Shown here: piece by piece, positions 1 to 64,000 of the stretch | Numbering within the stretch: the first letter of the stretch is position 1 | Layout of the letters: each line of letters begins with the position of its first letter | Assembly (NCBI RefSeq): GCF_020009625.1 | Contig: NZ_JAIHLP010000002.1 | Coordinates: 620,001-684,000, forward strand | DNA from: Leifsonia poae | Lineage (GTDB): Bacteria; Actinomycetota; Actinomycetes; Actinomycetales; Microbacteriaceae | Direction of reading: 5' to 3' | Length of the DNA stretch: 64,000 nucleotides | Program-made: the position numbers and the translations under genes | Notes under the pieces: generated by a model | Databases searched by the model: none | Seen by the model: the letters and a program-made list of their open reading frames with translations, nothing else | Told to the model about the DNA's origin: nothing

Positions 1-1145
1 CGCAGGTTGCGCGCCGTCTCCGAGATCGAGTCACCGCCGAACTTCTCCAGCATGGCGTTCGCCAGCACGAGGGCCACCATCGCCTCGGCGACGACCCCCG
101 CCGCCGGCACCGCACAGACGTCGGAGCGCTGGTGGTGGGCCGGAGCAGCCTCGCTCGTCGCCACGTCCACGGTGCGGAGCGCGTGCGGGATGGTCGCGAT
201 CGGCTTCATGCCGGCGCGGACCCGCAGCACCGTACCCGTGCTCATGCCGCCCTCCGTGCCCCCGGCCTTGTCGCTGGTACGGGTGATCTCCCCGCTGTCC
301 TGCACGAGCTCGTCGTGCGCGTCGGAGCCGCGACGCGTCGTCGTCAGGAAACCGTCGCCCACCTCGACGCCCTTGATCGCCTGGATGCCCATCAGAGCGC
401 CCGCCAGCTGGGCGTCGAGTCGCCTGTCCCAGTGCACGTGGGAGCCCAGTCCGGGCGGAAGTCCGTAGGCCAGCACCTCGACGACACCGCCGAGCGTGTC
501 CCCGTCTTTGTGGGCGGCGTCGACCTCCGCGACCATCGCCAGGGAGGTCTCCGGGTCGAAGCAGCGCAGCGGATCGGCGTCCAGCGTCGCGAGGTCGCTC
601 GGCAGCGGCAGCGGCGAACCTTCCGGCACGCGCACGGGTCCGACCGACAGCGTGTGACTCACCAGCGTGACGCCGAGCTGCTCGAGGAAGGAGCGGGCGA
701 CCGCGCCGAGCGCCACCCGGGCCGCCGTCTCACGGGCGCTGGCGCGCTCCAAAATCGGCCGGGCCTCGTCGAAGCCGTACTTCTGCATGCCTACGAGATC
801 GGCATGACCGGGACGCGGGCGGGTCAGCGGGGCACCGCGACCGCCGGCGAGCTTCTCCGGATCGACCGGCTCTGCGCTCATCACGTCGATCCACTTCGGC
901 CACTCGGTGTTGCCGATGCGCACAGCGATCGGGCTGCCCAGGCTGTAGCCGTGCCGCACCCCGCCCGAGAGCTCCAGCGCATCCTGTTCGAACTTCATGC
1001 GCGCGCCCCGGCCGTAGCCGAGTTTGCGGCGCGCGAGATCGGCACGGATGGCGTCGAGGGAGACCGGCACACCGGCCGGCAGGCCTTCGAGCAGGGCGAT
1101 GAGTTCTGGACCGTGGGATTCCCCGGCCGTGAGCCAACGAAGCAT
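1..1145 (-). CDS. aroC: Chorismate synthase (partial, C-terminus beyond window)
   Basis: Converts 5-enolpyruvylshikimate-3-phosphate to chorismate, the last shikimate-pathway step, using reduced FMN in the cytosol. The reading frame starts at an ATG at 1145 with [15 protein letters not shown], carrying the invariant GESHG histidine motif of the family, and contains the [14 protein letters not shown] and [16 protein letters not shown] stretches and the late SRRSDV-like region ([20 protein letters not shown]). About 381 codons are present and the frame is still open at base 1, so roughly the last 20 residues of a normal ~400-aa enzyme are missing only because the window ends. It follows aroE on the same strand after a 78-base gap and is probably cotranscribed with it. 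Identification is secure. Confidence 0.97.
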
Positions 1146-1223
1146 GGTTCGATTCTGGCACAGCGTCGAGGGCCGCCCGCGCGCCCGCGGGCGTTGCCCG
1201 GCGCCTACTCGGTCACGCGACGG

Positions 1224-2444
1224 CTACTCGGTCAGCGGAGCGCCGCTCGCGTCGATCCCGATCGCCTCGAGCATCGCCGCGAGCACGGTCTCCTCGTCGT
1301 CGACCGGCTGCAACGGATCGCCCGAGACGAAGATGCGCACCTGCAGCAGTGCCTGATGGGCGAGCAGGGCGAGACCGGAGATTACCGTGCCACCGACCGC
1401 CGACCAGGCCGAGCCGAGCACGCTCGGCCACGGATCGTACGAGACGTCGAACAGCACCGCGCGACGTCGCGTCGAATCCGTGTAGAGCGCCTCCGTCGTC
1501 ACCCCGCCCGGAAGCGTGCTGACGACGAGGTCAGGGATGTCGAGCGAGCGGTCGGCCTGCGCAAGCGGGCGGAGGCGGATCATCAACCCCAGCTCGTGCG
1601 CGAGCGGCTCCAGCCAGACGCTCCGCTCCAGCGAGCGGACGTAGACGTCGACACGCTCGGCGCCCAGCTCCGCCGCCGCGACCAGGGCGGATGCCGCCGT
1701 CGCCCCCCCGCCCAGGATGTGCACGAATCGCGCACTCTCCAGGCCGGCGGCCGCCAGCGCCCGCACGATCCCGGGAACGTCCGTGTTGAATCCGCGGAGG
1801 ACTCCATCGTCGAACAGCACCGTATTCGCCGCGCCCGTGCGCTCCGCCACCCGGTCGACCTCGCCCAGCAGCGGTAGCACCGACTGTTTGAGCGGCATCG
1901 TCAGCGACAACCCGCGCCACTCGGGGCCGAGGCCCTCGACGAAAGCGGCCAGCGTGTCGCCGGTCACATCGGCCGCGTCGTACTCCCAGTCGAGACCGAG
2001 CGCGCGATACGCCGCCCGGTGCAACGCCGGAGACTGCGAGTGCCCGATCGGCGAGCCGAGCACCGCGAGCTTCCGCGTCATCGGCTTGGGTCTGCGCGCG
2101 GTCTTCGGCTTCGCCTTGACGGGTGCGGGCTCCGGCTCGGACGCCACGGGCGCGGATTCCACCGGCTCCGACGCCACCGGCTCCGGCGCCACAGACTCCG
2201 ACACCACAGGCTCCGACACCACAGGCTCCGACGCCACTGGCTCCGGTTCGGGTTCCTCGGACTCTGCGGCGAGCTCGACCTCGGCGACGACGACTTCCTC
2301 GGCCTCCGCCTCCCGTTCCGCCTCGACGAGCGCGGCGATCCCCGCCTCAGCGGCCGCCTCCGACACCCCGTTCTCGCCGGCGTCGATCATCGACGGCACT
2401 TCGGGCGTCTCGTCGGTGTGCGGTTCGTCTCGTTCGTCAGTCAT
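1224..2444 (-). CDS. aroE: Shikimate dehydrogenase with long acidic repeat N-terminus
   Basis: NADP-dependent reduction of 3-dehydroshikimate to shikimate. The enzyme proper begins near residue 122 (MTRKLAVLGSPIGHSQSPALHR, the substrate-binding S-x-S motif), followed by the catalytic-lysine segment SLTMPLKQS, GFNTDVPGI, and the nucleotide loop LGGGATAASA. Ahead of it are about 120 residues rich in Glu, Pro, Val and Ser, including tandem SEPV-type pentapeptides. The long start is chosen because its ATG overlaps the end of mltG by 8 bases, the arrangement expected for translational coupling; the alternative is an internal ATG at 2081 that would give a normal ~285-aa enzyme. The extension looks disordered and has no enzymatic motif. 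Function is secure; the start is the uncertain part. Confidence 0.9.
   Translation of the reverse strand: MTDERDEPHTDETPEVPSMIDAGENGVSEAAAEAGIAALVEAEREAEAEEVVVAEVELAAESEEPEPEPVASEPVVSEPVVSESVAPEPVASEPVESAPVASEPEPAPVKAKPKTARRPKPMTRKLAVLGSPIGHSQSPALHRAAYRALGLDWEYDAADVTGDTLAAFVEGLGPEWRGLSLTMPLKQSVLPLLGEVDRVAERTGAANTVLFDDGVLRGFNTDVPGIVRALAAAGLESARFVHILGGGATAASALVAAAELGAERVDVYVRSLERSVWLEPLAHELGLMIRLRPLAQADRSLDIPDLVVSTLPGGVTTEALYTDSTRRRAVLFDVSYDPWPSVLGSAWSAVGGTVISGLALLAHQALLQVRIFVSGDPLQPVDDEETVLAAMLEAIGIDASGAPLTE
2133..2252. repeat. 15-bp tandem repeats inside aroE 5' end
   Basis: About eight units of 15 bases lie head to tail; the best-conserved five run from 2163 to 2237 and read CGGCTCCGACGCCAC with one to three changes each on the + strand. 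They encode pentapeptides of the form (A/V)SEPV on the minus strand. The unit is a multiple of three, so copy-number change would keep the aroE frame. Confidence 0.85.
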
Positions 2445-3978
2445 AGCCGGGGTTGTCCTTCATCCATTGCTGCCATTTTGCGACGGCGGCCTCATGCTCG
2501 GCCTCCGTCGTCGAGAAGATCGTCTCGCCGGTCTTGAGGTTCCAGGTGACGAAGAACATCCACGGTCCGACCGCCGGATGCAGCGCGGCGTCGATCGCGA
2601 GATCGCCCGGGTTCGAGATGGGGCCGACCGGGAGCCCGGGATGAACATACGTGTTGTAGGGGTTCGAGGCGTCGGCCCGTTCCGCATCCGTCGTCGTCAC
2701 CGTGTGCGTGTTGCCGGTGCCGTATGCGACGGTCGCGTCCGATTGCAGGTCCCATCCCTGCGCCAGACGGTTGAGGAAGACGCGGGAGACTTTGGGATAG
2801 TCCGGGGCGAGTCCCGCCTCGCGCTGCACGATCGAGGCGAGCACCACCGTCTTCCAGCGGTCGGCCGGCGCGACCCCGGCGTCGTCGAGCGCCTGGAAGC
2901 TCCGATCGACGAGTGTCTTGATGGCGTCGTGCGCCGTCACCCCGGGAGTGAAGGTGTACGTCGCCGGGAACAGGAACCCTTCGAGCGTCTTCGCCTCCGC
3001 CGGCACGCCGTACTGCGCGGGGTTGGCCGCGGCCGCCTGCAGTTCGGCGAGCGGGATCTTCGTCGCCTCCGCGACGATCGGGAGGATGTCCTTCTCCGCA
3101 GTCCCCTCCGGGATCACCGCCGTGTTCTCGACACGCGATGACGGATCTTGCAAGGCGACCAGCGCCGCCTGAGCGCTCATCTGCTTGGCGAGCTTGAAAG
3201 CGCCCGGCTGGAACTCGACGGCCGGATGCTGCCGCAGGAGCAGGGTGTAGAACGCGGAGTAGCTCTTCGTCACCCCCGCCTTCTGCAGATTTGTCGCCAC
3301 ATCCGAGCCCGTGTCGCCGCTCTTGATCGAGAACAGCACCGAACCGGTGCCCTGGCCGGTGTAATCGTCGTCTTTCGGCGAGACGGCTGCGATGAGTTTC
3401 GCCACTTGCGGCTGGAAGAACGCGTACGCTCCGCCGACGAGGCCACCCATGATGGCCACGATGATGATCGTCACCCAGAGCGGCTTCAGGCTGCGCTTCT
3501 TCCTCGGCCGCTTCTCATCGGAGACGTAGTGCTGCTGACGCCAGGCCAGCGGTGAGGTCGAGGCGTCCGCGGCCTCCGCCGAGTCGTGAGCCGTCAACCC
3601 GGCGAACGCCGAGAACGGATGCTCATCCACCGGTTCCGGCGTCGCCTCGGGCGGTGCCGTCTCGTCGGACACGGTTGGTGTCGCCGTCGTCGGCAGTGAG
3701 GGCGCCTCCCCGTTTTGGTCGCTTCCGATGACCGGCTGAGCTCCCGTCTCCTCGCGCTCCCGCGCCTCCCTCGCCTCGCGTCGCGTCATCGGCGGCCGGT
3801 TCACGGCGGGGAAGACCGGTGGGGCCGGAGGGGCGACGGGTTCCGCCGGCCCGGCCGGCGGCTGCTCGGCGGAGCCGAAAACCGTGCCGAACGGGTCGAA
3901 CTCGCGCTCGATATCCTCGGAGGGAGATGTTTCGCCGTGCCCAGGGAGAGATGGGTTCTGCGACAAACTAGGGTCCAA
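2437..3978 (-). CDS. mltG: Endolytic murein transglycosylase MltG
   Basis: Membrane-bound lytic transglycosylase (YceG family) that cuts nascent glycan strands and sets peptidoglycan strand length. The 513-aa protein has a long Pro/Glu-rich cytoplasmic N-terminus (about 1-165), one membrane helix around 168-190 (PLWVTIIIVAIMGGLVGGAYAFF), a LysM-like segment, and the catalytic domain with the glutamate in SIVQREAGL followed by KVSRVFLNRL and LQSDATVAYGTG, as in characterised MltG. The start appears to be TTG, overlapping the ruvX stop by 11 bases. The 3' end overlaps aroE by 8 bases. The N-terminal extension is longer than in proteobacteria but usual for actinobacteria. Confidence 0.93.
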   Translation of the reverse strand: MDPSLSQNPSLPGHGETSPSEDIEREFDPFGTVFGSAEQPPAGPAEPVAPPAPPVFPAVNRPPMTRREAREAREREETGAQPVIGSDQNGEAPSLPTTATPTVSDETAPPEATPEPVDEHPFSAFAGLTAHDSAEAADASTSPLAWRQQHYVSDEKRPRKKRSLKPLWVTIIIVAIMGGLVGGAYAFFQPQVAKLIAAVSPKDDDYTGQGTGSVLFSIKSGDTGSDVATNLQKAGVTKSYSAFYTLLLRQHPAVEFQPGAFKLAKQMSAQAALVALQDPSSRVENTAVIPEGTAEKDILPIVAEATKIPLAELQAAAANPAQYGVPAEAKTLEGFLFPATYTFTPGVTAHDAIKTLVDRSFQALDDAGVAPADRWKTVVLASIVQREAGLAPDYPKVSRVFLNRLAQGWDLQSDATVAYGTGNTHTVTTTDAERADASNPYNTYVHPGLPVGPISNPGDLAIDAALHPAVGPWMFFVTWNLKTGETIFSTTEAEHEAAVAKWQQWMKDNPGYD

Positions 3979-4435
3979 TGTTCGATTCGACGGGGGTGCC
4001 CGGCGGATGACCTGAAGCGCGCTCCGCGTCGAGGGCGTGCTGCAAAATTATCGTGGCAGCCACCTGATCCACCACCGGACGCGCGCTTTTCGAGTTCTTT
4101 CCCGACGCCCGCAGTGCCGAATGCGCAGAAACCGTCGAAAGCCGTTCATCCACGAGACGCACCGGAACGCCCACCTCGGCCTCCAGAGCAGCAGCGAATC
4201 CGATCGCGTCGGCGGTCGAAGCCGTCTGCGCTCCGGAAAGCGCCAAAGGTAGTCCGACGATAATCTCGAAAACTTCGAGTTCGGTCACAATCTCGCCGAT
4301 TCGCCGACGATCGGCAGCATCCTCGGAGCGGGCGACCGTCTCCACCGGCGTCGCGAGCACCCCGTGCAGGTCGGATCTGCTGACACCGATGCGCACCTTG
4401 CCGACGTCGACGCCGAGGCGGACTCCCGCTCGCAC
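3968..4435 (-). CDS. ruvX: YqgF/RuvX-type pre-16S rRNA nuclease (putative Holliday junction resolvase)
   Basis: RNase H-fold protein of the YqgF family, implicated in 16S rRNA 5' maturation and historically annotated as a Holliday junction resolvase. The 155-aa sequence has the expected acidic positions: GVRLGVDVGKVRIGVS near the N-terminus, EIIVGLPLALSG, VRLVDERLSTVSA with its glutamate, and the late VDQVAATIILQHAL aspartate. Start is GTG at 4435, seven bases after the alaS stop, and the end overlaps mltG by 11 bases, so it sits inside one alaS-ruvX-mltG-aroE-aroC transcription unit. Confidence 0.92.
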   Translation of the reverse strand: MRAGVRLGVDVGKVRIGVSRSDLHGVLATPVETVARSEDAADRRRIGEIVTELEVFEIIVGLPLALSGAQTASTADAIGFAAALEAEVGVPVRLVDERLSTVSAHSALRASGKNSKSARPVVDQVAATIILQHALDAERASGHPPGTPVESNIGP

Positions 4436-4442
4436 CGGTGCC

Positions 4443-7100
4443 CTACCCGCCGATCGCCGACGTCACCGCACTGAGCGCCGCCGGGATCGCGTCGATGTCG
4501 GCTCCGCCGCCCTGGGCGAGGTCGGCCTTTCCACCGCCGCCGCCGCCGAGAACGCCGGAGGCCGTCTTCGCGAGCGTCCCGGCGTTCACGCCGGCGTCGC
4601 GGGCTCCCTGGTTCGTGGCCACGATGACCACCGGCTTCTCGCCGACCCTCGCCGCGAGCGCGACGACGGACGGATCCGAGCCGAGTCGTTCACGCACGGT
4701 CGTCGCAAGCAGACGCAGATCGTCGGCCGAGTTGAGCGTGCCGGCGTCGGAGGCCACCAGCGTCACGGCCCCATGCCGAGCAGCACCGTCGAGCAGTGAC
4801 GGAACCTTGTCGAGCACCGCACGCGCCTCGAACGCCGCGATCCGCTTCTCGGCCGTCTTGAGGCTGGCAAGGAGGTCGGCGATCTTCTCGGGGAGCTGCT
4901 CGCGCGGCGTCTTGAGACTGCCGGAGAGCTGGGAGACGATCGTGCGCTCCACAGCGAGGTCGCGGAAGGCCTCCAATCCGACCAGCGACTCCACCCGGCG
5001 GTTCGTCGAACCGACGGACGACTCGCTCACCAGGTTGATCATGCCGATCTCGGCGCTGGAGGTCACATGGGTTCCCGCGCAGAGCTCGCGCGACCACGGG
5101 CCGCCGATGTCGACCACACGCACGGTCTCGCCGTACTTCTCACCGAACAGGGCCATCGCGCCGAGCGCCTTGGCCTCGGCCAGGGGCAGCTCGCGGGTGC
5201 TCACCTCGAGGTTCTTCCGGATGGCGTTGTTGGAGATCTCCTCGATCTCGGTGCGGGTCTCGGCGGAGAGCGCCTGATTCCAGGAGAAGTCGAGGCGCAG
5301 ATAGCCCGCCTTGTTGTACGACCCCGATTGGTGGGCGTTGGGGCCGAGCACCTGGCGCAGCGCCGCGTGGATGATGTGTGTTCCGGAGTGCGCCTGCCGA
5401 GCGCCGCGACGGTAGTCGCCGTCGACGAGACTGGTCGCCGGCGAGCCGACCCCGACCTCACCGTTACGCACGAGCACCTTGTGGCTGATCAGCCCTTTGA
5501 CGGGCTTCTGCACGTCGAGGACCTCCAGCTCGTAGCCGGGCCCGACGATCGTTCCGGCGTCGGCATCCTGACCACCGGACTCGGCGTAGAGCGCCGTCGC
5601 GGCGAGAATGACCTCGGCGATCTGCCCCTCCGTCGCCGTCGGAACCGCGGCGCCGTCGACGATGAGACCCAGGATGCTCGACTCCGTCTGCAACTCCGTG
5701 TAGCCGGTGAAGACGGTCTCACCCAGCGCGCGGAACGCACTGTAGACCGAGAGGTCGGCGAGGGCGGTCTTCTTCGCCTTGGCATCGGCCTTGGCGCGCG
5801 TCCGCTGATCGGTCATGAGCGTGTCGAACGCTCTGCGGTCGACGCTCAGGCCGGCCTCCTCCGCCATTTCCAGCGTGAGGTCGATCGGGAAACCGTAGGT
5901 GTCGTGCAGCAGAAATGCAGTGTCGCCTGCCAGCTCCTTCTTGCCCGCCCGCTGCGTGTTCGCGACGGCGGTGTCCAGGATGCCCGTTCCCGCGACGAGC
6001 GTGCGCAGAAAGGTCTCCTCCTCCGCATACGCCAGCTGGGAGATCCGGGCGAAGTCGCTCGCGACCTCCGGATACGCCGCCTTCATCGCATCGCGCGACA
6101 CCGTGAACAGTTCAGGGAAGGTGGCGTGATCCACGCCGAGCAGCTTCATCGCACGCACCGTGCGCCGCAGCAGCCGGCGCAGGATGTAGCCGCGCCCCTC
6201 GTTCGACGGCGTGACACCGTCTGACATCAGCATGAGCGCGCTGCGCACGTGGTCGGCGATCACTCGGAGGCGCACATCGTCCTCGTGGACCGCGCCGTAC
6301 GTCTTCTCGGCGAGCTCGGCCGCACGGTCGAGCACCGGCCGCACTTGGTCGATCTCGTACATGTTCTCGACGCCCTGCTTGAGGAAGGCCACCCGCTCCA
6401 GACCCATGCCGGTGTCGATGTTCTTCTTCGGCAGGTCTCCGAGGATCTCGAAGTCGCCCTTGCCCGTTCCCTCACCGCGCAGATACTGCATGAACACGAG
6501 GTTCCAGATCTCCACATAGCGGTCGTCGTCGGTGGCCGGACCGCCATCGATGCCGTAGGCGGGGCCGCGGTCGAAGAAGATCTCCGAGCAGGGGCCGGCC
6601 GGGCCGGGTTGGCCCGTCGACCAGTAGTTGGTGTCCATCCCGAGCCCTTGGATGCGTTCCTCGGGCAGTCCGGCGACGCGTCGCCAGATCTCGCGGGCCT
6701 CCTCGTCGTCTTCGTAGACGGTGACCCAGAGATCTTTCGGATCGAACCCGAGACCGCCATCGGTCTCCGGTGTCGTCAGCAGATCCCAGGCGAACGTGAT
6801 CGCCTGCTCCTTGAAGTAGTCGCCGAACGAGAAGTTGCCGCACATCTGAAAGAAGGTGCCGTGGCGCGGCGTCTTGCCGACCTCGTCGATGTCCAGCGTT
6901 CGGATGCACTTCTGCACGCTCGTCGCCCGCGGGAACGGCGCCGGAACGAGACCCGTGAGATAGGGCACGAACGGCACCATCCCGGCCACGGTGAACAGCA
7001 GAGTCGGGTCGTCGCTGACGAGCGAGGCGGAGGGGACGACCGTGTGCTCGCGCTTCGCGAAGAAGTCGAGCCAACGGCGGTGGATTTCAGCAGTCTGCAT
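4443..7100 (-). CDS. alaS: Alanine--tRNA ligase
   Basis: Class II aminoacyl-tRNA synthetase charging tRNA-Ala. The 885-aa length is typical. Visible parts in order: catalytic core from TAEIHRRWLDFFAKREH with LLFTVAGMVPF, the NEGRGYILRRLLRR region, the editing domain with the HSGTH-x-x-H zinc site near residue 570 and CAGTH near 675, and the C-Ala domain ending in a Gly-rich GGGGGGKADLAQGGG loop. The ATG at 7100 (MQTAEIHRR) is chosen because family members begin here; the frame extends 27 codons further upstream to 7181, but that stretch has no homology-like features. Confidence 0.97.
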   Translation of the reverse strand: MQTAEIHRRWLDFFAKREHTVVPSASLVSDDPTLLFTVAGMVPFVPYLTGLVPAPFPRATSVQKCIRTLDIDEVGKTPRHGTFFQMCGNFSFGDYFKEQAITFAWDLLTTPETDGGLGFDPKDLWVTVYEDDEEAREIWRRVAGLPEERIQGLGMDTNYWSTGQPGPAGPCSEIFFDRGPAYGIDGGPATDDDRYVEIWNLVFMQYLRGEGTGKGDFEILGDLPKKNIDTGMGLERVAFLKQGVENMYEIDQVRPVLDRAAELAEKTYGAVHEDDVRLRVIADHVRSALMLMSDGVTPSNEGRGYILRRLLRRTVRAMKLLGVDHATFPELFTVSRDAMKAAYPEVASDFARISQLAYAEEETFLRTLVAGTGILDTAVANTQRAGKKELAGDTAFLLHDTYGFPIDLTLEMAEEAGLSVDRRAFDTLMTDQRTRAKADAKAKKTALADLSVYSAFRALGETVFTGYTELQTESSILGLIVDGAAVPTATEGQIAEVILAATALYAESGGQDADAGTIVGPGYELEVLDVQKPVKGLISHKVLVRNGEVGVGSPATSLVDGDYRRGARQAHSGTHIIHAALRQVLGPNAHQSGSYNKAGYLRLDFSWNQALSAETRTEIEEISNNAIRKNLEVSTRELPLAEAKALGAMALFGEKYGETVRVVDIGGPWSRELCAGTHVTSSAEIGMINLVSESSVGSTNRRVESLVGLEAFRDLAVERTIVSQLSGSLKTPREQLPEKIADLLASLKTAEKRIAAFEARAVLDKVPSLLDGAARHGAVTLVASDAGTLNSADDLRLLATTVRERLGSDPSVVALAARVGEKPVVIVATNQGARDAGVNAGTLAKTASGVLGGGGGGKADLAQGGGADIDAIPAALSAVTSAIGG

Positions 7101-7143
7101 GGGTTCCGGTTGTTCGAGGTCGGAAGGAGGGAAAGGGTGGGGT

Positions 7144-7335
7144 TCAGTCGCCGTCGATGGCCGATCGCAGCTCGGCCTCACGTTGGCGGTAGCCGTCGGA
7201 GACGGCCGTGCCGAAGTCGCGGGCCTTCTTGTCGATCGTGCCGAAGAACTGTTTGCCCTGCGGAGTCTCGTTCATCTTGTGCGCCACGACGAAACCGAGT
7301 GCGACACCGACGATGAGCCAGAGAAAACTCTTCAT
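7144..7335 (-). CDS. Small single-pass membrane protein, conserved upstream of alaS
   Basis: A 63-aa protein beginning MKSFLWLIVGVALGFVVAHKM: one membrane helix (about 3-20) followed by a charged tail (TPQGKQFFGTIDKKARDFG, then a helical QREAELRSAI end). The second of two near ATGs is chosen because GAGGGAG lies 8 bases before it; the first (MG prefix) is too close to that ribosome-binding site. It lies 43 bases upstream of alaS on the same strand. Short proteins of this kind occur beside alaS in Microbacteriaceae, but no function is known to me. Confidence 0.75.
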   Translation of the reverse strand: MKSFLWLIVGVALGFVVAHKMNETPQGKQFFGTIDKKARDFGTAVSDGYRQREAELRSAIDGD

Positions 7336-7360
7336 ACCCATAACTCCCTCATGGAATAGC

Positions 7361-7381
7361 TCCACGGATTCGCTCCGTGGA
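7361..7381. other. 8-bp stem hairpin between two small membrane-protein genes
   Basis: Arms TCCACGGA (7361-7368) and TCCGTGGA (7374-7381) enclose a 5-base loop. There is no T-run on either side, so it may be a weak terminator or an RNA-processing site in the leftward transcript rather than a canonical terminator. Confidence 0.45.
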
Positions 7382-7435
7382 TGGATGCGGGCTGCGGGCG
7401 GATCACTCTGCCTGCGCCCGCGCACCCCGGTCAGT

Positions 7436-7828
7436 TTAGTGCGTGCCCCCGCGCGAACGCCGTGAGCCTCCGCCCGCCCGGAACGCGGCGCGCACCGCGG
7501 CACTGAACCCGGCGAGTTTGATGAGCGGACCGCCGACGGTGGCGGCGAAGAGCGCGACGAGGGCGGACACGTTCCCGGTCACATCCGCGACGTTCTTGGT
7601 GATCACATCCACCCGGGCCAGCTGCTTATTGGTCTCCTGGAGCGTCGTGGCCGTCTCGTCGAGGATCGGCGTGATGCCGTCGCTCGCGTCCTTGATGGCC
7701 TGCCGGGTCTGGTCGAGCACGCGTCCGAACTTCACGAGCGGGATCGCGATGAATCCGACGAGCACGGCGAAGACGACCGCCGCGATCAGTCCTGCGATGT
7801 CGCCACCCGACACGTGATCACCATCCAT
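7436..7828 (-). CDS. DUF948-family membrane protein
   Basis: A 130-aa protein with one N-terminal membrane segment (about residues 11-33, IAGLIAAVVFAVLVGFIAIPLV) followed by an amphipathic, probably coiled-coil stretch (LDQTRQAIKDASDGITPILDETATTLQETNKQLARVD) and a second hydrophobic patch (VSALVALFAATVGGPLIKL), ending in an Arg/Gly-rich tail. This is the DUF948 layout (YoxC-like) found beside alaS in many actinobacteria. Its biochemical role is unknown; a membrane-associated scaffold is a guess. Confidence 0.8.
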   Translation of the reverse strand: MDGDHVSGGDIAGLIAAVVFAVLVGFIAIPLVKFGRVLDQTRQAIKDASDGITPILDETATTLQETNKQLARVDVITKNVADVTGNVSALVALFAATVGGPLIKLAGFSAAVRAAFRAGGGSRRSRGGTH

Positions 7829-7860
7829 TCTTCGAACCGGTCGGTGCCCGGCTGGTCAAG

Positions 7861-7902
7861 AATACAGAGAAACGGGGCCGTGACCGAAGCCACGACCCCG
7901 TT
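7861..7902 (-). terminator. Rho-independent terminator after rpsD
   Basis: Arms 7871-7882 and 7891-7902 (AACGGGG...CCCCGTT) form a 12-bp stem with one G-T wobble and an 8-base loop, 20 bases past the rpsD stop. On the minus strand the stem is followed by TCTCTGTATT, a moderately T-rich tail. Confidence 0.8.
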
Positions 7903-7922
7903 CCGGGTGTCTGTTGCGAACC

Positions 7923-8552
7923 CTAGCGGGCCGCGTAGTACTCGACGACGAGCTGGACTTCACACGTCACGGGAACCTCGGCGCGCTTCGGGCGACGAAC
8001 GAGACGGGCGTGCAGCTTGTCGAGCTCGACGTCCAGGTAGGCCGGCGTCTTCGGAAGAACGTCGACGTGACCGCCGGCGGCGGCGACCTGGAACGGCTCG
8101 GTACCCTCGGAGCGCGCCTTGACGTGGATCAGCTGACCCGGCTTCACGCGGAACGAGGGACGGTCGACGATGTTGCCGTCGACGAGGATGTGGCGGTGCA
8201 CGACCATCTGGCGCGCCTGCGCCGTGGTGCGGGCGAAGCCGGCGCGCAGCACGAGGGCGTCGAGACGCATCTCGAGCAGCTCGACCAGGTTCTCACCGGT
8301 CAGGCCCTGGGTGCGACGGGCCTCTTCGAACGCGATCTTCAGCTGCTTCTCGCGGATGCCGTACTGGGCGCGCAGACGCTGCTTCTCGCGCAGACGAACG
8401 GCGTAGTCCGAGTCGGCCTTGCGCTTGGTGCGGCCGTGCTCACCGGGAGCGTACGGACGCTTCTCGAGGTACTTGGCGGCCTTCGGGGTCAGGGCGATGC
8501 CCAGCGACCGCGACAGGCGGGTCTTGCTACGGGTACGTGACTTGGTAGACAC
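7923..8552 (-). CDS. rpsD: 30S ribosomal protein S4
   Basis: Primary 16S rRNA-binding protein that nucleates assembly of the small-subunit body. At 209 aa it has the full S4 length: N-terminal STKSRTRSKTRLSRSLGIAL, the PYAPGEHG segment, and the S4 RNA-binding domain around residues 95-160 (MRLDALVLRAGFARTTAQARQMVVHRHILVDG). It lacks the N-terminal CxxC zinc motif, so it is the zinc-free (C-minus) form. Start is GTG preceded by GAAAGGAA. It is a stand-alone gene here with its own terminator. Confidence 0.98.
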   Translation of the reverse strand: MSTKSRTRSKTRLSRSLGIALTPKAAKYLEKRPYAPGEHGRTKRKADSDYAVRLREKQRLRAQYGIREKQLKIAFEEARRTQGLTGENLVELLEMRLDALVLRAGFARTTAQARQMVVHRHILVDGNIVDRPSFRVKPGQLIHVKARSEGTEPFQVAAAGGHVDVLPKTPAYLDVELDKLHARLVRRPKRAEVPVTCEVQLVVEYYAAR

Positions 8553-8730
8553 GAGTTCCTTTCGGTTGTCTCTCTAACAGTGTGAACGCAGGCACACAGG
8601 ATCGTCCTGCAAAATTAGAGGGATGGTGCCGAGGACGCCCGGCTACAGGGCCTGTCCCTTCGAGAACGTGTGTCGACGCAGCCGCACGCGAAACACATTT
8701 CTAGGCCCGCCGAGTCTAGCAGAACCTTTG

Positions 8731-10071
8731 CTACAGCCCGCGCACGATCCGACGCAGCTTGGCGAGGCGCGCGGAGACCTCGCGTTCGTTACCGTGCTCC
8801 GTCGGCTCGTAGTACGTGGTGTCACGCAATTCATCGGGCAGGTACTGCTGCTGCAGTACGCCGAGCGCATCGTCGTGGGGATACTTGTAGCCTTTGCCGT
8901 GTCCGAGGCGTTTCGCACCGGCGTAGTGGGCGTCGCGCAGATGCTTCGGCACGCGGCCGATGCGGCCGGCCCGCACATCGGCGATCGCCGCGTCGAGCGC
9001 CATGTACGCCGCGTTCGACTTGGGAGCGGTGGCCAGGTGGACCACGGCCTGAGCCAACGGGATTCGCCCCTCCGGCATCCCGATCAGCTGCACCGCGTCG
9101 GCTGCCGCCACCGCGACGACGAGCGCCTGCGGATCGGCCAGGCCGATGTCTTCCGAAGCGAGGATGATGATGCGGCGGGCGATGAAACGCGGGTCTTCCC
9201 CCGCCTCGATCATCCGCGCGAGGTAGTGCAGCGAGGCGTCGACATCCGACCCCCGCACCGACTTGATGAACGCGCTGATCACGTCGTAGTGCTCATCGCC
9301 GTTGCGGTCGTAGCGCAGCAGTGCGCGGTCGACCGCCTGGGCGACCAGCTCGGCCGTGATGACCGGCTTCTTCTTCGAGGTGGCCGGGGTCGACGACGCG
9401 GCGCTCACCGAGGCGGCCTCGAGCGCGGTGAGCGCGCGTCGCGCATCCCCCGACGCGAGGCGCACGATCACAGCCCGTGCTTCGGGGGCGAGCGTGTAGA
9501 GATCGGCGAGACCCCGATCGTCCGCCACCGCTCGGTCGATGACCGTGCCGAGGTCGTCGTCGCTGAGCGTCTCGAGCGTGAGCAGCAGGGAGCGGGACAG
9601 CAGCGGCGAGATCACTGAGAACGACGGGTTCTCCGTCGTCGCCGCCACGAGGATGACCCAGCCGTTCTCGACACCGGGAAGCAGTGCATCCTGTTGGGCC
9701 TTGGTGAACCGGTGGATCTCGTCGAGGAACAGCACCGTGGAGACACCGTAGAGGTCGCGCGTCGACAATGCCTCGTCCATGACCTGACGCACATCTTTGA
9801 CGCCCGCCGTGACGGCGGAGAGCTCGACGAACCGACGACCGGAGGAATGGGCGATTGCCTGCGCGAGCGTGGTCTTGCCCGTTCCGGGCGGACCCCAGAG
9901 GATCACCGAGACCGAACCGGTCTCGCCGCTCTGGTCGGTAGCCAGGCTGACCAACGGGGAACCGGGCCGCAACAAATGCTTCTGCCCTGCGACTTCGTCG
10001 AGCGACTTCGGCCGCATCCGGACCGCCAGAGGGGTGGCCCCGGTGCGGAGTCCGGGTTGCGCGTCGACCAT
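8731..10071 (-). CDS. rarA: RarA/MgsA-type replication-associated recombination ATPase
   Basis: AAA+ ATPase of the RarA/MgsA/WRNIP1 family that acts at stalled replication forks. The 446-aa protein shows Walker [10 protein letters not shown] at residues 60-68, Walker [11 protein letters not shown] near 113-122, sensor-1 AATTENPSF, an arginine-finger region PLLSRSLLL, and the C-terminal MgsA oligomerisation region ([35 protein letters not shown]... [14 protein letters not shown]). It is monocistronic and divergent from the cyclophilin gene, with 155 bases between the two starts. Confidence 0.95.
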
Positions 10072-10226
10072 GCCTCCAGGCTAGTTGCTCCCGCCGACAC
10101 CGAAATCTGGGAGCGGCGACTTTGTCGCGCACAGTCGGTTCGAATAGGGTTCATCCTGATCCCGCGGGCGGTGGCGCGCCGGATCGCACAACTCTTTGCA
10201 CGACGGCGCGCCCTCGGAGGACTCAC

Positions 10227-11003
10227 GTGGCAACAAACAAGCAGAACGACCGCGAAGCCCGGCAGGCCCGCGAACGGCTGCGTGCATACCAGGCGCGCCA
10301 GACCGTGCACGAGACGAAGGTCAAGCGCCGCGTGCGCGACAACTGGATCGCGGCCGTAGCCCTGCTCGTCGTGCTCGTGCTCGCCGTCGGCACCCAGCTG
10401 CTCTACTTCACCAAACCGAACAAGCCGAGCGCCTCCGCCTCGCCGTCGGCATCCGCCCAGACATACACGCTCCCGGCCAAGACACTCGCCGGCGACCGCA
10501 CCTGGACAGGGACGCTGACCATCAACGGCATCCCGCTCGGTGTCTCGCTCGACGGCGCGAAGGCCCCGCAAGCGGTCTCGTCCACCATCGCGCTCACGCA
10601 GAAGGGCTTCTACAACGGGCTCAGCTGCCACCGCCTGACCACCTCGACCAAGCCCGTCTTCGCCGTGCTCCAATGCGGCGACCCGAAGGGCGACGGCTCC
10701 GGCGGACCTGGATACTCCTACGGGCCCATCGAGAACGCGCCGAAGGACAATGTGTACCCGGCCGGCACCATCGCGATGGCCCGCCAGGGCAACAATGCCA
10801 GCAGCCAGGGCAGCCAGTTCTTCGTCGTGTACAAGACCACCACGATCCCGGCCGACACGGCAGGCGGCTACACGGTGATCGGCACGGTGACGAGCGGGCT
10901 CGACACGCTCATCACCGACGTAGCCGACAAGGGAGTCGAAGGCGGAGGGACCGACGGCAAACCGGCGGTCACCACGAAGATCGACAGCTTCACCCTCCAG
11001 TAG
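10227..11003 (+). CDS. Membrane-anchored cyclophilin-type peptidyl-prolyl isomerase
   Basis: Cis-trans isomerase for X-Pro bonds acting outside the membrane. From the GTG at 10227 (GGAGG at 10216-10220, 6-base spacer) the 258-aa product has a basic cytoplasmic start, one membrane helix at about 40-61, a Ser/Ala linker, then the cyclophilin domain with FYNGLSCHRLT, LQCGDPKGDGSGGPGYSYG, IAMARQGNNASSQGSQFFVVY and TVIGTV. The frame extends upstream to 10122 but without a ribosome-binding site. In the cyclophilin core the usual FHRV is CHRLT, a common actinobacterial variant. Confidence 0.9.
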   Translation: MATNKQNDREARQARERLRAYQARQTVHETKVKRRVRDNWIAAVALLVVLVLAVGTQLLYFTKPNKPSASASPSASAQTYTLPAKTLAGDRTWTGTLTINGIPLGVSLDGAKAPQAVSSTIALTQKGFYNGLSCHRLTTSTKPVFAVLQCGDPKGDGSGGPGYSYGPIENAPKDNVYPAGTIAMARQGNNASSQGSQFFVVYKTTTIPADTAGGYTVIGTVTSGLDTLITDVADKGVEGGGTDGKPAVTTKIDSFTLQ

Positions 11004-11011
11004 CCGGTGAG

Positions 11012-11038
11012 ACTCGCGCGGCTGCACGCCGCGCGAGT
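11012..11038 (+). terminator. I-shaped terminator hairpin after the cyclophilin gene
   Basis: ACTCGCGCGGC (11012-11022) and GCCGCGCGAGT (11028-11038) form a perfect 11-bp stem with loop TGCAC, 8 bases past the stop codon. There is no T-tract; such strong GC stems without tails are common at 3' ends in actinobacteria. Confidence 0.65.
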
Positions 11039-11106
11039 GTGCAATAGGCTAATTCGCAACTGTGGGCGGTCATCCGCTCGGAACGCATGTCAGCAAGGTG
11101 AGGCTC

Positions 11107-12336
11107 TTGGCTACTACTGATCAGCAACCGTGGGGTCGTGTCGATGAGACCGGCACCGTCTTCGTCCGCGAAGGCGATAGCGAGAGGGCCGTCGGCCAGT
11201 ATCCAGACGGTTCTCCCGAAGAGGCGCTCGCCTATTTCGAACGCAAGTACACCGACCTGGCCGGACAGGTCGGTCTGCTGGAGCAGCGCGCCCGCCGTGC
11301 CGCACCCGCCGCCGATGTCGCGAAAGCGGTCGCCTCGCTGCGCGAGAACCTCACCGGCGCCAACGCTGTCGGTGACCTCGCCGCCCTCGCGGCACGACTC
11401 GACAAGCTCGGCGGCGCCGTCGAAGAGCTCACCGAGCAGCAGAGCGCCGAGGCGAAGGCCCTCGTCGAACAGGCCGTCGCCGAACGCACCGCCATCGTCG
11501 TCGAAGCCGAAGCCCTCGCCGCCGAAGACCCCGCACGCACGCAGTGGAAGCAGACGACATCCACGCTGGACGCTCTCTTCGCGCGGTGGCAGACCCACCA
11601 GCACGAGGGTCCGCGCATCCCCAAGAACGAGGCGAACGAGCTGTGGAAGCGATTCCGCGCGGCCCGGTCGACCATCGAGCACAACCGCAAAGCGTTCTTC
11701 GCCGACCTCGACAGCCAGCACCGCGATGTGCGCTCGCGCAAGACGGCGCTGATCGAGCAGGCGGAGTCGCTCATCCCCCGCGGCGCCGACGGTGTTCCCG
11801 AATACCGTCAGCTCCTCGACCAGTGGAAACTGGCCGGTCGCGCGGGCAAGCGCAACGACGATGCGCTCTGGGCCCGGTTCAAGGCCGCCGGCGATGCGAT
11901 CTACGGCGCCAAGGCCGAGATCGATGCGCAGGAGAACGAGGAGTACAGCGCCAATCTGGAGCTGAAGGTCGCCCTGCTCGACGAGGCCGAGCCGCTGCTC
12001 AAGGCCACCGACCGAGAGTCGGCCAGAACGGCGCTGCTCTCCATCCAGCGCCGCTGGGACGAGATCGGCCGCGTTCCGCGAGACCAGGTGCGCGTCATCG
12101 AAGATCGACTGCGCAAAGTCGAGACCGCCGTCCGCAAGTTGGACGAGGAGCACTGGGAGCGCAACAACCCCGAGAAGAAGGCCCGCACCGAGGGTCTGGC
12201 CAGCCAGCTCACCGCCGCGATCGCCAAGCTCGAGCAGGAGCTCGAAGAGGCCGAGGCCGGCGGGGACAAGCGCAAGATCAAGGAAGCGCAGGAGGCTCTC
12301 GCCGCCCGCAAGGTCTGGCTCGACGCCCTCGGCTGA
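11107..12336 (+). CDS. DUF349 coiled-coil protein
   Basis: A roughly 409-aa, highly charged helical protein made of repeated DUF349 segments (for example TLDALFARWQTHQHEGPRI and LWKRFRAARSTIEHNRKAFFADLDSQ, then LLDQWKLAGRAGKRNDDALWARFKAAGDAIYGAK, then SIQRRWDEIGRVPRDQVRVIEDRLRKVE) and ending with a long coiled coil. The TTG at 11107 is preferred because AAGGTGAGG lies just upstream and family members begin (M)ATxDQQPWGRVDETG; a GTG at 11062 in the same frame has no ribosome-binding site. Function is not established in actinobacteria; no catalytic residues are visible. Confidence 0.85.
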   Translation: MATTDQQPWGRVDETGTVFVREGDSERAVGQYPDGSPEEALAYFERKYTDLAGQVGLLEQRARRAAPAADVAKAVASLRENLTGANAVGDLAALAARLDKLGGAVEELTEQQSAEAKALVEQAVAERTAIVVEAEALAAEDPARTQWKQTTSTLDALFARWQTHQHEGPRIPKNEANELWKRFRAARSTIEHNRKAFFADLDSQHRDVRSRKTALIEQAESLIPRGADGVPEYRQLLDQWKLAGRAGKRNDDALWARFKAAGDAIYGAKAEIDAQENEEYSANLELKVALLDEAEPLLKATDRESARTALLSIQRRWDEIGRVPRDQVRVIEDRLRKVETAVRKLDEEHWERNNPEKKARTEGLASQLTAAIAKLEQELEEAEAGGDKRKIKEAQEALAARKVWLDALG

Positions 12337-12428
12337 CCCCGCATCACGCGGCTTCTGCACAGCGCAGGGTTCTCCACATCTCGCCCTCGCACCGGTGACA
12401 CCGGTCGACGGCGCGGGATGCTGGGGGC

Positions 12429-13001
12429 ATGGCTTCACTCCTCCCTCGCCTCCTCACCACCGAGACTCTTCCCGCGGCTGAGCTGTGCGCCCTGCGCCTC
12501 GACGGAGCCCTTTACCGCGTCGCTGACGCCTTCGCGACCCTCGACACCCCCGACGACGCGGAGCTCCGCGCGGCGGCCTTCCTGCTGAGCGCGCCGCGCT
12601 CCGCCGTGGCCGACCGCGGAACCGCATCATGGATTCACGGCACCCGGCCGGAGCCGCCGCTCCCCCTTCAGGTGTGCGTCACGGCGCCCCGCCGAGGGTC
12701 GACAGCCGTCGCGCTACGGCTCGACATCCGTCAGACGGCACTGTCGGCTGGCGACACCGTCCGCCTCAGCGGCGCGCGTGTGACCGCGCCGGCACGCACC
12801 GCGATCGACCTGCTGCGAACCGAACCCCACTTCACCGACTCGCTCAGCTCCGAGATCCGGGCGCTTCTCGACCGTGCCGGGGTCGGGCCCGAGAGCTGCA
12901 GGAGGAAGATCCTGCGGCACGCCCGCACCCCGGGAACCGTGCGAGCGATCGAACGGCTCGAGGCGCTGGGTCAGCCGGCACTGACGCGGTACACGTCGTA
13001 G
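12429..13001 (+). CDS. Uncharacterised 190-aa protein
   Basis: Starts MASLLPRLLTTETLPAAELCALRLDGALYRVADAFATLDTPDDAELRAAAF. The layout, a short N-terminal helical region, a segment resembling SAVADRGTASWIHGTR and a later RTAIDLLR motif (VTAPARTAIDLLRTEPHFTDSL), recalls the AbiEi-like antitoxin/transcriptional regulator proteins common in actinobacteria, but no cognate toxin is next to it and I would not assign that function. Its last 31 bases overlap the 3' end of relA on the opposite strand. Codon pattern and start position (close to the DUF349 gene, same strand) support a real gene. Confidence 0.7.
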   Translation: MASLLPRLLTTETLPAAELCALRLDGALYRVADAFATLDTPDDAELRAAAFLLSAPRSAVADRGTASWIHGTRPEPPLPLQVCVTAPRRGSTAVALRLDIRQTALSAGDTVRLSGARVTAPARTAIDLLRTEPHFTDSLSSEIRALLDRAGVGPESCRRKILRHARTPGTVRAIERLEALGQPALTRYTS

Positions 13002-15223
13002 ACCGCATCGATGCGACGCACGGCGTTCAGCACACGATCGAGATGCGTGGTGTCCCCCATTTCGAAGACGAAACGGCTGAGGGCGAGCCGATCACTGGAA
13101 GTCGTCACTGTCGCCGACAGGATGTTCACGTGGTACTCCGAGAGGACCCGCGTCACATCGGAGAGCAATCCGGAACGGTCGAGCGCCTCCACCTGGATCT
13201 GCACCAGGAAGACGCTCTTCGAGCTCGGCGCCCACTCCACCTCGATCATGCGATCCGGTTCTTGCAAGAGCGATTGCACATTGCGGCAATCCGCCTGGTG
13301 CACCGACACTCCCGCACCGCGCGTCACGAAGCCGACGATCGGGTCGCCGGGAACCGGGGTACAGCATTTCGCCAATTTGACGAGGATGTCCGGTGCGCCC
13401 CGCACGAGAACACCCGAGTCGCTGTTGCGGAGCTGGCGGGAGCGGCCCTTGACCGGGATCTCCATCTCGACGGCTTCGCCCTCGGCGGCCGACTGCACCG
13501 AGGCGACGACCTTCTCGATCACCGATTGGGTCGAGACGTGCCCTTCGCCGACCGCGGCGTAGAGCGCCGACACGTCTTCGTACTTGAGCACGGACGCCAC
13601 CTCGGAGAGCGCATCCTGCGACATGAGCTTCTGCAACGGCAGGTTCTGCTTGCGCATGGCCCGGGCGATCGCATCTTTGCCCTGCTCGATCGCCTCGTCG
13701 CGGCGTTCCTTGGTGAACCACTGCCGGATCTTATTGCGGGCGCGGGGGCTCTTGACGAAGTTGAGCCAGTCTTGGCTGGGGCCGGAATCGGGGTTCTTCG
13801 AGGTGAACACCTCGACGACATCGCCGGTGGTGAGGACGCTCTCGAGAGGGACGAGACGTCCATTCACCTTGGCGCCCATCGTGCGGTGCCCGACCTCGGT
13901 GTGCACGGCGTAGGCGAAGTCCACCGGGGTCGCGCCCGCCGGAAGACCGATCACGCGCCCCTTCGGGGTGAAGACGTAAACCTCTTTGGCGCCGATCTCG
14001 AAGCGGAGCGAGTCGAGGAACTCGCTCGGGTCGGCCGTCTCGGCCTGCCAATCGGAGATGTGGGCGAGCCACGCCAGGTCTGTGTCGACCAGCGCGGAAC
14101 CGCCCGAGCTCTTCCCGGTGGTCTGCTCCTTGTACTTCCAGTGCGCCGCCACGCCGAACTCGGCACGCTGGTGCATCTCCTCGGTGCGGATCTGAATCTC
14201 GACCGGGCGCCCTTCCGGGCCGATCACGGTCGTGTGCAACGACTGGTAGAGGTTGAACTTCGGCGTCGCGATGTAGTCCTTGAACCGACCCGGCATCGGC
14301 GTCCACCGTGCGTGAATGGAGCCGAGCACCGCGTAGCAGTCCCGCACCGAGTTCACCAGAACCCGAATGCCCACCAGGTCGTAGATCTCGTCGAACTCAC
14401 GCCCGCGCACGACCATCTTCTGGTAGATCGAGTAATACTGTTTCGGCCGTCCGACGACTTTGCCGCGGATCTTCGCGCCCTTGAGGTCGTCGTTGATCGC
14501 ATCGATCACCTGTTGCACGAGGCGCTCGCGCTCCGGGGTGCGCTGACGCACCAGGCTCTCGATCTCGGCATACAGCTTGGGGTACAGCACCGCGAACGAC
14601 AGGTCTTCGAGCTCCCATTTGATCGCCTGGATCCCCAGGCGATGCGCCAGCGGCGCGTAGATTTCCAGTGTCTCGGTGGCTTTGCGGGTGGCGGAGGCCG
14701 CCGGAACGAATCCCCAGGTGCGGGCATTGTGAAGCCGGTCGGCCAGCTTGATGATGAGAACTCGGATGTCTTTCGACATCGCCACGATCATCTTGCGCAC
14801 CGTCTCGGCCTGGGCGCTGTCGCCGTATTTGACCTTGTCGAGCTTGGTCACACCGTCGACGAGCATGGCGATCTCGTCGCCGAACGCATCCCTCAGCTCA
14901 TCGAGCTTGTAGTCGGTGTCTTCGACGGTGTCGTGCAGCAGTGCCGCCGCGATCGTCTTCGCCCCGATGCCGAGGTCGGCGAGGATCTGCGCGACAGCGA
15001 CCGGATGCGTGATGTACGGCTCACCCGACCGGCGCTTCTGCCCGGAATGGGCGCGCTCGGCGACCGTGTACGCCCGCTCGATGAGCGAGAGGTCGGCCTT
15101 GGGATGGTGCAGACGCACCGTGCGGATGAGCGTGTCGACGGCTCCTGCCGGCTGAGCACGCGAGAAGATGCGCGGCACGAGACGGCGCAGGGAAGCGGTC
15201 TGCGGTGTCGAAGTATCAACCAT
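12971..15223 (-). CDS. relA: Bifunctional (p)ppGpp synthetase/hydrolase RelA/SpoT (Rel)
   Basis: Makes and degrades the stringent-response alarmone (p)ppGpp. The 750-aa protein has, in order, the HD hydrolase domain (YITHPVAVAQILADLG, AALLHDTVEDTDY, VTKLDKV), the synthetase domain (GRPKQYYSIYQKMVVRGREFDEIYDLVGIRVLV, SLHTTVIGPEGRPVEIQIRTEEMH), TGS (VYVFTPKGRVIGLPAGATPVDFAYAVHTEVG), a Cys-containing zinc-finger region (LVKLAKCCTPVPGDPIVGFVTRGAGVSVH) and a C-terminal ACT domain. Both active sites look intact, as expected for the single long Rel of actinobacteria. ATG at 15223 is preceded by GGAGG. Confidence 0.97.
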   Translation of the reverse strand: MVDTSTPQTASLRRLVPRIFSRAQPAGAVDTLIRTVRLHHPKADLSLIERAYTVAERAHSGQKRRSGEPYITHPVAVAQILADLGIGAKTIAAALLHDTVEDTDYKLDELRDAFGDEIAMLVDGVTKLDKVKYGDSAQAETVRKMIVAMSKDIRVLIIKLADRLHNARTWGFVPAASATRKATETLEIYAPLAHRLGIQAIKWELEDLSFAVLYPKLYAEIESLVRQRTPERERLVQQVIDAINDDLKGAKIRGKVVGRPKQYYSIYQKMVVRGREFDEIYDLVGIRVLVNSVRDCYAVLGSIHARWTPMPGRFKDYIATPKFNLYQSLHTTVIGPEGRPVEIQIRTEEMHQRAEFGVAAHWKYKEQTTGKSSGGSALVDTDLAWLAHISDWQAETADPSEFLDSLRFEIGAKEVYVFTPKGRVIGLPAGATPVDFAYAVHTEVGHRTMGAKVNGRLVPLESVLTTGDVVEVFTSKNPDSGPSQDWLNFVKSPRARNKIRQWFTKERRDEAIEQGKDAIARAMRKQNLPLQKLMSQDALSEVASVLKYEDVSALYAAVGEGHVSTQSVIEKVVASVQSAAEGEAVEMEIPVKGRSRQLRNSDSGVLVRGAPDILVKLAKCCTPVPGDPIVGFVTRGAGVSVHQADCRNVQSLLQEPDRMIEVEWAPSSKSVFLVQIQVEALDRSGLLSDVTRVLSEYHVNILSATVTTSSDRLALSRFVFEMGDTTHLDRVLNAVRRIDAVYDVYRVSAG

Positions 15224-15292
15224 GTGCGCGCCTCCTGCCTCCCATTATCGCGGTCCTCGGGCCACGTTCCGACCGCGGGTCACAGCGGGCAC

Positions 15293-15646
15293 TCAGGAGA
15301 CCGTTCCGGCCGAGCCGTCGTCGCGCACGACCGGCGCCCCATCCGACTGCCAGGCGTCCATTCCGCCGGCGACGTTGGCAGCCGGGTAGTCGGCTCGTCT
15401 GAGGGCGTCGGTGGCGAACCGCGAACGCCCGCCGGTGTGGCAGATCACCAGGATCTGCTCGTCGTCGGGAAGCTCCTGCAGACGCGCCCCGAGTTCGGCC
15501 AGCGGGATGTGGTGGGCGCCGGGGGCATGCCCGGCCTGCCACTCGAAGCCCTCACGGACATCGAGCAGCCAGGCCGAGCCGGCCTCGACGAGTTCGCGGG
15601 CGCGCACGGCGCTCACCTCGTCTGCGTCGAGATAAGAACCGGGCAC
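15293..15646 (-). CDS. Rhodanese-like domain protein
   Basis: A 117-aa single rhodanese domain (sulfurtransferase fold). WLLDVREGFEWQAGHAPGAHHIPLAEL is the CH2A region and VICHTGGRSR carries the active-site cysteine loop followed by FATDALRRADYPAANVAGGMDAW. It lies between secF and relA, 9 bases after secF's 3' end coordinate, on the same strand. The physiological sulfur acceptor cannot be told from the sequence. Confidence 0.9.
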   Translation of the reverse strand: MPGSYLDADEVSAVRARELVEAGSAWLLDVREGFEWQAGHAPGAHHIPLAELGARLQELPDDEQILVICHTGGRSRFATDALRRADYPAANVAGGMDAWQSDGAPVVRDDGSAGTVS

Positions 15647-15655
15647 GTCACTCCC

Positions 15656-16672
15656 CTACTCTGCGGCGACCGCGGCGGCTTCGGGCTTGACGGCCTTAGG
15701 GCGGATCGCGAGAACCTTCGCGTCATGCTTCTTGACGGCGGCTTCGCCCTCCCGGAACTGGGAGTACATCGGAGCGGCCAGGAAGATCGTCGAGTACGTG
15801 CCGACGACGATGCCGATGAGCAGCGCAAGCGAGATGTCGCGCAGGGTGTCCGCGCCGAGCGCGAAGGCGCCGAGGAACAGGATCGAGGCGACCGGCAGCA
15901 CCGCGACGACGGCGGTGTTGATCGATCGCACCAGGGTCTGGTTCACGGCGAGGTTCACCGATTCGGCGAAGGTGCGCCGTGTGAGCTCGAACTCCTCCTT
16001 GGTGTTCTCCCGCACCTTGTCGAACACCACGACCGTGTCGTAGAGCGAGTAGCCGAGGATGGTCAGGAAGCCGATCATCGTGGCAGGCGAGACCTCGAAC
16101 CCGACGAGGGCGTAGATCCCCGCCGTGATGATGAGGTCGTGGAACAACGAGATGATCGCCGAGGCCGACATCTTCCAGGTTCGGAAGTACAACGCCATCG
16201 CGATGAATGCCAGCAGCAGGAAGACGACGAGACCCTGGATGGACTGCTGGGTCACATCCGCACCCCACGAGGGCCCGACGAAGGTCGAGGCGACCTCGGT
16301 GATCGGAACGTTGTACGCCTTCGCCAGCGCGTCCGCGACCTCTTTGGTCTGCTCTTCCGAGAGCTGGTCGGTCTGCACGCGCACCGAGTTGTTGTTGACC
16401 GTCGTGACGTGCGCGACGGCATTCGGAACCACGCTGGAGAGCGCATCCTGCGCCTTCGCCTGCGAAGTGTCGTCCACCTTGGTGATCTGGAACTGCGACC
16501 CACCGCGGAACTCGATGCTGAAGTTGAATCCGCCTTTGAGAACCGGGATGAGAATCGCGACGATGATCATGACCGCCGCGATGGCGTACCAGATCTTGCG
16601 CTTGCCGACGAAGTCGAAGGAGCGTGCGCCGGTGTAGAGGTCGTTACCGAACTGCGTGAGACGACTGGCCAT
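15656..16672 (-). CDS. secF: Protein translocase subunit SecF
   Basis: Inner-membrane partner of SecD that uses the proton gradient to pull secreted proteins outward after SecA-driven translocation. The 338-aa protein has six predicted membrane helices, the first at about 29-45, the periplasmic FSIEFRGGSQF motif and the family signature GYSLYDTVVVFDKVREN near the third and fourth helices. Its ATG shares one base with the secD stop (TGATG), so translation is coupled. Confidence 0.96.
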   Translation of the reverse strand: MASRLTQFGNDLYTGARSFDFVGKRKIWYAIAAVMIIVAILIPVLKGGFNFSIEFRGGSQFQITKVDDTSQAKAQDALSSVVPNAVAHVTTVNNNSVRVQTDQLSEEQTKEVADALAKAYNVPITEVASTFVGPSWGADVTQQSIQGLVVFLLLAFIAMALYFRTWKMSASAIISLFHDLIITAGIYALVGFEVSPATMIGFLTILGYSLYDTVVVFDKVRENTKEEFELTRRTFAESVNLAVNQTLVRSINTAVVAVLPVASILFLGAFALGADTLRDISLALLIGIVVGTYSTIFLAAPMYSQFREGEAAVKKHDAKVLAIRPKAVKPEAAAVAAE

Positions 16673-18399
16673 CAGGAGTCCTTCCCCCCGGTCTTGCTAT
16701 CAGAGGACGAAGAGACAGATGCCAATTCGGCGGCCTTGCGCTCGGCGATGGTCTGGCGGCGAGCCGCTTCCTTGCCGGCGCTGGCGGCCTTGCCGACGCT
16801 CACATCGACCGGCTTGCGGAATTGCGCCGCGCCCCGATAGACAGCGCCGAGGGCCTGCGGGTCGAGACCCGACCACGGGTTCCCGCTGTTGAAGAAGCGG
16901 GTCTTGGCCAGCAGCTGCAGGGTCGGGTGCGTGAACAGCATCACCACGAGAACGTCGATGACCGTCGTCAGACCGAGGGTGAACGCGAATCCGCGAACGT
17001 TGGCGGCAGCGAGGACATAGAGCACCACGGCGGCGAGGAGGTTGGTGGCCTTCGACGCGTAGATGGTTCGCTGCGCGCGCTTCCATCCCGCTTCGACGGC
17101 GGATTCGAGACCTCTCCCGTCGCGCAACTCGTCACGTATTCGCTCGAAGTACACGATGAAGGAGTCGGCCGTGAATCCGATCGCGACGATCAAACCCGCC
17201 ACACCTGCCAACGACAATCGGTAGTCGTAGTGCCACGAAAGCAACGAGATCGTCAGATAGGTGAGGGCCGCGGCGACCACGAGCGAGACGATCGTGACGA
17301 ACCCGAGAAGGCGATACTGGAAAAGGGTGTAGATCGCGACGAGGATCAGGCCGATCAAACCGGCGATCAGCCCGCTCAACAACTGGGTCGAGCCGAGCGT
17401 GGCCGAGATCGTGTCTTGGCTCTGCACCTTGAACGAGAATGGGAGCGCGCCGAACTTCAACTGGTCAGCGAGCGTCTGCGCCGAGGTCTGCGTAAAATTT
17501 CCCGTGATCTGGGGTCGACCGTCGGTGATGACGGCGTTCGTCGTCGGCGCCGAGATGACCTTGCCGTCGAGCACGATGGCGAACTGGTTCTGCGCACCGG
17601 TCAGACCGTTCAGGCGGGTTGTCACGGTGGCGAACGCCTTGGTGCCCTCGTCGTTGAAGACGATGTTCACGCCCCACTGACCCGTCACGCCGCTGGAGCT
17701 CTGCACCAGGCCGCTGCTCGCATCCTTGATGTCCTGACCCTTGACCTCGACGGGCCCGAGGATGTACTTCGCCGAGCCGTTGTCTTCACAGGTGATGAGG
17801 GGCTTGTCGGCCGGCGCGACGCTGTTGTTGTTCTTCGCCGCCTCGGACGAGCAGGAGTACGCGTCGAACTGCGCCTGCAGCTCCGGTGTCACCCAGGCGA
17901 GGTCGCTGCCATTCGTCGGCTTCGTCGACGGTGTGGACTGCAGGCCCGGTGCGGGAGTCGGCGCCGGCGTTGACTTGCCGTCGGCCCCGACCACCTCGTT
18001 CGTCGGCCCGCTCGCGGCGAGAACCGCGCGGAAGTCGAGCTTGGCACTGGCCTTGATGCGGTCGAGCGTCTGCTGGTCGGGCGTGCCGGGGATCGAGACG
18101 ACGATGTTCCTCGACCCCTCGGTCGAGATCTCCGACTCGGAGACGCCGGAAGCGTCGATGCGCTGGCGGATGATCGAGACGGCCTGGTCGAGCTGCTGCT
18201 GCTGAACGGTCTGACCGTTCTCGACTTGCGGCGCCAGGATGATCTGGGTGCCGCCCTGGAGGTCGAGCGCGAGCTTGGGCAGCCACGTCGCGTTGCTCCA
18301 GATGACGCCCGCCGTGAGCGTTCCGAGAAGCACGACGACGATAGCGCCGAGCCACGTCAGTGAACGCCAGGCTTTTTTGACCGGGGTCGACTTTGCCAC
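16672..18399 (-). CDS. secD: Protein translocase subunit SecD
   Basis: Six-helix membrane protein with a large extracytoplasmic domain, working with SecF and YajC. The 575-aa sequence has an N-terminal helix (about 13-35), the P1 motif LALDLQGGTQIIL, NVFNDEGTKAF-like P1/P4 region, and the C-terminal helices with VAIGFTADSFIVYFERIRDELRDG. A Pro/Thr-rich insertion (STPAPTPAPGLQSTPSTKPTNG, split by the P1 head) is typical of actinobacteria. Start is GTG at 18399. Confidence 0.96.
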   Translation of the reverse strand: MAKSTPVKKAWRSLTWLGAIVVVLLGTLTAGVIWSNATWLPKLALDLQGGTQIILAPQVENGQTVQQQQLDQAVSIIRQRIDASGVSESEISTEGSRNIVVSIPGTPDQQTLDRIKASAKLDFRAVLAASGPTNEVVGADGKSTPAPTPAPGLQSTPSTKPTNGSDLAWVTPELQAQFDAYSCSSEAAKNNNSVAPADKPLITCEDNGSAKYILGPVEVKGQDIKDASSGLVQSSSGVTGQWGVNIVFNDEGTKAFATVTTRLNGLTGAQNQFAIVLDGKVISAPTTNAVITDGRPQITGNFTQTSAQTLADQLKFGALPFSFKVQSQDTISATLGSTQLLSGLIAGLIGLILVAIYTLFQYRLLGFVTIVSLVVAAALTYLTISLLSWHYDYRLSLAGVAGLIVAIGFTADSFIVYFERIRDELRDGRGLESAVEAGWKRAQRTIYASKATNLLAAVVLYVLAAANVRGFAFTLGLTTVIDVLVVMLFTHPTLQLLAKTRFFNSGNPWSGLDPQALGAVYRGAAQFRKPVDVSVGKAASAGKEAARRQTIAERKAAELASVSSSSDSKTGGKDS

Positions 18400-18423
18400 C
18401 TAGGTACTCAGCTTTCTACGAGC

Positions 18424-18450
18424 GTGCCCACGTCGCATCGACGTGGGCAC
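18424..18450 (-). other. Perfect 12-bp hairpin between yajC and secD
   Basis: GTGCCCACGTCG (18424-18435) and CGACGTGGGCAC (18439-18450) pair completely around a CAT loop in the 64-base yajC-secD gap. No T-run follows on the minus strand. It may lower readthrough, stabilise the yajC mRNA or be a processing site. Confidence 0.6.
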
Positions 18451-18463
18451 ACAGGGGAATGGG

Positions 18464-18868
18464 TCAGTCGTCGCTCTTGGCGCCGGGCTTCTTGTGCGCC
18501 TCGTCGATCCGCTCACCGAACTCCGGCTCGGACAGCGGGATCGCGTGGTCTTGGTTGAGCTCGGCCACCGACGGCTCCGTCTCGTCGGCGGGCTCGTCGA
18601 CCTTGGGCTCGACGACGCGGGCGAGAACCTGACGGTGCACCTTGATGATGACTCCCGGCGTGGTCTCGACGAGAGCGGTGTTGTCGTCTTCATCGACGGA
18701 CAGCAGCTTGCCGTACATGCCGAAGTTGGTCATGACATCGGCGCCGGCGACCATCTTCGAGCGCGTCTCAGCCTGTTCCTTCTGGCGCTTACGGCTGTTG
18801 CGGAACATGAAGAAGATGAGCGCCGCCAGGACGACGACCATCACGATGGTTAAGGGGTCAATGGGCAT
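18464..18868 (-). CDS. yajC: Preprotein translocase accessory subunit YajC
   Basis: Single-pass membrane protein of the SecDF-YajC complex. The 134-aa product has a helix at about 5-23 (PLTIVMVVVLAALIFFMFRNSRKRQKEQ) and the YajC domain KMVAGADVMTNFGMYGKLLSVDEDDNTALVETTPGVIIKVHRQVLARVV, followed by a poorly conserved acidic tail. It lies between ruvB and secD in the usual actinobacterial order. Confidence 0.94.
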   Translation of the reverse strand: MPIDPLTIVMVVVLAALIFFMFRNSRKRQKEQAETRSKMVAGADVMTNFGMYGKLLSVDEDDNTALVETTPGVIIKVHRQVLARVVEPKVDEPADETEPSVAELNQDHAIPLSEPEFGERIDEAHKKPGAKSDD

Positions 18869-18924
18869 GAAGTCTGCCGAACCTTCCGGTGCGATTGTGG
18901 GAATGGCCGAGAGGCCAGCTTGAA

Positions 18925-19974
18925 TTATAAGTCATCCATCAGGGATGGTTGCTGTGAGAGCGCTTGCTGCGGGCCCGGAATCCCGAAATGCCGCCAGGCC
19001 GACGGGGTGGCCACGCGACCGCGCGGGGTTCTCGACAGCAGCCCGATACGCACCAGGAACGGCTCGACGACCGACTCTATCGTCTCGGACTCCTCCCCGA
19101 CCGACACAGCCAACGTGTTCAGCCCGACCGGACCACCGTCGAAGCGTTCGAGAATGGCGTGGAGCACCGCCCGGTCGAGCCGATCGAGCCCGAGCGCATC
19201 CACGTCGTAGAGCTCCAGCGCGGCGCGTACGGCGTGGATATCGGCACGCTGCCCGTGCACCAGGGCGTAGTCGCGAACACGCCGCAGCAGCCGATTGGCG
19301 ATTCGCGGCGTTCCTCGGCAGCGCCCGGCGATCTCCGCCAGCGCCTCCCGATCGACGTCGAACTCGAGCATCACGGCCGCTCGCGTGAGCACCTGGGTGA
19401 GCTCGGCCTCGTCGTAGAACTCCAGATGGGCGGTGAACCCGAACCGGTCACGCAGCGGGTTCGGCAGCAACCCCGATCTGGTCGTCGCACCCACCAGGGT
19501 GAACGGGGCGAGGTCGAGCGGGATCGAGGTCGCCCCTGCGCCCTTGCCCACCATGATGTCGATGCGGAAGTCCTCCATCGCCAGATAGAGCATCTCCTCG
19601 GCGGAGCGCGCCATGCGGTGGATCTCGTCGATGAAGAGCACCTCGCCCGGCGTCAGAGACGACAGCAGGGCAGCGAGATCGCCGGCGTGTTGGATGGCCG
19701 GGCCGCTCGACATCCGTAGCGGGCGTGCGCTCTCGTGCGCGACGATCATCGCGAGAGTCGTCTTTCCGAGTCCCGGAGGCCCTGCCAAGAGGATGTGGTC
19801 GGCGGTCCGATCCTGCATTTTAGCGGCGGTGAGCAGCAGCTGCAACTGCCCTCGCACCTTCGCCTGACCGACGAACTCGGCGAGCGAACGCGGTCGGAGT
19901 GCACCCTCGAACGCGAGCTCGGAGTCTGACTCCAGCTCGGGTGCGGTGAGATCCTCGTCGTCGGTCACGGTCAT
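18925..19974 (-). CDS. ruvB: Holliday junction branch-migration helicase RuvB
   Basis: Hexameric AAA+ motor that, with RuvA, moves Holliday junctions. Walker A GPPGLGKT at residues 65-72, Walker [11 protein letters not shown], sensor [18 protein letters not shown] with the arginine finger, and the C-terminal winged helix ([43 protein letters not shown]) are all present. 349 aa. Its ATG overlaps the ruvA stop by 4 bases. Confidence 0.98.
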
Positions 19975-20594
19975 ACCCGCCCGGTCTGCGTGGCCGGCCC
20001 GAGACGGGCGAGTGTGAGACGCAGCAGCGTCTGAACACTGTCGCGCAGCTTCTCATCCGTGTCGGCGATGACCTCGGCCACGGCCTCCGCCGCCACCTTC
20101 TCTTGCCAACCGAGGCCGACGAGCGCGACGAGCACGCTGTCGCCGACGGACGACGGCGACCCGCCGTTCGCCGGAGCGGCGGGGGCGCGTCGCGTGACGA
20201 CGAGCTTGCCGGAGAGGGAGACGACGATGAGTTTTGCCGTCTTCGGGCCGATTCCCGAGACCTTGCGGAAGGGGGCGTCGTCGTCGGCCGCCACCGCATC
20301 TGCGATCTGGTCGGGCGAGAGCACGGCGAGGACACCGATGGCCGATTTCGGCCCCACGCCTGACACGCCGGTCAACAGGTCGAACACCTGCAACCGCTCG
20401 ATGTCGGCGAAGCCGAACAGCGAGAGCGCGTCTTCGCGGACGATGAGCGAGGTCAGCACGAAGGCCTCGTCGCCCACGCGCAGGGAGAGCACATGATCGG
20501 GGGTCAGCTGCACGGAGAACCCGACACCGCCGACCTCGATCACCGCCGTTCCCCCGCTGGCGGCGAGAACCGTGCCACGGAGAGAGGAGATCAC
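19971..20594 (-). CDS. ruvA: Holliday junction DNA helicase subunit RuvA
   Basis: DNA-binding tetramer that clamps the junction and recruits RuvB. 207 aa: N-terminal OB fold ([26 protein letters not shown]), two helix-hairpin-helix motifs ([16 protein letters not shown] and [17 protein letters not shown]), an Ala/Pro linker, and the C-terminal RuvB-binding domain ([19 protein letters not shown]). It overlaps ruvC and ruvB by 4 bases each. Confidence 0.97.
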
Positions 20595-21181
20595 CTGGCC
20601 AGCCTACGGGGCCCCGCCGACGCCCGCCCCGAACGCTCCGCGGCGCGCCACGCGGCCTGAGCCGGCGTGAGCTCGGCACCATCGGCGCCGCCGGTCGCCG
20701 GCGGTGCGCCGCGCCAGGCGTGACAGATCGCGATCGCGAGCGCATCCGCGGCGTCGGCGGGTTTCGGCACCTCCGCGAGCCCGAGGATGCGCGCCACCAT
20801 CGCCTGAACCTGCTTCTTGTCGGCGGCACCGTACCCCGTGATCGCCGCCTTCACCTCGCTCGGGGTGTGCAGGGCGACGGTGAGGCCGCGCTTGGCGGCC
20901 GCGTGGAGCGCCACACCACTCACCTGGGCGACACCCATGACGGTGTGGAGGTTGTGCTGCGCGAAGACCCGCTCAATCGCCACCACGGCCGGGCCGTGCT
21001 CATCAAGCAGGTCTTCGATTCCGGATCCGACGGCGAGAAGACGCTGTTCCAGCGGCATCGTCGGCGGCGTGCGGATGACCGTGACGGCCACCAGCGTCGC
21101 CCGCCGATCGGGGCGCACGTCGACGACCCCGACACCGCAGCGTGTGAGTCCCGGGTCGATGCCCAGAACCCGGAGCGTCAT
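20591..21181 (-). CDS. ruvC: Crossover junction endodeoxyribonuclease RuvC
   Basis: Resolves Holliday junctions by paired nicks. The 196-aa protein has the catalytic acidic set: Asp9 in [14 protein letters not shown], the glutamate in [13 protein letters not shown], and the pair in [15 protein letters not shown]. The C-terminal ~25 residues after [12 protein letters not shown] are not conserved in the family. First of the ruvCAB trio, 12 bases after yebC. Confidence 0.97.
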
Positions 21182-21193
21182 GGCGTCTCCCGC

Positions 21194-21952
21194 TTACTCG
21201 GCCTCGAGCTCGGCCTGCACCTCGGGGGTGAGATCGAGATTGGTGTAGACGTTCTGCACATCGTCCGAGTCTTCGAGCGCGTCGATGAGGCGGAAGACCT
21301 TGCGCGCGGTCTCGGCATCGGCTTCGACGTTGACCGTGGCGACGAACTCGACGTCGGCCGAGTCGTAATCGATGCCGGCCTCCTGCAGCGCCGTGCGCAC
21401 GGCGACCAGATCGGTCGCCTCGGTGAGGACCTCGAAGCTCTCGCCCCGGTCCGTCACATCTTCGGCTCCGGCGTCGAGCACGGCCGCGAGCACGTCGTCT
21501 TCCGTGACGCCATCGGCGTGCGGTACGACGATGACACCCTTGCGGTGGAAGTTGTATGCGACGCTGCCCGGGTCGGCCATGGTGCCGCCGTTACGCGTCA
21601 TCGCGGTGCGCACCTCGGCGGCCGCGCGGTTCTTGTTCTCGGTGAGGCACTCGATCAACAGGGCGACGCCGTTGGAGCCGTAACCCTCGTACATGATCGT
21701 CGAGTAGTCGATCGACTCACCGCTGAGCCCGGCACCGCGTTTGATCGCGCGATCGATGTTGTCGTTCGGGACCGAGGTCTTCTTGGCCTTCTGAACCGCG
21801 TCGACGAGCGTCGGGTTGCCCGACATGTCGGCTCCGCCCATCTTGGCGGCGACCTCGATGTTCTTGATGAGCTTCGCGAACGACTTCGCCCGACGCTGGT
21901 CGATGACGGCCTTCTTGTGCTTGGTCGTTGCCCATTTGGAATGCCCGGACAC
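21194..21952 (-). CDS. YebC/PmpR family regulatory protein
   Basis: YebC-type protein, 252 aa, starting [40 protein letters not shown] and containing the family's [15 protein letters not shown] segment ([17 protein letters not shown]), [23 protein letters not shown] and [16 protein letters not shown]. The family includes transcription factors and, more recently, translation factors that relieve ribosome stalling; which applies here cannot be told. It begins the yebC-ruvCAB-yajC-secDF block. Confidence 0.93.
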
Positions 21953-21986
21953 TGTGCTCCCTCACCTACGTCTAAAGATCCTGTCC

Positions 21987-21992
21987 ATTGTA
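21987..21992 (-). promoter_or_regulatory. Candidate -10 box of the yebC-ruv-sec block
   Basis: On the minus strand TACAAT, one base from the TATAAT consensus, sits 35 bases upstream of the yebC ATG, which would give a short leader of about 28 bases. No recognisable -35 hexamer lies at the right distance in the GC-rich sequence before it. Confidence 0.35.
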
Positions 21993-22042
21993 GAGCCTCG
22001 CCCCGGGCTCCCCCGCGCGTCTCCATGGGCTTCCCGCACGGA

Positions 22043-22552
22043 TCACAGCTGCCGAGTGACGTCCAGCCCCGCTTCGGCGATGATGCGCGAGGCCGTCTCA
22101 GCCGCGCTGCTCGACGAATCGACGAGACGCTCGTCGATACCGTCGAGGAGGTCGCGCTCCACGTACCAGCGCCGCAGCTCGTCTGCGCCGAACGAGCCCG
22201 CCTTGTCACGCGAGGCGTGACGTACCACCGTCACCTCGAAGGGGATGTCGAAGTAGTAGAACCACGAATCGACGCCGTCGATCGATGCCAGGGTCGCCAG
22301 GAGCGATGTGTAACGATCGCGGCTCAGAATCCCGTCGAGCACGACGGCCGGGGATGCAGTCAGCGCGTAGCGCGCCACGAGTTCGATGAGGTCGGTATTC
22401 GCGCCGTCGTTCGTCTCGCGCGCGCCCAGCACGCCCCGGCGCAGATAGTCCTGCTCCACGAGCGCGACCCCCTCGCCGAGACGCTCCCGCAGCAGCCGCG
22501 CGACCGTCGACTTGCCCGAGCCGGCATTGCCGCGGAGCACGATCAGCTTCAC
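22043..22552 (-). CDS. Small P-loop kinase / AAA_33-type ATPase
   Basis: A 169-aa P-loop protein starting [21 protein letters not shown] (Walker A GNAGSGKST), with VALVEQDYLRR, VVLDGILSRDRY as the likely Walker B region, and a C-terminal helical part. This is the layout of small predicted kinases related to chloramphenicol phosphotransferase and zeta-toxin kinases; the substrate is unknown. The GTG start at 22552 overlaps the pdxT stop by 4 bases (GTGA), so it is translationally coupled to PLP synthesis. A longer frame to 22900 is only the antisense-free extension through pdxT and is not used. Confidence 0.8.
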   Translation of the reverse strand: MKLIVLRGNAGSGKSTVARLLRERLGEGVALVEQDYLRRGVLGARETNDGANTDLIELVARYALTASPAVVLDGILSRDRYTSLLATLASIDGVDSWFYYFDIPFEVTVVRHASRDKAGSFGADELRRWYVERDLLDGIDERLVDSSSSAAETASRIIAEAGLDVTRQL

Positions 22553-23142
22553 GCTGAGCGCACCTTGCCGAGGAAGTACTCGTGGAACCGCATCTCCCCC
22601 GTGATCTCCGGATGGAAGGACGTGCCCACGAGGTTGCCCTGTTCCACCGCGACGACGCGCCCATCGGCCAGGTTCGCCAACGACGTCGCCTTCGGCCCGA
22701 CGCTTTCCACGATCGGAGCCCGGATGAAGACGGCGTGCATCGGCGAGTCGCCGACCGCCGGCACATCCAGGTCGGTCTCGAACGAGTCGAGCTGCGAGCC
22801 GAAGGCGTTGCGGCGCACCGAGACGTCGAGCCCGCCCAGGCTCTGCTGACCGGTGATCCCGTCGAGGACGCGATCGGCGAGCATGATCAGCCCGGCACAC
22901 GTTCCGTACACCGGAAGACCGTCGGCGATGGCCTGCTTCAGCGGTTCGGCGAGACCGAAGGTGCGCGACAGCTTGTCCATGACGCTCGACTCGCCACCGG
23001 GAATCACCAGGCCGCCCACGTCGGCGAGCTCGGCGGCGCGCCGCACCGGGACGACGTCCGCACCGAGCTCACGCAATACGGCGATGTGCTCGCGGACGTC
23101 GCCCTGCAGGGCGAGGACGCCGACGCGGGGGCTACCAGCCAC
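22549..23142 (-). CDS. pdxT: PLP synthase glutaminase subunit PdxT
   Basis: Class I glutaminase feeding ammonia to PdxS for de novo pyridoxal 5'-phosphate. From the GTG at 23142 the 197-aa product begins [18 protein letters not shown], and contains [14 protein letters not shown], the nucleophile in [13 protein letters not shown], and the His/Glu pair in TSFHPEITG. The start is inferred from family length; the frame continues to 23169. It overlaps the end of pdxS by 11 bases. Confidence 0.95.
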
Positions 23143-24034
23143 GCTCGGAGAGGCGGTGCGGTGCGGCAAGGTCGGACACGTTGATGCCGACCATCGCCTC
23201 GCCCAGACCGCGCGACACGTCTGCGATGACCGACGGGTCGTCGTAGAACGTCGTCGCCTTCACGACCGCCGCGGCGCGCTGCGCCGGGTTGCCGGACTTG
23301 AAGATGCCCGAACCGACGAAGACACCGTCGGCGCCCAGCTGCATCATCATCGCCGCGTCGGCCGGTGTGGCGACACCGCCCGCAGTGAACAGCACGACCG
23401 GCAGCGTGCCGGTCTCGGCGACCTCGACGACGAGGTCGTACGGGGCCTGGAGCTCCTTGGCGGCGACGTAGAGCTCGTCTTTGCTCATCGAACTCAGCGC
23501 GGCGATCTCCGACTTGATCTTGCGGATGTGCTTGGTCGCCTCCGAGACGTCGCCGGTGCCGGCCTCGCCCTTCGAGCGGATCATCGCCGCGCCCTCGTTG
23601 ATGCGGCGGAGTGCCTCACCGAGATTGGTGGCGCCGCAAACGAACGGCACGGTGAAGCCCCACTTGTCGATGTGGTTCACGTAGTCGGCCGGGCTCAGCA
23701 CCTCGGACTCGTCGATGTAGTCCACGTCGAGGGCCTGGAGCACCTGCGCCTCGACGAAGTGGCCGATGCGGGCCTTCGCCATGACCGGGATGGAGACCTC
23801 GGCGATGATCGCCTCGATCAGGTCGGGGTCGCTCATCCGGGCGACGCCGCCCTGCGAGCGGATGTCGGCCGGAACGCGCTCGAGCGCCATCACGGCGACG
23901 GCTCCGGCATCTTCGGCGATGCGAGCCTGCTCGGGCGTCACGACGTCCATGATGACGCCGCCCTTGAGCATTTCGGCCAGTCCGCGCTTGACGCGGTTCG
24001 ATCCGGTGGCGGTGCCCTGTTCCGTGTCTGTCAT
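23132..24034 (-). CDS. pdxS: PLP synthase lyase subunit PdxS
   Basis: Forms PLP from ribose 5-phosphate, glyceraldehyde 3-phosphate and PdxT-supplied ammonia. The 300-aa TIM barrel shows [45 protein letters not shown], the lysine segment [23 protein letters not shown], and the phosphate site [33 protein letters not shown] at 24034 has GAGAGGA 7 bases upstream; an upstream in-frame extension to 24106 lacks support. Confidence 0.98.
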
Positions 24035-24060
24035 CGAAAGTCCTCTCGTCGGGAACAAAG

Positions 24061-24075
24061 ATAGGTTTGACCTAT
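24061..24075. promoter_or_regulatory. 15-bp palindrome between pdxS and the MocR regulator
   Basis: ATAGGTTTGACCTAT: perfect 6-bp arms around TTG, in the 95-base region separating the divergent pdxS and MocR-type genes. It lies about 27 bases before the pdxS start and overlaps a TTGACC hexamer pointing toward the regulator gene. Position and symmetry make it the best candidate operator for the adjacent regulator. Confidence 0.55.
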
Positions 24076-24129
24076 GCCAAACGATAGCACTCCGGATCCG
24101 GCTCACTAGACTCGACTTCCGGGAGCGAA

Positions 24130-25470
24130 ATGGACGAGACGAGCATCACGGGAACGACCGCGGCGGAGATCGCAGCGAGTGTGCGCGCCCTCCACGAACG
24201 CGGCGCCCTGCGTACGGGAGACGCCCTCCCCCCGGTGCGCGAGCTCGCCGCCCTTCTCAGCGTGAACCGCAACACGGCCGTCGCGGCGTACCGTCTGCTG
24301 GCGCAAGCCGGTGTTGTCGTCGCCCGAGGCCGGGCCGGCACGGTCGTCGCTGGCCACGAGGCCGTCGCTCAGGAGGGCTACACGGCCGATACCGTGCTGC
24401 GCGACATCGGCACGGGGAACCCGGACCCCCACCGCATCCCGAACCCGTCGACCGCGCTCGCCGGCGCGATCGGTCGACCTGTGCTCTACGGCGAGCCGGT
24501 CATCGACCCGGCCCTCGAGTCGCGCGCCCTCGACTGGGTGCGCGACGACCTCCCCGGGCGGGACCTCCGGATCACCGTCACCAGCGGTGCCGCGGATGCC
24601 GTCGAACGACTGCTCGCCCAATCCCTGCTCCGCGACGACGCCGTCGCCCTCGAAGACCCCTGCTTCCTCGCCAGCATCCACACCGTGCGCCTCGGGGGCT
24701 ACCGCGCCGTTCCGGTGCCGGTCGATGACGAGGGGATGACGGTCGACGGAGTCCGCGCCGCCCTCGACGCGGGCGTCCGCGCGATCATCTGCACCCCGCG
24801 CGCCCAGAACCCGACCGGGGCGACGCTCTCCCCCCGACGCGCTGCCGCCTTGCGTGCCCTGCTGGCGGATCATCCGTACGTGCTCGTCATCGAGGACGAC
24901 CACTACTCGATGCTCTCCCAACGGGTCTACGAGACGCTCATCGGCCCGGATCACCGGCGCTTCGCCCTGGTCCGCTCCGTGTCGAAGTTCCTCGGCCCGG
25001 ATATGTGCCTCGCTGTCGCCGCGACCGATCCCGAGACGGCAGAACGCCTCGCCCTCCGCCTCAGCCCCGGCACGACCTGGGTGAGCCACCTGCTTCAGCG
25101 TCTCGTGCTCGCCCAGCTCATCGACGAGACGGCCTTGGCCGAGATCGCCGCCGCCGGGCGCCACTACGCCGAACGCAACGCCTCCTTCGCGGCCCGCCTC
25201 GCCGATCGGGGACTCCCGGCCGAGGCCCAGGACGGCCTCAACCTCTGGGTGACCCTGCCGATCGAGGCGAGGATCGTCGCCGAGCGTCTCACCCGGCGCG
25301 GTTGGCTCGCCCGAACCGGAGACGAGTTCGTTGTGGGCGAGCGGGCGGCACCGTCCCACCATCTGCGGTTGACCGTCCACGACCTCGAGGAGGAGGAGAC
25401 CGCGCGTCTCCTCGACGACCTCGCGGACGCCACGCACGAAGCCTGGAACGGGGCCACCTCCGTGGGATGA
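24130..25470 (+). CDS. pdxR: MocR/GntR-type PLP-dependent regulator, probable PdxR
   Basis: Fusion of a GntR winged helix (about 1-75: [50 protein letters not shown]) with a fold-type I aminotransferase domain ([32 protein letters not shown], and the PLP lysine in VRSVSKFLG). MocR proteins of this kind sense PLP. Being divergent from pdxS and 12 bases ahead of pdxY, it most likely activates PLP synthesis when PLP is low, as characterised PdxR proteins do. The gene symbol is an inference from context. Confidence 0.85.
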
Positions 25471-25482
25471 GAGGATCGGAGG

Positions 25483-26334
25483 ATGAAGATCCTGTCGATC
25501 CAGTCCGCTGTGGCCTACGGCCATGTGGGCAACTCCGCCGCCGTGTTCCCGCTCCAGCGCATCGGCGTCGAAGTCCTCCCCGTCTACACCGTGAACTTCT
25601 CCAATCACACGGGATACGGCGCCTGGCGTGGGCCGCTCATCGCTCCGGACGATGTGCGCGCCGTGATCACGGGCATCGAGGAGCGCGGGGTGCTGGGGCA
25701 GATCGACGCCGTCCTGTCCGGCTACCAGGGCAGCGAGGGCATCGGCGATGTCATCATCGACGCGGTGTCGCGGGTCAAGGCCGCCAACCCCGACGCCGTC
25801 TACGCCTGCGATCCGGTCATGGGGAACGCGGCCTCCGGCTGCTTCGTCGCACCGGCGATCCCCGAGCTGCTGCGCGAACGTGTCGTCCCCGTCGCCGACA
25901 TCATCACACCCAACCAATTCGAACTCGGCTACCTCACCGGCACCTCCCCCGACACGCTGGAGTCCACGCTGGCCTCGGTCGATGCCGCTCGGGCCATGGG
26001 CCCGCGAACGGTGCTCGTGACGAGCGTCGAGCGGCCGGATCGCCCCGCCAACACGATCGAGATGCTCGCGGTCGACGACGCGGGCGCCTGGATCGTCGAG
26101 ACCCCGCGACTGCCGATGAAGGCGAACGGGTCGGGCGATGTCACGGCCGCCCTGTTCACCGCTCACTACCTGCGCAGCGGTGAGGCCGAGACCGCGCTGC
26201 GCAAGACGGTGTCGAGCGTCTACGACCTTCTGGCTCGCACGCTGGAATCCGGCGAACGGGAACTGCAGCTCATCGAGTCACAGGAGTTCTACGCCGACCC
26301 GCGCGAGCAGTTCGCGGTGCGACACGTCCGCTGA
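25483..26334 (+). CDS. pdxY: Pyridoxal kinase PdxY
   Basis: Salvage kinase phosphorylating pyridoxal to PLP. The 283-aa ribokinase-fold protein begins MKILSIQSAVAYGHVGNSAAVFPLQRIGVEVLPVYTVNFSNHTGYG, a near-signature PdxY start, with CDPVMGN, the NQFELGYLTG segment and the anion-hole/catalytic region MKANGSGDVTAALF. GAGGA 7 bases upstream supports the start. It shares a transcript with the MocR regulator and converges on the HIT gene. Confidence 0.95.
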   Translation: MKILSIQSAVAYGHVGNSAAVFPLQRIGVEVLPVYTVNFSNHTGYGAWRGPLIAPDDVRAVITGIEERGVLGQIDAVLSGYQGSEGIGDVIIDAVSRVKAANPDAVYACDPVMGNAASGCFVAPAIPELLRERVVPVADIITPNQFELGYLTGTSPDTLESTLASVDAARAMGPRTVLVTSVERPDRPANTIEMLAVDDAGAWIVETPRLPMKANGSGDVTAALFTAHYLRSGEAETALRKTVSSVYDLLARTLESGERELQLIESQEFYADPREQFAVRHVR

Positions 26335-26380
26335 CCGGCAGGCCGGATGACCAGCAGGCCGGATGACCGGCAGGCCGAGC
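26333..26380. repeat. Three 16-bp tandem repeats after pdxY
   Basis: GACCGGCAGGCCGGAT, GACCAGCAGGCCGGAT and GACCGGCAGGCCGAGC follow one another starting inside the pdxY stop codon, in the gap between convergent pdxY and the HIT gene. Each unit contains an internal GCCGGC-like symmetry, so the RNA may fold as a terminator. Confidence 0.75.
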
Positions 26381-26396
26381 GGCGACGAAACCCCCG

Positions 26397-26999
26397 TCAG
26401 TCCGTCGGCCAGGCCGCCGCGAGCGAAGCGCGCACATCGCCGAGCAGCTGCGGGAGCGCCTTGGTCTTCGCGATGATCGGCAGGAAGTTCGCATCCTGGG
26501 CCCAGCGCGGCACGATGTGCTGATGCAGGTGCGCCGCGATACCGGCCCCCGCGACGGCACCCTGATTCATCCCGAGGTTGAAGCCGTCGTTGTGCGACAC
26601 CTCGCGGATGACGCGCATGGCGGTCTGGGTGATCGACCCGATCTCGGCGACCTCCTCCGGCGTCGCCTCGTCGTAGAGGGCGATGTGGCGGTACGGGCAC
26701 ACCAGCAGGTGCCCGCTGTTGTAGGGGAACAGGTTGAGTAGCGCATAGGCGTGCTCGCCGCGGGCGACGATGAGGGCGTCCGCGTCGCTCAGGGTCGGGG
26801 CCACGCAGAACGGGCAGTCGTCCCTGTCGGGCTGCTGGCCGTTCTGGATGTAGACCATGCGGTGGGGCGTCCAGAGCCGCTGGAACTCATCGGGCACCCC
26901 GACCAGGGTGCCGGGGTCGTCGATGCGGACCGTCTCCGGCGCGTCATCGTCTCCCCCGGCCTCCTGGCCGTCGTAGTCGTGGATGCTCAGTCGAGCCAT
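26397..26999 (-). CDS. HIT-domain nucleotide hydrolase/phosphorylase
   Basis: Histidine-triad protein of 200 aa. The first HIT part is [44 protein letters not shown], the triad is HLHQHIV near residue 143. The long CPFC-containing N-terminus fits the actinobacterial Ap4A phosphorylase-like HIT proteins rather than HinT. It begins 13 bases inside the 3' end of thrS, which precedes it on the same strand. Confidence 0.9.
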
Positions 27000-28969
27000 G
27001 CGGTGTCGACCTGCTCGTGCTTCTCGATCGCCCCCACGATGCGCTCGATCGCTTCGTCGATCGTCACGCCGTTGCGCTGGGTGCCGTCGCGGAACCGGAA
27101 GCTGACCGTGGCGGCCGCCGCATCCTCTTCACCCACGATCAGCTGGAACGGCACTTTGGCTTTGGTGTGCGTGCGGATCTTCTTCTGCATCCGGTCGTCG
27201 GAGTGGTCGACCTCGGCTCGCACTCCGCGGGCCTTCAGCCGCGAGATCACGTCGTCGAGGAACGTGCCGTAGGCATCGGCGACCGGGATGCCCACCACCT
27301 GCACCGGCGAGAGCCACACCGGGAACGCGCCGGCATAGTGCTCCAGCAGGATGGCGAAGAACCGTTCGATGGAGCCGAGCAGGGCACGGTGGATCATCGC
27401 CGGCTGTTTGCGGGTGCCATCGGCCGCGGTGTACTCCAGCTCGAACAGCTCCGGCTGGTTGAAGTCGAGTTGCACGGTGGAAAGCTGCCAGGTGCGGCCG
27501 ATCGCATCCCTCGCCTGAACGGAGATCTTCGGGCCGTAGAACGCGGCGCCGCCGGGGTCGGCCACAAGATCGAGGCCCGACTCCACAGCGACCTGCCGCA
27601 GCGTCTCGGTGGCCTGCTCCCAGCTCTCGTCGGAGCCGACGTACTTGTCGGGATCTTTCGTCGACAGTTCGAGATAGAAGTTGTCGAGACCGTAGCCGCG
27701 CAGCGTCTCCAGCACGAACTCGAGCTGGCGCGCGACCTCGTCCTTGATCTGATCGTCGGTCACATAGATGTGGGCGTCATCCTGGGTGAGACCCCGCACA
27801 CGGGTCAGGCCCGAGAGCGTTCCGCTCTTCTCATAGCGGTAGACCGTGCCGAACTCGGCAAGACGCAGCGGGAGCTCCCGGTAGCTGCGGCCGCGGGCCC
27901 GGAAGATCAGGTTGTGCATCGGGCAGTTCATGGGCTTCAGGTAGTAGTCCTGCCCCTGCCGGGTGACGTGCCCGTCGGCGTCGATCTCCTCGTCGAGGTG
28001 CATGGCCGGGAACATGCCCTCCTTGTACCAGTTGAGGTGCTGGCTGATCTCGTACAGGCGGCCCTTGGTGATGTGGGGCGTGTTCACGAGCTCGTAGTCG
28101 TTCGCGATGAGCCGCTCCCGCATGAAGTTCTCGATCTCGTTGCGGATGATGCCGCCCTTGGGGTGGAACACCGCCAGGCCCGAGCCGATCTCCTCGGGGA
28201 AACTGAACAGGTCGAGTTCGGCGCCCAGCTTGCGGTGGTCGCGTTTCGCTGCCTCCTCCATACGCAGCTGGTAGGCGCGCAGCTCATCCTTGGTCGGCCA
28301 GGCCGTGCCGTAGACGCGCTGCAACTGCTTGTTCTTCTCGTTTCCCCGCCAATATGCCGCAGCGACACGGGTGAGCGCCCAGCCGTTCCCGATCATGCGG
28401 GTGTTCGGCAGGTGCGGACCGCGGCAGAGATCCTTCCAGACCGTCTCGCCGGTCTTCGGGTCGACATTGTCGTAGATGGTCAGCTCGGCGCCGCCCACCT
28501 CGACGTTCTCGCTCTCGTCGAACGCCGGGGTGTCACCGTGGACGGCGCCGCCCTTGAGACCGATCAACTCGAGCTTGTACGGTTCGCCCGCCAGTTCGGC
28601 GCGGGCCTCGTCGTCCGTGACGACGCGGCGCACGAACCGCTGGCCGGCGCGCACGATGCGCGACATCTCCTTGTCCAGCGCCTTCAGATCTTCCGGCGTG
28701 AACGCCTCGACGACGTCGAAGTCGTAGTAGAACCCGTCGGTGATGGGCGGGCCGATCCCCAGCTTCGCCTCCGGGTTGATCGACTGCACCGCCTGAGCGA
28801 GCACATGCGCGGTGGAGTGGCGGAGGATGCTCAACCCGTCGGCCGAGTCGATGGTCACCGGCTCGACGGCATCCGTGGTCGTGACCTGCGTGGCGAGATC
28901 TTTCAGTTCGCCGTTGACGCGCATCGCGACAACGGAACGGTCGGTGAAGAGCTCGAAGCCGTCAGCCAC
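26987..28969 (-). CDS. thrS: Threonine--tRNA ligase
   Basis: Class II synthetase charging tRNA-Thr. From the GTG at 28969 the 660-aa enzyme has an N-terminal TGS domain, the editing domain ([14 protein letters not shown]), and the catalytic core with its zinc-binding cysteine in [28 protein letters not shown], then the C-terminal anticodon-binding domain ([19 protein letters not shown]). AGGAG lies 8 bases before this GTG; the frame continues to 29005 without a better site. Its leader holds a notable inverted repeat. Confidence 0.96.
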
Positions 28970-28980
28970 CTTTTCCACTC

Positions 28981-29015
28981 CTAAAGTTCGTTGTTGAGGA
29001 CGCAATCAACTTTAG
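28981..29015 (-). promoter_or_regulatory. Inverted repeat in the thrS leader, next to the ribosome-binding site
   Basis: CTAAAGTT (28981-28988) and AACTTTAG (29008-29015) form a perfect 8-bp stem; a further 3 bp close after a small internal bulge. In the thrS mRNA the 3' arm ends in the AG of the AGGAG ribosome-binding site, so folding would mask it. The loop includes CGU at about -33 to -31 from the start codon. The segment is AT-rich compared with its surroundings. Confidence 0.5.
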
Positions 29016-29030
29016 TGGCGCGACGGATGC

Positions 29031-29060
29031 GAAAAAGACCCGAGCGTTTCCGCTCGGGTC
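29031..29060 (-). terminator. Strong leftward intrinsic terminator, orphaned
   Basis: GACCCGAGCG (29037-29046) and CGCTCGGGTC (29051-29060) make a perfect 10-bp stem with a 4-base loop. Reading leftward it is followed by TTTTTC, a proper U-tract; reading rightward there is none. No leftward gene lies to its right in this window, so it has lost its gene or acts as an attenuator in a longer thrS leader. Confidence 0.8.
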
Positions 29061-29065
29061 TCGGC

Positions 29066-29227
29066 GGCTTCGGCGTTCGGGCGAACTCGGTCCACCCGCG
29101 CGTGATCCGCTCCCGGATGATCGACGGCATCGATGTCGAGGGACTGAACATCCCGCTGGACCGGGTCGGCGAACCCGAGGAGGTCTCGAACCTGGTGGTC
29201 TTCCTGTCCAGCGATGCGTCGAGCTGA
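29066..29227 (+). pseudogene. 3' remnant of a short-chain dehydrogenase/reductase
   Basis: About 53 codons encode GVRANSVHPRVIRSRM, then GLNIPLDRVGEPEEVSNLVVFLSSDASS and a stop. This is the unmistakable C-terminal third of classical SDR enzymes (VRVNSVHPG..., plgR.g.peEva..v.FLaSd.as). The NAD-binding Gly motif, the catalytic Ser and Tyr-x-x-x-Lys are all absent, and the last residues (usually ...YVTGxxLxVDGG) are cut by the stop. The similarity starts right at the edge of the terminator at 29060. It is a dead fragment marking a past rearrangement. The 28,970-29,350 stretch holds this, the thrS leader, the terminator and an operator, and no intact gene. Confidence 0.75.
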
Positions 29228-29237
29228 GCGCGGCCGC

Positions 29238-29269
29238 GCTGCGAAAATACCATCGTAGCGCGGTTTTCG
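29238..29269. promoter_or_regulatory. Candidate operator of the esterase-GH operon, shared with the LacI-ABC region
   Basis: GCTGCGAAAATACCAT (29238-29253) is the exact reverse complement of 47570-47585 in the LacI/ABC intergenic region. Its AATACCAT half-site (29246-29253) has a degenerate partner GCGGTTTT at 29260-29267 in the same 22-base spacing as the perfect LacI-region palindrome. Arms CGAAAA and TTTTCG (29242-29247, 29264-29269) add a second symmetry. It is 82 bases upstream of the esterase start. Confidence 0.6.
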
Positions 29270-29350
29270 TGTTAGCGTGAGATGTCGCGCCGACGGGCAT
29301 CGAGATCCGGCCTGGGCGCGCTCCGACATCACCATCGAGGGAGATACCTG

Positions 29351-35738
<6,388 letters not shown>

Positions 35739-35741
35739 CCG

Positions 35742-37811
35742 ATGCGCGAGCTCCCGATCACGATCACGATCGACACCGGCGCCTCGGCGAAGCCGGTGAG
35801 CCCGACGCTGTTCGGGCTGTTCCTCGAGGACATCAACTTCGCCGTGGACGGCGGCCTGAACGCGAACCTCGTCAACAACTACAGCTTCGACGGCCTCTAC
35901 CTGGTGAACGGCGTCATCCCGTATCTCCCGTTGGATCTCGTGCCCGAGGAGCACCGCGAGCGTCTGGCGAGCATCCCTCCCGAGGAGCTGACGATGCCGC
36001 CGACCACGCCGGCCGGCCGCCTGGTCGACCGGCTCCGGCATTGGACGATCGCCGACGGGACCATCGACGCGTCGGACGATCGGCCGATCGATCCGGCCTC
36101 GGGTTTCGCCCGGCTCACGTCGCACGGTTCGGCCCGGCTGGAGAACCTCGGTTACCCCGGTGACCGGCCCGGAATGCCGTTCGCCGCGGACGGCGCACTG
36201 CTCTTCTCCGCGTTCGTCCGGGCGGACGACTACCGCGGCGAGATCGAGGTACAGCTCCTCGGCGCCGACGGCGTCGTCGTCGCGCGGGCCGGACTGGAGA
36301 TCGTTGACGACGGCTGGAACGAGGCTGCGGTCCGGCTCGCCCCCACCGCCACGGCTCTGGGCTCGCTGCAGATCCTCCTCCACGGCACCGGCACCGTCGA
36401 TCTGGACGAAGTGCGGCTCATCCCGGAATCCCATTGGGGTGACGGCGACCCGCGCTGGAGTCAGGGGGTGCTTCGGCGCGACCTCGTGGAGACCCTGGCC
36501 GCGCTCGCGCCGCGCTTCCTGCGCTTCCCCGGCGGATGCATCGTGGAAGGCTGCGGCGACGGCAGTCACTACAAATGGAAAGACACCATCGGCCCTCTCG
36601 CCTCCCGGCGCCCGGAGTACAACCTCTGGGGCCAGAAGCGCGCCGACGGCGACTACAGCCAGTCGAACCAGATCGGGTTCTACGAGTACTTCCTGCTGTG
36701 CGAAGACCTCGGGATCGCGCCGATCCCCGTCGTCTGGTCGGGCGACAGTTGCCAGACCCGCATGGACGAGCACGTCGACGCCGACAGCCCCGCGTTCGCC
36801 CAGGTGGTCCAGGACGCCCTCGACCTGGTCGAGTGGGCGACCGGCGACCCGGCCACGAGCCGCTGGGCCGCGCTGCGCGCGGAGGCGGGGCACCCGGAAC
36901 CGTTCGACCTGCGTTGTGTCGGGATCGGCAACGAGAACTTCGGCCCCGCCTACCTGGAGCACTTCGCCCGGATCAAGGCGGCCCTCGATGAACACCACCC
37001 CGCCCCCGGCCTTCAGCTGATCGTCACCGGCGGTGTGCTGCCGGCCGGAGAGACCGTCGACCCGGCCTGGGCCGCGTGGGGCCACGATGCGAACATCCTC
37101 GTCGACGAGCACTTCTACAACGCCCCGTCGTGGTTCTTCGAGGCGAGCACCCGCTACGACGGCTACCCGCGCGGGGGTGCACGCGTCTTCCTGGGCGAGT
37201 ACGCAGCCCACACGCCGTATGCGATGCCGGACGAGCACCGTGCGATCCCGGAGAGTCTGGCCCTCCCCGAACCGAACACCTGGCTGAGCGCGCTCTCCGA
37301 AGCGGTCTTCCTCACCGGGGTGGAGCGCAATGCCGACATCGTCGCGTTCTCGTGCTACGCCCCCTTGTTCACACTCGTCGGGCACGGCCAGTGGGAGCAC
37401 GACTTGATCGATTTCAGTCCGCGACACGTACTGCCGACGGCGAACTACCTCGTGCAGCAGCTCTTCGGCACCCGCGTCGGCGAGTGGATCGCACGCGTCG
37501 ACGGCTCCCTTCCCGATGATGTCTTCATCTCCGCGACATTCGGAAGCGGGGTCGCGCACGTCAAGCTGGTGAACATCGGCTCGACACCCGTGGAAGTGTC
37601 CCTGGCCATCGAGGGCGCCCCGGACGGGGACGCCGACGTGGTGCTCCTGAGCGCCCCGCTCCACGCGGTGAACCGTTTGTCGTTCGACGGCGAACCGCGC
37701 CCTGAGATCGCGCCCGTACCGTCGACCGTGACGGTCATCGGCGGGCGCGCGCCGATCCGGCTCCCTGCCGCTTCGGTCGTCGCCGTGTCCGTTAGAATCG
37801 AGGGGCCGTGA
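35742..37811 (+). CDS. GH51 alpha-L-arabinofuranosidase
   Basis: 689-aa arabinofuranosidase releasing terminal alpha-L-arabinofuranose. It starts VSPTLFGLFLEDINFAVDGGLNANLVNNYSF and has the acid/base glutamate in GIGNENFGPAYLEHF (about 397) and the nucleophile in FLGEYAAHT (about 484), with RFLRFPGGCIVEG between. Residues about 110-225 form a beta-rich insertion resembling a carbohydrate-binding module (GMPFAADGALLFSAFVRADDYRGEIEVQLLGADG), as in the longer GH51 enzymes. It is three bases after the GH3 gene and overlaps TetR by 4 bases. Cytoplasmic. Confidence 0.93.
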   Translation: MRELPITITIDTGASAKPVSPTLFGLFLEDINFAVDGGLNANLVNNYSFDGLYLVNGVIPYLPLDLVPEEHRERLASIPPEELTMPPTTPAGRLVDRLRHWTIADGTIDASDDRPIDPASGFARLTSHGSARLENLGYPGDRPGMPFAADGALLFSAFVRADDYRGEIEVQLLGADGVVVARAGLEIVDDGWNEAAVRLAPTATALGSLQILLHGTGTVDLDEVRLIPESHWGDGDPRWSQGVLRRDLVETLAALAPRFLRFPGGCIVEGCGDGSHYKWKDTIGPLASRRPEYNLWGQKRADGDYSQSNQIGFYEYFLLCEDLGIAPIPVVWSGDSCQTRMDEHVDADSPAFAQVVQDALDLVEWATGDPATSRWAALRAEAGHPEPFDLRCVGIGNENFGPAYLEHFARIKAALDEHHPAPGLQLIVTGGVLPAGETVDPAWAAWGHDANILVDEHFYNAPSWFFEASTRYDGYPRGGARVFLGEYAAHTPYAMPDEHRAIPESLALPEPNTWLSALSEAVFLTGVERNADIVAFSCYAPLFTLVGHGQWEHDLIDFSPRHVLPTANYLVQQLFGTRVGEWIARVDGSLPDDVFISATFGSGVAHVKLVNIGSTPVEVSLAIEGAPDGDADVVLLSAPLHAVNRLSFDGEPRPEIAPVPSTVTVIGGRAPIRLPAASVVAVSVRIEGP

Positions 37812-38503
37812 AGGCAGAGGTAGCGGCAGAGACACAGGGAGAGGGGCGGCCTGTGGCGAATCCGGTCCCACGCACGCGTGGTCCGTACGCGAAGACCGCG
37901 CGAGTGCGAGCAGGCATCATCGAGGCGGCGACGACCGTCTTCTCGGAGTTCGGGTTCCGCGGAGCCACGATGAAGGATGTCGCCGAACGTGCCGGCATCA
38001 GTCAGCGGGGTCTCGTCCATCACTTCGAGACGAAGGACGACCTCCTCCTCCAGGTGCTCGAATTCCGCGACCAGCAGACGGCCGAGCTTCTGACCGCCGA
38101 GGGCAGCCGCGGGGAGCTCGCCGGCCTGCTCTCCGTGGTGCACGACAATGCCCGCTATCCGCGGCTGATCGAGCTGCAGTCCCTGATCTCGGCCGAGGCG
38201 ACCGCCGAGGAGCACCCGGCTCACCAGCACTACGCGGAGCGCTTCTCCAACTACCGCACATACATCGCACAGATCTTCGATGCGATCCGCGCGTCCGGGG
38301 ACCTCGTCTCCCCCCTGCCGTCGACGTCCCTGGCTTCGATGTTCATCGGGCTCGTCGACGGCCTCCAGCTGCAGTGGCTCTACGACTCCTCCATCGATGT
38401 CGAATCGGCGGCCATCGCCTACCTCGAGACAATCTGCCCGGCGGTCGTCCACCGCCAGCTCGTGTCGATCGAACAACCGGTGGAGCCGGCGCCGACGGCG
38501 TGA
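37808..38503 (+). CDS. TetR-family regulator (TetR1)
   Basis: 231-aa regulator at the end of the esterase-GH2-GH3-GH51 operon. The DNA-binding domain is ARVRAGIIEAATTVFSEFGFRGATMKDVAERAGISQRGLVHHFETKDDLL; the ligand domain ends MFIGLVDGLQLQWLYDSSIDVESAAIAYLE. GTGA overlaps the GH51 stop; an alternative GTG at 37853 has a good purine-rich site and would remove 15 residues. Shared features with the second TetR (GLVHHF-x-TK, HPAH, DGLQL-x-W-x-YD-x-SID) show they are paralogues. Likely autoregulates its operon in response to a glycoside or aglycone. Confidence 0.9.
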   Translation: MKAEVAAETQGEGRPVANPVPRTRGPYAKTARVRAGIIEAATTVFSEFGFRGATMKDVAERAGISQRGLVHHFETKDDLLLQVLEFRDQQTAELLTAEGSRGELAGLLSVVHDNARYPRLIELQSLISAEATAEEHPAHQHYAERFSNYRTYIAQIFDAIRASGDLVSPLPSTSLASMFIGLVDGLQLQWLYDSSIDVESAAIAYLETICPAVVHRQLVSIEQPVEPAPTA

Positions 38504-38516
38504 GCCGCGGCGCCGG
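38486..38516. terminator. Bidirectional hairpin between convergent TetR1 and GH1
   Basis: CCGGCGCCG (38486-38494) and CGGCGCCGG (38508-38516) form a perfect 9-bp stem with a 13-base loop spanning the TetR1 stop codon, in the 21-base gap to the oppositely transcribed GH1 gene. No T-tract. Confidence 0.5.
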
Positions 38517-38524
38517 TTCCGGCG

Positions 38525-39787
38525 TCACGCGGTGATGTCCAGCGACTCGCCGTTGGTTCGGGCCACCTCGCCCAGCCAGAACGCGCTCGGCTTCGGCATG
38601 CGCTCGAACGTGGTCCTGTCGACCGCCACCAGGCCGAACGTCATCTGGTAGGCGTGGACCCACTCGAAGTTGTCGACGAACGTCCAGTGCAGGTAGCCCC
38701 GCACATCCAGACCGTCCTCCAGCGTCTCCGCGACGCCTCGCAACGCACCCGTGGTGTAGTCGATCCTGCGCCGATCGTCGTCGGTCGCGATCCCGTTCTC
38801 GGTGACCATCATCGGCGTGCCCCCGGTGACCTCCCACGCACGGCGGAGCGCGATGCCGAGCGCGTCGGGGCGGTAGGCCCAGCCCGTCTGCGTGAGTTCG
38901 GCACCCTCGGGAGCGCCCTCGAGCCCGTTCGGTCCGACGAGCTGACTCGTGTAGGCCTGCACGCCGACCCAGTCGTCGTCGCGCGAGGCCTCCAGGTAGG
39001 CGTCCTCCCACACGCGCTGGTAGCGCGGGAGCTCCTCCTCATGACCGGCACGTGCGACCAGGCTCTGCACGGCGACTGTCCAGCCGACCTTCGCGGTGGT
39101 GGTCGCGTGCAGGATCTCCCGCGCCCGCGCGTGCGCGCGCAGCATCGTCTGCGCTGCCGCTTCCTCGGGCTCCGGCATCGAGAACGCATTGATGCCCGCC
39201 TCGCCCGAGACCACGTCCTGGCCCGCCGCCATCTGAGCGATCACCGCTTCCGGGTCGGACGCCTGCAGCACCAGGGACATCTGGTACATGACGGCGAACA
39301 TGTTCGGCTCGTTGATCGTCGCCACCCACGTGACGCCGTCGAGGATGGGAGCGACGGCGGTCACGTAGTCTGCGAAGCGGTCGACGGCCTCTGCGGAACC
39401 CCACCCGCCCGCCTTCGCGAACCACAACGGACTCGAGAAATGGTGCAGGGTGACGACGGGCTCGACGCCACGGGCGAGGCAGTACTCGATGATCGCGCGG
39501 TAGTGCGCCAGAGCGGCGGCCGAGAAGACCCCCCGCGACGGCTCGATGCGTGCCCATTCGATGCTGAAGCGGAAGGCGTTCAGGCCGAGGGACACCAGAA
39601 GGTCGACGTCCTCCTTCCAGCGGTGGTAGAAGTCGACGGTGTCACCGCTGATCTCCGTGAACGACGAACCCTTCAGGTGCTCGAGGGCCCAGAAGTCGCT
39701 GAGGGTGTTGTTGCCCTCGTTCTGATGGGCCGCAGTCGATGCGCCCCAGAGGAAGCCGTCGGGGAAACGGGTGGTGTGTGCAGTCAT
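38525..39787 (-). CDS. GH1 beta-glycosidase (first copy)
   Basis: 420-aa GH1 enzyme, TIM barrel. FPDGFLWGASTAAHQNEGNN is the glycone-binding start, FRFSIEWARIEPSRG follows, the acid/base glutamate is in TINEPN (about 158) and the nucleophile in MMVTENGIA (about 330). The substrate-binding WTFVDNFEWVHAYQMTFGL is near the C-terminus. This belongs to a divergent GH1 subgroup in which the usual F/V-NEP is I-NEP, shared with the copy at 56,659. It is the last gene of the ABC-importer operon, 25 bases after GH2. No signal peptide. AAGGAA before the ATG at 39787. Confidence 0.93.
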   Translation of the reverse strand: MTAHTTRFPDGFLWGASTAAHQNEGNNTLSDFWALEHLKGSSFTEISGDTVDFYHRWKEDVDLLVSLGLNAFRFSIEWARIEPSRGVFSAAALAHYRAIIEYCLARGVEPVVTLHHFSSPLWFAKAGGWGSAEAVDRFADYVTAVAPILDGVTWVATINEPNMFAVMYQMSLVLQASDPEAVIAQMAAGQDVVSGEAGINAFSMPEPEEAAAQTMLRAHARAREILHATTTAKVGWTVAVQSLVARAGHEEELPRYQRVWEDAYLEASRDDDWVGVQAYTSQLVGPNGLEGAPEGAELTQTGWAYRPDALGIALRRAWEVTGGTPMMVTENGIATDDDRRRIDYTTGALRGVAETLEDGLDVRGYLHWTFVDNFEWVHAYQMTFGLVAVDRTTFERMPKPSAFWLGEVARTNGESLDITA

Positions 39788-39812
39788 GCGTGTTCCTTCG
39801 CTGTGTCGATCG

Positions 39813-42269
39813 TCACGGTGTCGTCGGGGCCGCAGCCACCGCACGGAGGGTCAGCCGAACGGGCTCGAGCCCCTCCGACGTGAGGGTGAGGGAGATGTCT
39901 CCGACCCCGGTGGGACGGACGATCGCGAGCAGCCGCCCGTCGAACGTCCGCTGCGTCTGCTCGTGGTAGCCCGCCTCGGGATCGGGCCGGGCGCTCCCGA
40001 AACCCTGGAGCACGCCGGCGCCCTCCACCGTGGCGGTCACCTCCCGGTCATGAGCGGAGTCGAGGGTACCCGCCGCATCCCGGAGCTCGATGGTCACGAA
40101 GCTCAGATCGCTGTGATCAGCCGTGACCCGCGTCCGGTCGGCGACGACCGAGAGCGAGATCTCCTCGGCGGCAGAGCGCAGTGTGGTCCTCGCGGGCTCG
40201 CGCGCGCCGGAGTAGGCGATCGCGATGATCTCGCCGGGCTCGTACGTCGTCTCGAATGTCGCGCGGTAGCCGTGCTCGCGGCCCGCGGGCGACCGGCCGA
40301 CCGAGACACCGTTCACCACGAGCTCGACCTCATCCGCGTCGGAGTACACCTCGACGATGACCGGTGAGCCCGACTCGACGTCCCAGGTCCAGCTGGATAC
40401 GGAATCGGACCACGTCCACATCCCATCGTGACGGGGCTGCCCGTGGAACGCGGGGCGCTGCACCGCGATGTAGGGCTCGCTGCGCAGGCCGAACACCGTC
40501 TCCCGGTAGTACGAAGCGGGGCGCCGGTGCCCGGTGATGTCGATGTCACCGCACCACGCGAGGAGCCATGGGAAGGGAGCGCTGAGGCTGAGCTCTTCGC
40601 GCTCGAGGTAGACGGTGCGGCCGATTCCCGCCTCGCCCAGGTAGTCCCAGCCCGTCCAGGTGAAGTCGCCGATCACGTGGGCGTTGTCCTCCACGAGCCG
40701 CCAGTTCACGTCGATGTGCGTGGGGAAGGTCTCGGTGCCGACGATGACGCGGTCGGGGAAGAGCTCCCGGTCGAGTTCGTAGCGACCGTCGCCGTAATTC
40801 AGTCCGGCGACGTCGAGCACGGCGAACGATTCGGCGGTGGCCTCGCTGACCAGGGACGACGCGCTGATCTGGTTCATCATGGCGCCCGCGTTGTTCATGA
40901 AGGTGTTCACGCCGCCGCCACCGTCGCCTCCGCCGTCGGCTCCTGTCGCCGGCCCCATCATCGCCATCACCTGGGGCAGCACGGACACGAATCCGTTGAT
41001 GCCGTTGGTGACGAGGCGCGTGGAGTCGAGGGCGCGGACCTTCTCGGCGAGGCGGCGCCCCCACTCCGATCCGAGCGGGGTCCCCGTCTCCGGGATCTCG
41101 TTGCCGATCGAGTAGAAGATCACGCTGGGGTGGTTGTAGTCCTTTGCGACCATCGACTCGATGTCGCGCTCCCACCACTCCGGAAACGAGAGGGAGTAGT
41201 CGTACGACGATTTGCTTTCCGTCCACATGTCGAACGCCTCGTCCATCACGATCATGCCGAGGCGGTCGCACGCATCGAGCATCGCCCTGCTGAGCGGGTT
41301 GTGCGAACTGCGGATCGCGTTGAACCCGGCCGCCTTGAGGATCTCGACGCGGCGTTCCTCCGCACGCCCGATCGTGGCCGCTCCGAGGAGTCCGTTGTCG
41401 TGGTGGATGCATGCACCGCGGAGGGTGATCGTCTCGCCGTTGATACGGAGGCCCTGCAGCGGGTCGAGCTGGATGCGACGGATGCCGAACGATGTGGCGC
41501 GCTCGTCCAGGTCGGTCTCACCGTCGCGGATCTCGACGGTCGCCGCATACAGGGATGGGCTGTCGGCGCTCCACAGTTCGGGCTCCGGAACGTACAGGCG
41601 CGTGCGCACGACGGCTCGGCCTCCCGCGCGGAGCGTTGCGGGAGACGCGCCCGTCGCCACGACGGCTCCGCCGGCGTCCCGGACGGTCGTGACCACCGAG
41701 ACGGTGCGCGTGGAGATCGACGAATTGCGCACGGCGACCGCGGCCTCCACGACCGCGCGTGTCTCGTCGATGTCGGGCGTGGTCACACGTAGGCCGTCCG
41801 GTTCGACGTGCACGAGGTCGGTGACGGAGAGGTGCACATCCCGGTAGATGCCCGCACCGGTGTACCACCGCGAGTCCTGATGGGCGCGCGTCTCGACCCG
41901 GATGGTGTTCGTCTCGCCGTAGCGCACATAGTCGTCGAGGGGGACGTCGAAGGTCGCATAGCCGGACGGGCGCTGTGCGGCGAACGAGCCGTTCACATAG
42001 ACCATGGCGTCCCGGTAGGCAGCCTCGAACCGGAGGCTCACGCGCTTGTCTCGATACTCGTCCGGCACGTCGAACGAGGTCGAGTACTCGAACTCGCCGC
42101 TCGGGAAGTAGCCGGAGGGTGACCCGGAGTCCGGAGTCCGGCCCAGCGAGAGCAGGGCGTCGTGCGGCAACGTGACCTGCTCGGACGGTGCGGAGGCGCC
42201 GCCGAGCTCGGAGAAAGCGCTGACGCGCGGGCGGACGCTCCAGCCTGCATTGAAGTCGTGGATGGTCAC
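39813..42269 (-). CDS. GH2 beta-galactosidase/beta-glucuronidase type (DUF4982 form)
   Basis: 818-aa GH2 enzyme without the LacZ small chain. Jelly-roll start (VTLPHDALLSLGRTPDSGSPSGYFPSG), GIYRDVHLSV, and the barrel with SHNPLSRAMLDACDRLGMIVMDEAFDMW; acid/base glutamate in FYSIGNEIPE (about 388), nucleophile in VIVGTETFPTH (about 510). A Gly-rich insertion (TGADGGGDGGGGVNTF) interrupts the barrel, and two beta-rich domains including a DUF4982-like one follow. GTG start overlaps the upstream ATPase gene by 4 bases. Cytoplasmic. Similar-length GH2 enzymes from Microbacterium hydrolyse ginsenosides; specificity here is untested. Confidence 0.9.
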   Translation of the reverse strand: MTIHDFNAGWSVRPRVSAFSELGGASAPSEQVTLPHDALLSLGRTPDSGSPSGYFPSGEFEYSTSFDVPDEYRDKRVSLRFEAAYRDAMVYVNGSFAAQRPSGYATFDVPLDDYVRYGETNTIRVETRAHQDSRWYTGAGIYRDVHLSVTDLVHVEPDGLRVTTPDIDETRAVVEAAVAVRNSSISTRTVSVVTTVRDAGGAVVATGASPATLRAGGRAVVRTRLYVPEPELWSADSPSLYAATVEIRDGETDLDERATSFGIRRIQLDPLQGLRINGETITLRGACIHHDNGLLGAATIGRAEERRVEILKAAGFNAIRSSHNPLSRAMLDACDRLGMIVMDEAFDMWTESKSSYDYSLSFPEWWERDIESMVAKDYNHPSVIFYSIGNEIPETGTPLGSEWGRRLAEKVRALDSTRLVTNGINGFVSVLPQVMAMMGPATGADGGGDGGGGVNTFMNNAGAMMNQISASSLVSEATAESFAVLDVAGLNYGDGRYELDRELFPDRVIVGTETFPTHIDVNWRLVEDNAHVIGDFTWTGWDYLGEAGIGRTVYLEREELSLSAPFPWLLAWCGDIDITGHRRPASYYRETVFGLRSEPYIAVQRPAFHGQPRHDGMWTWSDSVSSWTWDVESGSPVIVEVYSDADEVELVVNGVSVGRSPAGREHGYRATFETTYEPGEIIAIAYSGAREPARTTLRSAAEEISLSVVADRTRVTADHSDLSFVTIELRDAAGTLDSAHDREVTATVEGAGVLQGFGSARPDPEAGYHEQTQRTFDGRLLAIVRPTGVGDISLTLTSEGLEPVRLTLRAVAAAPTTP

Positions 42270-43096
42270 GCGGCAGCTCCTCGGAGTCGTCTGCGCAGCT
42301 CGCGACGTTCGCGCTGCAGATCGGGATCGGCCGTGGGGGCGGCGAGCAGAAGGCTCTGGGTGTATTCGTGGGCGGGAGCCGTCGTCACCTGGGCGACCGG
42401 CCCCGTCTCCACGAGTTCGCCCTTGTACATGACGGCGACCCGGTGGCTGATGTAGCGCACGACCGAGAGGTCGTGCGTGATGAAGAGGTAGGAGACCCCG
42501 GTGTCGCGCTGGATGTCGATGAGCAGATCGAGCACCATCGCCTGCGTCGACAGGTCGAGGGCGGAGACGGGCTCGTCGCAGACGATGAGCCTCGGCTCCA
42601 GCGCGAGCGCTCTCGCGATGGCGACGCGCTGGCGCTGGCCGCCGCTGAACTCCCGCGGGTAGCGCTGCGCCGCGTTCGAGGGCAGTCCGACCTGCTCGAG
42701 GAGGCGGAGCACCGTCGTGCGCGATTCGGCCGCGCTGATCCCCTGCGCGACGAGCGGCTCGGCGAGAATCTCGGAGATCGGGAGCACCGGGTTGAGGGAG
42801 GTGTACGGGTCCTGGAAGATCACCTGCAGGCTCTTGGCGAGCGGCCGGCGCTGCTTCTGCGACAGGTGCGTGATGTCCTCGCCCTGGAACGTGATCGACC
42901 CGCCGGTCGGGGCAGCCAGCCCGAGAACCGCGCGACCGAGGGTCGTCTTGCCCGAACCGGACTCCCCGACGAGACCGAGCGTCTCACCCGGTGCGATCTC
43001 GAGCGAGATCCCCCGGAGGACCTCGGGTGACGCGGAACGGAATCCGCGCCCGGGGTAGCGCAGACGCAGGTCGTCCACCGTGAGCAGTGCGGTCAT
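42266..43096 (-). CDS. ABC transporter ATPase, OppF/DppF type
   Basis: 276-aa nucleotide-binding subunit of the peptide/nickel/opine (Opp/Dpp) importer class, which in actinobacteria and Thermotoga also carries oligosaccharides. Walker A GESGSGKTTLGRAVLGL, Q-loop VIFQDPYTSLNPV, signature FSGGQRQRVAIARAL, Walker B LIVCDEPVSALD, H-loop FITHDLSVV. It overlaps the fused permease-ATPase and the GH2 gene by 4 bases each. Confidence 0.93.
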   Translation of the reverse strand: MTALLTVDDLRLRYPGRGFRSASPEVLRGISLEIAPGETLGLVGESGSGKTTLGRAVLGLAAPTGGSITFQGEDITHLSQKQRRPLAKSLQVIFQDPYTSLNPVLPISEILAEPLVAQGISAAESRTTVLRLLEQVGLPSNAAQRYPREFSGGQRQRVAIARALALEPRLIVCDEPVSALDLSTQAMVLDLLIDIQRDTGVSYLFITHDLSVVRYISHRVAVMYKGELVETGPVAQVTTAPAHEYTQSLLLAAPTADPDLQRERRELRRRLRGAAA

Positions 43097-44913
43097 TTCT
43101 TCTCCTCCCCGACGAGCGCATCGGAGTCGGGCGCGGGGTCGGTGCGCACGGTGTTCTCATCGAGGATCGACGCGATGAGCTGCTGGGTGTATTCGTGGGC
43201 GGGCTGGTGGAAGATCGTCCTGACATCTCCGGACTCGACGACGGTGCCACTGCGCATGACGACGACGCGGTCGCAGAGGTCGGCGACGACCCCGAAGTTG
43301 TGCGTCACGAGGAGGACGCCCATGCCCAGCTCGCCCTGCAGGTCGCGCAGCAGGTCGAGGATCTCGGCCTGGATGGTGACGTCCAGGGCGGTGGTCGGTT
43401 CATCCGCGATGAGGAGTTTGGGCCGGCTGGCGACGGCGCCCGCGATGAGCACCCGCTGAGCCATGCCTCCCGAGATCTGGTGCGGGTAGGAGGCGAACGT
43501 CCGCTCCGGGTCCGCGATACCGACGCGGGCGAGGAGCTGCAGGATCGTCGCCTTGGCCTCCTTGCGGGGCATGGCGGCGGTGAGCCCTTCGACGAGCTGG
43601 CTTCCGATGGTGAACGACGGATCGAGGTTCGACATGGGCTCCTGCGGGATGTACGCGATGACGCTGCCGCGCATCTTCCGCAGCGCCCGCGCGTCCTTCG
43701 AGACCAGCGACTCCCCCACGATGGTCAGGACGTCGGCGTCGATCTGCGCCTCCGGAGGGAGCAGTCCGAGGATCGAGAACGCGGTCTGCGTCTTGCCCGA
43801 GCCGGACTCGCCGACCAGGCCGACGATCTCCCCCGGCGCGACATCCAGCGAGACGCCGTCGACGACGGGTTTGAGCATGCCGTCCGTCTGCGCGTACGCC
43901 ACGGAGAGGTTGCGGACCGTCAGGAGGGAGCCGGTGCTCGTGTCCATCGTGGCGGCGGCCATTGCGCGCGCGCGCGTCGCTTCCGCCTGCTCTGCCGCCG
44001 CGGCAGCTGCCGCCTTCCGCTCCGCGCGCGTCGGCCGCTCCGCGTCCGTCAGGGCGTCGCGGTAGGCGTTGCCGAGCATGATGAGCGCACTGGTGAGCAG
44101 CGCCTGCACGACCGAGGGCCAGACCAGCTGCAAGGGGTAGGTGTAGATGTTGAGGAACGCGTCGGCAGTCATGGAGCCGAAGCTCGGGGTCAGCGTCGAG
44201 CCGACGCCGAGGAAGGCCAGCCCCGCCTGGATGCCGATCGCGGCGGTCGCGAGGAAGGCGACCGAGATGATGATCGGGCCGCGGACGACGTACAGGACGT
44301 GCCGGGACAGGATGCGGCGGTTCGAGAGACCCGAGACGCGGGCCGCGTCGACATAGAGCTCGTTCTTGACGCCCACGACGAGGTTGCGCACCAGCCGGTA
44401 GGTGCTCGGCGCGAGGAAGATGCCGAAGATGAACATCGTCGCCTGGTAGGCGCCGCCGGTGATCGGCGAGAGCACGAGCACGAGCACGAGAGCCGGGAAG
44501 GTCATCAACAGGTTGAAGGTCCACGAGGTGACCGCGTCCGTCTTCTTGCCGATGTATCCCGCGAGCAGTCCGAACACGGTGCCGATGACCGTGGCGACAC
44601 CGGCGCCGATCAGTCCCGAGATCACCGACACGTTGATCGAAACCAGGATGCGCGCCCAGATGTCGCGACCGTACTGGTCGGCACCGAGCAGGTAACCGGG
44701 TGTGCCCGCCGGCGCATTCACATGCTGAAGAGATGTGGCGGTCGCATCGTGCGCAGAGAGGAGCGGGGCGAAGATGCCGAGGAGCACGATGCCGACCAGC
44801 ACGATCAGGGATGCCAGCCCGAGCGGCTTCCTGAGCACCCGGCGGACGACTCCGGACCGCTTTCTCTGCGGCGCGGAGACGGCCGCGATGTTGTCGATCT
44901 CTGTGGTTGTCAT
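43093..44913 (-). CDS. Fused ABC permease-ATPase (DppC-DppD fusion)
   Basis: 606 aa in one frame. Residues about 1-300 are a DppC/OppC-type permease: N-terminal helix PLGLASLIVLVGIVLLGIFAPLL, GTDQYGRD-like GADQYGRDIWARILVSI, and five more helices with the EAA loop ARVSGLSNRRILSRHVL. A charged Ala-rich linker (about 300-335) joins a complete DppD-type ATPase with Walker A GESGSGKTQTAF, IPQEPMSNLDPSFTIG, signature ISGGMAQRVLIA, Walker B LLIADEPTTALD and VTHNFGVV. These are normally two genes. ATG at 44913 overlaps the upstream permease by 4 bases. The reading frame is continuous, so this is a real fusion, not two coupled ORFs. Confidence 0.92.
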   Translation of the reverse strand: MTTTEIDNIAAVSAPQRKRSGVVRRVLRKPLGLASLIVLVGIVLLGIFAPLLSAHDATATSLQHVNAPAGTPGYLLGADQYGRDIWARILVSINVSVISGLIGAGVATVIGTVFGLLAGYIGKKTDAVTSWTFNLLMTFPALVLVLVLSPITGGAYQATMFIFGIFLAPSTYRLVRNLVVGVKNELYVDAARVSGLSNRRILSRHVLYVVRGPIIISVAFLATAAIGIQAGLAFLGVGSTLTPSFGSMTADAFLNIYTYPLQLVWPSVVQALLTSALIMLGNAYRDALTDAERPTRAERKAAAAAAAEQAEATRARAMAAATMDTSTGSLLTVRNLSVAYAQTDGMLKPVVDGVSLDVAPGEIVGLVGESGSGKTQTAFSILGLLPPEAQIDADVLTIVGESLVSKDARALRKMRGSVIAYIPQEPMSNLDPSFTIGSQLVEGLTAAMPRKEAKATILQLLARVGIADPERTFASYPHQISGGMAQRVLIAGAVASRPKLLIADEPTTALDVTIQAEILDLLRDLQGELGMGVLLVTHNFGVVADLCDRVVVMRSGTVVESGDVRTIFHQPAHEYTQQLIASILDENTVRTDPAPDSDALVGEEKK

Positions 44914-45851
44914 GCGACACGCACCTTCGGATTGAGCCAACCGCTGACCAGGTCGACGATCAGATTCACGATGACGACGAGGAGAACGCTGAACAGGGTC
45001 ACGCCGAGCATCACGGGCAGGTCGCCCTGGATCGTCGCCTGGTAGGCGTAGGTGCCGAAACCGGGGAGGGCGAATATCTTCTCGATGAACAGGGCGGACC
45101 CGAACAGGCTGATGAACAGGAGGGAGAACGTGGTGAAGGCGGGCCCGGACGCATTGCGCAGGGCGTGCTTCAGGAGGATCGACATCTCGGAGACCCCTCG
45201 GCTGCGCAGGGTCCTGACGTAGTCGCGGCTGAGTTCGTCGATGAGGGAGCCGCGGATCTGCGCGGCGAGCGACGCGATGCCCGCGATGGAGAGCACCACG
45301 GAGGGAAGGATGATCGACGCGAACCACGCGGAGGGCGACTCGGCCAACGGCGTGTAGCCGACAGCGGGGACGAGCTGGAGGGTGATCGCGAAGACGTAGA
45401 CGAGGATGATGCCGAGCAGGATCGCCGGGAAGATGAACGACAGTGTCGTGATGCCCTGGAGCACCACGTCGAGCGGACCGCGTTTGGCCGCGGCCGCGAC
45501 GCCGAGGACGACGCTCAGCACCAGGGTGATGAGCAGCGAGACGACGACCATGGACAGGGTGACCGGGAGGCGCGCAGCGATACCGGACGCGACCGGCTCG
45601 CTCGTGAAGTACGACGTGCCCAGGTCACCGTGCAGGACGCCGATGACCCAGTTGACGTACTGCTGGATGATCGGTTGGTCCAACCCGAGCTTGTGGTCGA
45701 GTGCGGCCACCTGATCAGGGGTCGCGCCCGCGCCGAGGATGTTGTTGGCCACCGGGATGTTCGCCGCGTGGGTCAGGAAGAAGGTGATGGCCGTCACGAT
45801 GAAGACGAGCACCAAGCCCGCGCCGAGTCGGCGCAGAATGTACACAATCAC
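44910..45851 (-). CDS. ABC transporter permease, DppB/OppB type
   Basis: 313-aa permease with six helices: MIVYILRRLGAGLVLVFIVTAITFFLTH at the N-terminus, the periplasmic GLDQPIIQQYVNWVIGVLHGDLGTSY segment typical of DppB, and the EAA-type loop DYVRTLRSRGVSEMSILLKHALRNA. GTG at 45851 has GGAG with a 6-base spacer. It heterodimerises with the permease half of the downstream fusion to form the pore. Confidence 0.92.
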   Translation of the reverse strand: MIVYILRRLGAGLVLVFIVTAITFFLTHAANIPVANNILGAGATPDQVAALDHKLGLDQPIIQQYVNWVIGVLHGDLGTSYFTSEPVASGIAARLPVTLSMVVVSLLITLVLSVVLGVAAAAKRGPLDVVLQGITTLSFIFPAILLGIILVYVFAITLQLVPAVGYTPLAESPSAWFASIILPSVVLSIAGIASLAAQIRGSLIDELSRDYVRTLRSRGVSEMSILLKHALRNASGPAFTTFSLLFISLFGSALFIEKIFALPGFGTYAYQATIQGDLPVMLGVTLFSVLLVVIVNLIVDLVSGWLNPKVRVA

Positions 45852-45866
45852 GATGGACTCCAGAGT

Positions 45867-45895
45867 GCGGCGCGGGGGTCTGGCCCCCGCGCCGC
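45867..45895 (-). other. Perfect 12-bp GC hairpin between binding-protein and permease genes
   Basis: GCGGCGCGGGGG (45867-45878) and CCCCCGCGCCGC (45884-45895) pair completely around TCTGG in the 56-base gap. It has no U-tract. Such intercistronic stems after binding-protein genes usually protect the upstream mRNA or partly terminate, giving excess binding protein over pore subunits. Confidence 0.7.
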
Positions 45896-45907
45896 GTCGG
45901 GCGATGG

Positions 45908-47425
45908 CTACTTGGCCGCCGCGAGGCCGTATGGAAGAAGGTTCAGCGACGGGATGACAGCGGGCGTGTAGGTGATCCGCTTCGTCGCGACCCAGGGAGA
46001 GGTCGAGTAGAGCAACGGAGCGTTCCACGCCTGGTCGACCAGGTACTTGTTGACGGCGCCGAACGCCGCACCCTGCTGGTCCGCGGAGGCGGCGTTGGCC
46101 TTGGCGATGAGCTCGGTGAGTTCGGGCGTCGTCGATCCGTACGGGTTGAAGGCGCCGCTCAAGGCCGCGTTGATGTCCGCGGCGTCGTTGCCGGAGTAAC
46201 CGTTGTACATGAAGTACATGCCGTAGGTGCCACCGTAGACCTTCGCGAAGAAGTCCTGGAACGGGACGGTGTCGTAGCTGACCTTGATCCCGATGGCGCC
46301 CAGCTCCTGGGCAATGGTGGCGTCGTAAGTTTGGGAGACGACCGTGCTGGGCATCTTGACGCTGAATCCATTCGGGTATCCAGCCTCGGCCATCAGCTTC
46401 TTGGCGCCCGCGACGTCGAAGTCGTAGGTCTTGTCGACGCTCTTGCTGTAAGCGGCGCCGAGCGGGCTGACGGTCTGCTCCGTGGGGTGGGAGCCGGCGA
46501 CGAGCTTCGACGAGATGGATTTACGATCGATGGCCATGTTGATCGCCCGGCGCACCCGGACGTCTTTGAGCGCCGGTACGATCGTGCCATCTCGGTCCGC
46601 CAGCCAGAGGACGCCCACCGCCTGCGGCAACGACGTTCCCGTGCTGAACGTGCTCGACGGGAACTGGCTCACCTGGTCGATGTTCACGTTTCCGAAGTCG
46701 AGCTGGCCCGTCTTCAGCGCGTTCTGCGATGCGGTCGGATCGGCGATCACACGGATCTTGACGGTCTCGAACGGGTACGACGCCACATCCCAGTTGTCCG
46801 GATTGCGCTTGAGCGTGTAAAGCGAACCGGCGGTCGTGGTCGACTTGTCGAGGATGTAGGGGCCGGATCCGACGGGATCGAGCTTGGAGCTCTCCGCGCT
46901 CAGGGCCTTAGGCGCTCCCACCCCGCCCTGCACACCGGCGAGCTTCGAGATCAGGGACGCGTCCGCGGTCTTCAGGGTGATGACCACCGTGCTCGCGTCG
47001 GACGCCGTTACCCCGCCGATGTTGGTCAGCTGAGCCGAATACGACGGCTCCTTCATCGTTCGCTTCAGGGACGCGACGACGGCGTCCGCGTCGACGGCCT
47101 CGCCGTCGGAGAACTTCTGCCCCGTGCGGAGCTTCAACGTCAGCGTGAGCTTGTCGGAGGAGTACGACCACGACTTCGCGATGCCGGGGGTCGCTTCTCC
47201 CTTCACATTCGTCTTAAGGATCGAGTCGTACACCGAGGTGAACAGGGTCGAGTCTCCGCCTGACCAGTCACCGATGGTGAAGTTGGCCGGCGGAGCCTGG
47301 ACGGCGAGGTTGAGCGTCTGCGGCGTCGCGGAGCTCGAGGGGCTGCTCGTCGCCGTGCATCCCGCCAGGAGGAGTGCGGCCGCGGCCGCGGTGGCGGCGG
47401 CTCGCAATCCGAGGGTGAACTTCAT
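45908..47425 (-). CDS. ABC transporter substrate-binding lipoprotein (SBP family 5)
   Basis: 505-aa extracytoplasmic binding protein of the Opp/Dpp class. The signal peptide MKFTLGLRAAATAAAAALLLAGC ends in the lipobox LLAGC, so it is lipid-anchored outside the membrane. The family's SYSSDKLTLTLKLRTGQKFSDGEAVDADAVVASLKRTM and DVRVRRAINMAIDRKSI stretches are clear. AAAGGAG precedes the ATG. It is first in the importer-GH2-GH1 operon and the only secreted product in the whole locus. Cluster-5 proteins bind peptides, nickel or beta-glucosides such as cellobiose; the glycosidases downstream argue for an oligosaccharide or glycoside here. Confidence 0.93.
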   Translation of the reverse strand: MKFTLGLRAAATAAAAALLLAGCTATSSPSSSATPQTLNLAVQAPPANFTIGDWSGGDSTLFTSVYDSILKTNVKGEATPGIAKSWSYSSDKLTLTLKLRTGQKFSDGEAVDADAVVASLKRTMKEPSYSAQLTNIGGVTASDASTVVITLKTADASLISKLAGVQGGVGAPKALSAESSKLDPVGSGPYILDKSTTTAGSLYTLKRNPDNWDVASYPFETVKIRVIADPTASQNALKTGQLDFGNVNIDQVSQFPSSTFSTGTSLPQAVGVLWLADRDGTIVPALKDVRVRRAINMAIDRKSISSKLVAGSHPTEQTVSPLGAAYSKSVDKTYDFDVAGAKKLMAEAGYPNGFSVKMPSTVVSQTYDATIAQELGAIGIKVSYDTVPFQDFFAKVYGGTYGMYFMYNGYSGNDAADINAALSGAFNPYGSTTPELTELIAKANAASADQQGAAFGAVNKYLVDQAWNAPLLYSTSPWVATKRITYTPAVIPSLNLLPYGLAAAK

Positions 47426-47539
47426 GTGGACTCCTTTGTCGATGCTGTGCTGAGGATGTGACCGGTCACGATGCGGTAGCCGTTCCGGCCGTCGGACCCT
47501 TCCCGGCGCCTTCGCATCGGCGGGATCTCGCGACACTGC

Positions 47540-47577
47540 ATCCTAAGTCACACGCAATACCATTTTCAAATGGTATT
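47540..47577 (-). promoter_or_regulatory. LacI-type operator overlapping the importer promoter
   Basis: A 22-bp palindrome at 47556-47577 has perfect 10-bp arms (AATACCATTT and its complement) around TC, 49 bases upstream of the LacI-family gene. On the minus strand TTGAAA (47564-47569) and TAGGAT (47540-47545) lie 18 bases apart as a plausible promoter for the binding-protein operon, with the -35 box inside the palindrome. Bases 47570-47585 recur exactly, inverted, at 29238-29253. Confidence 0.7.
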
Positions 47578-47625
47578 TTCGCAGCATGCCCGAACGGGTG
47601 GTCAACGGTATGGGAGGATGACGTC

Positions 47626-48624
47626 GTGAGCGCACTGGGAGAGTCCGATCGACCCGTCACCGCGGGCGATGTGGCAACCCGTGCCGGCGTGTCGCGATCG
47701 ACGGTCAGCAACATCCTGAACGGCAACGAAGCACGCTTCTCGGCTCGGACCCGCGAGAAGGTGCACACCGCGGCCCGCGAACTCGACTACCGCCCCTCCC
47801 TCGCAGCGCGGTCCCTGGTCAGCGGAATCAGCGACACAATCGTGATGCTGCTGCCCAACACGACCTTCGGAAGCCGCTTCCAAGACGCCGTCGACCAGGT
47901 CACGATCGACACCCAGCATCTGGGTGCGAATGTCATGGTGCGCTTCGCGGGCGCCTCGCTGGAGAGCTCCATCGCCGCCATCCACGCGCTGCGCCCTCTC
48001 GCGGTGATCGACTTCGCCGGCCTCCCCACGACTGAACGGCTCCGGCTCGAGCAGCGCGGCACCACCGTCCTTCCTCGCCGACACAGCGACGACGGACGGA
48101 ACATCCCTGACGGCGGGATCGCCGAGCTCCAGGCCGGAGCGCTGCTCGAACGCGGCGACCGCACCTTGTGGTTCGCCTCCATCTCCGACAGCAGGCTCGA
48201 CCCGTACGGGCCGGGCCGGTTCGACGCGCTGCGGACCTACTGCGCGCGCGTCGGGCTCGCCGAGCCCCGTCAGATCGACGTCCCGTTCGCCCTCGACGCG
48301 GCAATCGCCGCACTGACGCGTGTTCTCAAGGAGTCCCCCTCACCCGTCGGGCTCGCCTGCTACAACGACGACGTGGCGATCGCCGTCCTTGCCGCCGCGC
48401 GCGAACTGCAGGTCGATGTCCCGGCCCGGCTCGCCGTCGTCGGCGTGGACAACACGGTGATCGGCCAGCTGTGGTCGCCCCGCCTCACCAGCATCGACAC
48501 GGACATCCGCGGATTGATGGATGCGCTGACCCACGAACTCCAGTCGCAGCTGGCGGAGTCGACCCCGCCGCCGGACCTCGGGACGCTACCGCACTTCACC
48601 CTCGTGCGCGGCGGGACCACCTGA
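47626..48624 (+). CDS. LacI-family transcriptional regulator
   Basis: 332-aa repressor. The DNA-binding domain is VTAGDVATRAGVSRSTVSNILNGNEARFSARTREKVHTAARELDYRPSLAARSL, including the YRP-x-x-AR-x-L hinge; the ligand domain contains a periplasmic-binding-protein fold with VGLACYNDDVAIAVLAAARELQVDVPARLAVVGVDNT. GGGAGG lies 8 bases before the GTG at 47626. It is divergent from the ABC operon with a perfect palindrome between, so it is the likely repressor of import and of itself. Its 3' end overlaps the opposing esterase gene by 39 bases. Confidence 0.93.
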   Translation: MSALGESDRPVTAGDVATRAGVSRSTVSNILNGNEARFSARTREKVHTAARELDYRPSLAARSLVSGISDTIVMLLPNTTFGSRFQDAVDQVTIDTQHLGANVMVRFAGASLESSIAAIHALRPLAVIDFAGLPTTERLRLEQRGTTVLPRRHSDDGRNIPDGGIAELQAGALLERGDRTLWFASISDSRLDPYGPGRFDALRTYCARVGLAEPRQIDVPFALDAAIAALTRVLKESPSPVGLACYNDDVAIAVLAAARELQVDVPARLAVVGVDNTVIGQLWSPRLTSIDTDIRGLMDALTHELQSQLAESTPPPDLGTLPHFTLVRGGTT

Positions 48625-49470
48625 GGCACGATCCCGCTCGTCGAGCCACGCGGCCATCGCCTGAATGCCACGGCGGAAGCCGCGGGTGCGCGGCTGGTTC
48701 AAGAAGCCGTGGAGCGTCTTCTCAATGACCACGTAGTCCGCGGCGACCCCGGCCGCGCGCAACTCGTCTGCGAACTGGTCGCCGGAGGCTCGCAGGCTGT
48801 CCCTGTCCGCGTCCATGACCAGCGCGTCCGGAAGGCCGGCCAGAGACTCTCCCGCCGGGAACGCGGTCGCGTACAACGTTTCGTCGCCGACATAGTTGTG
48901 CGTCATCCGCTCGTAGGAGTCGGGGGTGAACGCGATGCGGCCGGCGATTCCCGTGAGCCGCGACGACACGGACCGAGGGAGCGGGGGCAGAGCCGAGTGG
49001 AAGCCGCCGTACGCGAGCGCGAGACCCTCGACCCGGACATCCGCGTCGTCACGGAGCGCGACGGCAGCCGTCACCGCGAGATTCGCCCCAGCACTCGCCC
49101 CGCCGATCAGGACCCGCCGCTCGCCGGAGGCGACGAGGTCGCGCACAGCATCGACGACGTCGTCCCGCCCCGCGGGGAACCGGCCGCCTGAGGGTTCGAG
49201 CGACAGAGGGGCATGGGAGGCGAGCTGGCGCCAGCGCAGCAGCGGGGCCAGGCGGTAGTCGATGGTGCGGACGCGGCGCCCCGTGCCTGCGATAGCTTTC
49301 GCGACGGCGTGCGACTCCTTCTGATCGAGGCCTCCGGACATCCAGCCGCCGCCGTGGATCCACACGAAGGGCGAGGCGCCGGCACGCGGATTCTCGGGGA
49401 GGTAGTCGCGGAGGGGAATCCGGGCTCCCCGTCCAGCGAGCGTCGAGTCCGTAGTGGCGGCCAGCGTCAC
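48586..49470 (-). CDS. Alpha/beta hydrolase, HSL type, divergent from TetR2
   Basis: 294-aa carboxylesterase: oxyanion loop VWIHGGGWMSGG, nucleophile elbow IGGASAGANLAVTAAVAL, acid MDADRDSL, histidine EKTLHGFL. GTG at 49470 has AAGGAG upstream. No signal peptide. It is divergent from TetR2 and shares the 21-bp operator region. It is more distant from the two esterases at 29,351 and 54,631 than those are from each other. The 3' end overlaps LacI tail to tail by 39 bases. Confidence 0.88.
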   Translation of the reverse strand: MTLAATTDSTLAGRGARIPLRDYLPENPRAGASPFVWIHGGGWMSGGLDQKESHAVAKAIAGTGRRVRTIDYRLAPLLRWRQLASHAPLSLEPSGGRFPAGRDDVVDAVRDLVASGERRVLIGGASAGANLAVTAAVALRDDADVRVEGLALAYGGFHSALPPLPRSVSSRLTGIAGRIAFTPDSYERMTHNYVGDETLYATAFPAGESLAGLPDALVMDADRDSLRASGDQFADELRAAGVAADYVVIEKTLHGFLNQPRTRGFRRGIQAMAAWLDERDRASGGPAAHEGEVR

Positions 49471-49492
49471 AGATTCATCTCCTTCACTCCTG

Positions 49493-49513
49493 CAAAAACA
49501 GTATCTATTTCTG
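49493..49513. promoter_or_regulatory. TetR2 operator, site 1 (esterase promoter)
   Basis: An imperfect palindrome, 19 of 21 bases identical to the perfect one at 61736-61756; both carry CAGTATCT at the centre. On the minus strand TACTGT at 49498-49503 inside the site is a candidate -10 box for the esterase gene, so binding would block it. It lies 45 bases upstream of the TetR2 ATG. Confidence 0.75.
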
Positions 49514-49519
49514 TTTATC

Positions 49520-49550
49520 TTGGCAGAACGACGGACGGGCGCGATACAGT
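49520..49550 (+). promoter_or_regulatory. Leaderless promoter of TetR2
   Basis: TTGGCA (49520-49525) and TACAGT (49545-49550), 19 bases apart, end 7 bases before the TetR2 ATG. Transcription would begin at or next to the start codon, and no Shine-Dalgarno sequence is present, as expected for a leaderless mRNA. Confidence 0.5.
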
Positions 49551-49557
49551 CGGTAAC

Positions 49558-50166
49558 ATGCCGCGTCGTCCCTACCCCAAAGGGGTTGCGAAGCGCGAGG
49601 AGATCCTCGCCACCGCCCTCGAAGTCATCGCCGCACGTGGGTTCGGCGGAGCCACGCTCCGTGAGCTCGCCGACGCGTCGAACCTGAGCATCACCGGGCT
49701 CGTGCATCACTTCGGTACGAAGGAGCACTTGCTCACCGAGGTGCTGCGGCGACGCGATGAACTCGACGCCGATGCATACGAGGACAGCGCTCCCGAGACG
49801 ATCGCCTCCATGGTCGACCGGCTCACGACGCTGGTCGACCACAACGCGTCCGTTCCCGGTCTCGTCGCGCTCTACTCGAATCTCGCAGCAGACGGGACGG
49901 CCCCCGACCACCCCGCCCACGAGTACTTCAGCGAGCGCATCACCCGCAGCCAGAAGCTCGGTCGCGAGACGCTGGAGGGCCTCCAGGACGCGGGTGAGCT
50001 GCCACGGGAGGTCGACGCCGGCGACCTGGCCCTGCTCGTCACGGCGGCGGTCGATGGCCTGCAGCTGCTCTGGGAGTACGACGACAGCATCGACATGACT
50101 CGCAGCCTGAAGGCTCTCGGCACCCTCCTGGAGCTGGCGAAGGCCGGAGCGACGGCCGCGCGATAG
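49558..50166 (+). CDS. TetR-family regulator (TetR2)
   Basis: 202-aa regulator: MPRRPYPKGVAKREEILATALEVIAARGFGGATLRELADASNLSITGLVHHFGTKEHLL is the helix-turn-helix domain; the ligand domain ends ALLVTAAVDGLQLLWEYDDSIDMTRSLKALG. Divergent from the esterase at 48,586 with a 21-bp operator between, and a matching operator at 61.74 kb in front of the MFS-GH operon, so it probably controls both. Its TAG is back to back with the Gfo/Idh stop (TAGCTA) with no gap. Paralogue of TetR1. Confidence 0.92.
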   Translation: MPRRPYPKGVAKREEILATALEVIAARGFGGATLRELADASNLSITGLVHHFGTKEHLLTEVLRRRDELDADAYEDSAPETIASMVDRLTTLVDHNASVPGLVALYSNLAADGTAPDHPAHEYFSERITRSQKLGRETLEGLQDAGELPREVDAGDLALLVTAAVDGLQLLWEYDDSIDMTRSLKALGTLLELAKAGATAAR

Positions 50167-51147
50167 CTAGCCGAGCTGGCGTCTGATCTCGTCGAGCGAG
50201 TCGAAGACCTCAGCGGCAGCCTCGGTGGTGTGGATGGTGTTCTCCAGCTCTCCCCGCCGGATCGAACCGTTCACGGCACGCAGCATCGGCACATAGCCGT
50301 TGCCCTCCCAGAGCGTCTCGATGGACTCCGTCGGCTCGACGTCCGGGGAGAACGGCGTATGGACGGTCGCCTTCGAGGTCGCCCAGAAGCCCGGGTCGGT
50401 CGCGATCCACCCGGCCGTCCCGCAGATCGAGGCCCCGAGATCGAGGAACTCGACCATCGAGCTCGCGCCCCGCGCGAAGCGCCCGCCCGAATAGCTCAGC
50501 GTGAAGTGCTCGCTGAGGTCGACCCCGTCATCGCGCACGACACCGTCGGCGTGGATGCGGTCCGGGACACCGAAAAGCATGTGCGCGAGTGTCACCGGGT
50601 AGATCCCCTGATCGAGGAGCGTGCTCCCCCGCATCTCCGCCTTCCAGCGACTGGAGCCATCCTGCGGGAACGGCACACCGAACGACGCGTCGATGCTCCG
50701 GACCTCGCCGATGCGCCCCTCACTCAGCAGCTCCTGCAGACGGGTGTAGAGCGGATTGAACTTCATCCACATGGCCTCCATGAGGAATCGCCCCTCGCGG
50801 GCCGCGATGGCGCCGAGTTCTCTGACCTCGGCGGCCGAGAGCCCCATGGGCTTCTCGCACAGCACATGCTTCCCCGCCATCAGCGCCGCTCTCGCGATCT
50901 CGAAGTGCGTCACATGGGGCGAGCCGATATAGACCGCGTCGAGGTCGGCGCCGAGGAGGTCGCGGTAGTCGCCGAAGCGGTGCTCGATTCCGAACTCCTC
51001 GGCGAATTCATCCGCCTTCGCCTGCTCTCGGGACGAAACCGCGACGATCTCGGCCCCGTCGACCAGCTGCAGGTCGGAGGCCATCTGACGTGAGATCGTG
51101 CCCGTCGCGACGATCCCCCAGCGCACGCCCCGCTCGGCCGCGCTCAC
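50167..51147 (-). CDS. Gfo/Idh/MocA-family oxidoreductase
   Basis: 326-aa NAD(P)-dependent sugar or inositol oxidoreductase. N-terminal dinucleotide fold WGIVATGTISRQMASDL, then AVYIGSPHVTHFEIARAALMAGKHVLCEKPMGLSAAE with the EKP lysine, and the C-terminal beta-sheet domain. GTG overlaps the preceding GH3 stop by 4 bases. It is the last gene of the leftward MFS operon. Members of this family oxidise C3 or other hydroxyls of sugars and glycosides; the exact substrate cannot be assigned. Confidence 0.9.
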   Translation of the reverse strand: MSAAERGVRWGIVATGTISRQMASDLQLVDGAEIVAVSSREQAKADEFAEEFGIEHRFGDYRDLLGADLDAVYIGSPHVTHFEIARAALMAGKHVLCEKPMGLSAAEVRELGAIAAREGRFLMEAMWMKFNPLYTRLQELLSEGRIGEVRSIDASFGVPFPQDGSSRWKAEMRGSTLLDQGIYPVTLAHMLFGVPDRIHADGVVRDDGVDLSEHFTLSYSGGRFARGASSMVEFLDLGASICGTAGWIATDPGFWATSKATVHTPFSPDVEPTESIETLWEGNGYVPMLRAVNGSIRRGELENTIHTTEAAAEVFDSLDEIRRQLG

Positions 51148-52880
51148 GCGGAGAACCCCGCGCCGAGACCGAATCCGTGACGGAACAGCGGATCGATCGT
51201 GTCGAACGGCACGTCCGCACGATTCGCGAGCACCGCCTCCATCGACGACGGCAGGTCGAAGGGCAACCGCCCCGACGGCTCGGCCTCGCCGGTGAGGACC
51301 CGGGCGATGGCCTCGTCGGCCGCCCCGAAATTCACGATGGTCGAACTGGCGACGTCGACCAGGTCGGTCAGGATGGCGGGACGGTCGAGGTAGACGTCGA
51401 GGACGACCGGCACCCGCTCGGCGATCGCACGGATGCGCTCGATCGTGCCGACCGGGAAGTCCAATGAACCGGCATGGAAGAACGACTCCCACGTGGTGCC
51501 GTCCCCCCGCTGCTCCCATGGCGCCGCGATCCGTACGATGGCGACGTCCGCCGTGTCGAGGTCGGCGGCCACGAGACCGCGACGCTGCAGAGCGTCGGGA
51601 GACATCCCGTCGAGGAACACCCGCGTGCCCGGCGCGAGCGGAAGGGCGGCCGCCTCCTCACCGGCGCGCAGCAGGGTCACCGCGGCCGCCTGCGCCGCGA
51701 TTCCCGCTTCGCGGGCATCCGGCGTGCCGACGAGCCGGTCGGCCTGTTCGACGTCGACCAACGGCGCATCGAACAATCCGAGACGGAACTTCTCGCGCAG
51801 CAGCCGGAGCACCGACCCGTCCAGGCGCGATTCGGGGATAGCGCCGTCGCGGACCAGCCGTACGAGCGTGCTCGCGGCCGATTCGCCGCCGAACTGGTCG
51901 ACGCCGGCGTCCAGCGCCTTGATCATCCGCTCATCGAAGCTCAGGTCTTCGACGCCCCACGCCATGCCGCTGAGAATCCCCCAGTCGGTGCAGACGATCC
52001 CGTCGAATCCGAGCTGTTCGCGCAGAAGGCCTGTGATGATTCCGCGGTTGAAGCCGAACCCCACTTCTTCCCATTCGGTGCCGAGCGGCATCCCGTAATA
52101 GGGCATGATCTGCGCGACTCCTGCGTCGATGGCCGCGCGGAACGGTTCGAGGTGGAGGTCGAATCGGCCACCCGGGTAGATCTGTTCGCGGCCGTACGCG
52201 AAGTGGGGATCCTCCCCGTCCTTCTGCGGGCCCCCGCCCGGGAAGTGCTTCGCCATCACCGACACCGATTCGGCCCCCACCTCACCGTTCTGCAGCGCCT
52301 CGATGTAGGCGCCGCCCAGCCGGCTGACGATCTCGACGTCCTCACCGAAGGTGCCGCTGGCCCGCGCCCATCGCGGCTCGGTCGCCAGATCGATCTGGGG
52401 ATGCAGCGCGACCCGGATCCCGACCGCCAGGTACTCGCGGCGGACCGTGTCGGCGAACCGGCGGATGAGGTCCTCGCTGCCGACGGCGCCGAAACCGAGC
52501 GACTCCGGCCACTGCGAGAAGGGACCGGCCATCAAGGCGGCGGCAGGGTTGTCGGTGAAGGCGTGGCGCGGGTCGCTCGAGATCGTGATCGGGATGCCCA
52601 GCGGCCGGGCGAGCGCTTCGCGTTGCAGGGCGTTGATCCACTCCGCGGTCTCCCGGGCCGTCGGGCCCTGGAGGATGTTGAAGTGGGTGATGTTCGCACT
52701 GAGCATCTCTCGCAACGAGGCACCGCCGAACATCCCCGGCGCGTCGGGGTCCCCCATTTCGGCCATCGGCTGGAACATCTGGCCGGCCTTGGCCTCCAGA
52801 TCCATCCTGCCGAGCAGGTCGGCGGCACGTGCGTCCGCGCTCTGCGCCGGGTCGCGGTAGAGCAGGCGTTCGATCGTCAT
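51144..52880 (-). CDS. Two-domain GH3 glycosidase
   Basis: 578-aa GH3 enzyme lacking the C-terminal fibronectin-III domain of the other three GH3 proteins here. The barrel has VALHPQIDLATEPRWARASGTFGEDVE and AKHFPGGGPQKDGEDPHFAYG; the nucleophile Asp is in GIVCTDWGIL (about 297); a second alpha/beta domain follows. The KHFPGGG form recalls two-domain bacterial beta-glucosidases. MTIERLLYRDP is the start. Cytoplasmic, in the MFS operon. Confidence 0.9.
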   Translation of the reverse strand: MTIERLLYRDPAQSADARAADLLGRMDLEAKAGQMFQPMAEMGDPDAPGMFGGASLREMLSANITHFNILQGPTARETAEWINALQREALARPLGIPITISSDPRHAFTDNPAAALMAGPFSQWPESLGFGAVGSEDLIRRFADTVRREYLAVGIRVALHPQIDLATEPRWARASGTFGEDVEIVSRLGGAYIEALQNGEVGAESVSVMAKHFPGGGPQKDGEDPHFAYGREQIYPGGRFDLHLEPFRAAIDAGVAQIMPYYGMPLGTEWEEVGFGFNRGIITGLLREQLGFDGIVCTDWGILSGMAWGVEDLSFDERMIKALDAGVDQFGGESAASTLVRLVRDGAIPESRLDGSVLRLLREKFRLGLFDAPLVDVEQADRLVGTPDAREAGIAAQAAAVTLLRAGEEAAALPLAPGTRVFLDGMSPDALQRRGLVAADLDTADVAIVRIAAPWEQRGDGTTWESFFHAGSLDFPVGTIERIRAIAERVPVVLDVYLDRPAILTDLVDVASSTIVNFGAADEAIARVLTGEAEPSGRLPFDLPSSMEAVLANRADVPFDTIDPLFRHGFGLGAGFSA

Positions 52881-52904
52881 GGAGTGGTGTCCTTCGGCTC
52901 GGGG

Positions 52905-54590
52905 TCAGCTGGTGGCGGGTCGGTCGATGATCGGGAGGATGAGTCGGCTGGGGCCCGCGGGCCCGTGCAGCACCCTGTTGCGCGCCACGACGAACTCCGT
53001 CTCGTCCGTGATGCCGCCGCCGGTGTTGGTGTTGCGGTCGAAGCGCGGGTAATTGCTGCTCGAGACCTCCAGCCGGATGCGATGCCCCGGGAGGAAGACG
53101 TTGGACGTCACCGACAGGTCGAGCTGCACCTCGTAGACCTCGCCGGGCGTGAGGAGCTCGGGGGCATCGAGAGCCGACCGGTACCGCATGCGCAGGATGC
53201 CATCGGTGAGGTAGAGCGAGCGCCCGTCCGGGTGAACGTCCACGAGCTTCCCCGTGAAGTCGGTGTCGAACGCCGACGATGTCACGTACGCCCGGAGCGT
53301 CACCTGGCCGGTGACCTCGACGGGATCCGTGAGGACGGGAGTGGTGAAGGTGAGGACGTCCGCCCGCTGCTCCACCGCGGACTGGTCGACCGGGCCGCAG
53401 CCTCCCGTCTCACCGGACAGCAGCATCCGGCCCCCGACCGACGGAACCGGATCGGCCGGGTCGTAGAGGTACTCGCCGCACCCATCCGCGTCCGGCACCG
53501 ACCTCGAAAGAGCGCCGTCGGGCGCGAGGAAGAAGTCGGTGCAGACCGTGTCGGTGAGCGGCCAGCTCTCCTCGTCGCGCCATTCGTCCACACCCATGAC
53601 GAAGATCCGCACCGGAGCGTCGCCGTCGAGCGCGGCGGAGTCACCCCGGAGGTGCCGGTCGAAGAACCGCATGTGCAGCTCCTCGACGCCGCTCGCCGGC
53701 CCTGAGGCCGCGGAGCCGAAGTCGCGTCCGGGGTAGGACCCGGTCTGGCCGAGGTGATCCCACGGTCCGATCACCAGGCGCTGACCCTTCCGGGCCCCGG
53801 GGGTGCCCGCCCCCTCCTTCATCAGCCGATAGGAGTTCACGGTGTCGGTGATGTAGACGTCGAACCAGCCTCCGATGCTCAGCGCGGGGACGGTGACGGC
53901 GGCAGGATCGCCGCTCACCGCGATGCCCTTCCAGTAGTCGTCACGTCCCGTGTGCTCCATCCAGTTCGACCACCACGCGGCCTCGTCGCGCAGGCGCGGA
54001 CGGTCCGACATCGGGAGGCGGTCGACGAGCGCTTCACCTTCGGCGATGACCTCGATGTACTGCTCGAGCGAGGTCAGCCGGGGCGCGACCGAGTTCAGCG
54101 TCGACCACGAGTGCACCAGGTGCCAGGACATCGCGCCGCCTTCGCCGAACCAGGGAGCGAAATAGGGGTCGGTGGATGCGAAGTGCGGTGCGATGGCCGA
54201 CAGGCCCGTTGGTCCGGCGGAGGCCGTCTGCCACTGCGTGACGCCCAGATAGGACGCCCCGTACGAGCCGATGTGCCCGTCGCACCACGGCTGCGCGAGG
54301 ATCCACGCCACCGTGTCCGCTCCGTCGTCGACCTCGCCGACGAACGGCTCGAACGTCTCCCCCTCCGAGCGGAACCGCCCGCGCACGTCCTGCCAGACGA
54401 CGGCGTAGCCCCGCGCGATCAGGTCGGCGTGCCCCGGAAGGAGGGGCGCGTCGGGGAACATGTCCTTGCCGTACGGCAGACGGACGAGGAGCACCGGGGC
54501 CGGTGACGCGTCCGGGATCCAGACGTCAGTGGCGAGACGGACACCGTCCCGCATCGGAACCATGGCGTTGCTGATGGTCGGCTGCGACAC
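52905..54590 (-). CDS. CocE/NonD-family hydrolase (S15 type)
   Basis: 561-aa serine hydrolase of the X-Pro dipeptidyl-peptidase/cocaine-esterase class. VPMRDGVRLATDVWIP opens the fold, VVWQDVRGRFRSEGE follows, and the nucleophile is Ser113 in SYGASYLGVTQW; the acid and histidine are in the region ending LVIGPWDHLGQTGSYPG; a jelly-roll domain (SSAFDTDFTGKLVDVHPDGRSLYLTDGILR) ends the protein. No signal peptide. With the esterases around it, removal of acyl groups from glycosides is the natural guess, but amide or peptide substrates cannot be excluded. Confidence 0.9.
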   Translation of the reverse strand: MSQPTISNAMVPMRDGVRLATDVWIPDASPAPVLLVRLPYGKDMFPDAPLLPGHADLIARGYAVVWQDVRGRFRSEGETFEPFVGEVDDGADTVAWILAQPWCDGHIGSYGASYLGVTQWQTASAGPTGLSAIAPHFASTDPYFAPWFGEGGAMSWHLVHSWSTLNSVAPRLTSLEQYIEVIAEGEALVDRLPMSDRPRLRDEAAWWSNWMEHTGRDDYWKGIAVSGDPAAVTVPALSIGGWFDVYITDTVNSYRLMKEGAGTPGARKGQRLVIGPWDHLGQTGSYPGRDFGSAASGPASGVEELHMRFFDRHLRGDSAALDGDAPVRIFVMGVDEWRDEESWPLTDTVCTDFFLAPDGALSRSVPDADGCGEYLYDPADPVPSVGGRMLLSGETGGCGPVDQSAVEQRADVLTFTTPVLTDPVEVTGQVTLRAYVTSSAFDTDFTGKLVDVHPDGRSLYLTDGILRMRYRSALDAPELLTPGEVYEVQLDLSVTSNVFLPGHRIRLEVSSSNYPRFDRNTNTGGGITDETEFVVARNRVLHGPAGPSRLILPIIDRPATS

Positions 54591-54630
54591 TACTGCCTCC
54601 TAGGGGGTTCGATCGTCGTGGGGTGGATGA

Positions 54631-55620
54631 TCAGGCGAGGTGGCGGCGGAAGAACGCCCGGAACTCGGTCGCGCGTTCGGCATCCTCCGGGCTCATGAAG
54701 TCGAACCCGCCGTGCGGGAGTCCCTCGAACACGTGCAGCTCGGCCTCGACGCCGGAACGACGCAGCTGCCGATGGAATCGCACGGTGTCGGAGAGGAGCC
54801 CGTCCCGCGTCCCCGAGATGAGGACGGTGGGAGGGAATGGCGAGAGGTCTCCGAAGATCGGGGAGAGGGAGGGATTCCGCGGGTCCTCACCTCGGGTGTA
54901 GAACTCCACCAGCGTGCGCGAGTGCTGTCCGATGATCGGGTCCAGCCCGTCGTTGGTGTGCCAGCTGTCGCCGTCGAGCGTCAGGTCGACGGCCGGGGTC
55001 CACAGGCCCAGAGCCGCCGGCATCGGGAGGCCGTCGGCCGCCGCACGCAGAAGCAGCGCCGCCGCGAGGTTCCCGCCCGCCGAGGTTCCGCTGACCGCGA
55101 CGTTCGCCGCACCGGCCTCGCCGATCAGGGAGCGGTAGACGGCGACGCAGTCGTCGAGGGATGCCGGATACCGGTGGCCGGGCAACATGCGGTAGTCGAC
55201 CGCCCAGGTGCGCAGACCGAGACTCGAGGCTTCCAGTGCGGCCGCAAGGCGCGTGAGCTGGCCGCCACCCTGCGTCCACCCGCCGCCGTGGATCACCAGG
55301 ACGACGCGCTGGTCGTCATCGGCGAGGCCGTCCGGGGTGCCGACGAAGACGGGCACACCGTCGACGAGACGCGCGTCCACCTGCGTCCTCGTCGACGCGA
55401 TGTACGTCTCGAGCAGGCCCGATGCGATCAGTTGCTCCTCCTGCGCCCGCTGACCCGCGACGACGCCTTCCCAGGCGTCGTCATCGTCGGCCCGCGGCAG
55501 GATCGTGCGCGGCACCTGGGCCGAGGCGTCGAGCGCGCGCCGGGCGCCCTCGCTGAGCGAACGCGGAACGGGGACGTCGTGCGCGGCGACCCTGAGGGCA
55601 TCCGGAGCAATGTCGGCCAT
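54631..55620 (-). CDS. Alpha/beta hydrolase, HSL type (paralogue of 29,351)
   Basis: 329-aa esterase: VLVIHGGGWTQGGG, nucleophile VSGTSAGGNLAAALLLRA, acid ISGTRDGLLSDTVRFHR, histidine EGLPHGGFD. Closely related to the esterase at 29,351: both share the N-terminal layout, SPxFG-x-x-xxFPPT, GTRD-LLSDTVR and ELHV-EG-PHG. ATG at 55620 has AGGAG upstream. Cytoplasmic, in the MFS operon. Confidence 0.88.
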   Translation of the reverse strand: MADIAPDALRVAAHDVPVPRSLSEGARRALDASAQVPRTILPRADDDDAWEGVVAGQRAQEEQLIASGLLETYIASTRTQVDARLVDGVPVFVGTPDGLADDDQRVVLVIHGGGWTQGGGQLTRLAAALEASSLGLRTWAVDYRMLPGHRYPASLDDCVAVYRSLIGEAGAANVAVSGTSAGGNLAAALLLRAAADGLPMPAALGLWTPAVDLTLDGDSWHTNDGLDPIIGQHSRTLVEFYTRGEDPRNPSLSPIFGDLSPFPPTVLISGTRDGLLSDTVRFHRQLRRSGVEAELHVFEGLPHGGFDFMSPEDAERATEFRAFFRRHLA

Positions 55621-55642
55621 CTCTTCTTCTCCTGTTCGTTCT

Positions 55643-56659
55643 TCAGTCGAAGGTGACGACGACTTTGTCCGTCGCACCGGGTGTTCCCGCCAAGCGGATG
55701 GCGCGCTCGACGGAGTCGAACGGGACCACGTCACTGACGATCAGCGCGTACTTCTCCCAGTTGGCCTCGAGGTCGTCCGCCACCTGGAAGAACTCGTCCG
55801 CGTAGCCCATCGAGGCGACGATCGCGAGCTCCTTCGGGATGAGGGCCTCGAAGTCGACCTCGATCGTCTTGCGGTGGATGGCCACGACCCCCAGCCGCGC
55901 CCCCTGCTTCGCCGAGCGGAGGACGAACTCCACGACCGAAGGGACACCCGCTGCGTCGAGGTAGATGTCGGTGCCGGGCAGCCCCTGCACACCGAAGGCG
56001 TCGGCCCCGGAGCCGTGCAGCTGCACGAGACGCTCAGCCAGATCCTCCTCGGCCGAGTTCACGACGGCGTCCGCGCCGAGCCGCAGCGCCTTCTCGAGCC
56101 GATTCGCCTGCACGTCCACGACGACCACGTTCGCCACGCCCAGCGCCTTGAAGGCGAGCAGGGCGCCGAGCCCGACCGGACCGGCGCCGAACACCACGGC
56201 GGTGTCAGAGGCGCTGGGACGTGTGCGGTTGACGGCGCGACGCGCCACCGACATCGGCTCGACGAGCGCCGCGACGTGGAATGGGATGTGCGGCGGCAGG
56301 ATGCGAAGGTTGCGGCCGACGGCGGCCTCCCGCACCAGCAGGTATTCACTGAGACCGCCCTGTGGGCCGCCCGCGCCGATGATCGCGTCGGGGACCCCCA
56401 TCGGGTTGACGACGACGTGGTCGCCGACGGCGAGTCCGACGACGTCGCCGCCCACCTGCGACACCACGCCTGCCGGCTCGTGCCCGAGACGCGTCTGCAC
56501 AGCACCGGGAACGATGAAACCGGCAGCGAGGCTGTGCGGGTCGGACCCGCAGAGCCCGCACGCCTTCATCGTCACCAGCACGTCCGCAGGACCGACGGCC
56601 GGTGTCTCCACGTCAAGGATGGTCAGCTCATCCGGCCCGGTGATCGTCGCCGCCCGCAT
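55643..56659 (-). CDS. Zinc-dependent dehydrogenase (MDR family) without structural-zinc lobe
   Basis: 338-aa medium-chain dehydrogenase. Catalytic zinc ligands Cys37 (CGLCGSD) and His60-Glu61 (GHEPAGVV) are present, as is the Rossmann motif VFGAGPVGLGALLAFKALG. Where classical members carry four cysteines for a structural zinc (about residues 86-115) this one has VNPMGVPDAIIGAGGPQGGLSEY, no cysteines. Such forms occur in sugar/polyol dehydrogenases (sorbitol/idonate/threonine-like). ATG shares one base with the GH1 stop (TGATG). It may oxidise a sugar hydroxyl or an aglycone alcohol. Confidence 0.85.
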   Translation of the reverse strand: MRAATITGPDELTILDVETPAVGPADVLVTMKACGLCGSDPHSLAAGFIVPGAVQTRLGHEPAGVVSQVGGDVVGLAVGDHVVVNPMGVPDAIIGAGGPQGGLSEYLLVREAAVGRNLRILPPHIPFHVAALVEPMSVARRAVNRTRPSASDTAVVFGAGPVGLGALLAFKALGVANVVVVDVQANRLEKALRLGADAVVNSAEEDLAERLVQLHGSGADAFGVQGLPGTDIYLDAAGVPSVVEFVLRSAKQGARLGVVAIHRKTIEVDFEALIPKELAIVASMGYADEFFQVADDLEANWEKYALIVSDVVPFDSVERAIRLAGTPGATDKVVVTFD

Positions 56660-57888
56660 CAGTGCTCGCCTCCGAACGCACGTGCGCCGCCCTCGACGGT
56701 TCCCGTCTTCGCAACGTTCCCGAGCCAGGCGAGGCTCGGCTTCGGCTGACGCTCGAACGTCTCGCGGTCGACCGCGATCAGGCCGAACGTCGGCTCCCAG
56801 TGACCCCACTCGTAGTTGTCGAGCGCCGACCAGTGCAGGTACCCAGCTACCTCCACGCCGTCATCCATCGCGGACGCCAGGGCATGAAGCGCCTGCGCCG
56901 TGTAGTCGATGCGCCGGGTGTCGTCGGCGGTGGCGATCCCGTTCTCGGTGATCAGCGCGGGAACACCCTCCGTGACCTCCCACGAGTGCCGGACGGCCAT
57001 GCCCAGGGAGTCGGGGCGATAGGCCGTTCCGACCTGGGTGTTCTCCGGGCTCGGCGCGTGCGGCACCGGACCGTTCGCGTCGATCTCCTGCGTGGAGTAT
57101 GCCTGCACGCCGATGAAGCCGTCGCCGCGGGCGGCCTCGAGATAGAGGTCTTCGCGCAGGTAGCGCTCCTCGACCAGCTTCGCCTGATTCTCCGGCTTCG
57201 CGGTCAGCGCCTGGTTCGCGACGGTCCAGCCGACCGCCGCATCCGTCTTCGACCGCAGGATCTCGCGGGCCGCGTGATGCGCGGCCGCGAGCCGTTGGCC
57301 GACCTCGGGGTCGGGAGCGGGGAGCACCATCTGGGTGTCGCCCTCGACCGTCGGGCTCTGCCAATCGCTCGTGCCGGCTTCCGCCAGCTTCATCATGGTG
57401 CCGATCATCGCTAGCATGTTGGGCTCGTTGATGGTGCAGATCCACGGCACGTCGCCCAGGATCGCCGCCGCCTCGCCGACGTAGCTCTGGAACCGCTCGA
57501 TCGACCGGTCGTGCAGCCAGCCTCCCTCGTCCGCGAACCACTTCGGGGTGGAGAAGTGCTGGAGGGTGACGACGGGCGTCAGGCCGAGCCGCTGCGCGGT
57601 CTCGATCATCCGACGATAGTGGGCCAGCTCCGCCTTCGAGAAGTGACCGGGGATGGGTTCGATCCTGGCCCACTCGATTCCGAACCGGTACGCGTTCAGC
57701 CCGGCGTCGGCGAGGAGGCGCATGTCCTCCTCGAACCGGTGGTAGCTGTCGACGGCGTCGCCGCTGAGAGCCATGCCGGGGGTGTGCTGTTCCCGGAACC
57801 ACCAGTCGCTGTTGATGTTGTTGCCCTCGATCTGGTGCGGCGCCGTCGAGGCGCCCCAGAGGAAGCCGTGGGGGAAAGTGCTGCTCAT
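56659..57888 (-). CDS. GH1 beta-glycosidase (second copy)
   Basis: 409-aa GH1 enzyme: FPHGFLWGASTAPHQIEGNNINSDWWFREQ, acid/base glutamate in CTINEPNM (about 150), nucleophile in LITENGIA (about 314), and SALDNYEWGHWEPTFGL near the end. It shares the divergent TINEPN and EGNN features with the copy at 38,525. Four bases separate its ATG from the upstream GH3 stop. No signal peptide. The two GH1 copies sit in different operons and may differ in aglycone preference. Confidence 0.93.
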   Translation of the reverse strand: MSSTFPHGFLWGASTAPHQIEGNNINSDWWFREQHTPGMALSGDAVDSYHRFEEDMRLLADAGLNAYRFGIEWARIEPIPGHFSKAELAHYRRMIETAQRLGLTPVVTLQHFSTPKWFADEGGWLHDRSIERFQSYVGEAAAILGDVPWICTINEPNMLAMIGTMMKLAEAGTSDWQSPTVEGDTQMVLPAPDPEVGQRLAAAHHAAREILRSKTDAAVGWTVANQALTAKPENQAKLVEERYLREDLYLEAARGDGFIGVQAYSTQEIDANGPVPHAPSPENTQVGTAYRPDSLGMAVRHSWEVTEGVPALITENGIATADDTRRIDYTAQALHALASAMDDGVEVAGYLHWSALDNYEWGHWEPTFGLIAVDRETFERQPKPSLAWLGNVAKTGTVEGGARAFGGEH

Positions 57889-57892
57889 CGTT

Positions 57893-60148
57893 CTATCCTT
57901 CGAATCCGTTTGCTGTGTTCGCTCTGCTTAGCACGTCGTCGACCATGCCGGGAGGGACCGCTCCGCCGAGCGAGCCGAGGAAGCGCCCGAACGGCGACGA
58001 GTCGAGGATCGGGGTGTAGTCCACGTCCTCCTCCGAGCCGGCGCTGAACTGGGCGAACATCGCCGCGAACAGGTCGGCGAACGCCGCACCGGCGATCGGG
58101 TCGCGCATGATCTCGCCGAGCGAGGACTCTGCGGTCAGGCGGTACCGGATCGGCTCGGCGTCGACCTCGACTTCGACCGTGCGGCGGATGTCGCGGCTGG
58201 AGGCCGCGGCATGGAAGGCGTAGGTGCCGGGCTCGACGACACGGCGGTGCAGCTCCTCGCTCCAGAACGCCAGCTCGTCCCGCGGGATCGGCACGCTCAC
58301 GTCGGCGCGCTCGCCCGATTCGAGCTCGACGTCCCCGAAGCCGACGAGCCAGCGGGGGGCGCGGGCGACGACGGATCCGTCGAGCGATGCGTAGACCTGC
58401 ACCACCTCGCGACCACGGCGCTCCCCCGTGTTGCGGACCGTCACCTGCGCGACATAGTCGTCCCCGTCCGCGACGACGCTCACCGACTCGTAGTCGAAGC
58501 TCGTGTAAGAGAGGCCGTGACCGAAGGGGAACGTCACGTCGATCTCGCGGGTGTCGTACCAGCGATAGCCGACGAAGATCCCCTCGCCGTACCGCACGTG
58601 CATGCGCTCCCCCGGGAAGCTCGTGAAGGCCGGTACGTCCTGGATGCGCTCCGGCACGGTCTCGGTCAGCCGTCCGGATGGATTGACCACCCCGAACAGC
58701 ACATCCGCGAGTGCACCGCCCGCGGCCTGCCCGAGCAAGGCGCCGTCGACGATTGCCGCGGGTCCTGCCGCGATCGGGGCAAGGCGGACCACGCCGCCGT
58801 GGGACAGCACGACCACGGTTCGGGGCTGCGCGGCGAGGACGGCCTCGAGCAGCGCGAGCTGATCCTCCGGCAGGTCGATGCCAGGACGGTCGGCGCCCTC
58901 CGCCTCCTGATTCTCGAACAGGCCCAGGAACACGACCGAGACGTCGCTCGCCGCTGCCTCCGCCACGGCAGCGGCACGAAGGGCCGCACGATCGGCGTCC
59001 GCGTCCGCGCTGAAGCCGGCCGCGAAGGTCACGGACGCGTCTGCGGCCAGTGCCCGGATCTCGTCGAGCGGGATGTCGACGCGGGTCGGCGTGACGTGGG
59101 AGCTTCCGCCGCCCTGGTAGCGCGGCTTGACGGCGAACTCACCGATGACGGCGATCGCGCCGGACGGCTGGAGCGGCAGGAGGCCCTGATCGTCTCGGAG
59201 CAGCACGATCGCCCGTCCCGCCACCTCGCGGGCGATCGCGTGGTGGTCGTCGGCGCTCCAGACCGTGCCGGGGCGACGCTCGGCTCGTGCCCGACGGGCG
59301 AACCGCTCGAGCCGCCCGGCGTTCCTGCGGACCGCCGACTCCTCGATGTCACCCGACTCGAGGGCGGCCACGACCCGCGCGTCGCTCGTCCCGTCGTCTC
59401 CGGGCATCTGAAGGTCGAGCCCGGCGGTGACCGCCGCGACCCGATCGGCGACCGCCCCCCAGTCCGACATGACGATGCCATCGAAGCCCCAGTCGCCGCG
59501 GAGGACGTCGGTCAGCAACCACTCGTTCTGCGAGGCAAGAATACCGCTGATGCGATTGTAGGAGCACATCACAGTCCACGGCTGCGCGTTGGTGACGATG
59601 CGCTCGAACGGCCGCAGATAGATCTCACGCAGCGCCCGGGCGTCGACGTCGGCACTCACGCGCATCCGGTCCCATTCCTGGTTGTTGACCGCGAAGTGCT
59701 TCAGGGAGGCGCCGACGCCCATGCTCTGCAGGCCCCTCACCCATCCCTCGCCGAGAACTCCCGCGACGAACGGATCCTCCGAGAAGTACTCGAAATTGCG
59801 ACCGCCGCGCGGGTCGCGCTTGATGTTCACGCCGGGGCCGAGGAGGACCTGGATGTCGAGCGCCTGACACTCGCGCCCGAGCGCCTCGCCAACACGGAAG
59901 GCGGATGCCGCATCCCACGTCTGGCTCAGGGCGACCGCGGGCGGGAAGCAGGTGGAGGGGACGCTCCTACCGGACAGCGATAGCTGGTCGGAGCTCTCCT
60001 CCTGCTTGCGGATGCCGTGGGGTCCGTCCGTCATCAGCACGGCCGGGACGTCGCCCACCCGCTTCGTCGTCCAGAAGTCGGCGCCGCTGCCGAGTCGCGC
60101 TTGGTCGGCGAGGCTCAGCTCCGTCGTGTCGGGCAGGGTGTCTGTCAT
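57893..60148 (-). CDS. GH3 beta-glucosidase (three-domain)
   Basis: 751-aa GH3 enzyme: LLGPGVNIKRDPRGGRNFEYFSEDP, SLKHFAVNNQEWDRMRVSADVDARALREIY, nucleophile in GIVMSDWGAVADR (about 227), the sandwich domain, and a C-terminal fibronectin-III domain (GRREVVQVYASLDGSVVARAPRWLVGFGDV), then a short helical tail. Very similar to the GH3 at 61,786 across these motifs, so a tandem duplication flanking the MFS gene. No signal peptide. Enzymes of this type act on beta-glucosides including plant saponins. Confidence 0.93.
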   Translation of the reverse strand: MTDTLPDTTELSLADQARLGSGADFWTTKRVGDVPAVLMTDGPHGIRKQEESSDQLSLSGRSVPSTCFPPAVALSQTWDAASAFRVGEALGRECQALDIQVLLGPGVNIKRDPRGGRNFEYFSEDPFVAGVLGEGWVRGLQSMGVGASLKHFAVNNQEWDRMRVSADVDARALREIYLRPFERIVTNAQPWTVMCSYNRISGILASQNEWLLTDVLRGDWGFDGIVMSDWGAVADRVAAVTAGLDLQMPGDDGTSDARVVAALESGDIEESAVRRNAGRLERFARRARAERRPGTVWSADDHHAIAREVAGRAIVLLRDDQGLLPLQPSGAIAVIGEFAVKPRYQGGGSSHVTPTRVDIPLDEIRALAADASVTFAAGFSADADADRAALRAAAVAEAAASDVSVVFLGLFENQEAEGADRPGIDLPEDQLALLEAVLAAQPRTVVVLSHGGVVRLAPIAAGPAAIVDGALLGQAAGGALADVLFGVVNPSGRLTETVPERIQDVPAFTSFPGERMHVRYGEGIFVGYRWYDTREIDVTFPFGHGLSYTSFDYESVSVVADGDDYVAQVTVRNTGERRGREVVQVYASLDGSVVARAPRWLVGFGDVELESGERADVSVPIPRDELAFWSEELHRRVVEPGTYAFHAAASSRDIRRTVEVEVDAEPIRYRLTAESSLGEIMRDPIAGAAFADLFAAMFAQFSAGSEEDVDYTPILDSSPFGRFLGSLGGAVPPGMVDDVLSRANTANGFEG

Positions 60149-60191
60149 CGGTTTCCTTTGCAGTGTCGAGGTCGAACGGGAGGATCGGGGA

Positions 60192-61652
60192 TCAGCGCAC
60201 GCGCACCGGGAGGATCGTCACCGCGGCGAGGGCGACGAGCACGAGGGCGGCGACCCAGACCACGGCGTATCCACCGCTCAGGGCGACGACGAATCCGGCG
60301 AGTGCCGGACCGAGCGCCTGTCCGAGGTTGGTGGCGAGTCCGGCGACGCCGAGGTCTCGGCCCGCCGCCTTGGCGTCGGGGAGCACATCGATCAGGAGCG
60401 CCTGGTCGACGGGCGTGTAGATGCCGAAGGCGAGTCCAGCTACGACGGCTTGGATGAAGAGGCCGGGGACCGTCGGCGAGATCAGGGGGATCGCCATCGA
60501 CGCCGCCATGAGGAGCGACGACACGAAGACGAAGCTCTTGCGCCGCCGCCAGCGGTCCGAGAGCGCTCCGGCCACCACGATCGCCAGGACCGTCGTCGGG
60601 AGGCCTGCGAGCGCGAGCAGCGGAACGAGCGTGGTCGCCTCCGCCTGGCTGAGAGCTGGCTTCACGTAACTCTGGAGCATGTAGAAGGACAGGGCACCCG
60701 AAACGCCGTACCCGAAGGTCAGCAGGATGCGCGCGATCCAGACCCAGCGGTAATCGCGGCTGCGCAAGGCGTAGGTGAATCCGAGCGCAAACGCTTTCCA
60801 GCTGAAGGGCGGGACCTGCAGCGAGACGGACGAGCGGTCCCTGACCCGGAACACGAAGATCAGCACGATAACCACGACGAGGGCGGCGAAGACGAAGTAG
60901 CTGTTGAGGCCGAGTGTGGCGAAGGCGACGCCCGCGGCCACGCTTCCCAGGATGCCGCCGACGAAGGAGCCCAGACCGCCGATACCCGAGATCGTGCCGC
61001 GACGGGCTTCGGGGATCCGGTCGGCCAGTGTGGCGCCCAAGGGGGCCTGCGCCGCGTTGAGCGCAGCCTGCGCGATCGCCCAGAGGACGACGAGCACTGC
61101 GACGGTCGGCGCGAAGCGCACACCGACCAGGAACGCCGCCCCGATCGCGACGCCGACGAGCATCCACGGAGCGCGGCGCCCCAGGCGCGAGCGTGTGCGA
61201 TCGGAGAACACTCCGATCAGCGGCTGAACGATCATGGTCGCCGCGACGCCGATCGACGTGACGAGAGCGAGCGACTGGGCGCGGCTCGCGTCGAAGGTCG
61301 CCAGGATTCCGAGCAGCCGGCTCTGGTCGGCGGTCGCGGTCGCGGCTCCCGCTGCGATCGCGTCGCGCAGAGCGGTGAGCTGCTGGAGGTCGACGCCGGC
61401 GTCGCGCCCGGTGAAGAACTGCGCCATGGCCAGGAGCTGCACCTGGTTCGGCAGGAGAACCGCGGCCACGCCTCCCCAGATGGCGGTGAATGCCACGAAC
61501 GTGAGCGCGTACCAGACCCCGTAGCGACGCAGAGCCCGACCTCGCAGGTACTGCTCGGACGTTCCCGGCTCGAATGGTTCCAGGACGTCGGGATCGACGG
61601 TCGTCACCGCTGAGGCGCCGCTGAGAGGCAGGTCGGTGGAGGGGGTTGTCAT
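60192..61652 (-). CDS. MFS transporter
   Basis: 486-aa, about twelve membrane helices, first after residue 50. The conserved A-type loop is VFSDRTRSRLGRRAPWML between helices 2 and 3, with its repeat (VAGALSDRWRRRKSFVF) in the second half. A ~50-residue hydrophilic N-terminus and a large loop after helix 1 (ATATADQSRLLGILATFDASRAQ) are unusual. First gene of the nine-gene leftward operon, downstream of the TetR2 operator; probable glycoside or sugar importer. GGAG before the ATG at 61652. Confidence 0.88.
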   Translation of the reverse strand: MTTPSTDLPLSGASAVTTVDPDVLEPFEPGTSEQYLRGRALRRYGVWYALTFVAFTAIWGGVAAVLLPNQVQLLAMAQFFTGRDAGVDLQQLTALRDAIAAGAATATADQSRLLGILATFDASRAQSLALVTSIGVAATMIVQPLIGVFSDRTRSRLGRRAPWMLVGVAIGAAFLVGVRFAPTVAVLVVLWAIAQAALNAAQAPLGATLADRIPEARRGTISGIGGLGSFVGGILGSVAAGVAFATLGLNSYFVFAALVVVIVLIFVFRVRDRSSVSLQVPPFSWKAFALGFTYALRSRDYRWVWIARILLTFGYGVSGALSFYMLQSYVKPALSQAEATTLVPLLALAGLPTTVLAIVVAGALSDRWRRRKSFVFVSSLLMAASMAIPLISPTVPGLFIQAVVAGLAFGIYTPVDQALLIDVLPDAKAAGRDLGVAGLATNLGQALGPALAGFVVALSGGYAVVWVAALVLVALAAVTILPVRVR

Positions 61653-61735
61653 CGGGGCTCCAAAGGCTCTTCATCGAACGGGAGGTCCATGCGGGGAATC
61701 GTGCGTCGGCGCGGATGCTGGGACGCGTCGTTAAA

Positions 61736-61769
61736 CAGAAACAGTATCTGTTTCTGCTTTTTGGTGCAA
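61736..61769 (-). promoter_or_regulatory. TetR2 operator, site 2, overlapping the MFS-operon promoter
   Basis: CAGAAACAG (61736-61744), TAT, then CTGTTTCTG (61748-61756) form a perfect palindrome with 9-bp arms. On the minus strand TTGCAC (61764-61769) and TACTGT (61741-61746) are exactly 17 bases apart, a good sigma-70-type promoter whose -10 box lies inside the palindrome. The site is 84 bases upstream of the MFS start and matches site 1 at 49493 in 19 of 21 positions. Confidence 0.8.
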
Positions 61770-61785
61770 GCCCATCGCTTCCCCG

Positions 61786-64000
61786 TCACGCACCGTTGGC
61801 GCGCTCGAGCAACGGCGCGATCGACGCCGGATCGAAGGACCCTCCGCTGAACCCGCGCAAGCGGTCCAAGGGGATGGCTGCCGCCATCCGCGCGGTGTCG
61901 CCGCCGAGCGCGTCGCTGGTGTCGTCCGCCTGCTCATCACCCCGCCCCTGCCCCATGGCCGCCGCGAACAACGGCCCGGCCAGCGGATGGCTCATGACCT
62001 CGCCGAGCGTCGACTCCATCGACAGCGGAAGGCGCAGCTGGTCGCCATCGACGACGAGGACCTCGGTCAGACGCAGGTCACGACTCGACGCGCCCGCCGA
62101 GACGAGGTACCTCCCCGGCTCCACCTGCCAGCCATCGATCCTCTCGTCCCAGTAGGCGAGATCGTCTCGGCGGATCCGGATCTCCGTGTCGACGGTCTCA
62201 CCGGCCTGCACGGCGACGGAACGGAAGCCCTTGAGCTCGCGTGGCGCACGGCGCATGGCCGACTCCGGCGCGGCCACGTAGAGCTGGACGACCTCACGCC
62301 CCGCCCGGTCCCCGGTGTTGGTGATCCGCACCCGCGCACGGATCCCCTCGGCATCGGTCTCGAGTGCGAGCGTGTCATACCGGAAAGTGGTGTAGCTGAG
62401 ACCGTGACCGAACGGGAAGCCGATCTCGAGCTCACGGGCGTCGTACCAGCGGTAGCCGACGTAGATGCTCTCCCCGTAGAGCACACGCGAATTCTCACCC
62501 GGGAAGTTGAGGTACGAGGGCGCATCCTGGATACGCACGGGCACCGTCTCGCTCAGCCGCCCCGAGGGGTTGACCGCACCGAACAGCACGTCGGCGATCG
62601 CTCCGCCCCCGGCCTGGCCGAGCAGACCGCCGTCGAGGATCCCGGCCGCGTGCTCCGAGACCTCGGCCAGCCGGAGGACGCCGCCGTGGCTCAGCACGAC
62701 GACGGTGCGCGGCTGGGCCGCCGCCACGGCGCGCAGGAGCGCGAGCTGCCGCGCCGGCAGCTCGATGTCGTCGCGGTCGAAGCCCTCGGACTCGTCGGCG
62801 TCGTCCAGCCCGAGGAAGAGCACGGCGACATCGGCCGCGCGTGCGACCGCGACCGCGTCCGCGAGCGATCGCCCCTCATCATCGCCTCTGCTCGCCGGCC
62901 AACCTTCGGCGTACTCGACGCGTCCCGGTGCAGCCGACAGCGCCCGGAGCTCGTCGAGCGGCACCTCGACGCGCGTCGCCCGAACGTGCGAGCTCCCACC
63001 ACCCTGGTAGCGGGGCGTCTGCGCGAAGCGTCCGATTACGGCGATCGACGCTCCCGGCGACAGCGGCAGCACCTCGTCCCGGTTCTGCAGCAGCACGATG
63101 CTCCGCGAGGCCGCCTCCCTGGCCAACGCGTGGTGCTCATCGAAGTCCGCGGCGGCACCGGACGCACCCTCGCTGCGCTCGATCAGTCGCACGACGTTCC
63201 CGGCCGCCGCCTCGAGGGCGTCCGGGTCGAGTTCACCGCAGGCGACAGCCTCGGCGAGCGCGGCGTCCGCCTGGGCGTCCCCACCCGGCATCGTGAGATC
63301 GAGCCCCGCACGTACGGCGGCCACCCGATCGCGCACCGCGCCCCAGTCGCTCACGACGGCGCCGTCGAAACCCCACTCTCCACGCAGCACGTCGGTCAGC
63401 AGCCATCGGTTCTCCGAGGTGTAGACGCCGTTGAGCTTGTTATAGGCGCACATCACCGTCCACGGCTTCGATCCCGTGACGATCCGTTCGAATCCGCGCA
63501 GATAGATCTCGCGGAGCGCTCGCGTGTCGACCTGCGAGTCCGATCGCATGCGGTCGTGCTCGGCGTTGTTCGCGGCGAAGTGCTTCACGGACGCGCCGAT
63601 CCCCTCCCCTTGGATGCCGTCGACCCACGCAGATCCGAGCACCCCCGTCAGGTGGGGGTCTTCGGAGAAGTACTCGAAGTTGCGTCCGCCTCGGGGGTCG
63701 CGTTTGATGTTGACCCCAGGCCCGAGGAGCACACCGACACCGTAGTGGCGCGCCTCTCGACCGAGCGCCGCACCGATCCGCTCAACGAGGTCGGGATCCC
63801 AGCTCTGGGAGAGGCCGGCTGCAGGGGGAAAGCAGGTCGCCGGCTCGCTCGGCGCGATGCCGAGATGGTCGTGCGCGCCCTTCTGCGCCCGGACGCCGTG
63901 TGGGCCGTCGGTGAGGACGATCCCCCTCGGGGATCCGGGGAGGCTCTTGGTCGCCCAGAAGGACGCACCGCTTGTGAGCGCGGCCTTCTCGGTGATGGTC
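61786..64000 (-). CDS. GH3 beta-glucosidase (partial, N-terminus beyond window)
   Basis: The frame is open to the right edge and about 737 residues are visible. From the N-terminal side: SFWATKSLPGSPRGIVLTDGPHGVRAQ, VLLGPGVNIKRDPRGGRNFEYFSEDP, SVKHFAANNAEHDRMRSDSQVDTRALREIY, nucleophile in GAVVSDWGAVRDR, sandwich domain, and C-terminal fibronectin-III (GREVVQLYVAAPESAMRRAPRELKGF). Only about 20 residues are missing. Close paralogue of the GH3 at 57,893. Its 3' end lies just before the MFS operon promoter region, on the same strand. Confidence 0.93.
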   Translation of the reverse strand, partial: TITEKAALTSGASFWATKSLPGSPRGIVLTDGPHGVRAQKGAHDHLGIAPSEPATCFPPAAGLSQSWDPDLVERIGAALGREARHYGVGVLLGPGVNIKRDPRGGRNFEYFSEDPHLTGVLGSAWVDGIQGEGIGASVKHFAANNAEHDRMRSDSQVDTRALREIYLRGFERIVTGSKPWTVMCAYNKLNGVYTSENRWLLTDVLRGEWGFDGAVVSDWGAVRDRVAAVRAGLDLTMPGGDAQADAALAEAVACGELDPDALEAAAGNVVRLIERSEGASGAAADFDEHHALAREAASRSIVLLQNRDEVLPLSPGASIAVIGRFAQTPRYQGGGSSHVRATRVEVPLDELRALSAAPGRVEYAEGWPASRGDDEGRSLADAVAVARAADVAVLFLGLDDADESEGFDRDDIELPARQLALLRAVAAAQPRTVVVLSHGGVLRLAEVSEHAAGILDGGLLGQAGGGAIADVLFGAVNPSGRLSETVPVRIQDAPSYLNFPGENSRVLYGESIYVGYRWYDARELEIGFPFGHGLSYTTFRYDTLALETDAEGIRARVRITNTGDRAGREVVQLYVAAPESAMRRAPRELKGFRSVAVQAGETVDTEIRIRRDDLAYWDERIDGWQVEPGRYLVSAGASSRDLRLTEVLVVDGDQLRLPLSMESTLGEVMSHPLAGPLFAAAMGQGRGDEQADDTSDALGGDTARMAAAIPLDRLRGFSGGSFDPASIAPLLERANGA

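Follow-up and report, generated by a model that had tools for sequence, protein, structure and literature searches.

In TetR proteins generally, residues of the recognition helix touch bases of the DNA. A group of actinobacterial TetR proteins linked to GH3 and MFS genes, with operators of the form AAAACC-N11-GGTTTT, is a grouping made in this analysis; the titles and abstract openings listed in literature searches yielded nothing on this group, on the regulator considered here (TetR2) or on its operator, and named no characterised member. Among described systems, QacR, a TetR-family protein that controls a drug efflux pump, is reported in passages of one paper to bind as two dimers to overlapping palindromes, CTATA-n9-TATAG (PMC6018408).

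TetR2 (202 aa, 49558-50166, + strand) has an N-terminal TetR_N helix-turn-helix domain (PF00440, 44.7 bits against a cut-off of 24). The ScbR model NF041196 and the BetI model match it through the general TetR helix-turn-helix, with 55 bits and 33 bits, far below the respective cut-offs of 150 and 201, and TetR2 is a member of neither. Comparative evidence makes it highly likely that TetR2 is a ligand-released, autoregulated local repressor of a glycoside-catabolism regulon, which would bind two sites, A and B, as a dimer or dimers and switch an esterase gene, an eight-gene operon and itself.

Gene content of the locus

In the window, that is, the whole 64-kb stretch of DNA analysed, tetR2 is divergent from an alpha/beta-hydrolase (esterase) gene with a GTG start (48586-49470, - strand). 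The preliminary description had assigned nine genes to the MFS operon; we count eight, running leftward from 61652 to 50167, all on the - strand. They encode an MFS transporter (MFS_1, MFS_2; 60192-61652), a GH3 glycosidase (57893-60148), a GH1 glycosidase (56659-57888), a zinc-binding dehydrogenase (55643-56659), an alpha/beta-hydrolase (Abhydrolase_3; 54631-55620), a CocE/NonD (S15) family hydrolase (52905-54590), a second GH3 glycosidase (51144-52880) and a GFO/IDH/MocA oxidoreductase (50167-51147), the last being convergent with tetR2 and adjoining its end at 50166. By coordinates the gaps inside this run are at most 43 bp, and we infer a single transcript for the eight genes.

These genes point to import and degradation of a plant glycoside carrying acyl or other decorations, and breakdown of a saponin or steroidal glycoalkaloid was considered as a candidate pathway. 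For the first GH3 protein, exo-alpha-(1->6)-L-arabinopyranosidase was the best-scoring model, but at 796 bits against a cut-off of 1300 the protein is not a member of it.

Other genes of the window include a further GH3 gene on the - strand upstream of the operon (61786-63732), a GH2 gene (39813-42269) and a LacI-type regulator gene near site A (47458-48624). Between the latter and a solute-binding-protein gene lies a dyad that is symmetric at 20 of 22 positions (47556-47577), a candidate LacI operator partly kept in Arthrobacter (L132, 14/22). Another TetR homologue (37%), with the helix SQRGLVHHF, is encoded at 37878-38411.

Two rare palindromes beside the putative regulon genes

Site B, between the end of the upstream GH3 gene and the MFS gene, contains at 61736-61756 the palindrome CAGAAACAGTATCTGTTTCTG, and the sequence bears out that this is a perfect dyad with 9-bp arms (9-3-9), as claimed earlier. 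Some 12 kb away, 41 bp upstream of tetR2, site A holds CAAAAACAGTATCTATTTCTG (49493-49513), which does agree with the first palindrome at 19 of 21 positions. A genome scan with the 21-bp site had been named as a check, the fear being many equal copies in coding regions elsewhere. With up to 3 mismatches, the whole 4.14-Mb genome contains A and B as its only two places (reversed control, 0).

The same search found no match in the other 27 same-genus genomes searched. Among 398 family genomes, 8 match, namely our own and seven others, all of them small (0.7-1.8 Mb), and tblastn with 14 window proteins gave no hit at E 1e-15 in the 3-kb loci around these seven matches (L115-L121). When AAACAG-N9-CTGTTT was searched with at most 1 mismatch, the genome returned, besides A and B, a single place near 3.807 Mb (reversed control, 1 place). 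This additional place is without the TACTGTTT arm and is surrounded by overlapping open frames, and we took it to be chance.

The site precedes orthologous genes in Arthrobacter and Streptomyces

A search of named genomes with TetR2, from which the best 80 of 231 loci were kept, gave as the best of these by E-value a TetR protein of Arthrobacter sp. efr-133-TYG-118 (L005, 65% identity). Its gene is divergent from an operon orthologous to the first five operon genes of the window (MFS 79%, GH3 77%, GH1 81%, ADH 80%, hydrolase 69%), and the gap between TetR and MFS genes holds CAGAAACAGTAACGGTTTCTA, with 3 mismatches to the 21-mer. At up to 3 mismatches the 5.3-Mb Arthrobacter genome has three such sites, which share a 116-kb contig (control, 0). 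The second lies between an orthologue of the GH2 gene of the window (68%) and a GH35-like gene, whose start codon is at 9621 of L131 and for which the Pfam query started 11 codons inside the frame. The third is followed after 97 bp by orthologues of the CocE (76%) and GFO (81%) genes of the window. Hence, where genes of a single window operon are dispersed, each group has a copy of the site to itself.

Before the CocE gene of Arthrobacter, the gap to a divergent esterase-like gene contains, besides the TetR2-type site, a second family-type operator, AAACCGTAACTCATTCGGTAT (9832-9852 of L132, 21.8 bits), with its start 68 bp away from that site. This gap may be used by two TetR paralogues.

Streptomyces sp. 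yr375 has three copies of the TetR clade (L006, L137 and L138). At L138, the TetR gene (74%) is divergent from genes for MFS (73%), GH3 (70%), GH1 (80%) and hydrolase (48%) proteins and is followed by GH2 (58%); the TetR-MFS gap contains the dyad AAACAGTAACGCTTACTGTTT. The L137 TetR gene (73%) faces a partial MFS gene across a gap with the dyad AAACCGTAAGGTTTACTGTTT. This MFS gene (11039-11643) is a broken remnant, matched by tblastn in two pieces, residues 3-44 and 54-203, in different frames; the operator is kept. The L006 copy has neither MFS-type operon genes nor the site; Pfam scans of its frames, mostly without a family, were left unused. At 3 mismatches the 21-mer of the window finds nothing in the Streptomyces genome, the relation of the sites being visible in the N9 register described below.

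Between the GH3 and GH1 genes of L138, 13271-13531 encodes a C-terminal remnant of the window esterase (53% over 87 aa), a hint that the esterase was once part of the MFS operon.

The TetR2 clade is rare, and its footprint therefore rests on three genera. At E <=1e-60, 295 genomes from the genus of the Streptomyces strain included one with the clade (the starting genome, with its three copies), 295 from the family of the Arthrobacter strain included one (again the starting genome) and 396 from the phylum included one (our own genome), each set being a sample of a larger group. The best TetR2 match in the 27 other same-genus genomes reached 2.2e-49. A search with the MFS protein at E <=1e-150 found 5 of 396 order genomes, our own included, and plasmid records gave TetR identities of at most 44% among the matches listed.

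Operator register

Upstream regions of 112 tetR genes, reduced to 95 by removal of near-duplicates, were fitted with a palindromic motif seeded from words of the data themselves, and the fit converged on AAAACC..GGTTTT over 23 bp. The motif was retrained on 90 upstream regions of more distant TetR homologues, with the five members of the TetR2 clade left out. Across the 64-kb window this clade-left-out motif places 49496 first (11.7 bits) and 61739 second (7.1 bits), the third place scoring 5.0 bits. When the promoter region was shuffled 2000 times, the score at 49496 was reached 3 times; for 61739, shuffles of the site B gap did so in 14 of 2000. The left-out sites of L137 and L138 were also recovered (0/2000 and 6/2000 shuffles); the TetR-MFS site of L005 scores weakly (0.5 bits, reached by 236/2000), and upstream of the L006 tetR the motif finds no site (1228/2000).

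Since this motif ranks 49496 and 61739 highest, AAACAG-N9-CTGTTT is the best description of the putative conserved operator; its centre lies 3 bp rightward of the dyad given in the preliminary description, whose palindromes are real and whose register is off by these 3 bp. Candidate operator A then occupies 49496-49516 (AAACAGTATCTATTTCTGTTT), between the esterase gene and tetR2 and overlapping the dyad at 49493-49513, and candidate operator B, placed in register with A, occupies 61739-61759 (AAACAGTATCTGTTTCTGCTT). A second, mirrored AAACAG-N9-CTGTTT dyad at 61733-61753 overlaps operator B, and the perfect 9-3-9 dyad lies midway between the two. A palindromic operator near the regulator's own gene is a trait of the TetR family, and the clade-left-out motif identifies a candidate for it in site A; the best site stands at -62 from tetR2, and those of the three clade relatives with a site fall between -60 and -62.

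Symmetry was compared over 10 arm positions at A, B, the three Arthrobacter sites (Ar1 to Ar3), St138 and St137. The N9 register gives 7, 7, 8, 8, 7, 9 and 8 and the 9-3-9 register 7, 9, 8, 6, 8, 5 and 4, respectively. The N9 register is more even across the seven sites; the 9-3-9 dyad is the more symmetric one at B and Ar3, with equal values for both at A and Ar1.

The predicted operators overlap candidate promoters

A leftward -10 box, TACTGT, had been placed inside both palindromes and is indeed present there in that orientation, at 49498-49503 for the esterase promoter (- strand, CTGCCA 17 bp upstream) and at 61741-61746 for the MFS-GH operon promoter (- strand, TTGCAC 17 bp upstream). A strict E. 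coli-type sigma-70 scan found no promoter. TACTGT agrees with the E. coli TATAAT at 3 of 6 positions, and the element is nevertheless conserved in the relatives. TANNNT is known as an actinobacterial -10.

Read along the strand that encodes the enzyme or transporter, six of the seven sites show TAC(T/G)GT preceded by TTGC at 17 or 18 bp, a recurrent form TTGCNN-N17/18-TAC(T/G)GT to which A is the exception with CTGCCA at 17. A TTGC at this distance precedes 20 of the 296 TAC(T/G)GT occurrences across the loci examined; the sites themselves, and repeats of them, are part of this count. At each of the five sites from the window and Arthrobacter, TAC(T/G)GTTT is read by a single arm, the one directed at the enzyme or transporter gene. 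Both arms read so in the two Streptomyces sites, which therefore give no orientation; there, TTGC occurs on the MFS-facing arm only. With this layout the operator would cover the spacer and the -10.

TetR-family activators exist, and one NCBIfam model is named for the HTH-type activator FasR. Nevertheless, we consider it improbable that TetR2 activates rather than represses, or that it controls its own gene and the esterase only. The candidate -10 and the predicted operator overlap at 7 of 7 sites (counts across the three genera are not independent of descent), which is the position of a repressor, and in Arthrobacter L005 and Streptomyces L138 the gene facing tetR belongs to the MFS operon itself.

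The recognition helix varies with the predicted operator

The recognition helix of TetR2 reads SITGLVHHF, and SITGL(V/L)HHF is found in all five clade members. All five of these have I at residue 45; the other 104 aligned homologues lack it, 88 of them having Q. Sixteen TetR2 matches, itself included, are encoded in the genome and one operator architecture is common to the family, which raises the question of a paralogue binding the sites, alone or additionally. The SITG helix is absent from all 12 paralogues read out of the 15, and the site adjoins TetR2 and its orthologues in two other genera; binding by another paralogue is accordingly given a similarly small chance, and TetR2 is preferred as the regulator.

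Covariation was assessed in 62 of the 95 upstream regions, namely those whose protein was aligned and whose score with the clade-left-out motif was 8 bits or more, together with L005, retained by hand despite its 0.5 bits. P45 occurs with T at half-site position 2 in either arm in 6 of 9 cases, against 6 of 53 for the remainder (Fisher p 9e-4, shared descent ignored). I45 occurs with AG at positions 5-6 in either arm in 4 of 4, against 3 of 58 (Fisher p 6e-5, shared descent likewise ignored). Both p-values are rough because the sequences are related. Across this set the recognition helix varies with the predicted operator, and this covariation, together with the operator family, is the more interesting part of our results.

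Proposed regulatory mechanism

The LacI-type regulator is encoded nearby, and in Arthrobacter the CocE-GFO genes have the gene for its 70% orthologue as a neighbour. The gap that separates its gene from that of the solute-binding protein, however, holds a different dyad, AATACCATTTTCAAATGGTATT, and a homologue is absent by tblastn (E 1e-15) from Streptomyces L137 and L138, which keep the TetR-type site, so that we consider it improbable that it binds A and B. That palindrome B is the intrinsic terminator of the upstream GH3 gene, 26-29 bp past whose end it lies and where a scan flagged a terminator-like hairpin, is very improbable because the flagged hairpin is on the + strand and the gene on the - strand, where just three T follow a stem with 4 G-C of 9 pairs; site A, moreover, lies in a divergent gap.

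A and B are very probably where TetR2 binds. The link between TetR2 and both sites, proposed earlier, gains from the way the site follows orthologous targets across genera, from the clade-left-out motif and from the variation of the helix; what had to be amended are the register and the number of genes. A TetR2 dimer or pair of dimers would bind AAAC(A/C)G-N9-C(T/G)GTTT dyads at A and B, each of them following directly on a -35 of the TTGCNN type (at A, CTGCCA) and extending over the TACTGT -10. Because the dyad covers the -10, bound TetR2 would be expected to block RNA polymerase at the promoters of the esterase gene and of the eight-gene MFS-GH operon. From the position of site A, 41 bp before tetR2, autoregulation would follow. 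A ligand, perhaps a plant glycoside or a breakdown product, would release TetR2. This predicted switch is well supported in silico and of an ordinary bacterial kind. For a set of glycoside-degradation genes retained by three actinobacterial genera in differing arrangements, it names a regulator and an operator that can be tested.

Comparison with known systems

Many upstream regions of loci L005-L084 carry a clear AAAACC-N11-GGTTTT operator.

Proteins of the GH3/MFS-linked group are mostly 41-50% identical to TetR2, and in 59 of the 80 loci (best 80 of 231) a relative of a GH3 or MFS protein of the window is encoded within 3.5 kb of tetR. The operators of this group have the length and symmetry of that predicted for TetR2 and mostly lie about 50-75 bp before tetR; in register and position (-62) TetR2 agrees with them. 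It differs in the helix, which is mostly SQAGLLHYF in the group and SITGLVHHF in TetR2, and in the half-site, mostly AAACC in the group and AAACAG for TetR2, so that AAACAG with I45 takes the place of AAACC with Q45. Judged by these sequences, the TetR2 clade is a sub-group of its own within the GH3/MFS-linked group. For a large TetR group encoded beside glycosidase and transporter genes, the correspondence suggests a simple rule of protein-DNA recognition, which would be usable for regulon prediction.

Like QacR as described in the passages cited above, TetR2 is associated with N9-spaced arms and, at site B, with two mirrored overlapping dyads, a likeness of description for sites known here from sequence alone. 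We tentatively put forward a combined proposal, which as a whole is possible but rather unlikely to hold: TetR2 would belong to an undescribed TetR group that reads its operator mainly via residue 45 (Q-AAACC, P-ATACC, I-AAACAG), and two dimers would occupy the mirrored overlapping N9 dyads at B, giving tighter and more cooperative control of the eight genes than the single dyad of the esterase/tetR2 site.
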